A program made the translations under genes and the position numbers. 64,000 nucleotides of DNA, from positions 310,001 to 374,000 of the forward strand of contig WEDG01001518.1 of NCBI GenBank assembly GCA_017591395.1, given 5' to 3'. The stretch is from Schistocephalus solidus (Eukaryota > Platyhelminthes > Cestoda > Diphyllobothriidea > Diphyllobothriidae). The notes under the pieces are model-generated. The model searched no databases. It was not told the DNA's origin and worked only from the letters and a program-made list of their open reading frames with translations. Positions 1-64,000 of the stretch are shown here, piece after piece; the first letter of the stretch is position 1, and every line of letters starts with the position of its first letter.

Positions 1-1496
1 GTTATTTGGTTGCTGAAATCAAAACAGTGAGCAGGCAAATTTAACAAAAGAGTATTTAACTTACGTGGCGGCCGCTTACCTTTGGGGCGTTCTCGGGGTT
101 GAAGTCGGAGGCTCATCTGGGAGATGACGAGGCGGTGATCCGTCCAAACATCGGCATCGGGGATCGCCTTGGTTACCAGCACGTCCTGTCGATCTCGCCT
201 CCGGACGAGAACATAGTTCAGCAGATGCCAGCACCGCGACCGAGGGTGCATCCACGTGGCCTTCTCCCGCGTCGGAAGGCGGAAGAAGGTGTTTGTCAGC
301 TGGAGACGGTGTTCCGCACACGTGCACAGAAGAAGGAGGCCGTTATCGTTACAGCTACCGAAACCGTGGGGACGCAGCACTCCCTGCCAGGCAGCGTGGT
401 CCGTCCCGAAGCGGGCGTTGAAGGCACCAGGGACAATTAACTTGTCCTCTTTGGGCCCATTCACCAGCAGAGCATGCAGGTTCTCACAGAATTTGTTCTT
501 TGTTACGTCGGAGCTCGTCAGTGGGGGTGCGTAGGCGCTGATGATGGTGGCGAACTGGTCTCCCCGAAGAGGCAGGTGGAGGCTCATCAGGCGATCATTG
601 ATACCCTGCGACAAACAGGGCAGACGTTCCATGATGTCGTTCGGGATGGCAAAAGTAACACCAGCGTCGCGTCGCTCTGCCTTTGGCCGGCCACTCCAGA
701 AGGTGTAGCAGGCACCCACCTCCTCCAGCTGACCCTGCTCAGAGAATATGGTCTCGCTGAGAGCAGCAATGTCCACCTTGTAGCGTGCCAGTTCCCGAGC
801 GACTAGCGCCGTACTCCGTTCCGGCCGGTTGCTCCTAGGATTGTCTGAAAGGGAACGAACATTCCAGACTGCTAGTGTGAGTGGACTCACCCGAGCAGAC
901 TGAAGGTTATGGCGAGGGGGATTTGGACGGGGGGTATTGTTGTTTGTTGGAGTTTTGCGACCGCGTATTTTGCGATCTGCGAGCCGCGGCCAGCTGCAGA
1001 AGACGTGATAACCAGCATTTGTTTAGGGGACATTTTCTAGCCCCTTCCTCCGCGAGGATGCAAGCAGTGCTGTCCCTAAATAGGGCTGCTTGGACATCCC
1101 CAGACGGCAGCCGAACTCCACTATGGGTCACGGTTTTGCGTCAGTGGGACAATGACCCGAGTTAGCCTGGGCCGCCTACGGGGTTCCTGTCACCCCCACC
1201 TTAGGACTTTTTGAGCGGGGGGAGATGGAAAGTTCGGGAGTCAGACATACCAGGCGTGGAGGCACACACAACACCGCAGACCCTCACCTGGTTTAGCCCG
1301 CCGGTCGTGCCGGTTGCCCGGGGTGTGCGCCACTGGGAAGGACCCAACTTCGAGGAGCCACAGGTGAGAGCTGGGTACCAGTTAGAGACGGCCAAAGGAG
1401 CATTCACCACCTGTACGAGACAAATGGAGCGACAAAATGCTATCTGTGTAGTGCTACCCCTAACTAGTACCCTTACACCCCACACACAAACACACG
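1..1496 (-). mobile_element. LINE copy A: APE endonuclease part plus 5' UTR, cut by window edge
   Basis: The stretch matches copies B (15599-16807) and C (42243-44040) almost base for base. On the minus strand its 5' end is at the right. About 900-1496 is a non-coding leader, also seen at 16240-16807. About 40-880 is the endonuclease region. The linker, reverse transcriptase and zinc-finger parts would lie to the left of the window. Identity as one family with B and C is certain from direct comparison; the clade (RTE/CR1-like grade) is inferred from the protein. Confidence 0.85.
40..890 (-). pseudogene. APE-type endonuclease domain of LINE copy A, inactive
   Basis: Reading the minus strand gives the same endonuclease as copy C. 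It would nick target DNA for target-primed reverse transcription. The motif that reads GDFN in copies B and C reads GAFN here (near 405-440), so a catalytic aspartate is lost. The frame is also interrupted relative to the other copies. No long minus-strand reading frame survives. The ORFs on the plus strand here are shadows of this domain. Confidence 0.7.
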
Positions 1497-1868
1497 ACAG
1501 TTTGACCGTCGTAGTCCGATGACGTCCACCATATGCCCTATGGAAGGGAGGTGATGGGATGGTGACATGCGCGTGATTTAAGTTTAAAGTGATAGTAACC
1601 TTGCGCTGCAGCTACCGCACTCTCTCCTTCTCCCCTTCCTGATCCCGGTGTCATAACAGAGTCAATAAGACCGGAGGCGGGAGAGGACGTAGGTGGCTGG
1701 CACGGCTGTGTCCCCTAAGTTATAGCCGCCCCTAGGCGTGCCACCACACCTCCATGTTCGGCATTTGTTATGGGAGCGCAACCCGAATAACGCCTGCCGT
1801 GCCCTTAATATGGCCCCCGTGTTGGTCCAACGCATCTAGCACATGCCCCGTTTAGGGGGCGCAACACG
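1497..1868 (-). mobile_element. SINE-like unit (V1) sharing the LINE 3' tail
   Basis: A unit of about 370 bp, also found at 16808-17170 (minus) and 22757-23130 (plus). Its last ~220 bp (left side here) match the 3' end of the LINE family, seen for example at 37965-38210. Its first ~130 bp differ and look weakly tRNA-like, with a degenerate box-B-like stretch reading GGTTGCGCTCC on the sense strand. It therefore looks like a SINE with a LINE-derived tail. It abuts the 5' leader of LINE copy A. Confidence 0.6.
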
Positions 1869-3384
1869 ACAGTTCTACCGTTGTAGTCCGACGATGTCCA
1901 CCGTATGCTCCATGGGAAAGTGAAAGCAGGGACGGTGACTTGCACGTGAATTAGTTTTAAGTGATAGTAGACTTTCGCGGCATCTACCGCACTCTCTCCT
2001 CCTCCCCCACCTGAGCACGGTGTCAAGACACAGTCAAGATACTGGAGGCGGGAGAGGACGCAGATGGCTGGCACGGCTGGGTCCCCTAAGTCATAGCCGC
2101 CCCTGGGCGTACCACCACACCTGGCTCGGATCCCACGGAGTGGGGGTGCCAAAAAGGCCGCATTAAGAAGGAACCATTGCAGCCTGACTCTCAGTCCGCC
2201 AGTCAGCCACTCCACACAAAACACACATTGGACTGACCACGTGGTCCGACTTATCCCGTCAGTTGGCAACCTTCCAAGCCACGGCTTTTAGCGCACCGTG
2301 ATAGTTTTAAGCGCGTCAGATTGTTTATAGTGAGGAAAATGCGCTGAGATGTAGACCTCACTAACTCCCCCACCCCCACAGTCAAACCGCTATCCGAGCC
2401 GGTCAGTTGTCTGATGCGGAATTGGGCGCAGCTGCTGGTGACCTCGTCTACGTGTACTTCGTACACTACCTGGCCCCCCAAACACGAGCACCAGGATTTC
2501 ACACAAAAGGGGGTTGAACGGCTTACATATCACATGTGTGAGATAGCCAGCGGTCACGTTAAGAAGGAGCCATCGCAGCCTGACTCTCAGACCACACGTC
2601 AGCCACTCAACACAACACACATTGGACTAACTGCGAGGTCTGAGTGTAATTGTCAGTTAGCAACCATTCCAACCGCGGCGCTTAATGTTACCGCACACTC
2701 TTCTCCTCCCCCGCTTGAGGCCGGTCTCACGCACAGGCAAGAAGACCGGAGATGGAAGAGGGCGCAGATGGCTGGCGCGGCCGGAGCCGCCCCTCGGCGT
2801 ACCACCACACCTGGCTCGGATCCCACGGAGTGGGAGTGCCATAAGGCAACATTAAGAAGGAGCCATTGCAGCCTGACTCTCAGTCCGCCAGGCAACCACT
2901 TCACACAAAACACACATTGAGTTGACCACACGGTCCGAATTATCCCGTTAGTTGGCAACCTTCCAAGCCACGGTTTTTAGCGCACCGTAATAGTTTCAAG
3001 CGCGTCAGATTTTTTAAAGTGAGGAAAATGCGCTGAGCTGTCGACCTCACTCTCTCCCCCAACCCCAAAATCAGACCACTGTCCGAGCCGTTCAGTTGCC
3101 TGATGTGGGAGTGGGTGCATTGGCTGACGGATCAGCGTACCCGTCTTCGCGCGCCACAGCACGACCTGGCCCCCATAACGCACACACCAGGATTCACTAA
3201 CTCAGGGGATATGGAGCAGCCATCGCCGTCTGACTCCAGTCCACTGGTCAGCCACTCGACACACACAGCACATACACTGAGCCGACGGCGTGGTCTGGTG
3301 TAAGCGTCAGATTGGCAGCCTTCCCAGCCAGAGTTTATAGGAAACCGTGATATACTCAGGTACATGGTGATTTTGAGGGTGTTG
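1869..3384 (-). mobile_element. 3' UTR of LINE fragment D, modular
   Basis: Non-coding. The left end carries the family's 3' terminal sequence (near 1869-1920), and the right end runs into the zinc-finger ORF. In between are repeated modules: the blocks at about 2100-2290 and 2800-2985 both carry the same 'ggatcccacggagtggg' sequence and the same motif ending in 'agcgcaccg'. Equivalent modules follow the zinc fingers at 39450-37965 (copy C) and 12564-12187 (copy B). Short ORFs in this stretch are not conserved as protein. Confidence 0.7.
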
Positions 3385-4338
3385 TCAACGTATTGGTGTA
3401 GATAGTGTGTGCTGATGTAGCCTAGCCTCCAGTGGTTTACCGCAGGTTTTTGTGAATAAGCATGTGTCCGAATAGGCGCATGCGGTGTGTGAATGTGCGG
3501 GAGCAGTGAGGGGAGTGGAGGCGGGCACGTCGACTGTATGTCGGAGCCCCATGCGCTGATTCATCGTGCCATGGATTCGCAGGAGACCGATCACGCCGAT
3601 GCGTGAGTTGAATTTGCGGGCGCAGCGTGGGCAGGAAAAATTGGAAGAGGCTGAGGGGGATGTCATTCATGATAGTGGGGTAGCGGTGGCGGTAAGGATA
3701 GCTGGAGCAGAGGGTGTGTATGGGGTATCGGTATTGTCGGAATTGCAGTGAATTCCGCTGTCATGGATGCGCATGTGACCGAAAGGGCCCATGCGATGAG
3801 TGAATGATCGAGGACGGTGAGGGCAGTGGATTCGGCGATCTCTGCTGTGTGTTGGAGCTCCAGGCACTGGTTCAACAGTCTCTGTACGATGGATTCGCAA
3901 GTGACCGACCAGGCCGATGCGTGAGGTGAATGTGCGGTCGCAATGAGGACAGTTTAGGAGGGAGTCCCCATCGCTGATGGTGGTAGTGGTGGTGGCGGTG
4001 GTGGTGGTTGTGGGGGTAACATTTGCTGAGCATTGTGATGTGGTCTCGATGATGGTGGGACTAATGGAATTGATGCCAGGGGTGAGGGTGGGGGAGTCCG
4101 AAGGAGGGTTGACAGAAGTTGACGTAGAATTTTGAATTGTCGGATTGTTGATGCATTGCGTCCGAAGATGTCCGACTAGACCGATTCGCGCGCGGAAGGT
4201 GCGGTGACAGCGCCGGCATGTTGGAAGGGTCTGGGCATTGGCGATGTTGGTCCAGGGCGCTGGTGACTTTCGTGCCGCTCTTTTGGTCTTTTCTTTTGGC
4301 GAGAGAGAGAGATGCCAACTGGCAACTTTTGTAGCCAC
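3385..4338 (-). pseudogene. C-terminal C2H2 zinc-finger array of LINE fragment D
   Basis: The minus strand encodes fingers of the pattern CPxC-x12-H-x3-H with a recurring core RIGLVGHLR. One frame (4338-3667) holds the first three. After a frame change, 3670-3385 holds two more. Threonine-rich linkers separate finger 1 from finger 2. The same array ends LINE copies B and C, so this is the end of a retrotransposon polyprotein and not a host transcription factor. The third finger has lost a cysteine (CPHRPRSF). The 5' side is cut at about 4334 by the start of PLE copy 1. Confidence 0.75.
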
Positions 4339-4409
4339 TCGAGTCGATTCTCAAACAAACCGGGGAATCCGACGAAACAAAGCACCTTATTCGGCAGCAG
4401 ATAACCTCT

Positions 4410-6542
4410 TTGGTGATGGCGCACAAACCACGTGCAATCATTTCCAGAGCGGAACAGAGTGCTCTCAAGACACTGAGGGCTGACACCAGCATCGTGATTC
4501 TGCCAGCCGACAAAGGACGCTCCACAGTAGTGATGAATAAGACAGACTACATCCAGAAGGCCAAGGCCTTACTGGAGGACCGACAGGCGTACCTACCATG
4601 TGACGATGAACCGATGAAGAAACTTGTAACGGAACTCGACAAGACACTCGCCGACATGCAAAAGAACAAGGCCATTACTAAGTCGGTACGACTGGCCATT
4701 AAACCAATAGACGCGGCCGCAGCAAGGTTCTACGGACTACCAAAAGTACACAAGGCTGGTATCCCCTCCGGCCAATCGTGTCATTGCGCGGTGCACCAAC
4801 CTTTCATCTGGCGAAATGGCTTTTTCCGAAATTTGCGGTCGCTCACCTCGGACGCGACCACGACGGTCTGTTCAGCGACTCAATTCCTGCAACAGCTCCA
4901 GGGAGTGCAAATTACTGCAGACGAGGTGATGGTGTCATTCGATGTCACCTCTCTCTTCACCGCGATCCCACAAGGCCTGGCAGTCGAAACGGTCAGCGAA
5001 CTGCTCGAGAGCAGGTACAACGAGACGGCCGAGACGGTGAAAGGGAGACATCTCATCCAGCTCTTAAAAATTCTGCCTGAAGACGTACTTCACTTTCGAA
5101 GGAACAACGTATGAGCAGGTCAAGGGGACGCCAATGGGATCGCCACTTTCGGGCTTCATCGCAGAGGCAGTTCTCCAAAAATTAGAGACCCTGGTTTTCG
5201 CAAATTACAAACCGAAATTCTGGACTCGGTATGTGGACGATACCTTTGTCATCATCAAGCGGGATATGGTCAAGGAATTTCATGACAGCCTGAATTCTAT
5301 TTTCCCTGACATCCAGTTTACAATGGAGGTGGAAGTCAACAACCAGCTGCCATTCCTAGACGTTCTGGTCCATCGAAAACCCTGCGGGAACCTTAAAAAC
5401 GACGGTGTATAGGAAGGCCACCAGTACCCGCCAAATCCTTAGCTACCATAGCAAACATCCGTCGTGTCACAAACGCAGTTGTGTTCGAACGCTATACAAA
5501 AAGGGCTGAAACACACTGCAGCGAGCCAGGCGAAAGAAAGGCAGAACTTCGATACCTCCAACGCCTCTTCATGGCCAACGGGTATCCCCGCAACTTCATC
5601 GAACGTAGCAGACAGTGCAGGCAAATCCGACGGCCAGCGACCGAACAGCCAAAGATATGGCGAGCGTTGCCATACATTGACGGTGTTTCGGAGGCGGTCT
5701 CCCGTCTCCTAAGACCGATGGGGATCGGCATCGCCCACCGGCCGGAGTCAACCATTCGACATCTGGTTATGAGGCCTAAGGCCCCCCTGCCCCGAGGTGA
5801 AACCACAAACGTCATCTATCGGGTTCAATGCAATTCCTGCGCAGTCAACTACATTGGAGAAACCGGGAAACGTCTGCAAACCCGGGTCGGAGAACACATG
5901 AGGGCGGTAAGAAGAATGGACCCGCTGTCTTTGGTGGCGGACCATTGCGCAGACTCTGGACACACGTTCGCCTTCCAGAATGCTGAAATTCTTGGTCGGG
6001 GAAGTGACCGCGTGGCAAGGGAAACCATCGAGGCTTGGCACACGGGAACAACCTCCATAAATCGTTGTGTGACGCTTCCTACGGCCTACCAAGCCCTCCG
6101 GACGCAGCTCAATGATCGAAAGAGCCAACGTGAACATGGGCCTAACGTGCATCCGAACATGGGTGAGTCCATGGCGGACACGCACGCAATCGCAACACAA
6201 CCCAGACCCGACGAAGGAACAGTTATCGCCTCGGCCAGCTCAACCACTTATCCGGCAGGTGCGAATACACACGGAGGTGCGATCGCAACCAAGATTAACA
6301 GCCTGGGGCGGCAGCTTCGGTCGATGAGGGTACTGACGACTACTGCCAACGTGCGAACTCCGGCCCCCGACCAGATTGAGAACCAGCCATCACCCGCCCT
6401 CCCCCAGTCCACCACGGACTCAGTGAACAGGCAAAGGATGATCGCCAAGAATGAAACACCACCATGCTCATCAAGCAGCAAGATGACTGAGAATCTCCAC
6501 CCCCAACCCGGCCCCTCCTCTACGCAAATTCAAAAACCTTAG
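4410..6542 (+). pseudogene. PLE reverse transcriptase / GIY-YIG endonuclease, copy 1, frameshifted
   Basis: Reverse transcriptase with a C-terminal GIY-YIG nuclease, the two activities PLEs use for insertion. Visible landmarks are VILPADKGRSTVV (near 4490), GLPKVHKAG (near 4735), FDVTSLFTAIPQG (near 4940), MGSPLSGFIAEA (near 5134), the catalytic YVDDTFVI (near 5230), and GIY-YIG signatures VIYRVQCNSC and YIGETGKRLQTRVGEH (near 5810-5900). The frame is broken by extra bases in homopolymers at about 5068, 5396, 5505 and 6500. Immediately after VHKAG both copies share a short out-of-frame segment. The N-terminal domain is absent. Confidence 0.85.
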
Positions 6543-6605
6543 TAATCCCGTATTAGCCGAAATGTTACCACCTATAAATACTGTGAGGCGCGGTACAAAA
6601 ATTTA

Positions 6606-6646
6606 CCTCCGACGATGAAATCTTGTTTGATTTTGAAACGTCAGGA
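6606..6646 (+). ncRNA. Hammerhead-like motif in PLE tail, copy 1
   Basis: A CCGACGA core (6609-6615) is followed by a hairpin, then GAAA (6635-6638), then GTC (6640-6642). It is flanked by a 3 bp helix I (CCT 6606-6608 with AGG 6643-6645). The core has one change from the hammerhead consensus CUGANGA (U4 is C). The hairpin pairs GAAATC with GATTTT and leaves one U unpaired. Hammerheads with a one-base-pair helix III are known from PLE pseudo-LTRs. The motif overlaps the last codons of the ORF. This copy may be weak or inactive. Confidence 0.45.
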
Positions 6647-6734
6647 CAATAAAACCATGGTTCCCGTGATCGCCTCTTCTTCTCATTTATTTCCGGGAAC
6701 GCGCATCTTCGCTTCTATTAGCAATATTTTTGGG

Positions 6735-9565
6735 CGCGAAGCGCTTGAGTCAGCACGACGTTGGGAAATATTTGCCCTTCGTCTGTCATCAACGTACGCG
6801 CAAATTCAATTCCTCCACAGATGCCTTGACAATCACGTGCTTCCGAAAAGCTTGTCCTACAAGCCACCGGTGAACACAAGTCTGGCGAAAAGGTGGGTGA
6901 CACAACATAGCAGACGAATGATTCGGGTGCTCCTCCAAGACTGCCATCTTCGACTGCGCAAATACAATGGGGTTTTTGAACCAAGCGGTTGCACAGTGCG
7001 CTGAACTAATCGGCGAGGACGGAGTCAGGCTGCTGCAGCAGGTGATTGATAAACGGGCCAGAGAACTACGAGCAACGAGAGATGCGGAGCTGGCGGATAA
7101 GCTTCGAAATATAACCCATTCATCTCAAGAAGAGAACGAAGTTCTGGTGCACAATATGTCATCGAAGCAGTTGTCGCCTGCACAATTGAAAGTGCTGAGT
7201 CATGAAGCTTGCTTTAACATCGCAGACGCCGATCCGGTAAATCTCGTGGCCACTGTCGAGTCGATTCTCAAACAAACCGGGGAATCCGACGAAACAAAGC
7301 ACCTTATTCGGCAGCAGATAACCTCTTTGGTGATGGCGCACAAACCACGTGCAATCATTTCCAGAGCGGAACAGAGTGCTCTCAAGACACTGAGGGCTGA
7401 CACCAGCATCGTGATTCTGCCAGCCGACAAAGGACGCTCCACAGTAGTGATGAATAAGACAGACTACATCCAGAAGGCCAAGGCCTTACTGGAGGACCGA
7501 CAGGCGTACCTACCATGTGACGATGAACCGATGAAGAAACTTGTAACGGAACTCGACAAGACACTCGCCGACATGCAAAAAGAACAAGGCCATTACTAAG
7601 TCGGTACGACTGGCCATTAAACCAATAGACGCGGCCGCAGCAAGGTTCTACGGACTACCAAAAGTACACAAGGCTGGTATCCCCTCCGGCCAATCGTGTC
7701 ATTGCGCGGTGCACCAACCTTTCATCTGGCGAAATGGCTTTTTCCGAAATTTGCGGTCGCTCACCTCGGACGCGACCACGACGGTCTGTTCAGCGACTCA
7801 ATTCCTGCAACAGCTCCAGGGAGTGCAAATTACTGCAGACGAGGTGATGGTGTCATTCGATGTCACCTCTCTCTTCACCGCGATCCCACAAGGCCTGGCA
7901 GTCGAAACGGTCAGCGAACTGCTCGAGAGCAGGTACAACGAGACGGCCGAGACGGTGAAAGGGAGACATCTCATCCAGCTCTTAAAATTCTGCCTGAAGA
8001 CGTACTTCACTTTCGAAGGAACAACGTATGAGCAGGTCAAGGGGACGCCAATGGGATCGCCACTTTCGGGCTTCATCGCAGAGGCAGTTCTCCAAAAATT
8101 AGAGACCCTGGTTTTCGCAAATTACAAACCGAAATTCTGGACTCGGTATGTGGACGATACCTTTGTCATCATCAAGCGGGATATGGTCAAGGAATTTCAT
8201 GACAGCCTGAATTCTATTTTCCCTGACATCCAGTTTACAATGGAGGTGGAAGTCAACAACCAGCTGCCATTCCTAGACGTTCTGGTCCATCGAAAACCCT
8301 GCGGGAACCTTAAAACGACGGTGTATAGGAAGGCCACCAGTACCCGCCAAATCCTTAGCTACCATAGCAAACATCCGTCGTGTCACAAACGCAGTTGTGT
8401 TCGAACGCTATACAAAAGGGCTGAAACACACTGCAGCGAGCCAGGCGAAAGAAAGGCAGAACTTCGATACCTCCAACGCCTCTTCATGGCCAACGGGTAT
8501 CCCCGCAACTTCATCGAACGTAGCAGACAGTGCAGGCAAATCCGACGGCCAGCGACCGAACAGCCAAAGATATGGCGAGCGTTGCCATACATTGACGGTG
8601 TTTCGGAGGCGGTCTCCCGTCTCCTAAGACCGATGGGGATCGGCATCGCCCACCGGCCGGAGTCAACCATTCGACATCTGGTTATGAGGCCTAAGGCCCC
8701 CCTGCCCCGAGGTGAAACCACAAACGTCATCTATCGGGTTCAATGCAATTCCTGCGCAGTCAACTACATTGGAGAAACCGGGAAACGTCTGCAAACCCGG
8801 GTCGGAGAACACATGAGGGCGGTAAGAAGAATGGACCCGCTGTCTTTGGTGGCGGACCATTGCGCAGACTCTGGACACACGTTCGCCTTCCAGAATGCTG
8901 AAATTCTTGGTCGGGGAAGTGACCGCGTGGCAAGGGAAACCATCGAGGCTTGGCACACGGGAACAACCTCCATAAATCGTTGTGTGACGCTTCCTACGGC
9001 CTACCAAGCCCTCCGGACGCAGCTCAATGATCGAAAGAGCCAACGTGAACATGGGCCTAACGTGCATCCGAACATGGGTGAGTCCATGGCGGACACGCAC
9101 GCAATCGCAACACAACCCAGACCCGACGAAGGAACAGTTATCGCCTCGGCCAGCTCAACCACTTATCCGGCAGGTGCGAATACACACGGAGGTGCGATCG
9201 CAACCAAGATTAACAGCCTGGGGCGGCAGCTTCGGTCGATGAGGGTACTGACGACTACTGCCAACGTGCGAACTCCGGCCCCCGACCAGATTGAGAACCA
9301 GCCATCACCCGCCCTCCCCCAGTCCACCACGGACTCAGTGAACAGGCAAAGGATGATCGCCAAGAATGAAACACCACCATGCTCATCAAGCAGCAAGATG
9401 ACTGAGAATCTCCACCCCAACCCGGCCCCTCCTCTACGCAAATTCAAAAACCTTAGTAATCCCGTATTAGCCGAAATGTTACCACCTATAAATACTGTGA
9501 GGCGCGGTACAAAATTTACCTCCGACGATGAAATCTTGTTTGATTTTGAAACGTCAGGACAATAA
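6735..9565 (+). pseudogene. PLE polyprotein (N domain, RT, GIY-YIG), copy 2, two frame breaks
   Basis: Three open segments form one protein. Segment one, to about 6965, carries the PLE N-terminal helical domain (motif FLHRCLDNHVLPKSL). Segment two (6967-7599) runs to the fingers region with VILPADKGRSTVV. Segment three (7709-9565) carries FDVTSLFTAIPQG, MGSPLSGFIAEA, YVDDTFVI (about 8147) and the GIY-YIG domain (VIYRVQCNSC, YIGETGKRL, about 8725-8815), followed by a low-complexity tail. Breaks lie at a GGGGTTTTT run near 6970 and an extra A near 7578, where copy 1 is in frame. These look more like homopolymer errors than old decay. Confidence 0.88.
9519..9558 (+). ncRNA. Hammerhead-like motif in PLE tail, copy 2
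   Basis: Identical to the motif in copy 1: CCGACGA at 9522-9528, GAAA at 9548-9551 and GTC at 9553-9555, with CCT/AGG closing helix I. The same U4-to-C departure from consensus is present, so the change belongs to the source element and not to one copy. Confidence 0.45.
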
Positions 9566-9635
9566 AACCATGGTTCCCGTGATCGCCTCTTCTTCTCATT
9601 TATTTCCGGGAACGCGCATCTTCGCTTCTATTAGC

Positions 9636-9661
9636 TATATATATATATATATATATATATA
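9636..9661. repeat. (AT)n microsatellite at PLE 3' end
   Basis: Uninterrupted TA dinucleotides abut the PLE tail on the left and the first tRNA-headed unit on the right. Confidence 0.95.
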
Positions 9662-9691
9662 TGATAAGGTGGAACCGACAAAGACAAGGGA

Positions 9692-9736
9692 GACCGGAAT
9701 GGCCATTTCTGGCTTATTAGCCGTCATCAGCCAGTC
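9692..9736 (-). ncRNA. Candidate type I hammerhead ribozyme, unit 1
   Basis: On the minus strand helix I is GACTGG (9736-9731) with CCGGTC (9697-9692). The core CTGATGA follows, then a GGCT-AATA-AGCC helix II, then GAAA. Helix III is very short and built on the self-complementary TGGCCA, and the predicted cleavage site is after ATT. The weak point is a C-A mismatch where the consensus has G10.1-C11.1. An alternative TGGCT/AGCCA pairing also competes. Confidence 0.5.
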
Positions 9737-9753
9737 ATACCCAATCCCAAGTG

Positions 9754-9825
9754 TGGCACACCTGGGATTCGAACCCGCGACCTTTGGTATTTGAGTCGAA
9801 CGCTCTACCATTGAGCCACGGGCTC
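9754..9825 (-). other. tRNA-like head of unit 1 (Pol III promoter)
   Basis: Box A (TGGCTCAATGG) and a perfect box B (GGTTCGAATCC) are correctly spaced on the minus strand. The anticodon loop would read CAA. The acceptor ends do not pair (GAGCCCG against GTGCCA), so this is a SINE-type head and not a functional tRNA gene. Confidence 0.7.
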
Positions 9826-9993
9826 GTTGTTTTGTCGGTTGTGATCGGGAATATGATGATAGTGTGGGGCTCACCGATCTGCTTAAGGAACATGCATGTT
9901 CCGTTGTGCCCTGGAGCTCAGACTAGAGCCCTCGCAGGCGGTCGAATAGCGACGTGTAGCATATGATTGAATGGAACCGACAAAGACAAGGGA

Positions 9994-10038
9994 GACTGGA
10001 ATGGCCATTTCTGGCTTATTAGCCGTCATCAGCCAGTC
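9994..10038 (-). ncRNA. Candidate type I hammerhead ribozyme, unit 2
   Basis: The same layout as the previous unit, but helix I is perfectly complementary (GACTGG with CCAGTC). The one base that differs from unit 1 turns a G-U pair into a Watson-Crick pair, which is compatible with a maintained helix. Confidence 0.5.
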
Positions 10039-10190
10039 ATACCCAATCCCAAGTGTGGCACACCTGGGATTCGAACCCGCGACCTTTGGTATTTGAGTCG
10101 AACGCTCTACCATTGAGCTCGTTGTTTTGTCGGTTGTGATCGGGAATATGATGATAGTGTGGGGCTCACCGATCTGCTTAAGGAACATGC

Positions 10191-11073
10191 AACAAATGTG
10201 ACCAAAAACAGTTGACATCGTAATCACGCGAAAAAAATCGATACTGGCGTGAACATTGGCACCATTGAGCGGCCGCCGTGTGTATCAGCCTGTCCTTATT
10301 GGTTCTCGTTTCTTCCATTTCTCCTTGAGATGTCTGTACGCCGCATCCAACTCGATATGTCTGTTGATGCATGACTCATCTGAATGCATCGCCTCGAGGA
10401 ACTCTCGACCTTTCTTGAAGGGACAGGCGGCGACAATCCGAGTTTTATCCCAAGCGAAGGTGTGCCCGGTGTCTAGAGTATGCATAGCTGTTTGGGACAG
10501 ATGGTCCCGCCTCTTTACTGCCAACTGATGTTCATAGATGCGTGTAGAGGCGGATTTGCCGGTCTGACCACAATACATGGCATCACATGCTTCACACGGG
10601 ATCTTGTAGATGACTTCTTTCTTGTCCAAATAGTTGACCCTGTCCTTAGGGTGGACAAGCTGGGTACGCAAAGTGGTTGTCGGTTTGTGCGCCACATGAA
10701 TTTGGTGCTTCCTTAGGTGTCTTTCGACGAGTTCAGACACATTCTAAATGTAGGGAAGGGTTCGCCATGTATTTATTTTTGGCGCCTCGTTAGAACTACT
10801 TGGTTCCTTTTCTGTCGACTGCTGTCGTTTCAAGTATCGGCGTACAAAATCCTTAGGGTACCCGTTCTGCGAAAATAATTCACACAAGTAATTCGGTTCG
10901 ATTCGATAACCTTCTTCGTCGGAGCAATGGGTTTTTGCTCGACTGAGTAGACTGTTGACAGCACTCCGTTTGCGAGCGATAGGCTGATTGCTCTCATAAG
11001 GCAGAATAACTTCGGCATAAGTTTCCTTTCGATAAACCGATGTGCGTAGTGTTCCGTCGGTCTTTCGTTGTAC
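10191..11073 (-). mobile_element. PLE fragment, C-terminal part, between inverted arrays
   Basis: A 5'-truncated PLE of a different lineage from copies 1 and 2, on the minus strand. It lies between the left and right arrays of 302 bp units, interrupting one unit on each side. Confidence 0.8.
10285..11073 (-). pseudogene. PLE RT C-terminus and GIY-YIG domain, one internal stop
   Basis: The upstream part (to 10744) carries the RT-thumb region (TDGTLRTSVYRKETYAEV, then NGYPKDFVRRYL) and ends LPYI-stop. The downstream part (10740-10285) continues in the same frame and holds the GIY-YIG nuclease (VIYKIPCEACDAMYCGQTGK, then TRIYEHQLAVKRRDH) and the conserved GREFLEAMHSDESCINRHIE. A single stop codon at about 10744 separates them, so decay is slight. 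The catalytic RT motif YxDD is missing through truncation. Confidence 0.8.
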
Positions 11074-11085
11074 GGGATTGGGTAT

Positions 11086-11130
11086 GACTGGCTGATGACG
11101 GCTAATAAGCCAGAAATGGCCATTCCGGTC
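11086..11130 (+). ncRNA. Candidate type I hammerhead ribozyme, unit 3
   Basis: GACTGG (11086-11091), CTGATGA (11092-11098), GGCT-AATA-AGCC helix II, GAAA, self-complementary TGGCCA, then CCGGTC (11125-11130). Same strengths and same C-A mismatch as units 1 and 2. Confidence 0.5.
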
Positions 11131-11299
11131 TCCATTGTCTTTGTCGGTTCCATTCAATCATATGCTACTCGTCGCTATGCGACCGCCTGCGAGGGCTCTA
11201 GTCTGAGCTCCAGGGCACAACGGAACATGCATGTTCCTTAAGCAGATCGGTGAGCCCCACACTATCATCATATTCCCGATCACAACCGACAAAATCAAC

Positions 11300-11371
11300 G
11301 AGCCCGTGGCTCAATGGTAGAGCGTTCGACTCAAATGCCAAAGGTCGCGGGTTCGAATCCCAGGTGTGCCA
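11300..11371 (+). other. tRNA-like head of unit 4
   Basis: The best preserved head: box A TGGCTCAATGGTAGAGC and box B GGTTCGAATCC on the plus strand, about 30 bases apart. Acceptor ends are unpaired. It should act as an internal Pol III promoter. Confidence 0.7.
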
Positions 11372-11388
11372 CACTTGGGATTGGGTAG

Positions 11389-11433
11389 GACTGGCTGATG
11401 ACGACTAATAAACCAGAAATGGTCATTCCGGTC
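11389..11433 (+). ncRNA. Degenerate hammerhead-like element, unit 4
   Basis: The core CTGATGA and GAAA are kept, but helix II reads GACT/AACC, which no longer pairs. This copy is probably inactive. Confidence 0.4.
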
Positions 11434-11577
11434 TCCCTTGTCTTTGTCGGTTCCATTCAATCATATGCTACACGTCGCTATGCGACCGCCTGCGAGGCTC
11501 TAGTCTGAGCTCCAGGGCACAACGGAACATGCATGTTCCTTAAGCAGATCGGTGAGCCCCACACTATCATATATTTA

Positions 11578-12186
11578 TCGGGGAAATAATTTCTGAAATG
11601 ATTAAGCGCAGGACATGGAATCGGGTGCTTCGAACATGACTTTTTTAGGGACAGACCCGAAATTTCAATGAACATTTGGGTCGAAGACAATCAATCACTG
11701 TGGAATAACCACGTAATGCTCATCCTACAAACAAGTAGTACTGCAAGTAGTATGAGTCTTATATGGCAAAGACATTATACCGTACTTCCGACATAGATAC
11801 TAGCTAAAAGCCCAGACACGTGTTTCGCCGATGTTTCTGCTGCTGCTTGACACAGCAACGAAAAGTTCGGCTCCTCAGTGGGTCCCCCAGCGTTCTCTAT
11901 GCGGTTTCTGGTATATGGACTCCAGAGAATAATCGGGGAAATAATTTCTGAAATTATTAAGCGCAGGACACAGAATCAGGTGCTTCGGACATGACTTTTT
12001 AGGGACTGACCCGAAATTTCAATGAACATTTGGGTCGAAGACAATCAATCACTGTGGAATAACCACGTAATGCCCATTCTACAAACAAGTAGTACTACAA
12101 GTAGTATGAAACTTATATGGCAAAGACATTATACCGTACTTCCGACATAGGTATTAGCTAAAAGCCCAGACACGTGTTTCGCCGAA
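11578..12186 (-). repeat. 355 bp tandem repeat (1.7 copies), retrozyme-like
   Basis: Copy 1 is 11578-11932 and copy 2 is 11933-12186. The two copies differ by only a few substitutions, and equivalent points are exactly 355 bp apart. Copy 2 stops inside the hammerhead, at 'cgccga', where LINE copy B begins. No ORF is shared. On the minus strand the unit carries a strong type I hammerhead motif (11811-11882), so transcripts of the array would be expected to cut into 355 nt monomers. Confidence 0.85.
11811..11882 (-). ncRNA. Type I hammerhead ribozyme
   Basis: Read on the minus strand, every consensus element is present in order. Helix I is CCCA (11882-11879) with TGGG (11814-11811). The core CTGAGGA (11878-11872) fits CUGANGA. 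Helix II is GCCGA (11871-11867) with TCGGC (11831-11827), keeping the conserved G10.1-C11.1 pair, with an extended stem-loop beyond it. GAAA is at 11826-11823. Helix III is tiny and self-complementary (ACAC/GTGT), and the cleavage triplet is GTC ending at 11815. A palindromic short helix III is typical of hammerheads that act as dimers in tandem repeats. Confidence 0.75.
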
Positions 12187-12564
12187 CCCCCACAAACAGA
12201 CCACCATCCGAGCCAGTCAGTTGTCTGATGTGGGAGTGGGCGCATTGGCTGATGGGTGGGCATACCGTCTTCGCGCGCCACAGCACGACCTGGCCCCCAT
12301 AACGCAAACACCAGGATTTACTTACTCTGGGGATATGGAGGAGCCATCGCCGTCTGACTCCCAGTCCACTGGTCAGCCACTCGACACACACAACACATAC
12401 ACTGGGCCGACGGCGTGGTCTGGTGTAAGCGTCAGATTGGCAGCCTTCCAAGCCACGGTTTCTAGGAAACCGTGATTTTATCAGGTACATGATGACGATT
12501 GTGAGGGTGTTGTCTATGTATCAGTGTAGATGGTGTTCGCTGATGTGGCTTAGTCTCCGGTGGT

Positions 12565-13563
12565 TTACCGCAGGTTGTCGTGGAGGCGCATGTGTCCTAA
12601 TAGGCCTATGTGGTGTGTAAATGTGCGGGGGCAGTGAGGACAGTGGAGGTGGGCGCGTCGACTGTATGTCGGAGCCCCAGGCACTGGTTCACAAACCTCC
12701 GTGCGATTGATTCGCAGGTGACCGATCAGGCCGATGCGTGATTTGAAGTTGCGGGCGCAGTGTGGACAGCAGAAATCGGTAGAGGCTGGGGGAATGTCAT
12801 TCACGGAAGTGGGGGTGGCAGTGGCGGTAAGAATGCCAGGAGCGGAGGGTATGCATGGTGTATCGGTGTTGTCGGCATTGCGATGAAGTCCGCTGTCATG
12901 GATGCGCATGTGACCGAATAGGCCCTTGCGATGAGTGAATGCGCGAGGAAAGTGAGCGCAGTGGAGGCGGCGATCTCTGCTGTGTGTTTGGTGCGCCAGG
13001 CACTGGTTCACCAGTCTCTGCACGATGGAATCGCAAGTGACCGACCAGGCCGATGCGTGAGGTTAATGTGCGGTCGCATTGAGGACAGTTTAGGAGAGAG
13101 TCCCCATCGCTGGTGGTGGTGGTGGGGGTAGTGAAGGCGAAGGTGGTGGTGGTTGCGGTGACGGGGGTAACAGGCGATGAGTATTGGGATGTGGTCTCTA
13201 TGATGGTGGGAGTAATGGAATTGATGCCAGGAGTGAGGGTGAGGGAGTCTGAAGGAGGGTTGGCAGAATTTGACTTAGAAGTTGGAATTGTCTGATTGTT
13301 GGTGCATTGCGTCCGAAGATGTCCAACCAGGCCGATTCGCGCGCCGAAGATGCGTTGACAGCGTGGGCATATTGGCAGGGCCTGGGCATCAACGATGTTA
13401 GTCCGGGCCCTGGTGACTTTCGTGTCGCTCTTTTGGCCTTGGTGGCGGTGATCCGGTTGGCCTCATAGATTGCTGAACCAGTCTTCACGGATCTTCTCCA
13501 TGTTGGTGTATCCTGGGCGAGGTCCTTCCAGATCGCCGGGTTGATTTGCAGTTCTTTCAGCAA
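12565..13563 (-). pseudogene. C2H2 finger array of LINE copy B
   Basis: The minus strand gives the RT-distal linker (PAIWKDLAQDTPTWRRSV, near 13540), then fingers with the family core. 13023-12565 includes CPHCARNFKSRIGLIGHLR and CPHCPRTFTHHIGLLGHMR. Finger 1 loses its pattern around 13370 through a frame change. Fingers two onward are in another frame. Likely a nucleic-acid binding tail of the LINE protein. Confidence 0.75.
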
Positions 13564-15261
13564 TTTCTTCTAAGTTTCCTTGTAGCGTCGTTTTTGACCT
13601 CCCTGTCGGCGAGCACCCGTAGCAACATCGCCGTAGAAAAATCGCTCGTCGCACATTCTTACCAGGTGGTCGCTCTATCGCAGTTTCACATGCCTCAGCA
13701 TGGCGTGGATGCTGAGGATTCCGGTCCGCTCCAGGACTTCCGTGTCCGGGATCCTGTCTTGCCATCTCAGCTTCAGTATTCTGCGGAGGCAGCTGAGATG
13801 AAAGTGATTCAGCTTCCTGGCTTGGTTCGAGTAGACGGTCCAGGTCTCTGCTCCGTAAAGGAGTGTCGTTAAAACGACGGCCTTGTACATCTTCAGTTTG
13901 GTGTTCAGGTGAATACCGTGGCGATTTCACACGGAGGTCTGCAGCTGGCCGAAGGCCTGACTAGCTTTGGAAATCCGTTGGGCAACCTCGTCATTGATTG
14001 TCGTGTTGCGTGACATCGTGCTTCCTAGATAAGCGAAGATTTCCACGTTTTTGAGTTGAGCACCGTTGACATTGATTCGGGGAGCATTGTATTCCGCGCT
14101 GGGTGGCGGCTGGTGCATGACAACCGTTTTGGCTGTACTGATTTGTAATCCAAAATCGGTGCAGCCTGCGGCGAAGAGGCCCATACTCCTTTGCATGTCC
14201 TCCTCCGTCACGGTGTTCAGGGCGCAGTCGTCCGCGAACAACAAGTCATGGACTGCAGTTGTAGACAGGCGCGTTGAAGCCTGCATACGCCGACTGTTGA
14301 AAAGATGGCCGTCAGTTCTATAGGCGATGCGGATCCCAGTCTGTTCATCATGGTAGGCGTCCATCAGCATAGCCGAGAACATGAGGCTGAACAGGGTGGG
14401 AGCCAATACGCAGCCCTGCTTCACTCCGTTGGTGACTGCAAATGCTTTTGATACCGCCCCGTTGTCAGTGACGCGCGCCGTCATCCCATCATGAAGCTGA
14501 CGCACCATGTGCGTGAACCGCTAAGGACAACCAAATTTCTGCATGACTTTCCACAGTCCGTCACGATTTACCGTGTCAAAGGCTTTCGTTAGATCCACGA
14601 AGGTAGTGTATAGGTGAGTTCGCGTCTTCTGGCACTTCTCTTGTAGCTGGCGGGTGGCAAAGATCTTGTCTGTTGTTCCGCGGTGTCGGTGCAAGCCACA
14701 TTGGCTTTCCGGGAGCAGGCCCTGCTCTAGGTGACCGCTCAGACGATTGGGACGTATACGGGCGAAGATTTTCCCGGCGATGTTGAGCAACGAGCTGCAT
14801 CTGTGAGTATCACAGAGTTGCCGGTTCCCCTTCCGTTTTTAGAGATGGACGATGGTCGCATCTTTGAAGTCCTGAGGAACTTGTCCTTGGCGTCACATCT
14901 CCTGGAAGAGTGTTGTGAGTTCTGCCATCAGCCGGGGCCCACCATGCTTGTGAACTTCCGGTGGGATTGCGTTGGATCCCGGTGCTTTACCGCTGGAAAT
15001 CTGCTGCACGGCCCGGATGGTTTCTGATATGGAAGGCGGCAGATCCAGGTCATTGTTCGTGTTAACTTGAGGGAGCCGGTCAATGGCTGCATCGGCGATT
15101 GCTGATGAGCAATTAAAGACACGTCTGAAGTGCTCGGCCCAGTGCTTCAGAATTTGCGATTTCTCTGTCAGCAGTGTTGTGCCGTCAAAGCTGAGCAGCA
15201 GTGCGGTCCCCGTGATACACGGGCCGTAGATGGCCTTGATGACTTTGAAAAAGTTTTTCAT
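13463..15261 (-). pseudogene. Reverse transcriptase of LINE copy B
   Basis: Starts KNFFKVIKAIYGP (15261). It includes the SGKAPGSNAIPPEV motif, the FVDLTKAFDTVNRDGLW motif (near 14600), GVKQGCVLAPTLFSLMFSAM (near 14420) and the catalytic LLFADDCAL (near 14240). It continues into [14 protein letters not shown] and [14 protein letters not shown] (near 13840). The FADD box is intact, but the reading is split over several frames and a stop lies near 14521. Synthesises cDNA at the nicked target. Confidence 0.85.
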
Positions 15262-15645
15262 TTAATTGCGGTCCGCATACTCCCGGATTTCCTTAGCCTT
15301 TCGGATCATCTCGGCATCCTGCATCTCCCGGAGCCGTTGCTTTACAATGCAGCGGCATTTGAAGAAGGCTGCTTTGGTGGCGTCAGTCCGAAGGTCCATG
15401 TAGGCTTTGTGTAGTCCATTCTTCTCCGCGAGTAAGTTGTTGATGTCGGCGTCATTGTCGTCAAACCAGTCCTGATGTTTATGGCGTGCGCGTCCGAGGA
15501 CTTCGAGGGCGGTGGACTGGATGACATTTCGCAGTTGACACCATCGTGTCTCCACGGTAGCATTATCATCTGGAGCATGCAGGTTCTCCAGTTTCTCGGT
15601 TATTTGGTTGCTGAAATCAAAACAGTGAGCAGGCAAATTTAACAA
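15262..15645 (-). pseudogene. Endonuclease-RT linker of LINE copy B
   Basis: A 127-residue open segment ending EIREYADRN-stop. The stop TAA is immediately followed by the ATG of the RT segment. Copy C has the same stop at the same place. The segment is rich in basic and helical residues; no named domain. Confidence 0.75.
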
Positions 15646-15661
15646 AAGAGTATTTAACTTA

Positions 15662-16240
15662 CCTGGCGGGCGCTTACCTTGGGGCCTTCGTCGGGGTTGC
15701 AGTCAGAGCCTCATCTGGGAGATGACGAGGCGGTGAGCTGTCCAACCATCGGCATCGCGGCTTGCCTTAGTTACCAGCACGTCCTGTCGATCTCGACTCT
15801 AGATGAGAACATAGTCCAGCAGATGCCAGCGCCGCGACCGAGGGTGCATCCACGTGGCCTTCTCCCGCGTCGGAAGGCGCAAGAAGGTGTCGGTCAGCAG
15901 GAGACGGTGTTCCGCACATGTTTGCAGAAGAAGCAGGCCGTAATCGTTACAGCTACCGAGACCGTGGGGATCCAGCACTCCCTGCCAGGCAGCGTGGTCC
16001 GTCCCGACGCGGGCGTTGAAGTCACCAAGGACAATTAACTTGCCCACCTTCGGCACAGTCGCCAGCAGGGCGTGCAGGCCCTCGTAGAATTTGTCCTTCG
16101 CCGCATCAGAGCTCATCATTGGGGGTGCGTAGGCGCTGATGATGGTGGCGAACTAGTCTCCCCGAAGAGGCAGGCGGAGGCTCATCAGTCGATCATTGAT
16201 ACCCTGCGGCAGACGTCCCACGATGTCGTTACGGATGGCA
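15662..16240 (-). pseudogene. APE endonuclease of LINE copy B, N-terminus deleted
   Basis: The frame 16119-15799 carries [18 protein letters not shown] (catalytic GDFN intact) and [17 protein letters not shown]. The first part of the domain, including the NVRSL motif seen in copy C, is removed by the deletion at about 16250. It cannot be active. Confidence 0.8.
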
Positions 16241-16807
16241 AAGGCAACGCCAGATGGGTACGGGGAGTATTGTTGTTTGTTTGAGTTTTACGACCGCGTA
16301 TTTTGCGAGCCGCGACCGGCTGCAGAAGACGTGATAACCAGCATTTATTTAGAGCACCTTTTCTAGCCCCTTCCTCCACGAGGAGGCAAGCAGTGCTGTC
16401 TCTAAGTAGGGCTGCTCGGACATCCCAGACGGCTGCCGAACTCCACTATGTTTCACGGTTTTGTTTTAGTGGGAGAACGACCCGAGTTAGCCTGGACCGC
16501 CTATGGGGTTGCTGTCGCCCCCACCGTAGGACTTTTTGAGAGGGGCAGGTGAGAAGTTCAGGAGTCAGACATACCAGGTGTAGAGGCACATACAACACCG
16601 GAGACCGTCACCTGGTTTAGCCCGCCGGTCGTGACGGTTGCCCGGGGTGTGGCCGCTGGGAAGAACCCAATTTCGAGGAGCCACAGGTGAGAGTTGGTAC
16701 CAGTTAGAGGCGGCCACAGGAGCATTCACCACCTGTACGAGACAAATGGAGCGACCAAATGCTATCTGTGTGGTGCTACCCCTAACTAATACCCCTACAC
16801 CCCACAC

Positions 16808-17169
16808 GAGTGTTCGACCATCGTTGTCCGACGATGTCCACCGTATGCTCCATGGGAAAGTGGAGCAGGGATGGTGACTTGCGCGTGATTTAGTTTAAAG
16901 TGATAGTAGACTTGCGCTGCATCTACCGCACTCTCTCCTCCTCCCCCACCTGAGCCCGGTGTCAAGACCGAGTCAAGAAGACCGGAGGCGGGAGAGGACG
17001 CAGGTAGCTGGCGCGGCTGGGTCCCCTAAGTCCTAGCCGCCCCTAGGCGTGCCACCCACACCTCCATGTTCGGCATTTGTTATGGGAGCGCAACCCGAAT
17101 AACGCCTGCCCTGCACTAATGTGGCCCCCGTGTTGCTCCAACGCATCTACCACGTGGCCCGTTTACGGG

Positions 17170-17170
<1 letters not shown>
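16808..17170 (-). mobile_element. SINE-like unit V1, second copy
   Basis: Matches 1497-1868 along its length and, like that copy, abuts the 5' leader of a LINE (copy B). Its head (right end) reads on the minus strand as a weak tRNA-like sequence (GTGGTAGATGCG). Confidence 0.6.

Positions 17171-17171
<1 letters not shown>

Positions 17172-17203
<32 letters not shown>
17172..17203. repeat. (CA)n microsatellite
   Basis: An uninterrupted CA run directly beside a LINE/SINE tail start at 17204, in line with these elements ending in short GT/CA repeats. Confidence 0.95.
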
Positions 17204-17205
<2 letters not shown>

Positions 17206-17275
17206 CATTTCGACCGTTGTGGTCAGACGATGTCCACCGTATGCTCCATGGGAAAGTGGAGCAGGGACGGTGACG
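17204..17275 (-). mobile_element. Truncated LINE/SINE tail fragment
   Basis: Carries the terminal motif 'gatgtccaccgtatgctcca' and stops abruptly at 17275. Confidence 0.65.
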
Positions 17276-18561
17276 GTATCAACCGCAGCTTCGATCTGGT
17301 TTCGCATTACGAAGGTCTGCGTGCACGGTCCACTGACTTGTGGCCACCTTAAAGCAATAACTGCTTATCCGTGCCCAACCAAGTGCAACCTCACTGACTC
17401 TGCATCTCCCGCCACGTGACTTACTATCAAAACTCTAGCACCCCTCCCCTCACATGCGACAGCTATCGTAACACGATTCATGGCCCCCCCAACCTCCCAT
17501 GACGTCAGTCTGTCGATGTTACCTCTGTGCCCCTAAACACTCCAGCGTGACAATCCCAACTCTCACTTATCATTTCGTCTGACGACGGGTTGGTGTAACC
17601 AGCTTGAAAATTCACTAGTAAACCTCGATTTTCCGAAAAGCCTTCTTTCTTCATTTATCATCTCGGAATGCACACTACCTCAAATATTCAATATATATAT
17701 ATATATATGATAGTTTGTTGCTCACCGATCTGCTTAAGGAACATGTATGTTCCGTTTTGCCCTCGAGCTCAGACTAGAGCCCTCGCAGGCGGTCGCATAG
17801 CGACATGTAGCATATGTTGTTATAGTATATATATAATGATTTTTTTGTTTAAGAGAAACCTATTGAGCACTAACATCTAGAACGTCCCATTACCTCGTCA
17901 GATATTATTGGGCGAATGTGGAGTAAAGTTGTCGAACCAGAATTTATCTTGTCCCTTCCTAATTGGTATACAAATATTTCTGTTGAATATCACATACTTC
18001 GCCTGAAAATCATGTTTTTAAGTTCACAAATCCACCAGTGATAGGGGTTTTACGCGGTGTTTTCCATGTCTCATAATTTTCCGTCACTTATAAGTAGCCT
18101 TGGAGGCATTGCTGGTTTTCCACCTTCCCCTTGAGGTCGGGATCTCTCCTTGCAGGTCAGTCATGTGGTTGATGCAAGAATAAATGCAATTCCTGTAATT
18201 TATGGTACCTTTTCCAATGCCGTAACTTTCTTCTTGTCAACTATACCTTCCTATTTCCTCTGGATTCCCAGTGGGAATGTCGGGTCCACTATGCAACTTT
18301 TAGTCACTAACCGGATATAATGAGGCTGATCTCTTCGTCGGCCGGGGACAGAACAACTCTCAGTTCTGGTTAGAAATTCCATGCCTGACATGGGTTGTTG
18401 TCAGAGTCCATGGTAGCCCTCATTGCTACCCTTTTTTTCCAATCACATTCAATCCCAATATTTAGACCAGTACTGCACCTCCGTTTGTTGTATGGCTTGA
18501 TCACTGCTATCCCAGGATGCGTGTCGGATTCCAGCTTGATGTGTTGTGTTTGCCTTCACAG
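17276..18561. other. Non-coding sequence upstream of first visible CCDC186 exon
   Basis: No conserved coding. It holds an (AT)n run at about 17690-17708 and, at 17707-17816, a fragment of the 302 bp unit in minus orientation. Presumably an intron of CCDC186, because the next exon lacks a start codon. Confidence 0.5.
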
Positions 18562-18737
18562 GAGGCGGACCGGCTCCGAGAAAGAGAGGCGGAGCGTTTG
18601 TGCAACGAGGTTGCGGCTCGCGAAGCGACCGAGAAGCTGCACCGCATTGAGAAGGAAAACGCTGCGCTGGAGGCCCGTCTTGCTGAAATGGGAGAGTCGG
18701 AGAAGCAGAGGGAGGAACTAAAGACCCAGCTGACAGC
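18562..18737 (+). CDS. CCDC186: CCDC186 exon (coiled coil)
   Basis: The acceptor is ttcacag at 18561 and the donor is gtacgt at 18738. The 176 nt exon opens in frame with EADRLREREAERLCNEV and ends QLTA with a split codon (phase 2), which the next exon completes. The sequence is an almost pure charged heptad coiled coil. CCDC186 (CCCP-1 in C. elegans) is a Golgi/TGN coiled-coil protein that works with RAB-2 and the EARP complex in dense-core vesicle biogenesis. On its own this exon could be any coiled coil; identity rests on the downstream exons. Confidence 0.75.
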
Positions 18738-20293
18738 GTACGTGCCTGTCGCATTTCTTTGGTTTTTTTTTCATGCATACCCTCTCATGGCCACAGCATG
18801 TACTCCAGCTTTCACTCTCGACAATTTTTATTCCAAGGTTACCGGTCATTAGTTTTGTGCTTGAGGACTGATTTACTAGGCACTTACCGTCCGTTAAATG
18901 TTTCTTTCAGCTTCATCCAGCCTTTTGTGCATACTTCTACTTCATTAAACTGGGGATCTGGTTGCGTTTCATGTAGTAGTCAGAAATATATTTCACCAAC
19001 CCTCACTTTTACACCTGCGATCCGGGCGTGCTGTTAACGCGTTTTTTTCCTCTTCTGCCTTGGTCGAGAAAGCCAATGCAGATGCGATTTTTTTCTCGTC
19101 CCACCACCATATTTAAAAGGCTTTTAGCATATCCCAAGCTGAAGGACTGTGGTTGGTCCTTTTTTGACTACGCAAGTTCGATTGTCACGAATGACGATTT
19201 CCACCATGTGTCTCACAGAGAGGTGGACGCGGGAGGATGACTTGCGCGTGAATTAGTTAATAGTAATGACAGACTTTCGCAGCATCTCTTAGCCCACCTA
19301 AGCCCTGGGAAAAAAAACCAGAACCGGAACGACCGGAGGTAGGACTGGTCATATGACCAATGTAGCCGGTGGCAGTGCATCATGGTTTTTATGTCAACTG
19401 CATCCTAGTTGGCGGTTTTGTCAACCCATTGTATGACCGATCCATCCGATGCCGCTCAACATTGCGCTTTTCATTTCCTTTAACATGTCACCGAATTTGG
19501 AACGTTTCATCGTGCAATTACACCTAAATTGGTTGTTCAAAAACGGCAATAATCCGCACTCCGTCATCTCTTACGCAGTTATCAGTGCTAGAAACAGTAG
19601 GCATACACAAGGTACCAATGAAACAGATGGGTTACGATCAAAGAAAGATAAGTAGGAGAGAAACGATCTATTCAGGGCAGGGAATCAATTGGTCGGGGCC
19701 TATATCACACTATACGTATCACAACCCGAATATTTGGTGACCTCTTGCCTTGGGCACTTCTTCGCACGAGTAAAAGGTATAGTTATAGTTTCTACCCGCT
19801 CTGATAAATTTTCCCAGCCCCGTCTTCCATTCATCCCGCCCGGGTGTCCTCACATGTAAGCTTTTTTGGCCTTCCATCTTATTTGTCCCCTTTTTATGAC
19901 TCAAGTTCCTCTATGGTAGTAGACCATAGTGCAGGCGCCCACCGGTCCATTGGCTTCCCAGAAAAATAAGCTAGGAATAGATCTACCCGCATCTTTGGCG
20001 TCCCCTTCACATTGTCTAGTTTTTCCTAACGTTTGCTCACCCAAATCAACCCCTGATAGAAAGGACGGGTCAAATGGCTAGGTTGATTGAGAATAGAACA
20101 TGTGCATACGTTTGCCACTCGGCTAACCATCCAGCACTCCAGCTTCAACTACTCCATACCATTGCATTATACTGACTCCACGGGCTCATTTGTATGGTCT
20201 CGATTAGAAAGACCACTCGAGATCCTCCGTGAATCATGTTAACCCTTACAAACAATATCTCTTCATTTAATCGAGCAATTATATCGACTACAG
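18738..20293 (+). other. CCDC186 intron
   Basis: A 1.56 kb GT-AG intron. It contains a decayed LINE/SINE tail (minus, about 19170-19270). I see no other element or RNA gene. Confidence 0.7.
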
Positions 20294-20579
20294 GCTACAG
20301 GCCTCATACGATAACCTACTACATCTGAAGTCGGACCTGGATTACTGCCAGCGACGAGAAACTCAACTCTCCGAGTTCACTCGTAGGCTGACTGAACGCA
20401 ACGCGGCCCTCCAGGCTGACTATCTGTCTACCCAGTCTCGTCTCGAGGCCAGTGAACGCGCTGTTTCAGAGGCGCGTCAGGCCGCGGATGTGGCTGCTGA
20501 GTTGGTCGCCAAGGCGGAAGCGAAACTCGTTGCTGAACGGACCGCTTTTCAGCAAACTATTGACTCTCTGGAAACAAAA
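20294..20579 (+). CDS. CCDC186: CCDC186 exon (coiled coil)
   Basis: The acceptor is ctacag at 20293 and the donor is gtaagacc at 20580. The first G completes the split codon from the exon at 18562, then 95 codons run to a phase-0 end. The protein begins LQASYDNLLHLKSDLDYC and continues as coiled coil (ERAVSEARQAADVAAEL). Phase agreement between exons and a near-consensus donor make this a confident exon. Confidence 0.82.
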
Positions 20580-21109
20580 GTAAGACCTCCTCTCGCCCTC
20601 TGTTGTCCTATCTTGTCCCGCATCATCGGATCCTCGCCACATCTTTCTTGTTTCCTACTGATGTTATAGACATCTTGCTTGCTTCTAGTTATCACTGCCA
20701 CTAAAAACAATGGTAGCTTGTTTCGAGTCAGTAGAGTTCAACGGTTTATGATTGTTCATCCGTTGCAAACGAAAGTGACCATTAATGAGACCTGTGGAGA
20801 GCAGCATGAACTTTTTACACAATCTCGATCCTAGTGAGGTGGGTTTACGTAACATCCACCCAATTCTCTCCTCTCACACACATCCTGTTGTAGTGGCAAG
20901 GTTAAGAGGGTTGGACCTTGTCTGCGTGTGTTACACGTTTGCGGGTCCCTCCATGCATGTCAGAATTTAGTAGTTTAGGTCCTTTGTTAGTTAGATTTGC
21001 CATGGTGATCACATTAAGAGAGAGAGCTGAGAGGAATGGGTTCTCTTGGCGGCTGTTACCTTTTAACTCTACAACCTAAGTCTTGGTCATAGATTGGAGG
21101 CGCGGCTGG

Positions 21110-21480
21110 TTCATACTGCAACAGTTTGACCGTCGTCGAGGACGATGTCTACAGTATGCCTCACGAAATTGGCGTAGCATCAGTGAATCTCATAGAATCT
21201 ACCGTACTCTCGCCTACCTCGACCACCTAACTCCGGTGGCATGCCAACATCAAGGTGCTTGGAGTACAGATCGGGCGCGGTCGCTAACAAAGGCAAACAG
21301 TCCGTCTACGCTTGCCACACATAGGCGTATCAGGTTTTGAAGGAAGGGAGGGGATGGGTGAATCGGATCTCATCTGTGTTCCAGTGCCTTAGAGGCTATA
21401 GTAAGAAAGAGCCCTTGATCCTGACTTACAGTCCACCACTCGCTCACTCCACACAAACACACACAGGTTGATAAATGCGA
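21110..21480 (-). mobile_element. Decayed LINE/SINE 3' tail
   Basis: Degenerate copy of the family tail: 'tttgaccgtcgtcgagg' at the left and the 'cactccacacaaacacacac' block near 21450. Heavily diverged. Confidence 0.5.
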
Positions 21481-21534
21481 TACATGGTTTGGATCCACAT
21501 GAGACGCGTTGGCTGTTCTTTTCGGCCTAGTCAA

Positions 21535-22250
21535 CGGTGATCCTGCTGGTTTCGTAGGTTGCTGCTCTAGTCTTCCCTGTACTCCTCTTGGTCTATCGAT
21601 CGTGGGCGAGGTCCTCCCAGGTCGACGGATTGATAGGCAAAGCTTTCAGGGATGTCTGCAGGGTGTCTTTGTAGTGTAGTTTCTGCTCTCCTTGCCAACG
21701 AGCACCCCCTTAACGACATCGCCGTAGAAGAATAGCTCTTGTAAGCGTTCGGCACCTATCCTCACGAGGTGGCCGCTCCAGTGTAGTTGGATTTGCTTCT
21801 GCATGGCCTGATTGCTGAAGATTCCGGTCTGTCCCATGACCTCCGTGTCTGGTATCTTGTTCTGTCACCTCAGCTTCAGTATTATCAGGAGGCAGCTGAA
21901 GCGGAAGTGATTTCGTTTCCTGGCGTGATTGGCGTAGGTGCTCCATGTCCAAACACTGTAGGTAGTTTCGTCAGTGCTACCGCCCTGTACGTTTTGAGTT
22001 TCCTTCTGAATAAAAGTCCATGGTGGCTGTAGACGGAGTCTTGCAGCCGGCCGATAGCCTGACTGACTTTGGACATCCAATGGGCCACTCCTTCATGTGA
22101 TTTTGATGTTGTTTGAGATGGTACTGTCTAGATAGACAAGCAAGTCCTCCGATGCGAGTGGAGTTCCGTTTCCATTATTCCTGGACATAGTGTATTCGTC
22201 CGCTGATGCTGGTTGGTGCATGACTGCTTCCAGTACTGACCATGCAGACC
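21535..22250 (-). pseudogene. Old LINE RT C-terminal relic
   Basis: The minus strand at 21837-21646 reads IQLHWSGHLVRIGAERLQE, corresponding to [19 protein letters not shown] of copy C. Further fragments up to 22250 match the region between the RT and that motif. Much more diverged than copies A-C, so an older insertion of the same family. Confidence 0.65.
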
Positions 22251-22756
22251 GATTTATCTCCTCTGTTAGCATCCTTCCAAACCTGGACCTTTAGCGTGTT
22301 GTGATTGGTTCCACCGCATCGGGTTTTTATTAGTGGGGAATGCACTGATTGGTCCTGATAGTAGATTCCCTAGCGTCGACGTTATTTATTCGGTCGACTA
22401 TCCAAGCTTCTTTTTCAATTGGTACTGGCAATGGGCTCAATGGCTGAGAGAGCTAGACAACCAGTCAACTTGCACCGCACCTTCTCACTACTTCATCCAG
22501 CACGATATACCAAAGAGCATGCGTTACGTTTATGTGGGGTGTGTCTGCCTCTGAAATGTACCGGCAACAGCGAAGCGGATTACATCCATTCTGTTACTGC
22601 TGCTCTCTTTGGCGATGACTCTTGCACGAGTTCGCAATAATAAACAAATTGTTCCGGTGCTCGACCAGCCTTCTTCTTTACTCACACAAACACCTGAAAC
22701 TCGAATCTTCGCAGCCAGAGGTGGGATTATTACGTGGTGTGGGATTATTTCATGCA

Positions 22757-23130
22757 TGTTTCAGTGTGTGTGGCTCCCTAAACGGGCCACGTGGTAGATG
22801 CGTTGGACCAACACGGGGACCACATCAGGGCACTGCATGCGTTATTCGGGTTGCGCTCCGCTAACTAATGTCGAACATGGGAGGTGTTGTGGCACGCCTA
22901 GGGCGGCTAGGACTTAGGGAACACAGCCGCGCCAGCCACCTGCGTCCTCTCCGGCCTCCGGTCTTCTTGACACCGGGCTCAGGTGGGGGAGGAGGAGAGA
23001 GTGCGGTAGATGCAGCGCAAGTCTACTATCACTTTAAACTAAATCACGCGCAAGTCACCATCCCCTGCTCTACTTTCCCATGGAGCATACGGTGGACATC
23101 GTTGGACTACGACGGTCGAACTGTTGTGTG
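22757..23130 (+). mobile_element. SINE-like unit V1, third copy, followed by (GT)n
   Basis: Plus orientation. Head at 22780 (GCCACGTGGTAGATGCGTTG), LINE-like tail from about 22885, terminal 'ctacgacggtcgaactgt', then a short GT run. Confidence 0.6.
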
Positions 23131-23220
23131 TGTGTAGGCTGGTTGGGCAAACTGTGATGCTGGGGTTTGAAGTGTGGTTTTACCGAAGAGTTTCATGGAA
23201 ACGTGTATTATCTGAATATG

Positions 23221-23300
23221 ACAGTTCGACCGTCGTATCTGGCGTGGTTCAACGTGTGCTCCACAGCATTTCGGCGCAGGGACGGTGACTCATGAGATGC
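23221..23300 (-). mobile_element. Short LINE/SINE tail fragment
   Basis: Begins 'acagttcgaccgtcgta' and ends after the 'cagggacggtgact' block; diverged. Confidence 0.55.
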
Positions 23301-26300
23301 CTTACTGTCCTTGGGCAGCGCAAGCAGGTGAGCGAGGTGCGTCGAGTGTATATTGGGGCTCCTGACACTGGTGGGCTGATTAGGTTTGACCAAATCCGTG
23401 GTTGTGGCAATGAAGACTAACGTGGATCTGGTCGGTTACCGTGATTATAGGAATAAAGCCAAGCCGTTATTTAGTCCCGTGTCATTTGGTAGCATCCTCC
23501 CTTTTGCCACTCTATACCACACTGCAACCTTGGGATATCGTGGCTTTGTGTGCACTTTTATGCCTCCGTCGGCCTCGATACCCTTTTAGACCTTGTCATC
23601 AGCTACTGACGATGAAGAAGTTCTAAGCACAATTTTTCAAAACTAGTGTTGGGTATTAGTAGGCATCGTTTACATGTTGAAGTTCCCTGCAGAACCATCA
23701 GACATGCATGACCGTACCCCAAAGAGCGAAAGTACGCTCATCATATGGTAGTAAAAATAGATTAAAAAGTTGGCCCATTTTAGAAGTGCCGGGTTTCCAG
23801 GTCCATGAGTCTACCACAGAGTAAACTCATGGCACACATCACCATACTTAACATTCATACCCGTTGAATGACGTCGCATAGGTGTAAATCATAACTGTAG
23901 ACTCATCGCTACATTAAGCAACTAATACCACCCCTCCTTGTTTTACATTGAAGAGTTTCTTAAGTTGAAAATTTTTCCGTCCTCAGAACGCTCTTACCTT
24001 GCAGGAGCATATAGCCACTCAAACAAATAAAGTGGCAAGACATTACTGGACAGCTTAGCCTAGAGGGATGATCGTTTTCGGTATAGAACAGCTCGGTTAT
24101 GGTGGCTGGAGCGAAGAGAGATAAACATTTTTTGTGTTCCACTCTCTTTACAATGAAGTGAACCCGCTCAGCATCGACTTTACCCTCTCATCTGACACTT
24201 ATCATAATCCAGTGGTCAGATCAGGTCAGGGCGACTTGTGGTGAGGTAGGACTCAGTGACTGACCTGGCATTTAACCCTCACTGATGACGCAGGCTACAA
24301 TACTGCACTCGCCTTTCGCCTAGCCGAACCGGGCTTCACACAGACAATCCCCAGCGTGAGATAAAGCTTCCTGACTGCCTAATTTGCTTTCGAACTCCAG
24401 TTAAAGTGGTCTCTGAAGTCTGTTCTTTTCGTTGAACTGCCGATAAGAACTGGGCATCGAGCGAGGCCACAGTGAAAACTCATTAAAACTGAACATCAGG
24501 TGTCTTTCCAGGCCTGGGAACTCTCATTCACCCACGTTTGTTTCAGTTGCACTTGCGGCAAGAACCTAATGTGGCCCAACAGAGGTTGGATCAACGAGTA
24601 ATATGGGACCAGTTGTAATATGATTTTTATGGATGGGGCTAAATGAAGTAAAGGAGAGCGCCAACCTAATCTGTAGCCATTGTTTTCGTTTGTGTCAGCA
24701 TTCGCTGCCGGGTTAATAGGATCGCACAGTAGTTTGTTGCTCCGACAAGTGTGCGAATTGCGAGATCCGGTGGCCTTGCCTCACTCTGATCACTATGCTC
24801 GATACCATTCCTAGCTGACCTGACCTAATTTTATTCGTACCCTTAGCGAAAGTAAGAATGAGACCCGCTCTCTTCGATCTTTCATCTTCAAAGTAAAACG
24901 GATGCTTTTAAACAATACTGCAGTGTCCTAGTAGCCGCCGCTGGGAACGGTGTCATTTGATCCGATACTTCAGTCCTCCTTTGGTCAACAAAATATTGTG
25001 TGACGCTACTACCCAGCAACGAATGCTAACAGTGGATGGTTATGGTTACGTTAGCATGTAGTATGGTCGCATATTACACGCTGACCTATTCTTCGTTCCC
25101 TGAGTTGGGTCGCTTCTTACGTTCTTGTCGCACTTGCTTTTCTGTTTTGTCACAACCGCAGTGAGCGTACAAAGGCAGTCAAATGTGAGTCGCACCATCA
25201 CCCCATTTTTCGACTGCCTCCGCAACTGTGCCAACTCGCATGCATGCCCCTAACACACGGTCGCCCCCCCCCTAGACTTGACCGAAGGTACCTTCAACCA
25301 GACGCCGTTGGTTGGCATGACTTGTCACCCACACTTGACATTTCGTTCCCCTAAACATGCGTCTCGGAATCAGCCAGCGAACCAAGCACATGTAGTGCGC
25401 ATAGCTTATCACTTGCTCATACATTTCCAATCCGCGTAACCAACAGGCCGCTACTCCGGCGCTCACAAAAGGATATCTTATTCTGACCCAGCAACTCACG
25501 GCTCAGCTCTCTTTTCTTTCTAACTTCTATCATTATACCGGATGAACTTATTGTGTGTGGTTAATATTGATCTTATATCATTGGACGCTACATTTTTGTG
25601 AAGCTGACGTAATATAGGCTAAACCGTCTAATTCGAATGAAGTACCTTGTCATGAATTTCCACTCGCCTTCGTCTGTGTCAGCGCATAGGCAAACATAGT
25701 CACCGACATCTTATCCCGAATGAAGGCGATGTCATCAAAATAATTCAGCCTCTGGATTCCAACCCTAGTATGAGAACTGTCTTTCGCTGGATGTGTTCAC
25801 CCGTCTTCAGACACTTGTCGCCATTATCACCGGCATCCGCCCACGTGATCTCAGATTCACAGCCCACTCGATGAAACCCCACGCGCTCGACACGCTCTGT
25901 AATTAGTACTCGAAAGTCTTCACTGTCGGATTCGTCTGGCACACCAGTTACTGTGATGTATTGTGCAGCACGCGCCCATGCTTCTCATACCAACGTGCCG
26001 ACTCACCGACTCACGTTAACGTGATTTCTCCATCACCCTCTGTGGCTGATACTCCTACTGCAGCGTCAGCCTTGCCTCCGGCTCTATTAGCTACTGTCAC
26101 CATCGCCACGCTGTCAAACGCGCGTGTACACTGGAGTGCTTCATTCATCTTCCTTCCCCCTCCCCCACTCCGTAGAACCTTCACTTCGTGTTCTGTTTTG
26201 GCGGGACCTCTTGCCGCCAGCCTGTGGCGCCTTTGTTCTACTATTCGTTGCGCCGAGGTCATTCGCCGCTTTTACCGCGAGCATTCAGCCAGTCACGGTC

Positions 26301-26483
26301 GCCCATGCCCCAGTCTCGCTCTCTCAGGCACTATCTAGCGCCGTCATCAGCGGTCACTGTCGCTTAAGAGGGTAACCCAAGTTTCGGTATATAATGAACC
26401 CCTCATTCTGGTGAACTTGTCTGCTAATTGGAACCTGGCTCAATAATCGTTGCGCTCTACGTGCACATCCGTATCCAATACTG

Positions 26484-26523
26484 TCTCTGACGATGGGTTC
26501 GAGTTGGAATCAGAAACGTCAGA
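26484..26523 (+). ncRNA. Hammerhead-like motif, PLE-tail type, consensus core
   Basis: CTGACGA (26487-26493, a perfect match to CUGANGA) is followed by a hairpin pairing TGGGTTC with GGAATCA, then GAAA (26513-26516), one C, and GTC (26518-26520). TCT/AGA closes helix I. An AATAAA follows at 26526. It has the same layout as the PLE copy 1 and 2 tails but keeps U4, so it probably marks the 3' end of another PLE whose coding part has decayed. Confidence 0.5.
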
Positions 26524-26578
26524 AGAATAAAGTTCTTGTCCCAACGATAGCATCTACTCCTTCTCACACTACCTATAT

Positions 26579-26735
26579 GACTAGTCACTATGCGACTGCC
26601 TGTGATTTCCAAGGCATAGCGGGAAGAGCATGTTCCGTAACCAGAGCGGTGAACGCCACACTATGATAATTCATATTCCCCGTCACAACCGACAGGACAA
26701 TGGACCGTGGCTCAAGGGTATAGTGTTATAGGTCG
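26579..26735 (+). mobile_element. Decayed 302 bp tRNA-headed unit
   Basis: Follows the order of the intact unit: 'cactatgcgactgcctg', 'gagcatgttccgtaa', 'gccacactatgataatt', 'cccgtcacaaccgacag', then a damaged box A (GTGGCTCAAGGG). Breaks off before box B. Confidence 0.55.
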
Positions 26736-26779
26736 GCGAGCGCCGCACTACATGAATGAATCGTATAAGGTTAGCTAGG

Positions 26780-27110
26780 GATGCCTTGTACGGCCGCCTA
26801 AACAGGACACGGGAATAGAAACCGCCCCGCCCGCTTAAAATAGGTGGCTTTACGGTAAATTGCAGTGTCGTGAAGAGGGAGACACGAGCTTTAGTAGCCT
26901 GTCGTTTCGGATTCTCCCTCGAATCCCCCCTCAGAGACAGAGTCAGATAAGGGTATTGGATAGCCCAGGTTTTGCAACATTTATAGGATACAGTTGCTAG
27001 GCCACTACATGCCTGTCCACATTGGCAGTTCCCGAGTGCATTGCGGATAGTTGCAGGTGGTGTGATAGTTGTCTGAACGGCCAGCTGTTGCAGTATGCAG
27101 TTGTCCTGCC
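26780..27110 (-). repeat. Left inverted arm of PLE 4
   Basis: Inverted match to 29080-29520. The best blocks are 26785-26835 against 29470-29515, and 26975-27105 against 29090-29225. The arms enclose the minus-strand PLE coding region. Confidence 0.65.
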
Positions 27111-27239
27111 GTTGCTGTGCCCCAGCATGCTTGTCAAGATTATCGGTTCCCACGCTCATCGCACGTGGTTACATGTGGTGCGATGATGGCTCGCAGTCGA
27201 GTTTCTGACGGCCGGCTTTCGTCATGTGTTTGAGCTCTT

Positions 27240-29050
27240 GGGTAATTTGGCTTGCCAGAATTGGCACCAGGAAGAGTGGACATCCGCGTGTTCTCCGCAT
27301 GGCTAACTACTTTGCCCAGACAGTATCAGCACCAATATGGAGCAAGCAGGTCGTTGCGCTTGTTGCTTGATTGGGGACCGGAAAACCATGACTCGAGCAG
27401 TTTGCGGGTCACACGGTTGTCGCCTCTGGCGAGAATTTCAGCTTCATCAAATTTGAATGTGTGGCCGGGTCCTGTTGCTGCGTGCTCGGTCATTCGCGTT
27501 CGGAGGAGTCTTCCAATTTCTCCGACATAGTTGCTCTGTCCACAACTGCACCAGACCCGATAGGCGAGCTCAGATGTTTCTTGCCGCGGCAGTGAGTCTT
27601 TTGGCCTTTTGATTGCCTCCGGTCTGTGTGCAACTCCAACACAAAAGAGTGTGAGAAGGTGGCTGACGCCTTCTGAGACATTCTTCACATACGGTAGAGC
27701 TCGCTAAAATTTGGGGGCAGTCGGATTTGCTCTCGTCTCGTTTGCGTAGGCGCTGGTTGACGAAGTTTCGCGGGTAGCCATTCGCTCTAAACACCCGTCA
27801 AAGATCTTGTAATTCGGCAACCTTGTCTTTCGGTTCACTGCAGTGTGTCTCCACACGCTGTTATTGTGCCCTTAAGCAACTGCGTTTGTGGCTCATTGGG
27901 TGACTACTGTTGTAACTCTGTACTTGCGTCGTGTTTGTCGTCTTCCTCAATACTTTGGTTTTTAAGCCACCACAATCTTTGCGGCAGACAAGGACATGAA
28001 GAAAGACCAGCTGATTGTTTTCATCTTCCTCCATCGTAAGTTGAATGTCCGGGAAGATGGGGTTGAGATGTTCTTTGGATTCCAGCACGTAATCCCGTTC
28101 GATGACGACGATGTCATCCACATACCGAGCCCAGAATTTTGGTCTGCGGTGTCGGAAAATCAGCGACTCAAATCGTTGCAGGACGGCCTCAACTGGGATT
28201 CCTGAAATCGGTGACCCCATTGGCGTGTCTTTGACCTGCTCGTAGATTGTTCCGTCAAACGGGAATTATGTCTTAAGACAGAACTTCAGGAGTTGGAAGA
28301 TTTGGGCGTGTCCGAGACGATTCTTTGTTTTATCGTATTTATCTCGAAGGAGAAATTCGATGGTCTCGACTGCCAGGCCCTGCGGAATACAAGTAAAGGG
28401 GGAGGTGACATCAAAGGATACCATAACGTCACTTGGCAGGAGGCTTACCCCTGTAAGTTTCTCCAAGAATTGTGTTGAAAAGCTGGTCCGGAATTTGAGG
28501 CACCGAAACAGCCACTTTACCAATCCTTAATTTGGAGTACCTTTGAGTGATACAATGGGCCGGAGGGGAATGCCATATTTGTGCACTATAGGAAGGCCAT
28601 AGAATCTGGCCATTGTATCGCATTGATTTCGCGTGTCAGTGATTTTACGTTGTTTGCACTAGGGTCATAGGACTGGCGGTTCTCTAGTAAATCTTTGGCT
28701 TTTTTAAGGTAGGCTGTCCTGCCCATAACGACTGTGGAACGCCCCTTGTCCATCAGCACGATGACGAGGTCTTTCTCGGCCTTGAGTTCCCTTATTGCAG
28801 CACGTTCGACTTTGTATAGCACTTCGGGCGGCCTGTGAGCCATGCAAAGTGATGACATTTGGTGTCGGATAAGACCCTTTTTCTCATCCGTCGCTTCCGT
28901 GTGACTGAGGATTGATTCCACCGCTGCAGTCATGTTGACGGGTTCGGCATTGGCTGTGTTAAATGAAGCTTCATGCCATAGCACCTGCATTTGATCCTTC
29001 GTCAGCTCCTTTAACGACAGGTTGTGCACCAGTTTGTCGTTTTGGGTGGC
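27240..29050 (-). pseudogene. PLE 4 polyprotein, decayed
   Basis: Minus-strand fragments in order: MSSLCMAHRPPEVLYKVE and VIVLMDKGRSTVVM (29029-28586), DVMVSFDVTSPFTCIPQG (28523-28266), MGSPISGIPVEAVLQRF and the catalytic YVDDIVVI (28220-27861), ANGYPRNFVNQRL (27794), then a GIY-YIG relic with NYVGEIGRLLRTRMTEH (27688-27326). At least five frame breaks or stops. Diverged from both PLE lineages at 4-11 kb. Confidence 0.8.
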
Positions 29051-29079
29051 GTTGGATTAGGCAGCTTTCTAAATTAGTC

Positions 29080-29520
29080 CTCCAGCGACGGCGTGGAAAC
29101 TGCATACTGCAACAGCTGGCCTGTCAGACAACTATCACCCCACCTGCAAATGTCTGCGATGCACTCGGAAACTGCCAATGGTGATATGCACGTAATGGCC
29201 TAGCAACTATATCCTATAAATATACCCGTGTCTTAACGCTAACACTAACCCTAACATAAAACTAAACGTTCGCCTTAATCTTAACCCTAGCCTGGCGCTG
29301 GACTAAACCCTAAAGTTGACGCGATAATAACCTCAACCCTCAGCCTAATCATGGCCCTAACCCCAACTCTGACCGTAACCTCGACTTAACCCCAACTTAA
29401 CCCTTACCCTCACCTTCATCCTACGTATAATTGCCTTGGAATTTAGCGCAAAGCCACATGTATTATGGGCGGTTCCTTTTCCCGTGTCCTGTTTAGGCGG
29501 TCATGCAAGGCATCCTTACC
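29080..29520 (+). repeat. Right inverted arm of PLE 4, split by telomere-like repeats
   Basis: Inverted counterpart of 26780-27110. The degenerate telomere-like stretch at 29225-29425 lies within it. The matching place in the left arm has unrelated sequence. Confidence 0.6.
29225..29425 (+). repeat. Degenerate telomere-like repeats (CTAACC-type)
   Basis: About 200 bp of imperfect six-base repeats: 'cactaaccctaacat', 'cttaaccctagcct', 'ggccctaaccccaac', 'ccctcacc'. TTAGGG-type is the usual animal telomere repeat. Here it is interstitial and eroded, adjoining the 5' side of a PLE. Confidence 0.7.
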
Positions 29521-30522
29521 TAAGACTATTCACATCAACACAGCGGCTAATGCGAACGACACGGGAAGCCTTAAATATTTTTGCACTTAACTTGCAAGTA
29601 GAAATGCTATTTAACTGTGATCTATGTTTTTAAATGCCGTTACTATTGGGTCACGGATACGGTCTTCCGCCATGAGCCGTAAAATCTGCAAGCGGTGCCA
29701 TTTTCGGAGACACGTTAAGGACAACAGTGAGTTCGAGGTAGCAAAAGTTGGCAAACGTACGTTTCCGTTTATTCATCATCGCGTCATCTACAAAGTGCCG
29801 ATAAGACGCCCCAAGTTCGTTCGCCAGCGGGCACTGGCGCTAGCAGAACCGGTGGTCAACATCGTGCTTGCAGAAAGGCATTCGTTCAAGCCCGGGAGTT
29901 ACCCTGACCGCACTTGAATCCCACATACACCGTGTGATCTCTGCCTGTAGGGAATCCGAATACAGAGTGAGGGATGGTGGTTACTTACTCACTTCACTCG
30001 TAACATCTGAACTGCATAATTGCATTGCTTTCTCGTATTTATCAAATGGAGCCTGTTCTTCAGACAACAGGGTGAAAATCTGATGATTGTCATATTGATA
30101 CAGGATAGTAGTTACTGACTCGGTCTGGCTTATAAACGATTAGGAAGAGAATGCTGGTACTCGCACCGCCCTCCTAATGTTTGAATATTTAACTATTTCG
30201 ATTGCACTCACCTGTACTGGATCTTAGGGGAGTTTTAGTGGGCAGTGTCTTGTCGTGGCTTCGAAGAATTTTCAGTGTGTTCACATATTAGGATATCTAT
30301 TTCAATAAGCCGTCTTCTGAGATCAGTCTCCTGCCGAAACTACCGTCCACTCCGTCATTCATGCGTTTCCACGCGTTTGCCTCCTTGCCTCTTCTTCCAT
30401 TCGATAGCGGAACTTTTTTCTCCTTTGCCGTGCAAGATACTACTAAAATTGGAAATAATCAAAATCCGTGTGACAGTGTTTTGTGCTACTACTTACCCCG
30501 AATTATGCGATCCCCATTTTAG

Positions 30523-30819
30523 GTCGCCCAGTTAACGGAATCTGCGGCTACCCTCAACTCGGCCCTCGCCCGGGAGCGTGAAGAACGAAACGCCCTGCGC
30601 CGGAAACAGCACGCTCAGGACCGTGAGCTGGCACGTTTGCTGGCTGTTCAGTCGCTGCGGACGTCCTCATCAACGACGGAGATTACTGAACCTGTTGCGC
30701 ACTCCATTGGCCCACGGGATCGTGCCCATCCGGAAATTGTAGCCGATAACGAGTCCGCGGGCAATCCTCAGAATGGTGAAGCCAGTAACCAGTGCAATGA
30801 ACCGTCCGATTCCGAGGCG
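30523..30819 (+). CDS. CCDC186: CCDC186 exon
   Basis: The acceptor is ccccattttag at 30522 and the donor is gtaagt at 30820. It is 99 codons, phase 0 at both ends, matching the phase-0 end of the exon at 20294. It starts VAQLTESAATLNSALARERE (coiled coil) and then turns into a Ser/Pro/Asn-rich, non-coiled linker ending SDSEA. The change from coiled coil to a low-complexity linker before the conserved C-terminal block fits the family layout as I know it. Confidence 0.8.
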
Positions 30820-33431
30820 GTAAGTGGGCCTCTCTGCCCAGCTGCAAGTGAAAAAAGCTGGCTCTGTAACACCTGATATTCGGATTGGCTATTTACCAGC
30901 CAATATATCGAGTAAGACTTAGACTTCGAGAAATCCCTACGACTGTTTTGTAGCGTCTCGTCAATTATATATGCCTGTATGCCTGTCTATGAAGTGTAAG
31001 CTATTATAGATTTCCATGGGTGACGAACGCTTCGTGATAACTGCTCACTGCGGGCTTGTGTCCCTGCATCATTTCTGCCAGTTTATGACCGGTTTGACCT
31101 GTGTAATTGCAGCAGAATTATCCAGAGTTACAAGGTGATGGCCAACTATTTGCTCCGGTTAAATGGACCGTAAATCCACATGAATTGGAAGTGGACTGTG
31201 ACTTCCGGTCGTTGCCCACGTCTTGAGCAAAATTAAGCTCTCTGTTCCTTCAGATGTGCTTGATTAGCCATTCTTTACGAACGGAATCTTGCGATAACGA
31301 CTATCTTCAGGCTTATCTTGTGACATCCTGCAGTTCGTTTCGTTTAGCTTCCTTTGCGTCTTACTGCGTCATTATGGTTGAAATATAGTCTTAGTGTAGT
31401 ATTCATAGCATTTCGGAAAAGCGTTTGCCTTTATACTGTCGCCTAATCAATATAACACCTAGCAAGGGCTTCTGGCCGTCCTATTCCCTGAAAGTTGCCC
31501 AATCAACTTCTCTCAATTTCAAAAAAGTATGAATAGCCAGTCGGTTTGGCTCATTTCCCCTCTCTGATGAGTAACTTCAGCTGAAGTTTAAATGTACCAT
31601 TCCGGGGAATGGAACCAATCGGTCCCTGGGATACGTACCCCTAGTTGCACCGCCATTTACCAGCATGTTTTGTGCAGTGTGCTTGCCGCCGGCTTTGGCC
31701 ACAGAACGACATTTTCCGTCTCTGTCATGTTTTATCTGTTCTACGATGGTCTTCTACGGATTTCGACAAAATCTTAAAGGAATCTTGACTGAAGATCGTG
31801 GTTCTGAAGAAGAATATGCGATCGCTGGAACAAGAAGTTTATTGGTCCTACCTTTCGCATTCCCTCTCGAACCCATACTCAGAGAGTCGTAGAAAAGGGT
31901 ACTAGAGGTACAACGAACGCGGTATTTAGAGAACTCGATCGCCACACAACAACACGCCTACATTAATTAGCAGCACTCAATTTCATTGCTAGGAGCCGTA
32001 GATGATGCGATGATTGCTCGTCAGACAACACTCAAGTCGTTAAGCGCTGCAATTTCATCTCAGCTATTGATTCTTGGCGTGTCAATTACTTGGTCAGTTG
32101 ACTCGCTGTCACCATAGTTGTTGGTTGTCCACGGCCTCCCCGCTTGGCTTATTATTTTTCTAGGGCTAAATCACAGCCTGAATATGGACGCGGGAGGTCA
32201 TTCTACGTGCTAACTGAATGCGGGCCGAAGAACCATGGCTCTAGCAGCTCGCGGTTGTCGCCCCCTGCCAGAATTTCGGCCTCGTCAAACTTGCAGGTGT
32301 GGCCGGGTTCTGTCGAATGAGCCGCGATCTCTGTCCGTGGTTCTGCCATTAGACAGCCGACCAAACCCAGCTGTCTGTCAAGTCGTAATGCCCTACCGAA
32401 CGCTGGCCTTGTTTGCAATTCTACTGACTCGGTTAAGAGGGTAGGGTGCCCAGGTACCTTTAGCTGGCCTTTCTCTTGTTTTTTTGCGCAAAATGGAAAT
32501 ATGCACCTACATATTTGCATTCTTCACATCCTGGTGTCAGATTTCCTCAGTAAGCGGAGAGCGACAGTTGTCTTATGTTTGCAAACGCGCAGCCTTTTGA
32601 GCGTTTGGCAATTGAATTAGAAAAAAATCCCGTCTGAGGTTCGTCATTATTAAATTTGCTATATCTTTCACCGTAAACCTGAAGTGTGATAGTCACTGAC
32701 TCATAACTTGTAGCTTGGAGGAAATAAACCTTTCAAAGTTCCTTTATTTTGTCCATATCATTTTTCGACCATTGATTGCTACTTTTCAAGCAACCTTTTA
32801 TATCAAAATCCAGCAAAACAATTGTTGCTTCCTTAGGAGACTCATGACGAAGATTGAGTGTATATAAATTGAACCCATCGTTCGAAACACGTTTAGCTGC
32901 TTGCCCTTGCTCATTGCCTGCACTTTTATCTCTTTGGTGCGTTCATATAACCTGAATCACGATGACATAGCGCAGGAACCTTCGCTTTTCCCTAATGATG
33001 TCGTGGACACCAACCACGGTTACGCAGAGCCCAGCGAGGCCAACCATCCTTCATGAGAACCAATAGGATGTTTTGAGGACTGATAATTTTAACATGGCAA
33101 TTTTTGCGTCCGCTCTGTGTCTGAATTTATCCCCTCTGTGGCGCGGCACCTCATGACTGGTCGTTGAAACCCTGTGGGGCTTCCAATGGCTTAGGTGGGC
33201 GCAACACCTGGAACTTTGAATCGGCTGACCTTTTTAAGTTCTGCCAATAGTTCCATGTTAAACCTGAAAAGTCAAGTCGGCAAAAAAACGTGGTTTGGGT
33301 AGTTCACCATAAGGCCAATAAAGTAAATATGAGAGGTTGACAGGGCTCGTTTTTTCTTACTCTGCCATGTCAGACCTGAAGTTTTCACCTAGTAAACCGC
33401 GGTCTTTTTCATCCCTTTACCTTATTTTCAG
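30820..33431 (+). other. CCDC186 intron
   Basis: 2.6 kb. The only recognised element is a PLE GIY-YIG relic at about 32190-32345 on the minus strand. The rest is unassigned. Confidence 0.65.
32190..32345 (-). pseudogene. PLE C-terminal relic
   Basis: The minus strand reads EPGHTCKFDEAEILAGGDNR and LLEPWFFGPHS, matching GPGHTFKFDEAEILARGDNR and LLESWFSGPQS of PLE 4 (27326-27450). Just this end of the GIY-YIG region survives. Confidence 0.65.
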
Positions 33432-33729
33432 CCCATCCAGTGTGAATTTCGACCTCTCCTGGGCAACGCCTTGCTGACCTCCTGTGACCCTTCCGCTAAG
33501 ACACCTGCAACCACTCCGACGCCACAAAGTTTTGGGAGAGTGCAGCGAGGCAAAGGAGGAACTATCCTGCCCCACGATCCAAATGGTGGAGCCAAGCAAG
33601 TCACTGCTAGTTAACAAGATCGAAAAACTGCAGCGAATGAATTTACGTCTGTCGGAGAAGAATGATTTTATGCGTGATCATATCAACCAGCTGACTCGTG
33701 AGGTTCAACGGAAGACTCAACTTCTCCAG
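33432..33729 (+). CDS. CCDC186: CCDC186 exon with conserved C-terminal coiled coil; frame break
   Basis: The acceptor is cttattttcag at 33431 and the donor is CAG|gtgacc at 33730 (phase 0). The downstream part, from about 33580, reads MVEPSKSLLVNKIEKLQRMN then NDFMRDHINQLTREVQRKTQ, the most diagnostic conserved CCDC186 segment seen here. The frame expected from the previous exon (phase 0 at 33432) opens PIQCEFRPLLGNALL but meets TAA at about 33612. The conserved frame is closed by a stop at 33475. So a one-base change between 33478 and 33611 is needed, or an internal acceptor that I find unconvincing (gagag at 33540). Confidence 0.75.
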
Positions 33730-35251
33730 GTGACCAATCTGCCTCAGTCTTGCTCTTTTTTGATCGCCTGTGTGGTTGTATTTTGTGTGAGCGATAGTGT
33801 GGTGTTACCGTTCTCGTTGGCGTCCGATGCGTAGGGCCCTTAGGTGCCCTATCGACGCGTCGAAAAGCACTGCAGTAAACCGGAAGATAACATTATTGAA
33901 TTTCATTACCCGTGTAATTTCGTCAGTTGGTTCATGCATAGACGGGACGAAATATCGGGTCGCATCAGACCCGAATTTCGTTGAGCGCTGCCGTAAAGCA
34001 AGGAGGTTTCAGAGGCCATCAGCAGCCCTCATTCTCACACGGAGCAGAGGCAACCGTTAGGCGCCAGGTGTGTTGAGGTCAGAATCGTTGCTGCGGCGGC
34101 AGAAAATGTCTGAAATCGTTTGTCAGCACTTATTTATGCTGATTCATATCTGAAGACCAATTTCCCGCTGGTGGCCTTTTTAGACGCGTGCGACTATCTC
34201 ACTCGCAACCAGATCACTCCATAAAGAGTAAACGGTTGGATTTAGTCAAGGCCGAAGGCAGGTCGTTAATTTTGTCAGAACCGATTGATGAACAGTATAT
34301 GCTTGATAATGTTAGTGCGTAAAAATATGGGATACCTCCTGCTCGCAGACCTTAGCAGTTTCTCCAGGAATATTTCAATATTTTACTAACTTTCTGGCTT
34401 CCGTGAATACTTCAACGCAAACAGGTAGGTGGATAACCTCATTTCACGCAACGCGGAGGTAGCTTCCCCAGCAACTCCTTGCAGTTCCTTTACATACCAC
34501 CTATATCATGCTTTCTCTTCAGTTAATTTTCAGATGAGCTTATATCTTAAAATAGACTGTTATGGAATGTTTTTATAGATTCCCTCTGGGAAAAAATATT
34601 TCAGTTAGATTATAAAAAATAATTGGAAACAATGTGTATTTGTGCTTATGTTTTTGAGTGTAATTCTAGTGGGTGTGGCAGGTCACGGTTTATGAGTCGA
34701 TTTCAGATTTTGTTTGATATTTCTCGACATTCACACCTCACATAAGGCGGTGGTTCCGTCTAAACGCTAATTTTTTTAGCACTGCAGTCAGTGTTCGATT
34801 ATTTTCAGTTACTTTGGAGCTGCATTCAGCGATGGCCTTTTTTCCTCTCAAGTACCAAATTGGTTAGGTTTTTATTACTTTTATGAAGACCAGCCGGTAG
34901 AGCCAGGGCTGAAGAGAAAATGTTAATTTTTAAAGTCAAAATGTTCGGGACGAGGCCAACACTTTTAATTAGCTGCATAAGGCAATGTCACAGTCCCTTG
35001 GCGTGTGCTACAATTTCCAATTACCAAACATTTTCTTAAGTTGCACTCTGGTAATTTGGCAACGCACAAAACCAGAAAATGTAAACCGCCGACCCCGCGA
35101 GATAGCTTTGAACTATGCAGCCACGTCTGGAAGTGGGACTCGAGCTCGGGCTAAATTTTCCCTCATGCCCTTGTTGGCTACTTGCATTTTGTGTTTTATT
35201 TTTATGTGCGCGTTTATCATCTTCTCATTATTTGCCCCCTTTTATCTACAG
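33730..35251 (+). other. CCDC186 intron
   Basis: 1.5 kb, no recognised element. A T-rich acceptor precedes the next exon. Confidence 0.65.
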
Positions 35252-35464
35252 CATTTTCTCGTAAGCGATCCGGAAGCCGGAGGCACTTCACCAATGAACG
35301 TTGACGAAAATAAAGCAAATATGATTCAGAAGGGAGGCCTGATGGCATCTGTTTTCTCCGGCCAGGCCATGGACAGTCAGGCAAATCTTAAGGTCTGTCT
35401 ACAAATCAACCAAAAACTGCAGAACGTGCTGGAGGACACGCTCTTCAAGAACATCACACTCAAA
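35252..35464 (+). CDS. CCDC186: CCDC186 exon (conserved C-terminal block)
   Basis: The acceptor is tttatctacag at 35251 and the donor is gttagc at 35465. It is 71 codons, phase 0 at both ends. It carries MIQKGGLMASVFSGQAMDS and LQINQKLQNVLEDTLFKNI, which match the strongly conserved C-terminal region of CCDC186 proteins. This exon and the last one make the family call. The donor has a T at +3, slightly off consensus. Confidence 0.88.
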
Positions 35465-36369
35465 GTTAGCAACACCCCTGTTTTCACTTTAACAATTATG
35501 TTCATCAACTAGGTGTAGCATTATTTGTGTGCGAGACCGGATGCAATTTAATTCATCGGGTTGGTGCAGAGCCAAAAGTGTTACCTTTCATACTCTTATT
35601 ATGTGATTAGTGACTACTTAAAATTAGAATGTAGTTCGGTTACAAATAAGGCTTGTATTTGCACTTGGTACGGCTCTGATCATGTTCCACCTAACCGACC
35701 TTGATGATATCGCGGAGTGTATCTCCACTGGGGATGATCTGCGGCAGCAGGTCCGGAAAGTTCCGCTCACAAGCCTCTCTATCCATGAAAGCCGAGCACT
35801 GAAGGTCCAGGGATTGACTGACGGCATTGAGCCAGGTTTTGAGTTGAATTTTTCGTCTCCTTAGTGGGTAGAAGCGTTGGATCAGGGACAGCACCACTAA
35901 AATCCTAAGGTGTACGACCGAACCCGCCTCAGTAATCTTTCTTTGATGGCCTAAGATATTGTGGTGATCTTGTTGTAATACGTTCGGACTGTGTTTGGAC
36001 TGAGACCAAGTCGATGTACACCACTCAGAGGAAGTTTCTCGGGCATCGAGCGTCAAACGCGTCCGGTTTTCACTTGTTTTTCACACACGCAGCCCAGCAT
36101 TCACGTCTATTTAAAAGGGTTAAGCGAACGGATGACTGGCATATATGGATTCTTTTGGCGCCAATTATATGGTGCCGAAATTATTTACGGATTGTAACCA
36201 AATACCCAAAGCATTGAATTAACTTCAAAAGCATGGTTTTAGTATAAAGGGGTTAACTGCGTGTGGAGGCACTGATTTTTACCACGTAGTACATCCCCGC
36301 GGTCCCCGCTCCAGACAACTGCCCAGCTCGGACCGTGTCTGAGGTCTGGGAACGGGAATAGCGAGTGAT

Positions 36370-37203
36370 GTCGACAGCTCAGTGCATTTTCCTCACTGAA
36401 AACAACCTTGACGCGCTTGAAGCTGTAACGCTGCACTGAAAGTCATGGCATGGAAGGTTTCCAACTGACGGGAACACTCGGACCGCGCAGTCAGCCCAGT
36501 GTGTTTGTCTAAAGTGGCCGACGGGCAACCGAGAGGGGGGCTGAGATGGCTCCTTCTTAATTTGGCCTCCAGGGGTGCGGCCGGAGCCACCCCTGGGTGT
36601 ACCACCACACCTGACTCGGATCCCACGGAGTGGGAGTGCCATAAAGGCCACATTAAGAAGGAGCCACTGCAGCCTGACTCTCAGTCCGCCAGTTAGCAAC
36701 TCCACACAAAACACACATTGGGCTAACCACGCGGTCCGAGTTATGCCGTCAGTTGGCAACCTTCCAAACCTCGGCTTTTAGTGCACCGGGATAGTTTCAG
36801 GCGCGTCAGATTGTTTATAGTGAGGAAAATGCGCTGAGCTGTTGACCTCACACTCTCCCCCACCCCCACCATCAGACCACCATCCGAGCCGGTTAGTTAT
36901 CTCATGTGGAAGTGTGCACATTGGCTGACGGGTCGGCGTACCCGTCTTCGCGCGCCATAGCGCGACCTGGACCCCATAACGCACACACCAGGATTTACTT
37001 ACTCAGGGGATATGGAGGAGCCATCGCCGCCTGACTCCCAGTCCACTGGTCAGCCACTCGACACACACAACACATACGCTGGGCCGACGACGTGGTCTGG
37101 TGTAAGCGTCAGATTGGCAGCCTTCACAGCCACGGTTTCTAGGAAACCGTGATTTTATCAGGTACATTATGATGATTGTGAGGGTGTTGTCTATGTATTA
37201 GTG
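36370..37203 (-). mobile_element. LINE 3' UTR modules, part inverted
   Basis: 36560-37203 is the family 3' UTR in minus orientation, ending in the 'tttctaggaaaccgtgat' block that normally adjoins the finger ORF. 36410-36530 is a short copy of the same UTR in the opposite orientation. Confidence 0.65.
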
Positions 37204-37925
37204 GCCTGGTTGGACATCTTCGGACGCAATGCACCAACAATATGACAATTAAAACTTCTACGTCAAATTCTGCCAACCCTCCCTCAGACTGCCTCACCCT
37301 CACTCCTGGCATCAACTCCATTACTCCCACCATCATAGAGACCACATCCCAATACTCATCGCCTGTTACTCCCATCACCGCAACCACCACCGCCTTCGCC
37401 TTCACTACCCCCACCACCACCACCAGCGATGGGGACTCTTTCCTAAAATGTCCTCAATTCGACCGCACATTCACCTCACGCATCGGCCTGATCGGTCACT
37501 TGCGATTCCATCGTGCAGAGACTGGTGAACTAGTGCCTGGCGCACCAACACACAGCACAGATCGCCATCTCCACTGCGCTCACTGCCCTCACGCATTCAT
37601 TCATCAAATAGGCCTATTCGGTCACATGCGCATCCATGACAGCGGACTTCACCGCAATGCCGACAACACCGATACACCATGCATACCGTGAATGACATTC
37701 CCCAGCCTCTACCGATTTCTGCTGTCCACACTGCGCCAGCAAATTCAACTCAAGCATCGGCCTGGTCGGTCACCTGTGAATCAATCGCATGGAGGTTTGT
37801 GAACCAGTGCCTGGGGCTCTGACGTACAGTCGACGCGCCCGCCTCCACTGCCCTCACTGCTCCCGCACATTTACACACCACATGGGCCTATTAGGACACA
37901 TGCGCCTCCACGACAACCTGCGGTA
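37204..37925 (+). pseudogene. Inverted LINE zinc-finger module
   Basis: Plus-strand frame with the family's Thr/Pro-rich linker and fingers (RTFTSRIGLIGHLRFH, HAFIHQIGLFGHMRIH). Cysteines of one finger are partly lost (CPQFDRTF). It ends ACGACAACCTGCGG-stop like the other copies. It is flanked on both sides by 3' UTR sequence in minus orientation, so this module alone has been flipped. Confidence 0.75.
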
Positions 37926-37964
37926 AACCATCGGAGGCTAAGCCACATCAGCGCACACCATATA

Positions 37965-39450
37965 CGGCAGTTCGACCGTCGATTTCGACGAGGTCCACCG
38001 TATGCTCCACACCAGGTGGTGCAGGGACGGTGACTTGCGCGTGAATTAGTTTTAAGTGATAGTAGCCTTGCGCTGCAGCTACCGCACTCTCTCCTCCTCC
38101 CCCACCTGAGCCCGGTGTCAAGACAGAGTCAAGAAGACCGGAGATGGGAGAGGGCGCAGGTGGCTGGCGCGGCCGGAGCCGCCCCTGGGCGTGCCACCAC
38201 ACCTGGCTCGGATCCCACGGAGTGGGAGTGCCATAAAGGCTACATTAAGAAGGAGCCATTGCAACCTGACTCTCAGTCCGCCAGTCAGCCACTCCACACA
38301 AAACACACATTGGGCTGACCTCGCGGTCCGAGTTATCCCGTCAGTTGGCAACCTTCCAAGCCACGGCTTTTAGCGCACCGTGATAGTTTCAAGCGCGTCA
38401 GATTGTTTTATAGTGAGGAAAATGCGCTGAGCTGTCGACCTCACTCTCTCCCCCACCCCCACAATCAGACCACTGTCCGAGCCGGTCAGTTGTCTGATGC
38501 GGAAAGCAGGCGCAGCTGCTGGTGACCTCGCCTACGTGTACTACGTACACGACCTGGCCCCAAACACAAGCACCAGGATTTCACACAACAGGGGGTTGAA
38601 CGGCTTACATCTCACATGTGTGAGATAGCCAGAGAGTCACGTTAAGAAGGAGCCATCGCAGCCTGACTCTCAGACCACCAGTCAGCCACTCCACACAACA
38701 CACATTGGACTAACTGCGAGGTCTGAGTGTAATTGTCAGTTGGCAACCTTCCAACCGCGGCATTCAACGTTACCGCACTCTCTTCTCCTCCCCCACCTGA
38801 GCCCGGTCTCATGACACAGTCAAGAAGACCGGAGATGGGAAGAGGGCACAGGTGGCTGGCGCGGCCGGAGCCGCCCCTGGGCGTGCCACCACACCTGGCT
38901 CGGATCCCACAGGTGGGGGTGCCATAAAGACCACATTCAGAGGAGCCATTGCAGCCTGACTCTCAGTCCGCCAGTCAGCCACTCCACACAAAACACACAT
39001 TGGGCTGACCACGCGGTCCGAGTTATCCCGTCAGTTGGCAACCTTCCAAGCCACGGCTTTTAGCGCACCGTGATAGTTTCAAGCGCGTCAGATTGTTTAT
39101 AGTGAGGAAAATGCGCTGAGCTGTCGACCTCACTCTCCCCCACCCACCACATCAGACTACTGTCCGAGCCGGTCAGTTGCCTGATGTGGGAGTGGAAGCA
39201 TTAACTGACGGATCGGCGTATCCGTCTTCGCGCGCCACAGCACGACCTGGCCCCCATAACGCACACGCCAGGATTCACTAACTCAGGGGGATATGGAGGA
39301 GCCATCGCCGTCTGACTCCCCAGTCCACTGGTCAGCCACTCGACACACACAACACATACACTGAGCCGACGTCGTGGTCTGGTGTAAGCGTCAGATTGGC
39401 AGCCTTCCCAGCCACGGTTTCTAGGAAACCGTGATATACTCAGGTACATG
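37965..39450 (-). mobile_element. 3' UTR and terminus of LINE copy C
   Basis: The left end carries the family 3' terminus ('gcagttcgaccgtcgattt'). Repeated modules at 38165-38400 and 38865-39075 show the same 'ggctcggatcccac' and 'agcgcaccgtgatag' blocks. The right end meets the finger ORF of copy C. Confidence 0.7.
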
Positions 39451-39520
39451 GTGATTGTGAAGGTGTGGTCGATGTATTGGTGAAGATAGTGTGTTCATAT
39501 GTAGCTTAGCCTCCGGTGGT

Positions 39521-40174
39521 TTACCGCAGGTTTTTGTGAATGCGCATGTGACCGAAAAGGCCCATGGGATGAGTGAATGCACGAGGACAGTGAGGGCAGT
39601 GGAGGCGGCGATCTCGGCTGTGTGTTGGAGCTCCAGGCACTGGTTCACCAGTCTCTGTACGATGGATTCGCAAGTGACCGACCAGGCCAATGCGTGAGGT
39701 GAATGTGCGGTTGCAATGAGGACATTTTAGGAAAGAGTCCCCATCGCTGGTGGTGGTGGTGGGGGTAGTGAAGGCGAAGGCGGTGGTGGTTGCGGTGATG
39801 GGAGTAACAGGCGATGAGTATTGGGATGTGGTCTCTATGATGGTGGGAGTAATGGAGTTGATGCCAGGAGTGAGGGTGAGGCAGTCTGAGGGAGGGTTGG
39901 CAGAATTTGACGTAGAAGTTGTAATTGTCATATTGTTGGTGCATTGCGTCCGAAGATGTCCAACCAGGCCAATTCGCGCGCGGATTATGCGTTCGCAGCG
40001 CGGGCATATTGGAGGGGCCTGAGCATCGTCGTTGGTCTGGGGCGCTGTTGAATTTCGTGCCGCTCTTTTGGCCTTGGCGGCGGCGATCCGGTTGGCCTCA
40101 TAGATTTCTGAACCAGTCTTCACTGATCTTCTCCATGCCGGCCTATCCTGGGCGAGGTCCTCCCAGGTCGCCAA
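39521..40174 (-). CDS. LINE copy C C-terminal zinc-finger segment, intact frame
   Basis: 217 residues open on the minus strand. The linker ATWEDLAQDRPAWRRSVK follows straight on from the RT segment. Finger 1 is CPRCERIIRARIGLVGHL. A Thr-rich spacer leads to finger 2 (CPHCNRTFTSRIGLVGHLR) and finger 3 (CPHCPRAFTHPMGLFGHMR), then HKNLR-stop. C2H2 spacing is C-x2-C-x12-H-x3/4-H. Presumably binds the element's RNA or target DNA. Confidence 0.8.
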   Translation of the reverse strand: MATWEDLAQDRPAWRRSVKTGSEIYEANRIAAAKAKRAARNSTAPQTNDDAQAPPICPRCERIIRARIGLVGHLRTQCTNNMTITTSTSNSANPPSDCLTLTPGINSITPTIIETTSQYSSPVTPITATTTAFAFTTPTTTTSDGDSFLKCPHCNRTFTSRIGLVGHLRIHRTETGEPVPGAPTHSRDRRLHCPHCPRAFTHPMGLFGHMRIHKNLR

Positions 40175-40180
40175 GTTGAT

Positions 40181-41905
40181 TTACAGTTGCTTCAGCGATT
40201 TCTTCAAAGTGTCCTTGTAGCGTCGTTTTTTACCTCCCTGCCGGCGAGAACCCGTAGCGACATCTGCGTAGAAAAGTCGTTTGGGTAGTCGCTCGTCGTC
40301 CATTCTTACCAGGTGGCCGCTCCATCGCAGTTTCACTTGCCTCAGCATGGCGTGGATGATGAGGACTCCGGTCCGCTCCAGGACTTCCGTGTCCGGGATC
40401 CTGTCTTGCCATCTCAGCTTCAGTATTCTGCGGAGGCAGCTGAGATGAAAGTGATTCAGCTTGCTGGCTTGGTTCGAGTAGACGGTCCAGGTTTCCGCTC
40501 CGTAAAGGAGTGTCGTCAAGACGACGGCCTTGTACATCTTCAGTTTGGTGTTCAGGTGAATACCGTGACGATTCCACACGGAGGCCTGTAGCCGGCCGAA
40601 GGCCTGACGAGCTTTGGAGATCCGTTGGGCAACCTCGTCATCGATTCTCGTGTTGCGCGACATCGTGCTTCCTAGATAAGCGAAGGTTTCCACGTTTTTG
40701 AGTTGAGCACCGTTGACATTCATTCGGGGAGCATTGTATTCCGCGCTGGGTGGCGCTGGTACATGACAACCGTTTTGGCTGTACTCATTGTAAATCCAAA
40801 ATCGGCGCAGCCTAAGGCGAAGAGGTCCATGCTCCTTTGCATGTACTCCTCCGTCACGGTGTTAAGGGTGCAGTCGTCCACGAAGAGCAAGTCATGGACT
40901 GTAGTCGTAGACAAGCGCGTTGAAGTCTGCATACGTCAACTGTTGAAAAGGTGCCCGTCAGTTCTGTAGGCGATGCAGATCCCAGGCTGCTCATCACGCT
41001 AGGCGTCCATCAGCATTGCCGACAACATGAGACTGCACAGGGTGGGAGCCAATACGCAGCCCCGCTTCACTCAGTTGGTCACTGCGAATGCTTCGGATAC
41101 CGTCCCGTTGTCATTGACGCGCGCCGTCATCCCGTCATGAAGCTGACGCACCATGTGCGTGAACCGCTCAGGACAACCAAATTTCTGCATGACTTTCCAC
41201 AGTCCGTCACGATTCACCGTGTCAAAGGCTTTCGTTAGATCCACGAAGGTAGTGTATAGGTGAGTTCGCGTCTTCTGGCACTTCTCTTGTAGCTGGCGGG
41301 CGGCAAAGATCATATCGGTTGTTCCGCGGTGTCGGCGGAAGCCACATTGGCTTTCCCGGAGCAGGCCCTGCTCTAGGTTACCATTCAGACGATTGAGAAG
41401 GATACCGGTGAAGATCTTCCCGGCGATGTTGAGCAACGAGATGCCTTTGTGATTATTACAGAGTTGCCGGTTCCCCTTCCGTTTATAGAGATGGACGATG
41501 GTCGCGTCTTTGAAATCCTGAGGAACTTGTCCTTGGCGCCACATCTCCTGGAAGTGTTCTGAGTTCTGCCATCGACCGGGGCCCACCGTGCTTGTAGACT
41601 TCCGGTGGGATTGCGTCGGATCCCGGTGCTTTACCGCTGGATATATGCTGCACGGCCCGGATGGTTTCTGATATGGAAGGCGGCAGATCCAGGTCATTGT
41701 TCGTGTCCACTTCAGGGAGCCGGTCAATAGCCGCATCGGAGATGGCTGATGAGCAATTAAGGACACTTCTGATGTGCTCGGCCCAGCGCTTCAGAATTTG
41801 CGATTTCTCTGTCAGCAGTGTTGTGCCGTCAAAGCTGAGCAGCAGTGCGGTCCCCGTGATACACGGGCCGTAGATGGCCTTGATGGCTTTGAAAAAGTTT
41901 TTCAT
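40181..41905 (-). pseudogene. Reverse transcriptase of LINE copy C
   Basis: Begins MKNFFKAIKAIYGPCITGT. It includes SGKAPGSDAIPPEVYKHGG, NIAGKIFTGILLNRL, FVDLTKAFDTVNRDGLW (near 41230) and the catalytic box, which reads FVDD in place of the FADD of copy B (near 40890). It continues into [17 protein letters not shown] and [16 protein letters not shown] (40600-40480). Stops near 41071 and frame changes at about 41530 and 40930 break it. Confidence 0.85.
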
Positions 41906-42289
41906 TTAATTGCGGTCCGCATACTCCCGGATTTCCTCAGCCTTTCGGATCATCTCGGCATCCTGCATCTCCCGCAGTCGTTGCTTTACAATGCAGCGGC
42001 ATTTGAAGAAGGCTGCTTTGGTGGCGTCAGTCCGAAGGTCCATGTAGGCTTTGTGTAGTCCATTCTTCTCCGCGAGTAAGTTGTTGATGTCGGCGTCATT
42101 GTCGTCAAACCAGTCCTGGTGTTTATGGCGTGCGCGTCCGAGGACTTCGAGGGCGGTGGACTGGATGACATTTCGCAGTTGACACCATCGTGCCTCCACG
42201 GTAGCATTATCATCTGGAGCATGCAGGTTCTCCAGTTTCTCGGTTATTTGGTTGCTGAAATCAAAACAGTGAGCAGGCAAATTTAACAA
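41906..42289 (-). pseudogene. Endonuclease-RT linker of LINE copy C
   Basis: Same 127-residue segment as in copy B, ending YADRN, then TAA directly followed by the ATG of the RT segment. The two copies differ by few residues. Confidence 0.75.
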
Positions 42290-42346
42290 AAGAGTATTTA
42301 ACTTACCTGGCGGACGCTTACCTTGGGGCCTTCGTCGGGGTTGCAG

Positions 42347-42730
42347 TCAGAGCCTCATCTGGGAGATGACGAGGTGGAGATCTGTCCAACCATCGGCATC
42401 GCAGATCGCCTTCGTTACCAGCACGTCCTGTCGATCTCGCCTCTGGACGAGAACATAGTCCAGCAGATGCCAGCGCCGCGACCGAGGGTGCATCCACGTG
42501 GCCTTCTCCCGCGTCGGAAGGCGGAAGAAAGTGTTGGTTAGCAGGAGACGGTGTTCCACACACATGCGTAGAAGAAGGAGGCCGTTATCGTTACAGCTAC
42601 CGAGATCGTGGGGACCCAGAACTCCCTGCCAGGCAGCGTGGTCCGTTCCGACGCGGTTGTTGAAGTCACCAAGGCCAATTAACTTGGCCTCTTTCGGCAC
42701 AGTCGCCAGCAGGACGTGCAGGTCCTCGTA
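42347..42730 (-). pseudogene. APE endonuclease of LINE copy C, C-terminal half
   Basis: Reads [18 protein letters not shown] and [20 protein letters not shown], then DLHLVISQM at the position of the catalytic histidine motif. Separated from its N-terminal half by the nested insertion. Confidence 0.8.
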
Positions 42731-42736
42731 GAATTC

Positions 42737-43628
42737 AGTTCAGTTTTATTAAGGGAAATATAGGCGTAGCCTTTGAGCTCCCTATTGATGTCAATGACAC
42801 TTCAAATTAAAAACGGCTGACATATAATGGACGTTGGTCAAAGGGTTATCTCCCCGTCACACTACAGGGCATCGGACAAACAATTATAAATAATATTACT
42901 CAAATCTAGGGAGTAGTGTGTTATATGGCGAAAATTGTTGTTGGCAATATGTTTCAGGAAATGTGTTAGGTTCTGATGTCGTGGTGGTACTGGTGGTGGC
43001 TGTACTGGTCAAACTTCCGCTTAAAAGTGTCAACGGATGGGGACATGATTATGCCCACAGGCAGAGCATTCCAGGCCTTAATAACTCTGTTGGAGAAGAA
43101 GAAGAAGAACCTTCTTGTGTCCAGTTTTGCACCTGTCACACGTAGTTTAATAGGATGTCCTCGCAAAGTAGTGGTAGTGGCCAGCTCAAAGAAGTCGCCA
43201 GATGCAAGGCAACAATCCTGACCCCGCAGCATGTGAAAGGCTTGTACTAGGTCGCTGCGTAGCTGTCTATAGTCCAGAGGAAACAGATCAAGATTGGACA
43301 ATCGTGTCTCGTAAGGCAGGCAGCTTTGACCTTGAACAAGCTTGGTTGCACGTCTTTTGACCTTCTCAAGGGTGTTGTGGTCTTTGACAGACCACGGTCT
43401 CCAGGCTTGTCTGGCAAATTCCAATTGTGGTCGCACGAACATCCCGAAGACCTTATTAAAGCACTCTTTGTCGAACTTTGCAAACGCTCGGTTAATTAGA
43501 TACCAGCTTGACATGACAGATTTTGCTACTTTTGAGCAATAGAACGATGGCTTCAGTGTGGGCGTGATCCATACTCCTAGATCTTTTTGAGCCTTTAACT
43601 CTGGTAGCGGTGTGTCGTCCAGATAGTA
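42737..43628 (-). mobile_element. CR1/Jockey-like LINE fragment nested in copy C
   Basis: About 890 bp on the minus strand, 5'-truncated. The frame 43514-42966 encodes the region after the RT of a CR1/Jockey-like LINE (FVRPQLEFARQAWRPWSVKD, then TLEKVKRRATKLVQG). The 3' end is 'taataaaactgaact'. The target 'aattc' is present on both sides (42732-42736 and 43629-43633), a short target-site duplication. It could be the same family as the element at 62-64 kb; not testable here because the parts do not overlap. Confidence 0.8.
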
Positions 43629-43633
43629 AATTC

Positions 43634-44040
43634 GTCCTTTGCCGCATCAGAGCTCGTCATTGGGGGAGCGTAGTCGCTTATTATGGTGGCGAACTGGTCT
43701 CCCCGAAGAGGCAGGCGGAGGCTCATCAGGCGATCATTGAAACCATGCGGCAGACACGGCAGACGTCCCATGATGTCGTTTCGGATGGCAAAGGCATCAC
43801 CAGCGTCGCGTCGCTCTGCAATTTGCCGGCCGCTCCAGAAGAAGGTGTAGCCGGCACCCACCTCCTCCAGCTGACCCTGCTCAGAGAATCGGGTCTCGCT
43901 GAGAGCAGCAATGTCCACCTTGTAGCGCGCCAGTTCCCGAGCGACTAGCGCCGTCCTCCGTTCCGGCTGGTTGCTCCTAGGATTGTCTAAAAGGGAACGA
44001 ACATTCCAGGCTGCTAGTGTGAGTGGACTCACCCGAGCAG
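43634..44040 (-). pseudogene. APE endonuclease of LINE copy C, N-terminal half
   Basis: The minus-strand frame reads [18 protein letters not shown], then [20 protein letters not shown] (catalytic SETR glutamate present), and is interrupted near 43634 by the nested fragment. Confidence 0.8.
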
Positions 44041-44335
44041 TTTTGTGTGGCGTTTGCACACGTGCTATTCAGCCATGTGACCACTGTCCCTACGCCCGCC
44101 TACTCTTATTTTACAAAGCAGCTCTGGAAAGCGCTGCTCGTTGAATTGATTTTTAGGCAGTTTGTGATGCCAGAATCCACATTCAGGTTCATTGTCCGTC
44201 AGTTTAGTCGCTGCGACGCCAATCGTCCTTGCAGACTGTCATCCTGCTCAAAGTCCCAGCAAGTCTTGAGACTTCCTCCCGCTGTTTCCATTTTTTTGTC
44301 ATTTAAACTGCTTATCCGCTCACTTTTTTCTGCAG

Positions 44336-44464
44336 GAAAACGTCGACACACTGGCGGATGAATTGGCTCGATTGACACGAGCGAATCGGGAGTTGAAGGA
44401 ACTTGTGAGCCAATCGCTACCGCCACCACAACCCTTGCCGACTGCTGCTACTAGCACCGACTAG
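44336..44464 (+). CDS. CCDC186: CCDC186 last exon and stop
   Basis: The acceptor is cttttttctgcag at 44335. It is 42 codons and a TAG stop at 44462. It opens ENVDTLADELARLTRANREL, which joins in phase 0 to the NITLK end of the previous exon and continues the conserved C-terminal helix. It then finishes in a Pro/Ala/Thr-rich tail not expected to be conserved. The six exons seen give about 465 residues. Human CCDC186 is about 900, so the N-terminal half lies left of 18.5 kb, probably outside the window. Confidence 0.85.
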   Translation, partial: ENVDTLADELARLTRANRELKELVSQSLPPPQPLPTAATSTD

Positions 44465-46640
44465 TCCTGCGCACTTTACTGATTTCGCCAGTTTGTCTTC
44501 TGTGTTACAAAGTCTTTCTCCACTCTCTGCCTCTCCGCGCTGGCCTGTGTGCCTGCATCTGTGAGGCTAACGTGTACATATCCGAGTTTTACGCAGATTT
44601 CACCCATAGTTGAGCGTAGAAGTTCTTTCTAGTCTTTCCCTCCTGGGTCTCTATCTTTCTTCCTTTTTCTTCTTTTATTTCTTATCTATCTTTACCGTCT
44701 TACGTCTTTTGTGCATAAAAGGATGTTTCTTAACATTATTTTTTGATGTCTTCACGTATCTTAAGCTAGTGTTGGCGGTGGGTGTGTCGAGGCGTTTCTC
44801 TGTTGTGGGTAATAACTAGTGCTCTTCCGTCTTCGAAGACTTTGCGGAACGAAGGGTTCATACGTAAGTAGAAATACAGTGCGCTTGCTTCAAGTCCTTT
44901 GACGCTGATTGGTCTGTAATCTGATAGTATTGTGTCACACTTTCTTACCACATATATTTTTGGATAATATAACACCGGTGCTCTACCTACGTACATTTCT
45001 TTCTACCTGAAGAGTTGAAAAAATTTAACTATACGTAGGAGATTGGGAATCTGAAAAAGGACGAAAAATGCCTGCTTTTATGAGGGCAGCTCATACAATG
45101 GTGAATCTCTGCTGTCTTCTGGTTTGCCAGGAGAGCTTTATACCGAACGGAACCTTTTCATTCCAAGACTCACACGAAATGACATACCTAATCAAATTTC
45201 ATTTTTCCGGTGATTGCATAAAATCCGATTCTAGTTTTCGTGTAATTCTACAGCACTCTACTGGGTCAATAAGTGGGTCTTGAAGTGTCCTCGTTCTCCC
45301 TGCGTGATCCCCGTTTGTGTTTTATCCGTATGCTCAGTTGCGAGCTGTAGATTTGGTTTGAGAAGCGATGTATGCTTGCTTTGGATATTAACTTAAATGA
45401 CACCTGTGGACTAACACAAGGGCAGTGTACGCGAAGCCCAAGAAAACGCTATTCCATGACCTGATCTACGCCAAAGTGTCGTTGGGAGTTAAAAACTTGT
45501 CGTCTGCAGCATTAATTGCGGTAATAATTCTCCCAAGTGCATAGGTCAGCTGAGATGTCAGTCGGTATTACGAGTGTATGAGGATGTGCTAGCGTTTAGA
45601 CTGGCCGACCGAATGTGATACATCACCTGTCAGGTGAGAGACGCCTTCTGCAACTGACTTGCTCTACCCCCAGTAACAGGGCTTCTTTGCACCAAAATTT
45701 GCGTTGACAACACCGCAGATGTACGCAAAGAAAGTTCCACACGTTTACCGATTGTGAGAGAAAAGAGAACCAGACCAACGCTGCGCGGACTTCCCTCAGC
45801 TTTTTACACTCGCGACCAGATGGAAGCCGGAGTGGTAAATAACGTCAGCCAACGAAAACTCGGATCTCCCGAATGAGAGTTGAGTTTTGAGTGATCGCAT
45901 CTTCATGCTGATTTATGTCATATTTCACTGGGTTGAGATGCTAGGTAATCAAGCTGGCATCGAGTGAAGTCAACGACGAGCACCTGTGCGATACACAGGA
46001 AGCGAATCTCAGTTTGGTCACTGTGTCCACACTTATCTCCAGTTGTCTTGACTTGGAGCACGGTACAGCTTCGAAAGTTGAGTGAGCAGTTTAGAGTACA
46101 TATATTTGCTCTTCTTATTCTGATTTTTTGAATGGATTCGAGGCTCAGAAAGCGCTTTACTGAGGAACAATGCATTTATTTTCTGTTATATTGAGGAAAT
46201 ACAAGCAATATTTATGGAAATTTGGAGGTTTTCGGATATCCAAGAAATGTTCTATGCTATTTAATATCAGTGAACCAAAGTTATTGTTTTCGTGCGTTGT
46301 GCTACAAAAGAGCACGAAAAGTTTAGAATAAATATTTTTTTAACCGGAAACTCTGAACTTAATTCAATTGAATTCACGTGAAGGCAAGTGTAAGGAATCA
46401 CATTTTTTTAAAGAGGTAACGTATTGTGCAAATGTTTAATTGTCCTTGAGCATATTACTTGTCGACGTTTGTTTTGGATGTTCGTTTTTCTCGGAAACGA
46501 GTTTTCCTGCTTGGGCGAGTTTACAAATATGACTCAAACGGCTATCTGCATTAGAAAGGAGATCCAAACACTCACTACATCAGTAAATGCTTTAAGAAAT
46601 ATGTTATTTTGTAGAATCTCAATTTATGGCCAATCACTTG
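44465..46640. other. CCDC186 3' UTR and spacer
   Basis: Pyrimidine-rich directly after the stop (44470-44760), then A+T-richer unique-looking sequence. An AATAAA occurs at 46329, far from the stop; I could not pick a poly(A) site with confidence. No other feature recognised. Confidence 0.4.
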
Positions 46641-46647
46641 AAAACTA

Positions 46648-46742
46648 CGAAAATCGTGAAGTCTTCACCGGTATTTCCAGAACACTCGGGAACCCATTGT
46701 AATCCAATACCAAAAATACCAATAAAGAATTTTGGCGGAAGG
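46648..46742. repeat. Direct repeat, left copy
   Basis: Shares 'caccggtatttcca', an 'attgtaatccaatacc' block and 'tttggcgga' with 47463-47565 at moderate divergence. Unknown family; the pair brackets a 0.8 kb segment. Confidence 0.5.
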
Positions 46743-46799
46743 GATTTTCTCCTTATATACCCAAAATGGTATGCTAAAGATTTCACCTGACCCGAAATC

Positions 46800-46975
46800 C
46801 GATCTTCCTGTCTCTGTCTTGACACCGTATTCAGACAGGTGAGGGAAGAGAGGGTGCGATAGCGGCAACGCAACTCTGCTATCACTTAAAATTAATCCAC
46901 GCGCAGGTCATCGTCTCTGCACCACCATACTGTGCAGCACACTGTGGATCTCGTCGAAATAGACGGTCTAACTTT
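46800..46975 (+). mobile_element. Decayed LINE/SINE tail
   Basis: Plus orientation: 'tatcacttaaaattaatcca' and 'gtggatctcgtcgaaataga' match the sense tail of the LINE family. Confidence 0.55.
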
Positions 46976-47462
46976 GGGTCAACCGGAGCTCTTAGAGCAC
47001 GCAACAGAGTCCCTTGCTTTGATTTATCCAATTATATGCGTGTGCACGCTTGTTCGGCTTCTTTTTCGCACCCCCATTTCGCTAAAGCGTAGATTATCAA
47101 ATTTGTTTCTGCAGCTCAAAAGTCTAGCTCGCTTCTTGGCATCTCCGCAGCCATTAATCATTGCCCGAACGTGCGAGCTGTTTGCACTATTGTGCGTACA
47201 GCCTATGCAATCAGGTGTCGATACCCTAGTTAAGACAGGGCAGGACAGGCCCCATCAGTTGTGGGCTGCAATCCTTTACGAAGGTGGAGCCATGTTGGTT
47301 TTCGCTTCAATCAAGTCTTCCTTAGCAGTAATAAAAGCTCTGGAGTCGTTAAACGTAGCTTTTGACATGAATGTAGGGCATTTTACAGTCAAAGCAGAAT
47401 GCTACATAAATTTTGGTGCTTCAACTCCCACAGTTCTAATCGGTAGGACTACTGTGAGATCA

Positions 47463-47565
47463 CTTGGAAACAATGAAAATCACCGGTATTTCCAATAGGC
47501 TCTGCAACTCATTATAATCTAATACTAAAAAAACCAACAAAGAAATTTGGCAGAAGTAAAATTCT
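47463..47565. repeat. Direct repeat, right copy
   Basis: Partner of 46648-46742. The plus-strand ORF at 46932-47498 runs from the LINE tail into this repeat. Confidence 0.5.
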
Positions 47566-48690
47566 CTTAAGCGTTATATTAAAAATGTCAATTAACAATT
47601 ATGTTTTAGTTAGAGAAAATTGGGGTGAATTTTAATGGTTTCGGAATTTGCCGCTTTTCTAAAAAGTTGGAATTTCTAAGCAAAATAATATTAATTTTAA
47701 TACTCCCTTTAAGTTTTAAATTCACCTAAGGTTGTACATTATTTCCCAACTTCAGTACATTCGTTGGCGCCGATTTGCTAGTAATTAGCAATGTTTCGTA
47801 AATTTCGGCTTTTTTCACGAGATAGGTCACACACTGTACATGAGTGCAAGAAGAGCAGACTGTTGTTCACAAGTCCTTCCATTTCTATCGGCGTTCCCTG
47901 CAGTTAATCACTGCTCTATGAGTAATAATAACCCTTATCAAATCTGACAAAGGAAACCTTGCCGAGCAGTTCCAGAACTACCGCCTACGAAAGCCGCCAT
48001 GATGGCCTTGTGAGTGGATACGGCTTCTCATTCTAGCATACGTTCGCTGATTTTTGCATAAAACTCCTAGCCGTTTAACAATCTGTTGATAATCCCAGAA
48101 CCAAATATAAGATATCCGCGTCCCTTTTCATCTGTAACTTACCATCTGTTATTTTCTCCCCGAGTCAGGCTCACCACACTAATTTTAAATTATGAAGTCA
48201 AGTTAAATGCTGCTCAGTCAGCAATGGCTCTGATCTGATGCGCTACCGATGAGGTCCGATTGACGTCCTCCGCTTTGTACACTTTTGGCCATGTGCGCCA
48301 GTACTTACGCGTCCGAAATTCTTTTTAAGTCAGACAAAAGGCAAGTTGCTGAATCAATCGCCTCAATAGTCTTTGCGATCAATTGATCCGCGAAGAGGCC
48401 TTCTTCTCGGTGCCGATATCATTTAGAAAACGAGGGTCCTTTATTCACAGTGCTGCACATCGAACGTGCTTTCGGAGAAGGTTTGGGTTAACTGAGCTGC
48501 CACCCCTATCCTCTTGTAGTGTTAAAATCCTGGCCAAGTGTAAGCTGTGACCAGGTGGTGTGTGGCACGGAGGCCCAGGCTGTGTCGGCTTCAATCCGAG
48601 CTGCCAGTCATATCCTCTTGTTTCTTCAACCAGCACATCTCATCGAGGGAAGCATGATCCTCAGCTCCTTCTCCGTGTGGCTCCTCTGCT
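47566..48690. other. Intergenic, nothing recognised
   Basis: A+T-rich at the start. A short direct repeat around 'atcctcttgt' (48510 and 48613). No coding or RNA signal that I can support. Confidence 0.4.
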
Positions 48691-48860
48691 GCATGTGTGA
48701 TCTGAGCCCGAGACTATTACGGTGCGCTAAGTGCCGTGACTTTGAAGGTTATCAGTGACAATTACATTCAGACGTCGCATTCAGTCCAATGTGTGTTTGT
48801 GCGCAGTGGCCGACTGATGGTCTGAAAGTCAGGCTGCACTGGTTCCTTCATAAATGACCT
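48690..48860 (+). mobile_element. LINE 3' UTR fragment, plus
   Basis: Degenerate match to the sense 3' UTR ('ggtgcgctaagtgccgtgac', 'ccaatgtgtgtttgtg'). Confidence 0.5.
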
Positions 48861-49122
48861 CTGGCACTCTCACACATGCGAGATGTGAGCAACTTAACCC
48901 CTTTTGTACGAAATCCGGATGCTTAGGTATGGGGGCCAGATCGTGTACTCGGCACGCGTAGACGAGACCATTAGATAGATCAACAGCTGCGCCCATTTCT
49001 CGCACTAGTCAACTGACTGGCTCGGACGGTGGCTGGTATCTGGAAATGGGAAAAGAGCGTGAGGTGGACGACTTAATGCATTTTGCTCCCTATGAACAAT
49101 TTGACACGCTTGTAGCTATCGA

Positions 49123-49525
49123 CAGTTCGACCGTCGTAGTCCGACGATGTCCACCGTATGCTCCATGGAAGGGTGGTGCAGGGACGGTGACTTGCGCGTG
49201 AATTAGTTTTAAGTGATAGTAGCCTTGCGCTGCAGCTACCGCACTCTCTCCTCCTCCCCCACCTGAGCCCGGTGTCAAGACAGAGTCAAGAAGACCGGAG
49301 ATGGGAGAGGGCGCAGGTGGCTGGCGCGGCCGGAGCCGCCCCTGGGCGTGCCACCACACCTGGCTCGGATCCCACAGAGTAGGAGTGCCATAAAGGTCAC
49401 ATTAAGAAGGAGCCATTACAACCTGACTCTCAGTACGCCAGTCAGCCACTCCAAACAAAACACACATTGGGCTGACCACGCGGTCCGAGTTATCCCGTCA
49501 GTTGGCAACCTTCCAAGCCACGGTG
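49123..49525 (-). mobile_element. LINE 3' UTR fragment, well preserved
   Basis: Nearly identical to 37965-38365 across its length, from the terminus 'gacagttcgaccgtcgtagt' to 'ccttccaagccacgg'. A young 5'-truncated insertion. Confidence 0.75.
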
Positions 49526-49534
49526 TAGCTATCA

Positions 49535-49650
49535 CAGTGTGTTAAAAGCCGTAACTTTGAGGATTGCCATCTGACGGGATAACTCGGGCAGCGTGGTCAA
49601 CCTATTGTGTTTTTGGAGTGGCTGACTGGTGGACTGGGAGTTAAGTAACC
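49535..49650 (+). mobile_element. LINE 3' UTR fragment, opposite orientation
   Basis: Reads 'gggataactcgggcagcgtg' and 'tggctgactggtggactggg' in sense, facing the fragment at 49123-49525, so the two form an inverted pair. Confidence 0.55.
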
Positions 49651-49659
49651 CAAATTCCT

Positions 49660-50390
49660 TTAAATTATGACGGTAACACGTCTCCTGGTTAAAGAAAAGC
49701 TTCCGGTATCGCGATCCTTCGCACAGCGACCCATACCTAAGGCCCTTGGCTTCCGTAGAGGTAATTATCGAACCCAGTGAAAAGTAAATATATTTAAATG
49801 TGATAGTACACAAAATTTCATAGCAGGAAATCGTCAACAGATTTCTAAGCTGCATAGAACAGGACTTTCAGGACAGACGGGCTAATCATTTTGTCGCTAA
49901 TTCAAACTTCTGACACGCCTAAACGTCTACTCAACATATTTATATTGCATGTAAACAAGGGAATTATCAGCACACCAGCTACAACCTCCCACCCTTATAG
50001 TTAGGAAAATTAAACTATAACTGAAATACTATTTTAATCTTCCATCATATACAATCCTTCTAAGACAGGACTAACAATGTGGACTAATTAGTCAAAAGAA
50101 GCATAACAAGAAGAATGCTTGTGTGTATATGTGCATGGTGTGAGAGTAATGACCATGGGGTCAGTAAACGTCATTTGCAACTGCTTGCTCATGGGAACAT
50201 AACGCCCGTCGACCGCATATAACCAGTAAAAAATGAAGGCACAGAACCGATAAAACCCAAAGAACATACGCTCACGTAGTATCAGTTATGTACGTGGCTA
50301 ATGAGCGGTATTGGTGGTGGTTGTTGTAAAGTGATGGAGCCGGGAGGAAGAAGAGGAAACGAAGAGAGGGGAGGATGTGGAGGAAGATGA
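49660..50390. other. Spacer between the convergent genes
   Basis: No recognised feature. Probably includes the CNPPD1 3' flank. Confidence 0.4.
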
Positions 50391-50535
50391 GAAGGAGAAG
50401 GAGGAGGAGGATGAGGAGAGGAGGAGGAGAGGAGGAGGAGGAGGAGGAGGAGGAGGAGGAGGAGGAGGAGGAGGAGGAGGAGGAGGAGGAGGAGGAGGAG
50501 GAGGAGGAGGAGGAGGAGGAGGAGGAGGAGGAGGA
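50391..50535. repeat. (GGA)n microsatellite
   Basis: Almost pure GGA/GAG triplets for about 140 bp, lying just beyond the CNPPD1 stop, so (TCC)n in its 3' UTR. Poly-Glu and poly-Leu ORFs across it are artefacts. Confidence 0.95.
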
Positions 50536-50557
50536 ACAAGAAGAGAATAAGAGGGAC

Positions 50558-50923
50558 TTAGCTTACACCAACAGGAGGCAAAAGAAACGCTTCATGTTGG
50601 CAACGAGACAGGGTCTGTGAGGCAAATGTAGAAGAATGGTGGGAAGAGGTCGATCCACAATGACAGAGGACTTCGAGGATGGTGAACTCGTCGGACAAGG
50701 AACTGTTTGGCATAGATGGCTGGTGCTGGAGTGCAAAATTTGGATAGTTTTGGCTGATGTCGGTGCGGCAACCGACAACGGCTGACAATTGCGAGGTCAC
50801 GAGACGAGCAGAGGTGGTCAGCTGGTCAAAATAGTTGCGCGGATCAGATGAAGGGCCGGTGACGATAGTAGAACTTGGTGGCTGTGAAACAGCCAAGAAA
50901 GCCGCTGCAAAGACGGTTACCGC
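50558..50923 (-). CDS. CNPPD1: CNPPD1 last exon
   Basis: The acceptor is cttgattccag on the minus strand (50924). It opens in phase 0 with AVTVFAAAFLAVSQPPSS, a hydrophobic run matching the position of the predicted membrane segment that follows the cyclin fold in CNPPD1. It then gives a Ser/Pro-rich tail ending PPVGVS-stop (TAA at 50560-50558). The tail itself is not recognisable. Assignment depends on the two upstream exons and on order and strand. Confidence 0.6.
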   Translation of the reverse strand, partial: AVTVFAAAFLAVSQPPSSTIVTGPSSDPRNYFDQLTTSARLVTSQLSAVVGCRTDISQNYPNFALQHQPSMPNSSLSDEFTILEVLCHCGSTSSHHSSTFASQTLSRCQHEAFLLPPVGVS

Positions 50924-51209
50924 CTGGAATCAAGAAAGAAAAATAACTTCGGCATGAAATAACTCTATACGGAAACAAGATAAGCTGCTGTTGATGCATG
51001 CCAATCAAAATTCTAAAACAGTTGTTTAGTAAGGTAAAAGATGGCTAAAATAATAACCAGTAGACCCAGACAGACAATAAGAAACAAAACAGGTGCCACC
51101 CGCGAACCCTTTCGACAACTCTGAAGGAGCTCCACTAGGACTTGAAATGCAGTCAACTCAATGAAGCAACAGAAAGGTGAGATGACGCATAACCAAGTTG
51201 AGACCACAC

Positions 51210-51365
51210 CTGATAGATTTGGACGATATGGTCATAGTGGAGACTGAAAGGACTACTTATAGCTGATTGAAATAATTCCTTATACCACCGCACCGCAGTA
51301 AAATTTAGTCGATCAATTAAGGCGCAAGTGCTAATGCTCACGAATTCATCCGTATCCGTCGTCAT
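51210..51365 (-). CDS. CNPPD1: CNPPD1 probable exon, start uncertain
   Basis: An open minus-strand segment (DEFVSISTCALIDRLNFTAV, then WYKELFQ) ending IVQIYQ at a CAG|gtgtgg donor (51209). Its phase-0 end fits the next exon. The acceptor is unclear: gcgcag at about 51404 would not keep phase with the previous exon. The neighbouring frame 51207-51013 contains a strong membrane helix (VLFLIVCLGLLVIILAIFYL) and is an alternative exon. Confidence 0.4.
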
Positions 51366-51509
51366 TGCACCGCAGTGTTTACATGCTGCGCAAACGAAAG
51401 CGAGGTTGGACAGTTACTGTCCACTTCCCGTTGGACAAAAGCTGTAAAGCTATAACAGAATGCAGTGCTTAGTTGAAGTTTGCGGTTTGAAGTTTACTTA
51501 ACACCTCAC

Positions 51510-51856
51510 CTTTGCTAGAGGCCACCTCGGATTAAGTGCACTGGGAAAATGACAGTTGCCAGTTGTCCTTGACTTTGTGCAGGCCTCTGGAATGCTCATC
51601 GGGCTAACATTGCCACTCTCATAAGCAGTTGAGGGTCTGTTGCTCGAATGCATGTGATAGGTTTTGATTGAGAGGTATCGGGCCACAAACGTGGCAAACT
51701 CTGCTTTGACACAAAGAGGCACCAATCGAGCGAGTACAGAAATCGGACCTCCAGACGATTTAGGGACTTCAGTTCGAGATTGAATTCCGTCGCCCAGTCG
51801 ACGTTACAGAATGCCTCTTCAGTATCGGTGTCATGAAGGTACTTAGAAGCCACCAT
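51510..51856 (-). CDS. CNPPD1: CNPPD1 exon, cyclin fold, with a frame break
   Basis: The acceptor is cttgtttcag (51857) and the donor is AAAG|gtgagg (51509). It reads MVASKYLHDTDTEEAFCNVD and SLNRLEVRFLYSLDWCLFV, the signature of the cyclin/PHO80-like fold of CNPPD1: an 'ASKYL' helix, then 'LN-LE-FL---DW-L'. After LFV the frame must shift by one base (about 51705) to continue KAEFATFVARYLSIKTYHMH to the donor. The protein is a predicted membrane-anchored cyclin-box protein of poorly known role. Confidence 0.8.
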
Positions 51857-53201
51857 CTGAAACAAGTTGAGAGGGTCGAAGTTTTTAAAAGAAAAATCAC
51901 TTAACATGAATGCGAATTACCGGCGGGAATGATGTCCGTGTCATAAAGAAAGGTCACCATGAGAGGGACGCCTTTTAGCGTTCAAAATGCAACATCAAGA
52001 AACGTAACCTCCTAATTACCTTTTCCATAGGTTTTAAGGTATGGTGTTAAATTTGCAGAACAGCCTGCGAAGGAAATAACATCCCAGTTTTCAATTTGTA
52101 TCACTCTTGAAAAATGTATCCCCGAACACAAATGTTTGCACAAGAACATGAGCAGAACAAGGCATAAATTTCATTCGGACAGTCGTCTGAGCTTCGAGCA
52201 AAACCCTTTTGCAGATAACAAAGTTCCTAAACGTTAAAGTCGAGGGAATCGGCGGCTGGTATTATTGAAATGCATAAATTGCAGTAAATCGCGTTTCCAA
52301 CGTATATAAAACGAAAAAAACTACATTTCATTTAAGAAAATGGCACCAGTTTTGAAAATACAAGCGCAGAGTATTAGAGAATGTATTGAAGGTGGTGTAG
52401 GCGGTTCCGGGAGATCGTTGACCGTAAAACTCTCACGGACGCATTTCATATAAGACGGGCGAAACTGACTGCTAAGCTTTTCGCTGTGACACGTGTGGTT
52501 GAATAAAGATTGAGAAAGCTGGCAAATATTTGCACCAGAGATTTTAAAAAATTGACGGACAACTGTGACGACAACAAAGAACTCAAAGAGCTAGGATAAT
52601 GCAGGCACTCTAAAAGTCGTAGTTTGGAAAAATTTTCAACTTAAGCCTCGGCAATTAGAGCCAGGTTCCAAACACCCCTTCGTAGTGAGGCCTCACGAAA
52701 ATCATCACTTACGTGATATTTGGGTGAGTGAAATTTGAGGAATATGTATACGGAGACCGACATATGAGCAGCAGAAGAAAGGAGAGAAACATTCGGTGAG
52801 CCAATGCAATTACATCAGTTACGAGTCGTACTGATCCAAGCATTATCCACTAGAACCTGATGGACTAATGAGAAGAAAGATCTGTAGCATGCGAGTCATT
52901 ACGCCTTCACCAGACGGTGGTGGTCATAGAGTTCGGCACAGGAACTATTTAGGCACGTTCTCAAACTTTTTGGCAGCTTTAAAAGTCAGAGAAATATCTT
53001 TCTAACCTCCGAAAAATGTGTGACTTACTTCTTTATCTGTTAGTAAACTGTCAGAAAGTACCAGCCCCTGTGGTGAAAGGTTAGTTTGTGAACTGAACAG
53101 CCTAGTAAACGACTGATGTCTAACTTCTAACCGATAATAGTGACGAGTTAAGGTATCCTGGCCAAAGCTCAGAATCTAGATAAAAGATAGACAACACAGA
53201 C
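51857..53201 (-). other. CNPPD1 intron
   Basis: 1.35 kb, phase 0, between IVAT and MVASKYL. No element recognised. Confidence 0.7.
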
Positions 53202-53328
53202 CGTTGCAACGATGAGAAGTTCAGTTGCGGTAATTTCTGAGAAGAGCCGTGGTTTCGGGTTCAGATTTTTGAATTTCTCCACGAAGATTAGAGCTGTCAC
53301 TAGAGTGGCGGGCGAGACTTTACTGCAC
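53202..53328 (-). CDS. CNPPD1: CNPPD1 exon, start of cyclin fold
   Basis: The acceptor is ttcctatag (53329) and the donor is ACG|gtctgt (53201). One leading base plus 42 codons, phase 0 at the end. It reads CSKVSPATLVTALIFVEKFK then FSEITATELLIVAT. Joined in frame to the next exon it gives the continuous helix LLIVAT-MVASKYL that CNPPD1 proteins show. Upstream exons with the N-terminus were not found with confidence. Confidence 0.8.
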
Positions 53329-53950
53329 CTATAGGAATTACGGTTTGTGCACATAGTTGTATTACCTAATAAATTCAGAGAGTGAGTATAGATCCAGAGT
53401 TCCAAGCTGCCGTTTAGTTGCCGAGTTCACCAGTCTGAGTATTGTATCTAGGAGGAAAAAATGACTGGTGAATAAAATGGAATTTCTTGTGGAGATATCC
53501 AAATTTCCGATCAGGTGCTTAAAGGCTCAACTGGCCGTACGGAGTGATTGCCCCTAGTACAAAAAACGTTCAACGCTTCCAATCAGTCCAGCATGTGGCA
53601 CCCTAGTCACGGTTCGGAGTGGCAATATGTTAGACTTACAGATCACACGCGTGAGACCAAAACTTCGGCATTACCACAAGGGATAATGACCCGGACACTG
53701 GCGATTCTTGTGTTTGCGACCTTGTCCACAAGTTAGGACCCCTTTAACTGGCATCACAACCCATGGTCATTCAATGACTAACTCGCTTGTCCCATTACCT
53801 AGCTGATTTACGAATATAGACCGGCATAAGCAAGTACCGCGGCAAACAGCATTTTCCACTGTACCGGAGACAATTCATCAAATGCGCATTCCTAGCTGAA
53901 TATAAGGGATTAAATACTTATGGTAGTGCCAATGCTGACACAGCATAAGC
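53329..53950. other. Nothing recognised
   Basis: Expected to hold CNPPD1 intron or 5' exons. No convincing candidate. Confidence 0.35.
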
Positions 53951-53952
53951 TG

Positions 53953-56900
53953 TTATGAGTTGACTTTCCTCCATACCACGACTTTTCCGTTAACGCTAAG
54001 GACTGTAGGTTGCTCTTCAACAAAAACACCCGTATTTTCCACGAACACCATGTTGCTCAGCGAAAAAGAGGTATGCGCAGTGACCGCGGCTGAGGCTTGC
54101 TGGTAATGTGACTCCAAGGCATTCTTTGCGCGGAGCGAGTCTTTGTAGAGCCACAGCACCGACACTCGCTACTCTATTGAAACAGACACGGCAAGTGATA
54201 TGCCAACATATTTACACTATTCGAGGCAACGGTCTTATCGAGATTATTATTATGACCAAGGTGATAAGGCCACCTGGTTTGCCTTGGGGTTGCTCAGCGG
54301 CCTTACTATCTGAGTATGACGACCAGCTAAGCTTGTGCGTGAATCACTACTTTAACCTATTATGACATTAATGGCTTGCTCAACCGGCTCTAAGCTGAAG
54401 ATGCGCCTTATTACGAACGATGGCGAATGATCCAGTCAGTTGACGGCAGGCTCACGAGTGAAAATGGGCCATCTAGCAAGCCAACCCAACAAACCATAAA
54501 CTACGGCATCGAAGATGCTCTCGAAGGCAACTTTCAGGTTCACTCACGTCTTTGGTTAGCTAATTCAATCGGTAGATGAGTGCGGTTCCACCGAAGGATT
54601 CAGTCATCGATCAGTTGGTTTGACACGCGGTTTGCGAAACGAATTCAGGGAACTCTCTATTGTATACTTTCGATCAATATAAATCTTCTGAGCATATGAG
54701 CTATTTCCCACACCATAAAAGATTTTTGGCCGGAAACAACATGTACTTCCCGCCTGGTCTTCAGATGGACCTTGGATCTATTGTAGATATTTCCAGGGAA
54801 TTGGGACAAAGGTTGCGGGCGCCTTGTTGATCCACTGGTCAGTTTCAACCCTACCCTGGTAGAAAGCTTGACCCAGTGTATCAAGAAAGTAAACTAACCT
54901 AAGTACTGTTTCATCTATTGCTATTGTACCGACACCTGCAGTAGCTAGGTCTAAGGCGACAATATTGCCTTAAATTTAATGTTGAGGATCACTTTGGGTG
55001 CCTTCGAGACAGCAAAAGAATTTGCCAGTCCCAAAGCGCATTCTAGAGCCGTGCTATGCGAAGTACAAGCCACTGTGAAACACGAATAGAACCCGGTCCA
55101 TCGTGCAATTCACAAGTTGGGGAGAGAATTAAGCTCAGACAGACAAAGAAGATAGCTTGGAAGAAATCACGCGATTTGCCAGCAGCACGGGTATTGCGTT
55201 TTTTTTTACAGTAGACCACAACCAATGAGAGTATTTTTAGCGTTAAATCATGACGCAGTGGTCGACCAAAGGGGAAGCCGATAGACAAAACCAAATCCGC
55301 AAGAGTAACGCAAGTAACAGGATCTGAGATCTCAGCGAGTCAATAAGGACATTTCGAAAATTTTCACGAGGTCAGATGAAAGCATAGCTCGAAAAAGTCC
55401 ATGAAGGCATGGAAGTGGTTGCTTAGCTCGAGGTATTCGATCTAAGACTGTGGAGGACAGAGTAGATTGAGCTCTCCGCATATGGTGCCGACGTCCATCA
55501 CACGGGGAGTATCAGGTCCAAATAAGTCAGGCATGCTCACGGATGCATAACATACAAGAGGATATAAGTGATAATCAATAAATTTCCGCCTTATCCACAA
55601 GCCGCATTTGTTTTTTTTTCATGTTAGATGGCCAAATTGAAAGTCAATACAATAAAAGAGAAAGTGCAAAAAAACTACGACTATTCGTAACGACAGTGGC
55701 ACTCTAGTCTGGTAGTATGGCCTCTGCCAAATGTAACCACATAATCGGTTACATGTTATTTTCGACAAAAATTTACAGATTTACACTGGAAGAGTCTTCG
55801 TCAGGTGCTTAGTTGTTCTTTGATCTCATTATGGCTCCAAGAATCCCCTTCGCGGATGGTAAGATGCAGTCGCTGGCTCTCCTCGAAACCAGTGTCTTCA
55901 AGTTGAAATTTGCCTGAGAGGACCAAACTACGAGGTTCAGAGGCCAGATATCGTGCCCTATTCTATAGGAAGGTAGTGTATGCCAGTGACGCTGTCACCG
56001 TATCTTGGTTGCCTCGGATGCTTGTGACATACGGACAAAAATCCTGCATAGCCTTCGCACTTCATATGTGGTTATAACAATTGACGTATTCCGCTTTCTG
56101 TGAATCAATGCAACATTACGTCTTTGCTGAAGACTAACGTTAATCCACTTGGGATTTAAAATCTAAAGGCCTGAAGAAGACGAGCTTCATCATCTTTAAA
56201 AACCTGCTCCAGTTCGAAATTAGGTTGTTAGGTTTTTCTTATGCACACTCGTGCACCTGAATCCACAAAAATGCCTTATCTATTCGGAGGATTTTAAAAC
56301 CTTGGCAAAGCGACAACATATCGAAGGCGGAATTTTCCGGCTGTTTAAATTGGTCTAAAAAAGACAGGTTCCACCTCAATTCGCGAGTGTCACTCTTTTC
56401 GAGAATAAGTGACAGGATTTTGTCAAAGTCTGTGCCGAAAAACTTGACGTATCTACCCAAAAACGCCACTGAAGTTATATATATATATATTTGGCTGACG
56501 TCAGTAGAACGGCATTTCATTCTTTAGTTAGCCCTGATTTTCCGAACCTCCGTCGAATGATGAAAACGAGATAAGTTGTTTTCACAGGAAAACACCAAGA
56601 GGTATTTGATGAACCTAAAGTGGAACTTAAACCATCTCCGGCTGCTACCAATCCAAACGCTCAGACAGCTATAATCTGTAGTTATGCTAACCGGTTTGCC
56701 ATGAAGAGTGTTCTCACAGTGCGTCGTCAGAATCCGAGATTCATTTGTTTTAATCTAAGACGATGTCAGAGCCCCACTGAACTTATTGTGCCTACTATCA
56801 GGAAATTAACTAATCTTATAAGCTTGATCAAGGAATTCCGTTCTTTTCTACAGGACAAGCCGTTCATATCCGATCAGAATGTGAAAGACACGAAAGGCCT

Positions 56901-57260
56901 AATAGCGAAGTCAGGAAATACTACAACAGTTCCCTTTTACTTGCCAATAACGCCTCGGTTAGAATCACGTTAATTTTGATGTGCTCTTCGGCAGACTCTC
57001 TTCACGAAAGTACGAGACGATAGAAGAATCATTTATGTAAGTCTCCGGAGCCTACATCTGCAACCGAACCTATCAATAGTGGGCAAATGCTCGAAGCACT
57101 GACCATGATGGGCTAGCGATTACGATCACGAACTGAAAGGTACGTGCTGCCACTCTGAAAACCTTCTCGACCTGCACAACCAATGGAACAATCCATCCAT
57201 AAAGATTTGAACGCAATTGTTCGGGAGAATGACCAATACCTTACAGGTTGCCGTGCTGGG
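53953..57260 (-). other. Possible unassigned minus-strand gene (several exon-like blocks)
   Basis: Blocks with protein-like composition, all on the minus strand. 57240-57130 reads PEQLRSNLYGWIVPLVVQVE. 56468-56257 reads LGRYVKFFGTDFDKILSLIL, has a 'cttcag' acceptor and a CAG|gtgcac donor, and is 2 + 70 codons. 55310-55190 reads LADLVLSIGFPFGRPLRHDL. 54975-54781 reads DLATAGVGTIAIDETVLRLV. 54165-53953 reads LSNMVFVENTGVFVEEQPTV. I recognise no family, and phases do not all agree. It may be one helical-repeat protein, the 5' part of CNPPD1 plus another gene, or chance. Confidence 0.25.
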
Positions 57261-58310
57261 TAACCTAGTAATTCGGATTCTGATTACGAACTGTGTCAAG
57301 TGGATCAAACAGAGGCAGTGATGAGTCAGTCATTTTTGTGGCTTCATTTATGTGAAAATGTGGTGATACTTGGCAAGTTGCGTTCTGCTACTGTTTTCTT
57401 TAGAAATCCAAACCAGAGAACACTTGCAGTGCATGTCTATAATGTTAACTTCCAAAAGAACAGGTATGGACACTCGCTGCTACCCACCTAACACCGACAA
57501 CCCGTTGAATTATTTCGCAATGGAACGAAACCGTGTGACTAGATCTGCCACTTGCTGTAGCAGCTGCTACAGTCTAGATCAACGAATGAGTCACCGGATT
57601 TGGCGTTCTAATTCGCGTGCATTCTGTCTGTAGCGCAAATCTATGGAGCAGTACGGATTAGAACTCCTGCAAACTACTTGTTATATGCAAGAAAAAAGGT
57701 GCATAAACACATGCAAAGAGACTGGCTAGCCCAAACAGACGGACGTTACTTCCAACAACTTATTGAATTTTTTCGCTAAATATAATAATGCTACAACTAG
57801 GATGCTTGAATAGCTTAAGGTAGGATGACTAAATACGGCTTAATCCATTCACTTATGGAAACACCCTCTTTTAAGGATGTGCAGTCGGATTCCGAGTTAC
57901 TTTTGCGAAATCGGTGAGGTATGACCGGAAAACTACTTCTCTGAGCTAAAGGGATTGCAGCGGTAGGTACACAATATATCGCACGCTCAAGTAGAAGCCA
58001 CTTAATAATGGCAGGAGACATACGTTAAGTAACAGGCTCAAGGCTTACTTAATAAAAAAGGTGACCATATCCTCCACGGTCCTTTGCACACCTGAAAAAT
58101 GCTGACCACTAGCCTAGTTCAACCGACAACCTGCGGTATTCGGAACTCCAAAACGCCGAACAAACCGATATTCTAAACATATTCTGAAAATCTAAAGCCT
58201 TCTCCGAGGCGACCACGCACAGGTTCCATGAGTAACCGGTTCATCCTGCTATGCAGCTTGCACAGGAACTCCCCTCCTCCCACCTCCAGTAGAGTCACGT
58301 TTGCTTATAC
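57261..58310. other. Nothing recognised
   Basis: A short palindrome-like tract at 57550-57570 (ctgtagcagctgctacag). No conserved coding seen. Confidence 0.35.
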
Positions 58311-58314
58311 GCGA

Positions 58315-58672
58315 ATTCCTACTACACTACGACTACTACTACTGCTGCTACTATTACTACTACACTACGACTACTACTACTGCTGCTACTATTACTACTA
58401 CTACTACTACTACTGCTACTACTGCGACTAATGCTACTACTGCGACTAATGCTACTACTACGACTACTGCCACTACTACTACTACTACTAATACTGCTAC
58501 TACTACGACTAATGCTACTTCTACTACTACTGCTATTACTACTAATACTGCCACTACTATTGCTACTACTACGACTAATGCTACTTCTACTGCTACTTTT
58601 ACTACTACTACTACTACTACTACTGCTACTACTGCTACTGCTACTACTACCACTACTACTTATAATAATAAT
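58315..58672. repeat. Imperfect (ACT)n trinucleotide tract
   Basis: About 350 bp of ACT/GCT/GACT-type triplets, with a 50 bp block repeated at its start (58317 and 58363). ORFs through it (poly-Thr, poly-Leu, poly-Ser) are artefacts. Confidence 0.95.
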
Positions 58673-60698
58673 CTTGCGAATAGGACCCATTATAAAGGTG
58701 CAGGTAATAAATAAGTCACAAATATACACGCGCTAAAGAGCAATACTTTAAATGGCTACTGCCCTATACTTGTGCACGTGTGCTCCTCTGCTAGTGCAAA
58801 CCTTCCCTATCCCCGCAGACACTTCTCAAACAACGGTACCCCAGTATGGTCAGAGACCTAAACAGCTGGTATACACTGGTGGCTGATTCGTTCATTCATT
58901 ACCAACGTCTCTGACTCCCTAATAAGAATAAACACGCAATTTTTTCTGTTTTATATTAATCAGAATGTTCTGACGGTTACAAGGTGTAAGATAAGGAATG
59001 CGATGAAGGCCTTAAAATCAAAAGTAACAGAAAAGATCCCTAACGCGAAAAAATTTTTCCAAAATCAGGAATAATAAAACGTCCTCACAGTATTTTGCAA
59101 GATATTTCCCCCTGATAACACTGCACTGGCCTGTTTAGCCCTGTACTAACAGTTAAGGGTTGCAGGCCTGTATGCGGCTGGTGTTCTGATTGGCTGACAG
59201 GGCACAGACAGCACAAATACCGCAGACACACTGACAGCCCCAATAACGCCAAACACGCAGACCCGATCAGCAGATTGTGCCGGCGAGGGACTACAGACAA
59301 GAGCAAGCCAATATGAAAACGAACAACTGGTTAAGTAAACCCCCAACAACCAGAATCTTAAGCTCGCTTTACTTGCTTAATTTTAAAATAAGCATACAAA
59401 CTTACCTAAAGGTGCTTCAAAGTCTTCGTATTCATGTTTACCACCCTCAATGGCCAAATCACTCGAAAACCCAGACCAAACTGCCGAGGACATTTTTACA
59501 GTGAATTGGTGGGCTAAGTCCTAAGTCAAGGTCACTTAGGTTGGGTACATAAAGGGTTCCAGCTGTGCAACTAGAGGCTAAGGCCATTGTTTGGTTTTAC
59601 ATTTTACCTATCCGCAAAAGAATTATGAGGTTCATCAAATATTTCTAAATGAGAAGTGAGTGAAAGGCAAGTTGCACGCATTGGGCGCTACTTGTGGCTA
59701 ATGTAAAAATAGACAATTAAGAGAAGAATGATAGACGATCATCCATGATTTGGCAAATTTTCACGCTTTATAACTGACACCCGAGTGGATTCACTAACAA
59801 ATGTACATGGTGAAAAACTAAGAATAAATATATGTTATTGGGATTATGTGCAAAAATAGAAAAACGACAAAAGCTTTTACATTGAAACTAACAGCATCTT
59901 TAGGTGCTCAACTAAACAATGACGGTGATTATAACAGCCATCAGTAGATCATGGCTCTGCCCTTTGTGTAGGAGCAAAGCGGAGTGGACCCACCCAAGTG
60001 TCGCTCTTCTTTATTTTTAGCAATTCCGGTTAATAATATCGCGAGAAATTGCAGTACTGTTATGGTAGGTATTTTATATGCCAAAACATCGTCTCAATAT
60101 CAGTCTTTTGCACTTTCGTCCTTGGCTCGATATCAGCATATCATGAGGTAAGCAAAAAAGATGACAATACTATGTCTATGGACCGCGTCATTTGATTTCG
60201 GTTGGAAATTTGCTCGTCTCCAAGAGTTTTTATATTTTGGTCAATTTTATGTGAACGACGACGACGAAATGATCAGCCTTTACGGGCCTATTAATACTGC
60301 CGTCATCAGGCCCACAATAAGTTATAACTTCGTTCACCGCTGTGACTCCTAGACAATCTCAATTAGAATCTTAACAAAGTAGGCAACTCAGCTTTCTCCG
60401 AATCTCTGGGAAAAGTGACACATTCGAGCTTCAGCAAACAGTCTTCCACCAGCGAAGGGTTCAGACATCAGCTAGGAACGGAAAACTAATAAAAAACTCG
60501 CTTCAAAGGCTGAGTCGTTCTATGATACATAGTAAAATTCGTTACTGATTTGGGTTCGGAAACGTGCTTTCCGTAGCGCTTAGTAAAAACGTCAGTTGAG
60601 AATTTAAGCTGCCCGTTAAAAATAAGTGTGTTCTTGTAGAGAGCTTGCTTGTATGGGAAATGCAACTGTTCAAAATCCGACTATGCTTGACAAAAATG
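58673..60698. other. Nothing recognised
   Basis: A+T-rich, no conserved frames, no clear repeats. A tCATCAGgcc motif near 60305 has a hammerhead-like half-core on the minus strand but no GAAA partner. Confidence 0.35.
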
Positions 60699-60777
60699 CG
60701 CCGCCGCAACCGGGATTTGAACCACCGACCTTTCGATTAGCGAACGACGCCTTTGAGCGCTCGGCCATGCCCGGACA
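60699..60777 (-). other. tRNA-derived sequence (Ser-GCT-like), probably a SINE or pseudogene
   Basis: The minus strand has box A (TGGCCGAGCG), an anticodon region with GCT, and box B (GGTTCAAATCC). No long variable arm, which a serine tRNA needs, and the acceptor ends do not pair (GTCCGGG against GCGGCGG). Likely a SINE head. Confidence 0.45.
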
Positions 60778-60840
60778 GCCAGCAGGCAAACATATTATAT
60801 AATCCAAACATAATTATCTGTCCCATGTTTATAAATTATT

Positions 60841-61131
60841 TTAGACTTCATGAGACATAACCTTACCGGAAATATACAAGTCACACTCAACTGGCCAAGA
60901 AAAACCCCGCAGCAGAAATATTGAAGAAATCAGTGTGCTACTGAAATCGACCACAAGTACGATGAACAATAAAGGGCTCACGCGCTGTGATGGATGCCGT
61001 GAACTCACAACCAGAGTATTGAGATGGAAAGGGGACCTCGATATCATCTTGAAAATAATAGCCATGCTCATCAAACATAACAAAATTAAATCACCGGAAC
61101 ACGATGCAAAGGAGCTGAAAAATGTCAGCAA
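60841..61131 (-). pseudogene. Possible degenerate LINE RT relic
   Basis: The minus-strand frame reads SQRVSPLLFIVLVVDFSS, resembling the 'GSVLSPLLF--YVNDLP' motif of CR1/Jockey RTs. The FADD box that should follow is not recognisable. Confidence 0.35.
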
Positions 61132-62002
61132 GCCAGACTATAAACATCACAAGGAAACGGTAAAGGTCAATGAACAAAATATTAGGATAAACAAAATGAG
61201 CAAAAGAACGAAGTCATTAGAGCATACCTCTGAATCGGTTGAATTACAGGTAACCGAAAAATAGACAATGATTCAAATATACCTTGCATTTTCCCAAGCT
61301 CAGAAAATTGGGGCAGGCAGAAACCGTCTGAACAAAAGTAAATCAGCGACCGACTTCCATTGAAAAGGTGGAAAATCTCTTAATTGTTTTATAATTGATT
61401 TTGGAATTTTACCAGTTCCAATTGAATGTGAATTCTTTAGCTAAGCTATCTCTTTTTGAATACTTGAAGACGAGAAATTAATGATTTTTAGCAGTGAATT
61501 TGAATTTAAAAGCAGAAGAATTGAGGGAGTGAGGCTAGTTTTTATGGTAAAAGGGTTGGCAAAAAAAATAAATTTAACAATTCTGCTTTGCCCAAATCCT
61601 CTGTAACGAATTTTTTGTTGCAGTCGATGTAAGGGCAGAGTTAAATTCAGAAGCTTAGCCGATGACCGCACATGGCAGATTTAAGCAACAGATTTGGACC
61701 AATTTTTAAAGATAAGTGAACGGATTATTTTTACCATATTTATTGCCCCAAGCAGTGAACTGTCTATTAATTGTTAGTTTAAAAAAAGCTCTTTTACTGC
61801 TTCATATTATTTGTGGCGGCCATATAATCAATTGGACTAATTAGTTGCACTGCATAAATGTGGTTAAAATTGTGCTCGGTTTGTCGTTTTCTATTAACTG
61901 TTTGAAATAACCTGCCAGTTTAGCCTATTTAAGTATACTCTTGTTAATTATTAACACACTATTTTCTATTAAGTAAACCAAAATTCCGTCTATTAGCTAA
62001 CG
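61132..62002. other. Nothing coding recognised; may include 5' UTR of the next LINE
   Basis: A+T-rich. The element's 5' boundary could not be placed. Confidence 0.35.
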
Positions 62003-62848
62003 ATGTCCCGCAAGCGACTCGCAAAAAGACGAAAGGTTGCAGCTTCCCCTCCATCCTTGAGTAATAGAGTAATGGAAGGGGACCTATCTAGCGTACGCGA
62101 GACTTCGCAGCCCTCTGTAGATATTGTCAACTCTAAAATCCCTTTGGTAACTCTGGAACCTCTTGATCCTCTGATTGCCCAAGCCTATACCTCGTCCTTC
62201 GTTAATCGATCGTTGTCTGACGAATTAGTAGATTTTTTGCTTAAAGGAACTATAACCAATGCCTCTGACACAGTTATCCAACAGGCTTTTCAAGTCATTG
62301 GGACAATTAGCTCCGAAACCGAAGAACGGATAAAACGCAAGCACAATTTTATACTGCGTAATATTCCCAGTTACATATCTGCTTTCGACGGCGCGCGTTT
62401 GTTTCTGGAAAGCAGTGGCTTGGGATTCCGAGTCGCGTATGCTAAACGACTCCACTCGCTCAGTCGTAATGCCTCCATAATAGTCACGCTCTTTTCCTTG
62501 ATTGAAGTTGACTTCATACTCTCTAGGAAGGAGATTAGTAGAGAATTTTGTCGAAAATGGCATTCCTCGGTTTCCCCTGTCCTCACCCCAATGCAGAGAA
62601 AACTGAAAAATTTTAAATTGTCGACAAGCAACAGAGAAATGACTACCGCTGTTGCCATGTTGAACAAATTGCCTCCAATTTCATCTACGGTTTCGCCATC
62701 TGAATCCCCAGCTAATACTGCACGGAAACCGACCTTGATTAATCTTTTAGGATCCCAAGAAAACAGTACTTCCTTTTTTCGTTCTCAAGATGGCAGTACT
62801 CCTCCTAGTACCATACCCATACTAAGTTTACCAGTTACTCCTGGTTAA
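62003..62848 (+). CDS. ORF1 protein of a CR1/Jockey-like LINE
   Basis: 281 residues from ATG at 62003. Basic N-terminus (MSRKRLAKRRKVAAS) and a helical middle. From about residue 110 it reads RIKRKHNFILRNIPSYIS then ISREFCRKWH, the look of LINE ORF1 RNA-binding (RRM-like) domains. A Ser/Pro/Thr-rich tail follows. After the stop, 62900-63127 continues a similar Pro/Ser-rich reading in another frame (SPISPKNIPIPTTSNLQLSP), so the original ORF1 may have been longer. Followed by the endonuclease in the same orientation. Confidence 0.6.
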   Translation: MSRKRLAKRRKVAASPPSLSNRVMEGDLSSVRETSQPSVDIVNSKIPLVTLEPLDPLIAQAYTSSFVNRSLSDELVDFLLKGTITNASDTVIQQAFQVIGTISSETEERIKRKHNFILRNIPSYISAFDGARLFLESSGLGFRVAYAKRLHSLSRNASIIVTLFSLIEVDFILSRKEISREFCRKWHSSVSPVLTPMQRKLKNFKLSTSNREMTTAVAMLNKLPPISSTVSPSESPANTARKPTLINLLGSQENSTSFFRSQDGSTPPSTIPILSLPVTPG

Positions 62849-63394
62849 CCAACGGCTAAAGTCTCAACCACTCGAAAACCGCAAACATTTAACCTCTCCA
62901 TGAAAACTACTCCATTACGATCGCCTATTTCTCCCAAAAACATCCCCATCCCAACAACATCGAATTTACAGCTATCACCCAGACCTCATACTGAGGCTGA
63001 TAAACGAAACATCCAAGCATTCTCGCCCAAAAATAGTGCTTCTGTGCCACCCCACCCCGCAGCCAATTTTCTCTACGGTTGTTTCCCCAGTTGTCTCTCA
63101 ATACAAAGGGTCCTGCTGGACTACTAGACTCACCTGACCTTCTGTGTCACCTTAATAGTAATACATTGCAGTATCCTGTCCAGGGATTTCCTGGTCATGC
63201 CCCAATAGCAGTTGTGCTCAGTTCCCCTGTCTGTCATTTCCACCTCCATATTTTACTCCCCTTCACCCACATCAGGCGCGTATGATCCTACCTTTTTTCC
63301 AGTACAGGGCGGGAGCACCCGCCCCCTATGTTCAGTGGCCCGTGAACCACTGGATGAATTAGCCGCTCTCCCTTAAAAACAATCACCTTGCCCA

Positions 63395-64000
63395 CTTAAA
63401 CTGTTCGTTCTAAATGCCAGATCCTTGCTCGATAAAATGCCCCTGCTTCAGACTCTAGTCTTTGTCCACTGTCCAGATATCGTCATAGTAACTGAAACAT
63501 GGGCAACACCTTCCGTAGCCGACTTCGAACTCTCTCTTATAGGTTATACTTGTACTCGAAATGATCGCCGTGACAGTCGTGGTGGAGGAAGCTGTATCTA
63601 TATTAAACAAGCGCTGACATTTTGGACCTTAGATCATCCTCAATTTACTGCGGTTGACGAGAGCTGCTGGCTTCAAATTACCTTAAAAAAGGAACTCTTT
63701 ACTCATTGGCTGTGTCTATTGCCCGCCCAATACCAGTGAGGATTTCTATCTTTGTCTCTCACAAGCATTCCATGCTGCAGTTGACTTAAATTTTAAGTAT
63801 TGCTTAATTGCAGGTGATTTCAACCTTCCTGACATTCGCTGGTTTCTGGTCCCCTCCGGCCCAATAAAGTTCGAGGTCTTCCTCCAGGCCGTAGATATTG
63901 GCATGTGGACCCAGGTTGTTGACTTCCCTACCCGAGGATCAAGCATACTTGATCTAATCTTCCGCAGAGGTTGCCTGCCTTTGACAGTGTCATCATAAGG
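63395..64000 (+). pseudogene. APE endonuclease start of CR1/Jockey-like LINE ORF2, cut by window edge
   Basis: Reads LFVLNARSLLDKMPLLQTLV and PDIVIVTETWATPSVAD (catalytic TETW glutamate), then RGGGSCIYIK. A one-base shift near 63715 leads to YCLIAGDFNLPDIRW (GDFN catalytic motif) and DFPTRGSSILDLIF. The RT would lie beyond 64000. Apart from the shift, well preserved. Confidence 0.75.

Follow-up and report, generated by a model that had tools for sequence, protein, structure and literature searches.

A 64-kb window, the whole stretch of DNA analyzed here, was found to carry two adjoining families of short tandem repeats with hammerhead ribozyme motifs. One has a unit of 355 bp with a type I hammerhead (HHR1); the other has a unit of 302 bp with a tRNA-like pol III head and a second, different type I hammerhead-like motif (HHR2), for which cutting is predicted from the sequence. 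The two have no detectable common sequence. The best explanation is that both families are metazoan retrozymes of the non-autonomous, non-LTR kind, a reading to which we assign a probability of about 0.6. The motifs, the repeat units, the predicted folds, the tRNA-like head, the array lengths and the AT-rich ends of three of the four 302-bp copies were directly observed.

A type I hammerhead in a truncated 355-bp repeat

The features of the 355-bp locus, all on the minus strand, are as follows.

11811..11882, minus: HHR1, complete type I hammerhead (descriptor scan, Rfam, sequence), with the predicted cut at 11815/11814
11803..11891, minus: HHR1 with a predicted helix I extension of 8 pairs, 4 of them G-U, past a bulged A (fold centroid)
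11882-11867, minus: 5′ parts of HHR1 from the sequence, CCCA (11882-11879), CUGAGGA (11878-11872) and helix II strand GCCGA (11871-11867)
11831-11811, minus: 3′ parts of HHR1 from the sequence, UCGGC (11831-11827), GAA (11826-11824), ACACGUGU (11823-11816), C17 (11815) and UGGG (11814-11811)
11577..11931, minus: copy 1 of the 355-bp repeat, complete (self-BLAST, repeat finding, sequence)
11932..12185, minus: copy 2, 254 bp, in which the ribozyme lacks its 5′ half; identity with copy 1 is 94.5% over 255 aligned columns
12165..12185, minus: 3′ half of HHR1 in copy 2 (helix II 3′ strand, GAAA, ACACGUGU, C17, UGGG; sequence)

Read along the minus strand, HHR1 has the sequence CCCA-CUGAGGA-GCCGA-(35 nt)-UCGGC-GAA-ACACGUGU-C-UGGG, with helices of 4, 5 and 4 bp, a GUC triplet and the core CUGAGGA plus GAAA. 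It therefore shows the CUGANGA and GAAA core, the NUH triplet, the three helices and the opening at helix I that characterize type I hammerheads. The original prediction had placed these parts, in this order, at 11811-11882, and each of them was located there; its cut at 11815/11814 agrees with the layout of the motif, from which the same position is predicted, and the type I assignment was upheld by the descriptor scan and the motif parts. The limits given for the motif hold for the core; with extended helices it is in fact larger, about 11803-11891.

An Rfam covariance search had been proposed as a check on that prediction. With an 801-nt input and a permissive threshold, Hammerhead_1 (RF00163) matched HHR1 at 22.8 bits (E 0.0071), which is under the gathering threshold of 34. 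When the 64-kb window was searched at the gathering threshold there were 0 matches, and HHR1 was not among the matches of a whole-window search at E≤10 with stricter filters. The low score is probably due to the long insert in helix II, with its 35-nt loop II.

These Rfam results could be taken to mean that the likeness to a hammerhead arose by chance. We regard this as highly improbable, since descriptor scans of randomized sequence produced nothing comparable. HHR1 was the sole match to the stricter type I descriptor in the window, while 60 order-1 Markov windows gave 0.1 matches per window with all helices of at least 3 bp and 0 with helices of at least 4/5/4 bp. A looser descriptor was composed after HHR2 had been noticed and allows for a mismatch at 10.1-11.1; it found 4 matches in the real window versus 8 loose and 0 strong ones in 300 Markov windows. 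Thus none of the 60 and 300 shuffled windows held a match as strong as the four real ones, all of which lie inside adjoining tandem repeats of retrozyme size. HHR1 is confirmed as a real type I hammerhead motif; its self-cleavage is predicted.

HHR1 was folded with 15 nt of 5′ and 11 nt of 3′ flanking sequence. The centroid of this fold is the hammerhead junction minus helix III. Helix I consists of 4 bp, the bulged A and the 8 additional pairs listed above; helix II begins with 5 bp, which a 2x2 internal loop separates from 4 bp, and after a 1x1 mismatch come another 8 bp. The 35-nt loop II and helix II together form a 17-bp hairpin. The bulged A and the internal loop are predicted where a tertiary contact between the helix I and helix II loops may be considered. 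Compared with the centroid, the minimum free energy structure has extra pairs within the core. The fold energy of the flanked motif had a z of -2.44 (3 of 200 shuffles were equally stable), and for the 72-nt motif without flanks an alternative fold was favoured by 2.8 kcal/mol. Pair probabilities were 0.56-0.92 for helix I and 0.96-1.00 for helix II, whether the hairpin region, the unit in linear or circular form, or the whole locus was folded; for helix III the value in the monomer was 0.01.

Helix III had been described as self-complementary, and ACACGUGU is indeed a palindrome: two HHR1 copies cofolded into a double hammerhead with a helix III of 8 bp. The energy gained on dimerization was matched by 24 of 100 shuffles and so is no evidence in itself; it is the shape that fits. 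Type I motifs of newts and viroids cleave as double-hammerhead dimers (PMC6155905), and a palindromic stem III is frequent among repeat-type hammerheads (PMC3088659). Hammerheads with a helix III of two pairs and a tetraloop have been likened to those of invertebrates, the majority of which are efficient cutters (PMC7229834). Cutting of HHR1 as a dimer is plausible on the basis of the cofold, though not required.

The tandem arrangement of the repeat stands as predicted, except that it comprises only 1.7 copies and that the spacing, given before as exactly 355 bp, is 354 in one stretch and 355 in another. Copy 2, which is upstream on the minus strand, has the 3′ strand of helix II as its first part; it consequently lacks CUGAGGA and leaves the locus with a single complete ribozyme and no second one for a covariation comparison. 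The half-motif in copy 2 cannot cut on its own. As release of a monomer needs two complete ribozymes, a 355-nt monomer cannot be freed here: judged from its sequence, the locus is a truncated copy in which one cut would be possible. Of the proposal that a retrozyme makes monomer circles at this place, the retrozyme-like repeat is retained and the circles are not.

No ORF of at least 150 aa overlaps the 355-bp unit. A pol III promoter was considered and rejected, as neither strand has an exact A or B box. The 355-nt circle has no unusual structure (z -1.18 over 60 shuffles). Elsewhere in the 64-kb window the unit is absent, barring one 28-nt match with E 0.43. By eye, no target-site duplication of the insertion was recognised. 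The 7-nt sequence TGTGGGG occurs on both sides of it and was dropped as a candidate because each copy belongs to the neighbouring repeat; at the junction 12185/12186 a different repeat family starts mid-element. With a single locus and no recognised duplication, mobility of the 355-bp repeat is unsupported within the window.

HHR2 and the tRNA-like head of the 302-bp repeat

The repeat adjoining the 355-bp locus contains HHR2, which the original prediction had overlooked. The members of this family in the window are listed below.

11074..11575, plus: 302-bp repeat array of about 1.7 units (self-BLAST, repeat finding)
9659..10191, minus: inverted 302-bp repeat array of about 1.75 units (self-BLAST)
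11086..11130, plus: intact HHR2, predicted cut after 11124 (looser descriptor, fold)
11389..11433, plus: HHR2 with helix II broken (relaxed scan; missed by the looser descriptor of the 300-shuffle test)
9994..10038, minus: intact HHR2, predicted cut after 10000 (looser descriptor)
9692..9736, minus: intact HHR2, predicted cut after 9698, 302 nt from the cut at 10000 (looser descriptor, fold)
11300..11368, plus: tRNA-like head with exact A and B boxes (Rfam tRNA 26.6 bits, gathering threshold 29)
9757..9825, minus: tRNA-like head (Rfam tRNA 27.3 bits, gathering threshold 29)
10064..10119, minus: partial tRNA-like head (Rfam tRNA 26.5 bits, gathering threshold 29)
17707-17816, minus: truncated copy between AT-rich tracts (window self-comparison)
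26580-26727, plus: older fragment, 76% identical (window self-comparison)

The 302-bp family also has copies at 17.7 and 26.6 kb of the window; the 355-bp repeat has one locus there. ARAGORN called no tRNA at the tRNA-like heads. HHR2 is situated about 20 nt 3′ of the head and reads GACUGG-CUGAUGA-C-GGCU-AAUA-AGCC-A-GAA-AUGGCCAU-U-CCGGUC, with a palindromic helix III. In one intact copy a U-G pair of helix I is replaced by U-A. In all four copies the triplet is AUU and 10.1-11.1 is a C-A mismatch, and both features are expected to slow hammerhead cutting. A U-U mismatch at 10.1-11.1 has been reported as tolerated (PMC3088659). Rfam reported no hammerhead for HHR2.

In the three intact copies the monomer hammerhead fold was 5.5-6.0 kcal/mol above the minimum free energy. 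Two of these three copies, identical to each other in sequence, were cofolded and gave the double hammerhead, again with a helix III of 8 bp; the shuffle control covered HHR1 only. The two intact motifs of the minus array lie 302 nt apart, and from this spacing a monomer could in principle be released.

Several of these observations could also be explained if both repeats were dead satellite or SINE relics, genuine descendants of ribozyme elements that have lost cutting and movement. The truncation of the 355-bp locus, the broken helix II in one of four HHR2 copies, the mismatch and AUU triplet in all four and the poor monomer folds agree with such decay. However, the core and helices of HHR1 are intact despite a difference of about 5% between the repeat copies, and three of the four HHR2 copies keep all their helices. 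We give the relic explanation a real but clearly lesser probability than that of two retrozyme families.

Penelope-like neighbours and a possible route of spread

Retrozymes of this kind would depend on an enzyme from elsewhere, and the two repeats have Penelope-like elements (PLEs) as neighbours.

4331-9640, plus: Penelope-like element in partial tandem, ending in (TA)n (reverse transcriptase Pfam 27.4 bits, gathering threshold 29.6; GIY-YIG-like end by eye); tandem spacing 2915 bp, copies 99.6% identical
10192-11073, minus, as HHR1: piece of a second Penelope-like family, with a stop codon, between the inverted 302-bp arrays; protein 39% identical to that of the 4331-9640 element
27335-29056 and 32158-32418, both minus: further Penelope-like protein matches

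The older 302-bp fragment at 26580-26727 lies about 50 nt downstream of what appears by eye to be a Penelope-like C-terminus. Other repeats, at 3667-4338, 12565-14508 and 39521-42735 (all minus), code for C2H2 zinc-finger-like and reverse transcriptase proteins; three of their ORFs have Pfam matches, and these proteins may resemble those of tapeworms. Microsatellite arrays of GAG and CTA type are present at 50366-50535 and 58319-58660. Penelope, RTE-BovB and CR1 are given as the chief LINEs in Spirometra and Sparganum (PMC8166898), and Penelope clusters are present in another tapeworm (PMC12274263). Together with the possible likeness of the zinc-finger and reverse transcriptase proteins, this repeat content fits an animal host among the flatworms and suggests, though it does not prove, a tapeworm.

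As the pseudo-LTRs (pLTRs) of PLEs carry minimal hammerheads (PMC11167929, PMC6155905), the 355-bp repeat might itself be such a pLTR, with PLE pieces nearby on the plus strand (4331-9640) and on the strand of HHR1 (10192-11073). We consider this unlikely. The 355-bp copies adjoin directly, spaced 354-355 bp without an intervening ORF, and do not flank a reverse transcriptase with GIY-YIG, and the unit is unmatched elsewhere in the window apart from the 28-nt match. Moreover, neither a loose scan with the 10.1-11.1 mismatch disallowed nor a mismatch-tolerant scan detected a hammerhead in the 4331-9640 element, nor did these scans show one in the Penelope-like pieces here, and no sequence common to the Penelope-like pieces and either repeat was found in the window. 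A relaxed-scan match at 26487, with helices of 3, 3 and 2 bp, was judged to be due to chance. The hammerheads of PLEs are like those described here in their minimal helix III, their partial-tandem organisation and the preference of the enzyme for AT-rich targets (PMC11167929, PMC6155905).

Returning to the reading as two retrozyme families, we infer cutting, circles, a helper enzyme and mobility for both. Tandem copies would be transcribed, and the short palindromic helix III would pair two ribozymes into a double hammerhead that would cleave after C17 in HHR1 or U17 in HHR2. The resulting unit-length RNAs would be circularised by a host ligase. A reverse transcriptase, supplied by a Penelope-like element or another non-LTR element, might then copy such a circle, or a multimer, through more than one turn into AT-rich DNA, and insertions about 1.7 units long would result. 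A target-primed route for circles or multimers has been proposed, with PLEs named as strong candidates (PMC7229834), and an active Penelope-like enzyme favours AT-rich DNA (PMC11167929).

Each of the three arrays measures 1.7-1.8 units, and the six outer ends all lie away from the predicted cut sites. In the 302-bp family, three of the four copies stop at an ATCAT sequence beyond which the DNA is AT-rich (11575, about 9660 and 17707); the minus array does so at a unit position different from that of the 11575 and 17707 copies, and the older 26.6-kb fragment ends elsewhere. The minus 302-bp array and the plus-strand Penelope-like element both end in one (TA)n tract, at 9636-9662. The array lengths, ends and AT-rich flanks are compatible with a circle or multimer having been reverse transcribed by target priming. 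Caution is needed as to this route, since there are few arrays and LINE-mobilised SINEs can look similar.

A more specific proposal is that the two families, although no sequence kinship is detectable, share a loopless 8-nt palindromic helix III such that a good ribozyme would form only as a dimer, and that a Penelope-like reverse transcriptase would have copied both into AT-rich DNA by going more than once around a circular RNA. Arrays of 1.7 units that end off the cut sites, and the common (TA)n, would then be genomic traces of rolling reverse transcription of RNA circles. This proposal is speculative, and we hold it to be doubtful as a whole.

Relation to known hammerhead repeats

Metazoan hammerhead repeats have been described as units of 150-450 bp with a GC content under 50%, with platyhelminths among the phyla named (PMC7229834). 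The spacings of 302 and 354-355 bp are within this size range; the GC content of the 355-bp unit (43.9%) is as described and that of the 302-bp unit (52.6%) is above it. Both resemble metazoan non-LTR retrozymes in having type I hammerhead motifs in repeats that measure a few hundred bp, are arranged head to tail and have no LTR-type ORF (PMC7229834). Unlike these, HHR1 has a helix II of 17 bp with a 35-nt loop, and its locus has 1.7 copies. Of the two complete ribozymes from which a retrozyme would release monomers, the minus 302-bp array has both, as intact predicted motifs, and the 355-bp locus has one.

The schistosome elements SMalpha and Sjalpha are SINE-like, with a tRNA-derived head and a type I hammerhead (PMC2770079, PMC8490949, PMC4918200). 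Compared by plan and size, the 302-bp unit resembles them in its organisation: both are tandem, about 300-335 bp long, and combine a tRNA-like head with a hammerhead. It differs in its AUU triplet and C-A mismatch, whereas the 355-bp unit differs in having no tRNA head. PLE hammerheads are unlike ours in that no ORF separates the ribozymes here and nothing is shared with the PLE sequences of the window. Satellite hammerheads of newt and axolotl, compared by design, have a similarly weak palindromic helix III, dimer fold and unit length of 330-350 bp (PMC7229834, PMC6155905), but HHR1 and HHR2 have 8-nt palindromes and other helices. Exact or degenerate HHR1 and HHR2 patterns gave 0 matches in viral contigs, and HHR2 patterns gave 0 in prokaryotic genomes, as expected of an animal repeat.

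Both repeats thus appear, by analogy, to have the architecture of already known metazoan retrozymes; what is new is these two families. Platyhelminth hammerhead repeats in general have already been mentioned (PMC7229834). The literature on hammerhead ribozymes in cestodes, Spirometra and flatworms yielded no title reporting SMalpha-type repeats from a tapeworm. If the host is a tapeworm, such repeats would reach past the blood flukes into another flatworm group. The presence of two ribozyme families beside Penelope-like elements would, in addition, make the proposed helper role of these elements testable.
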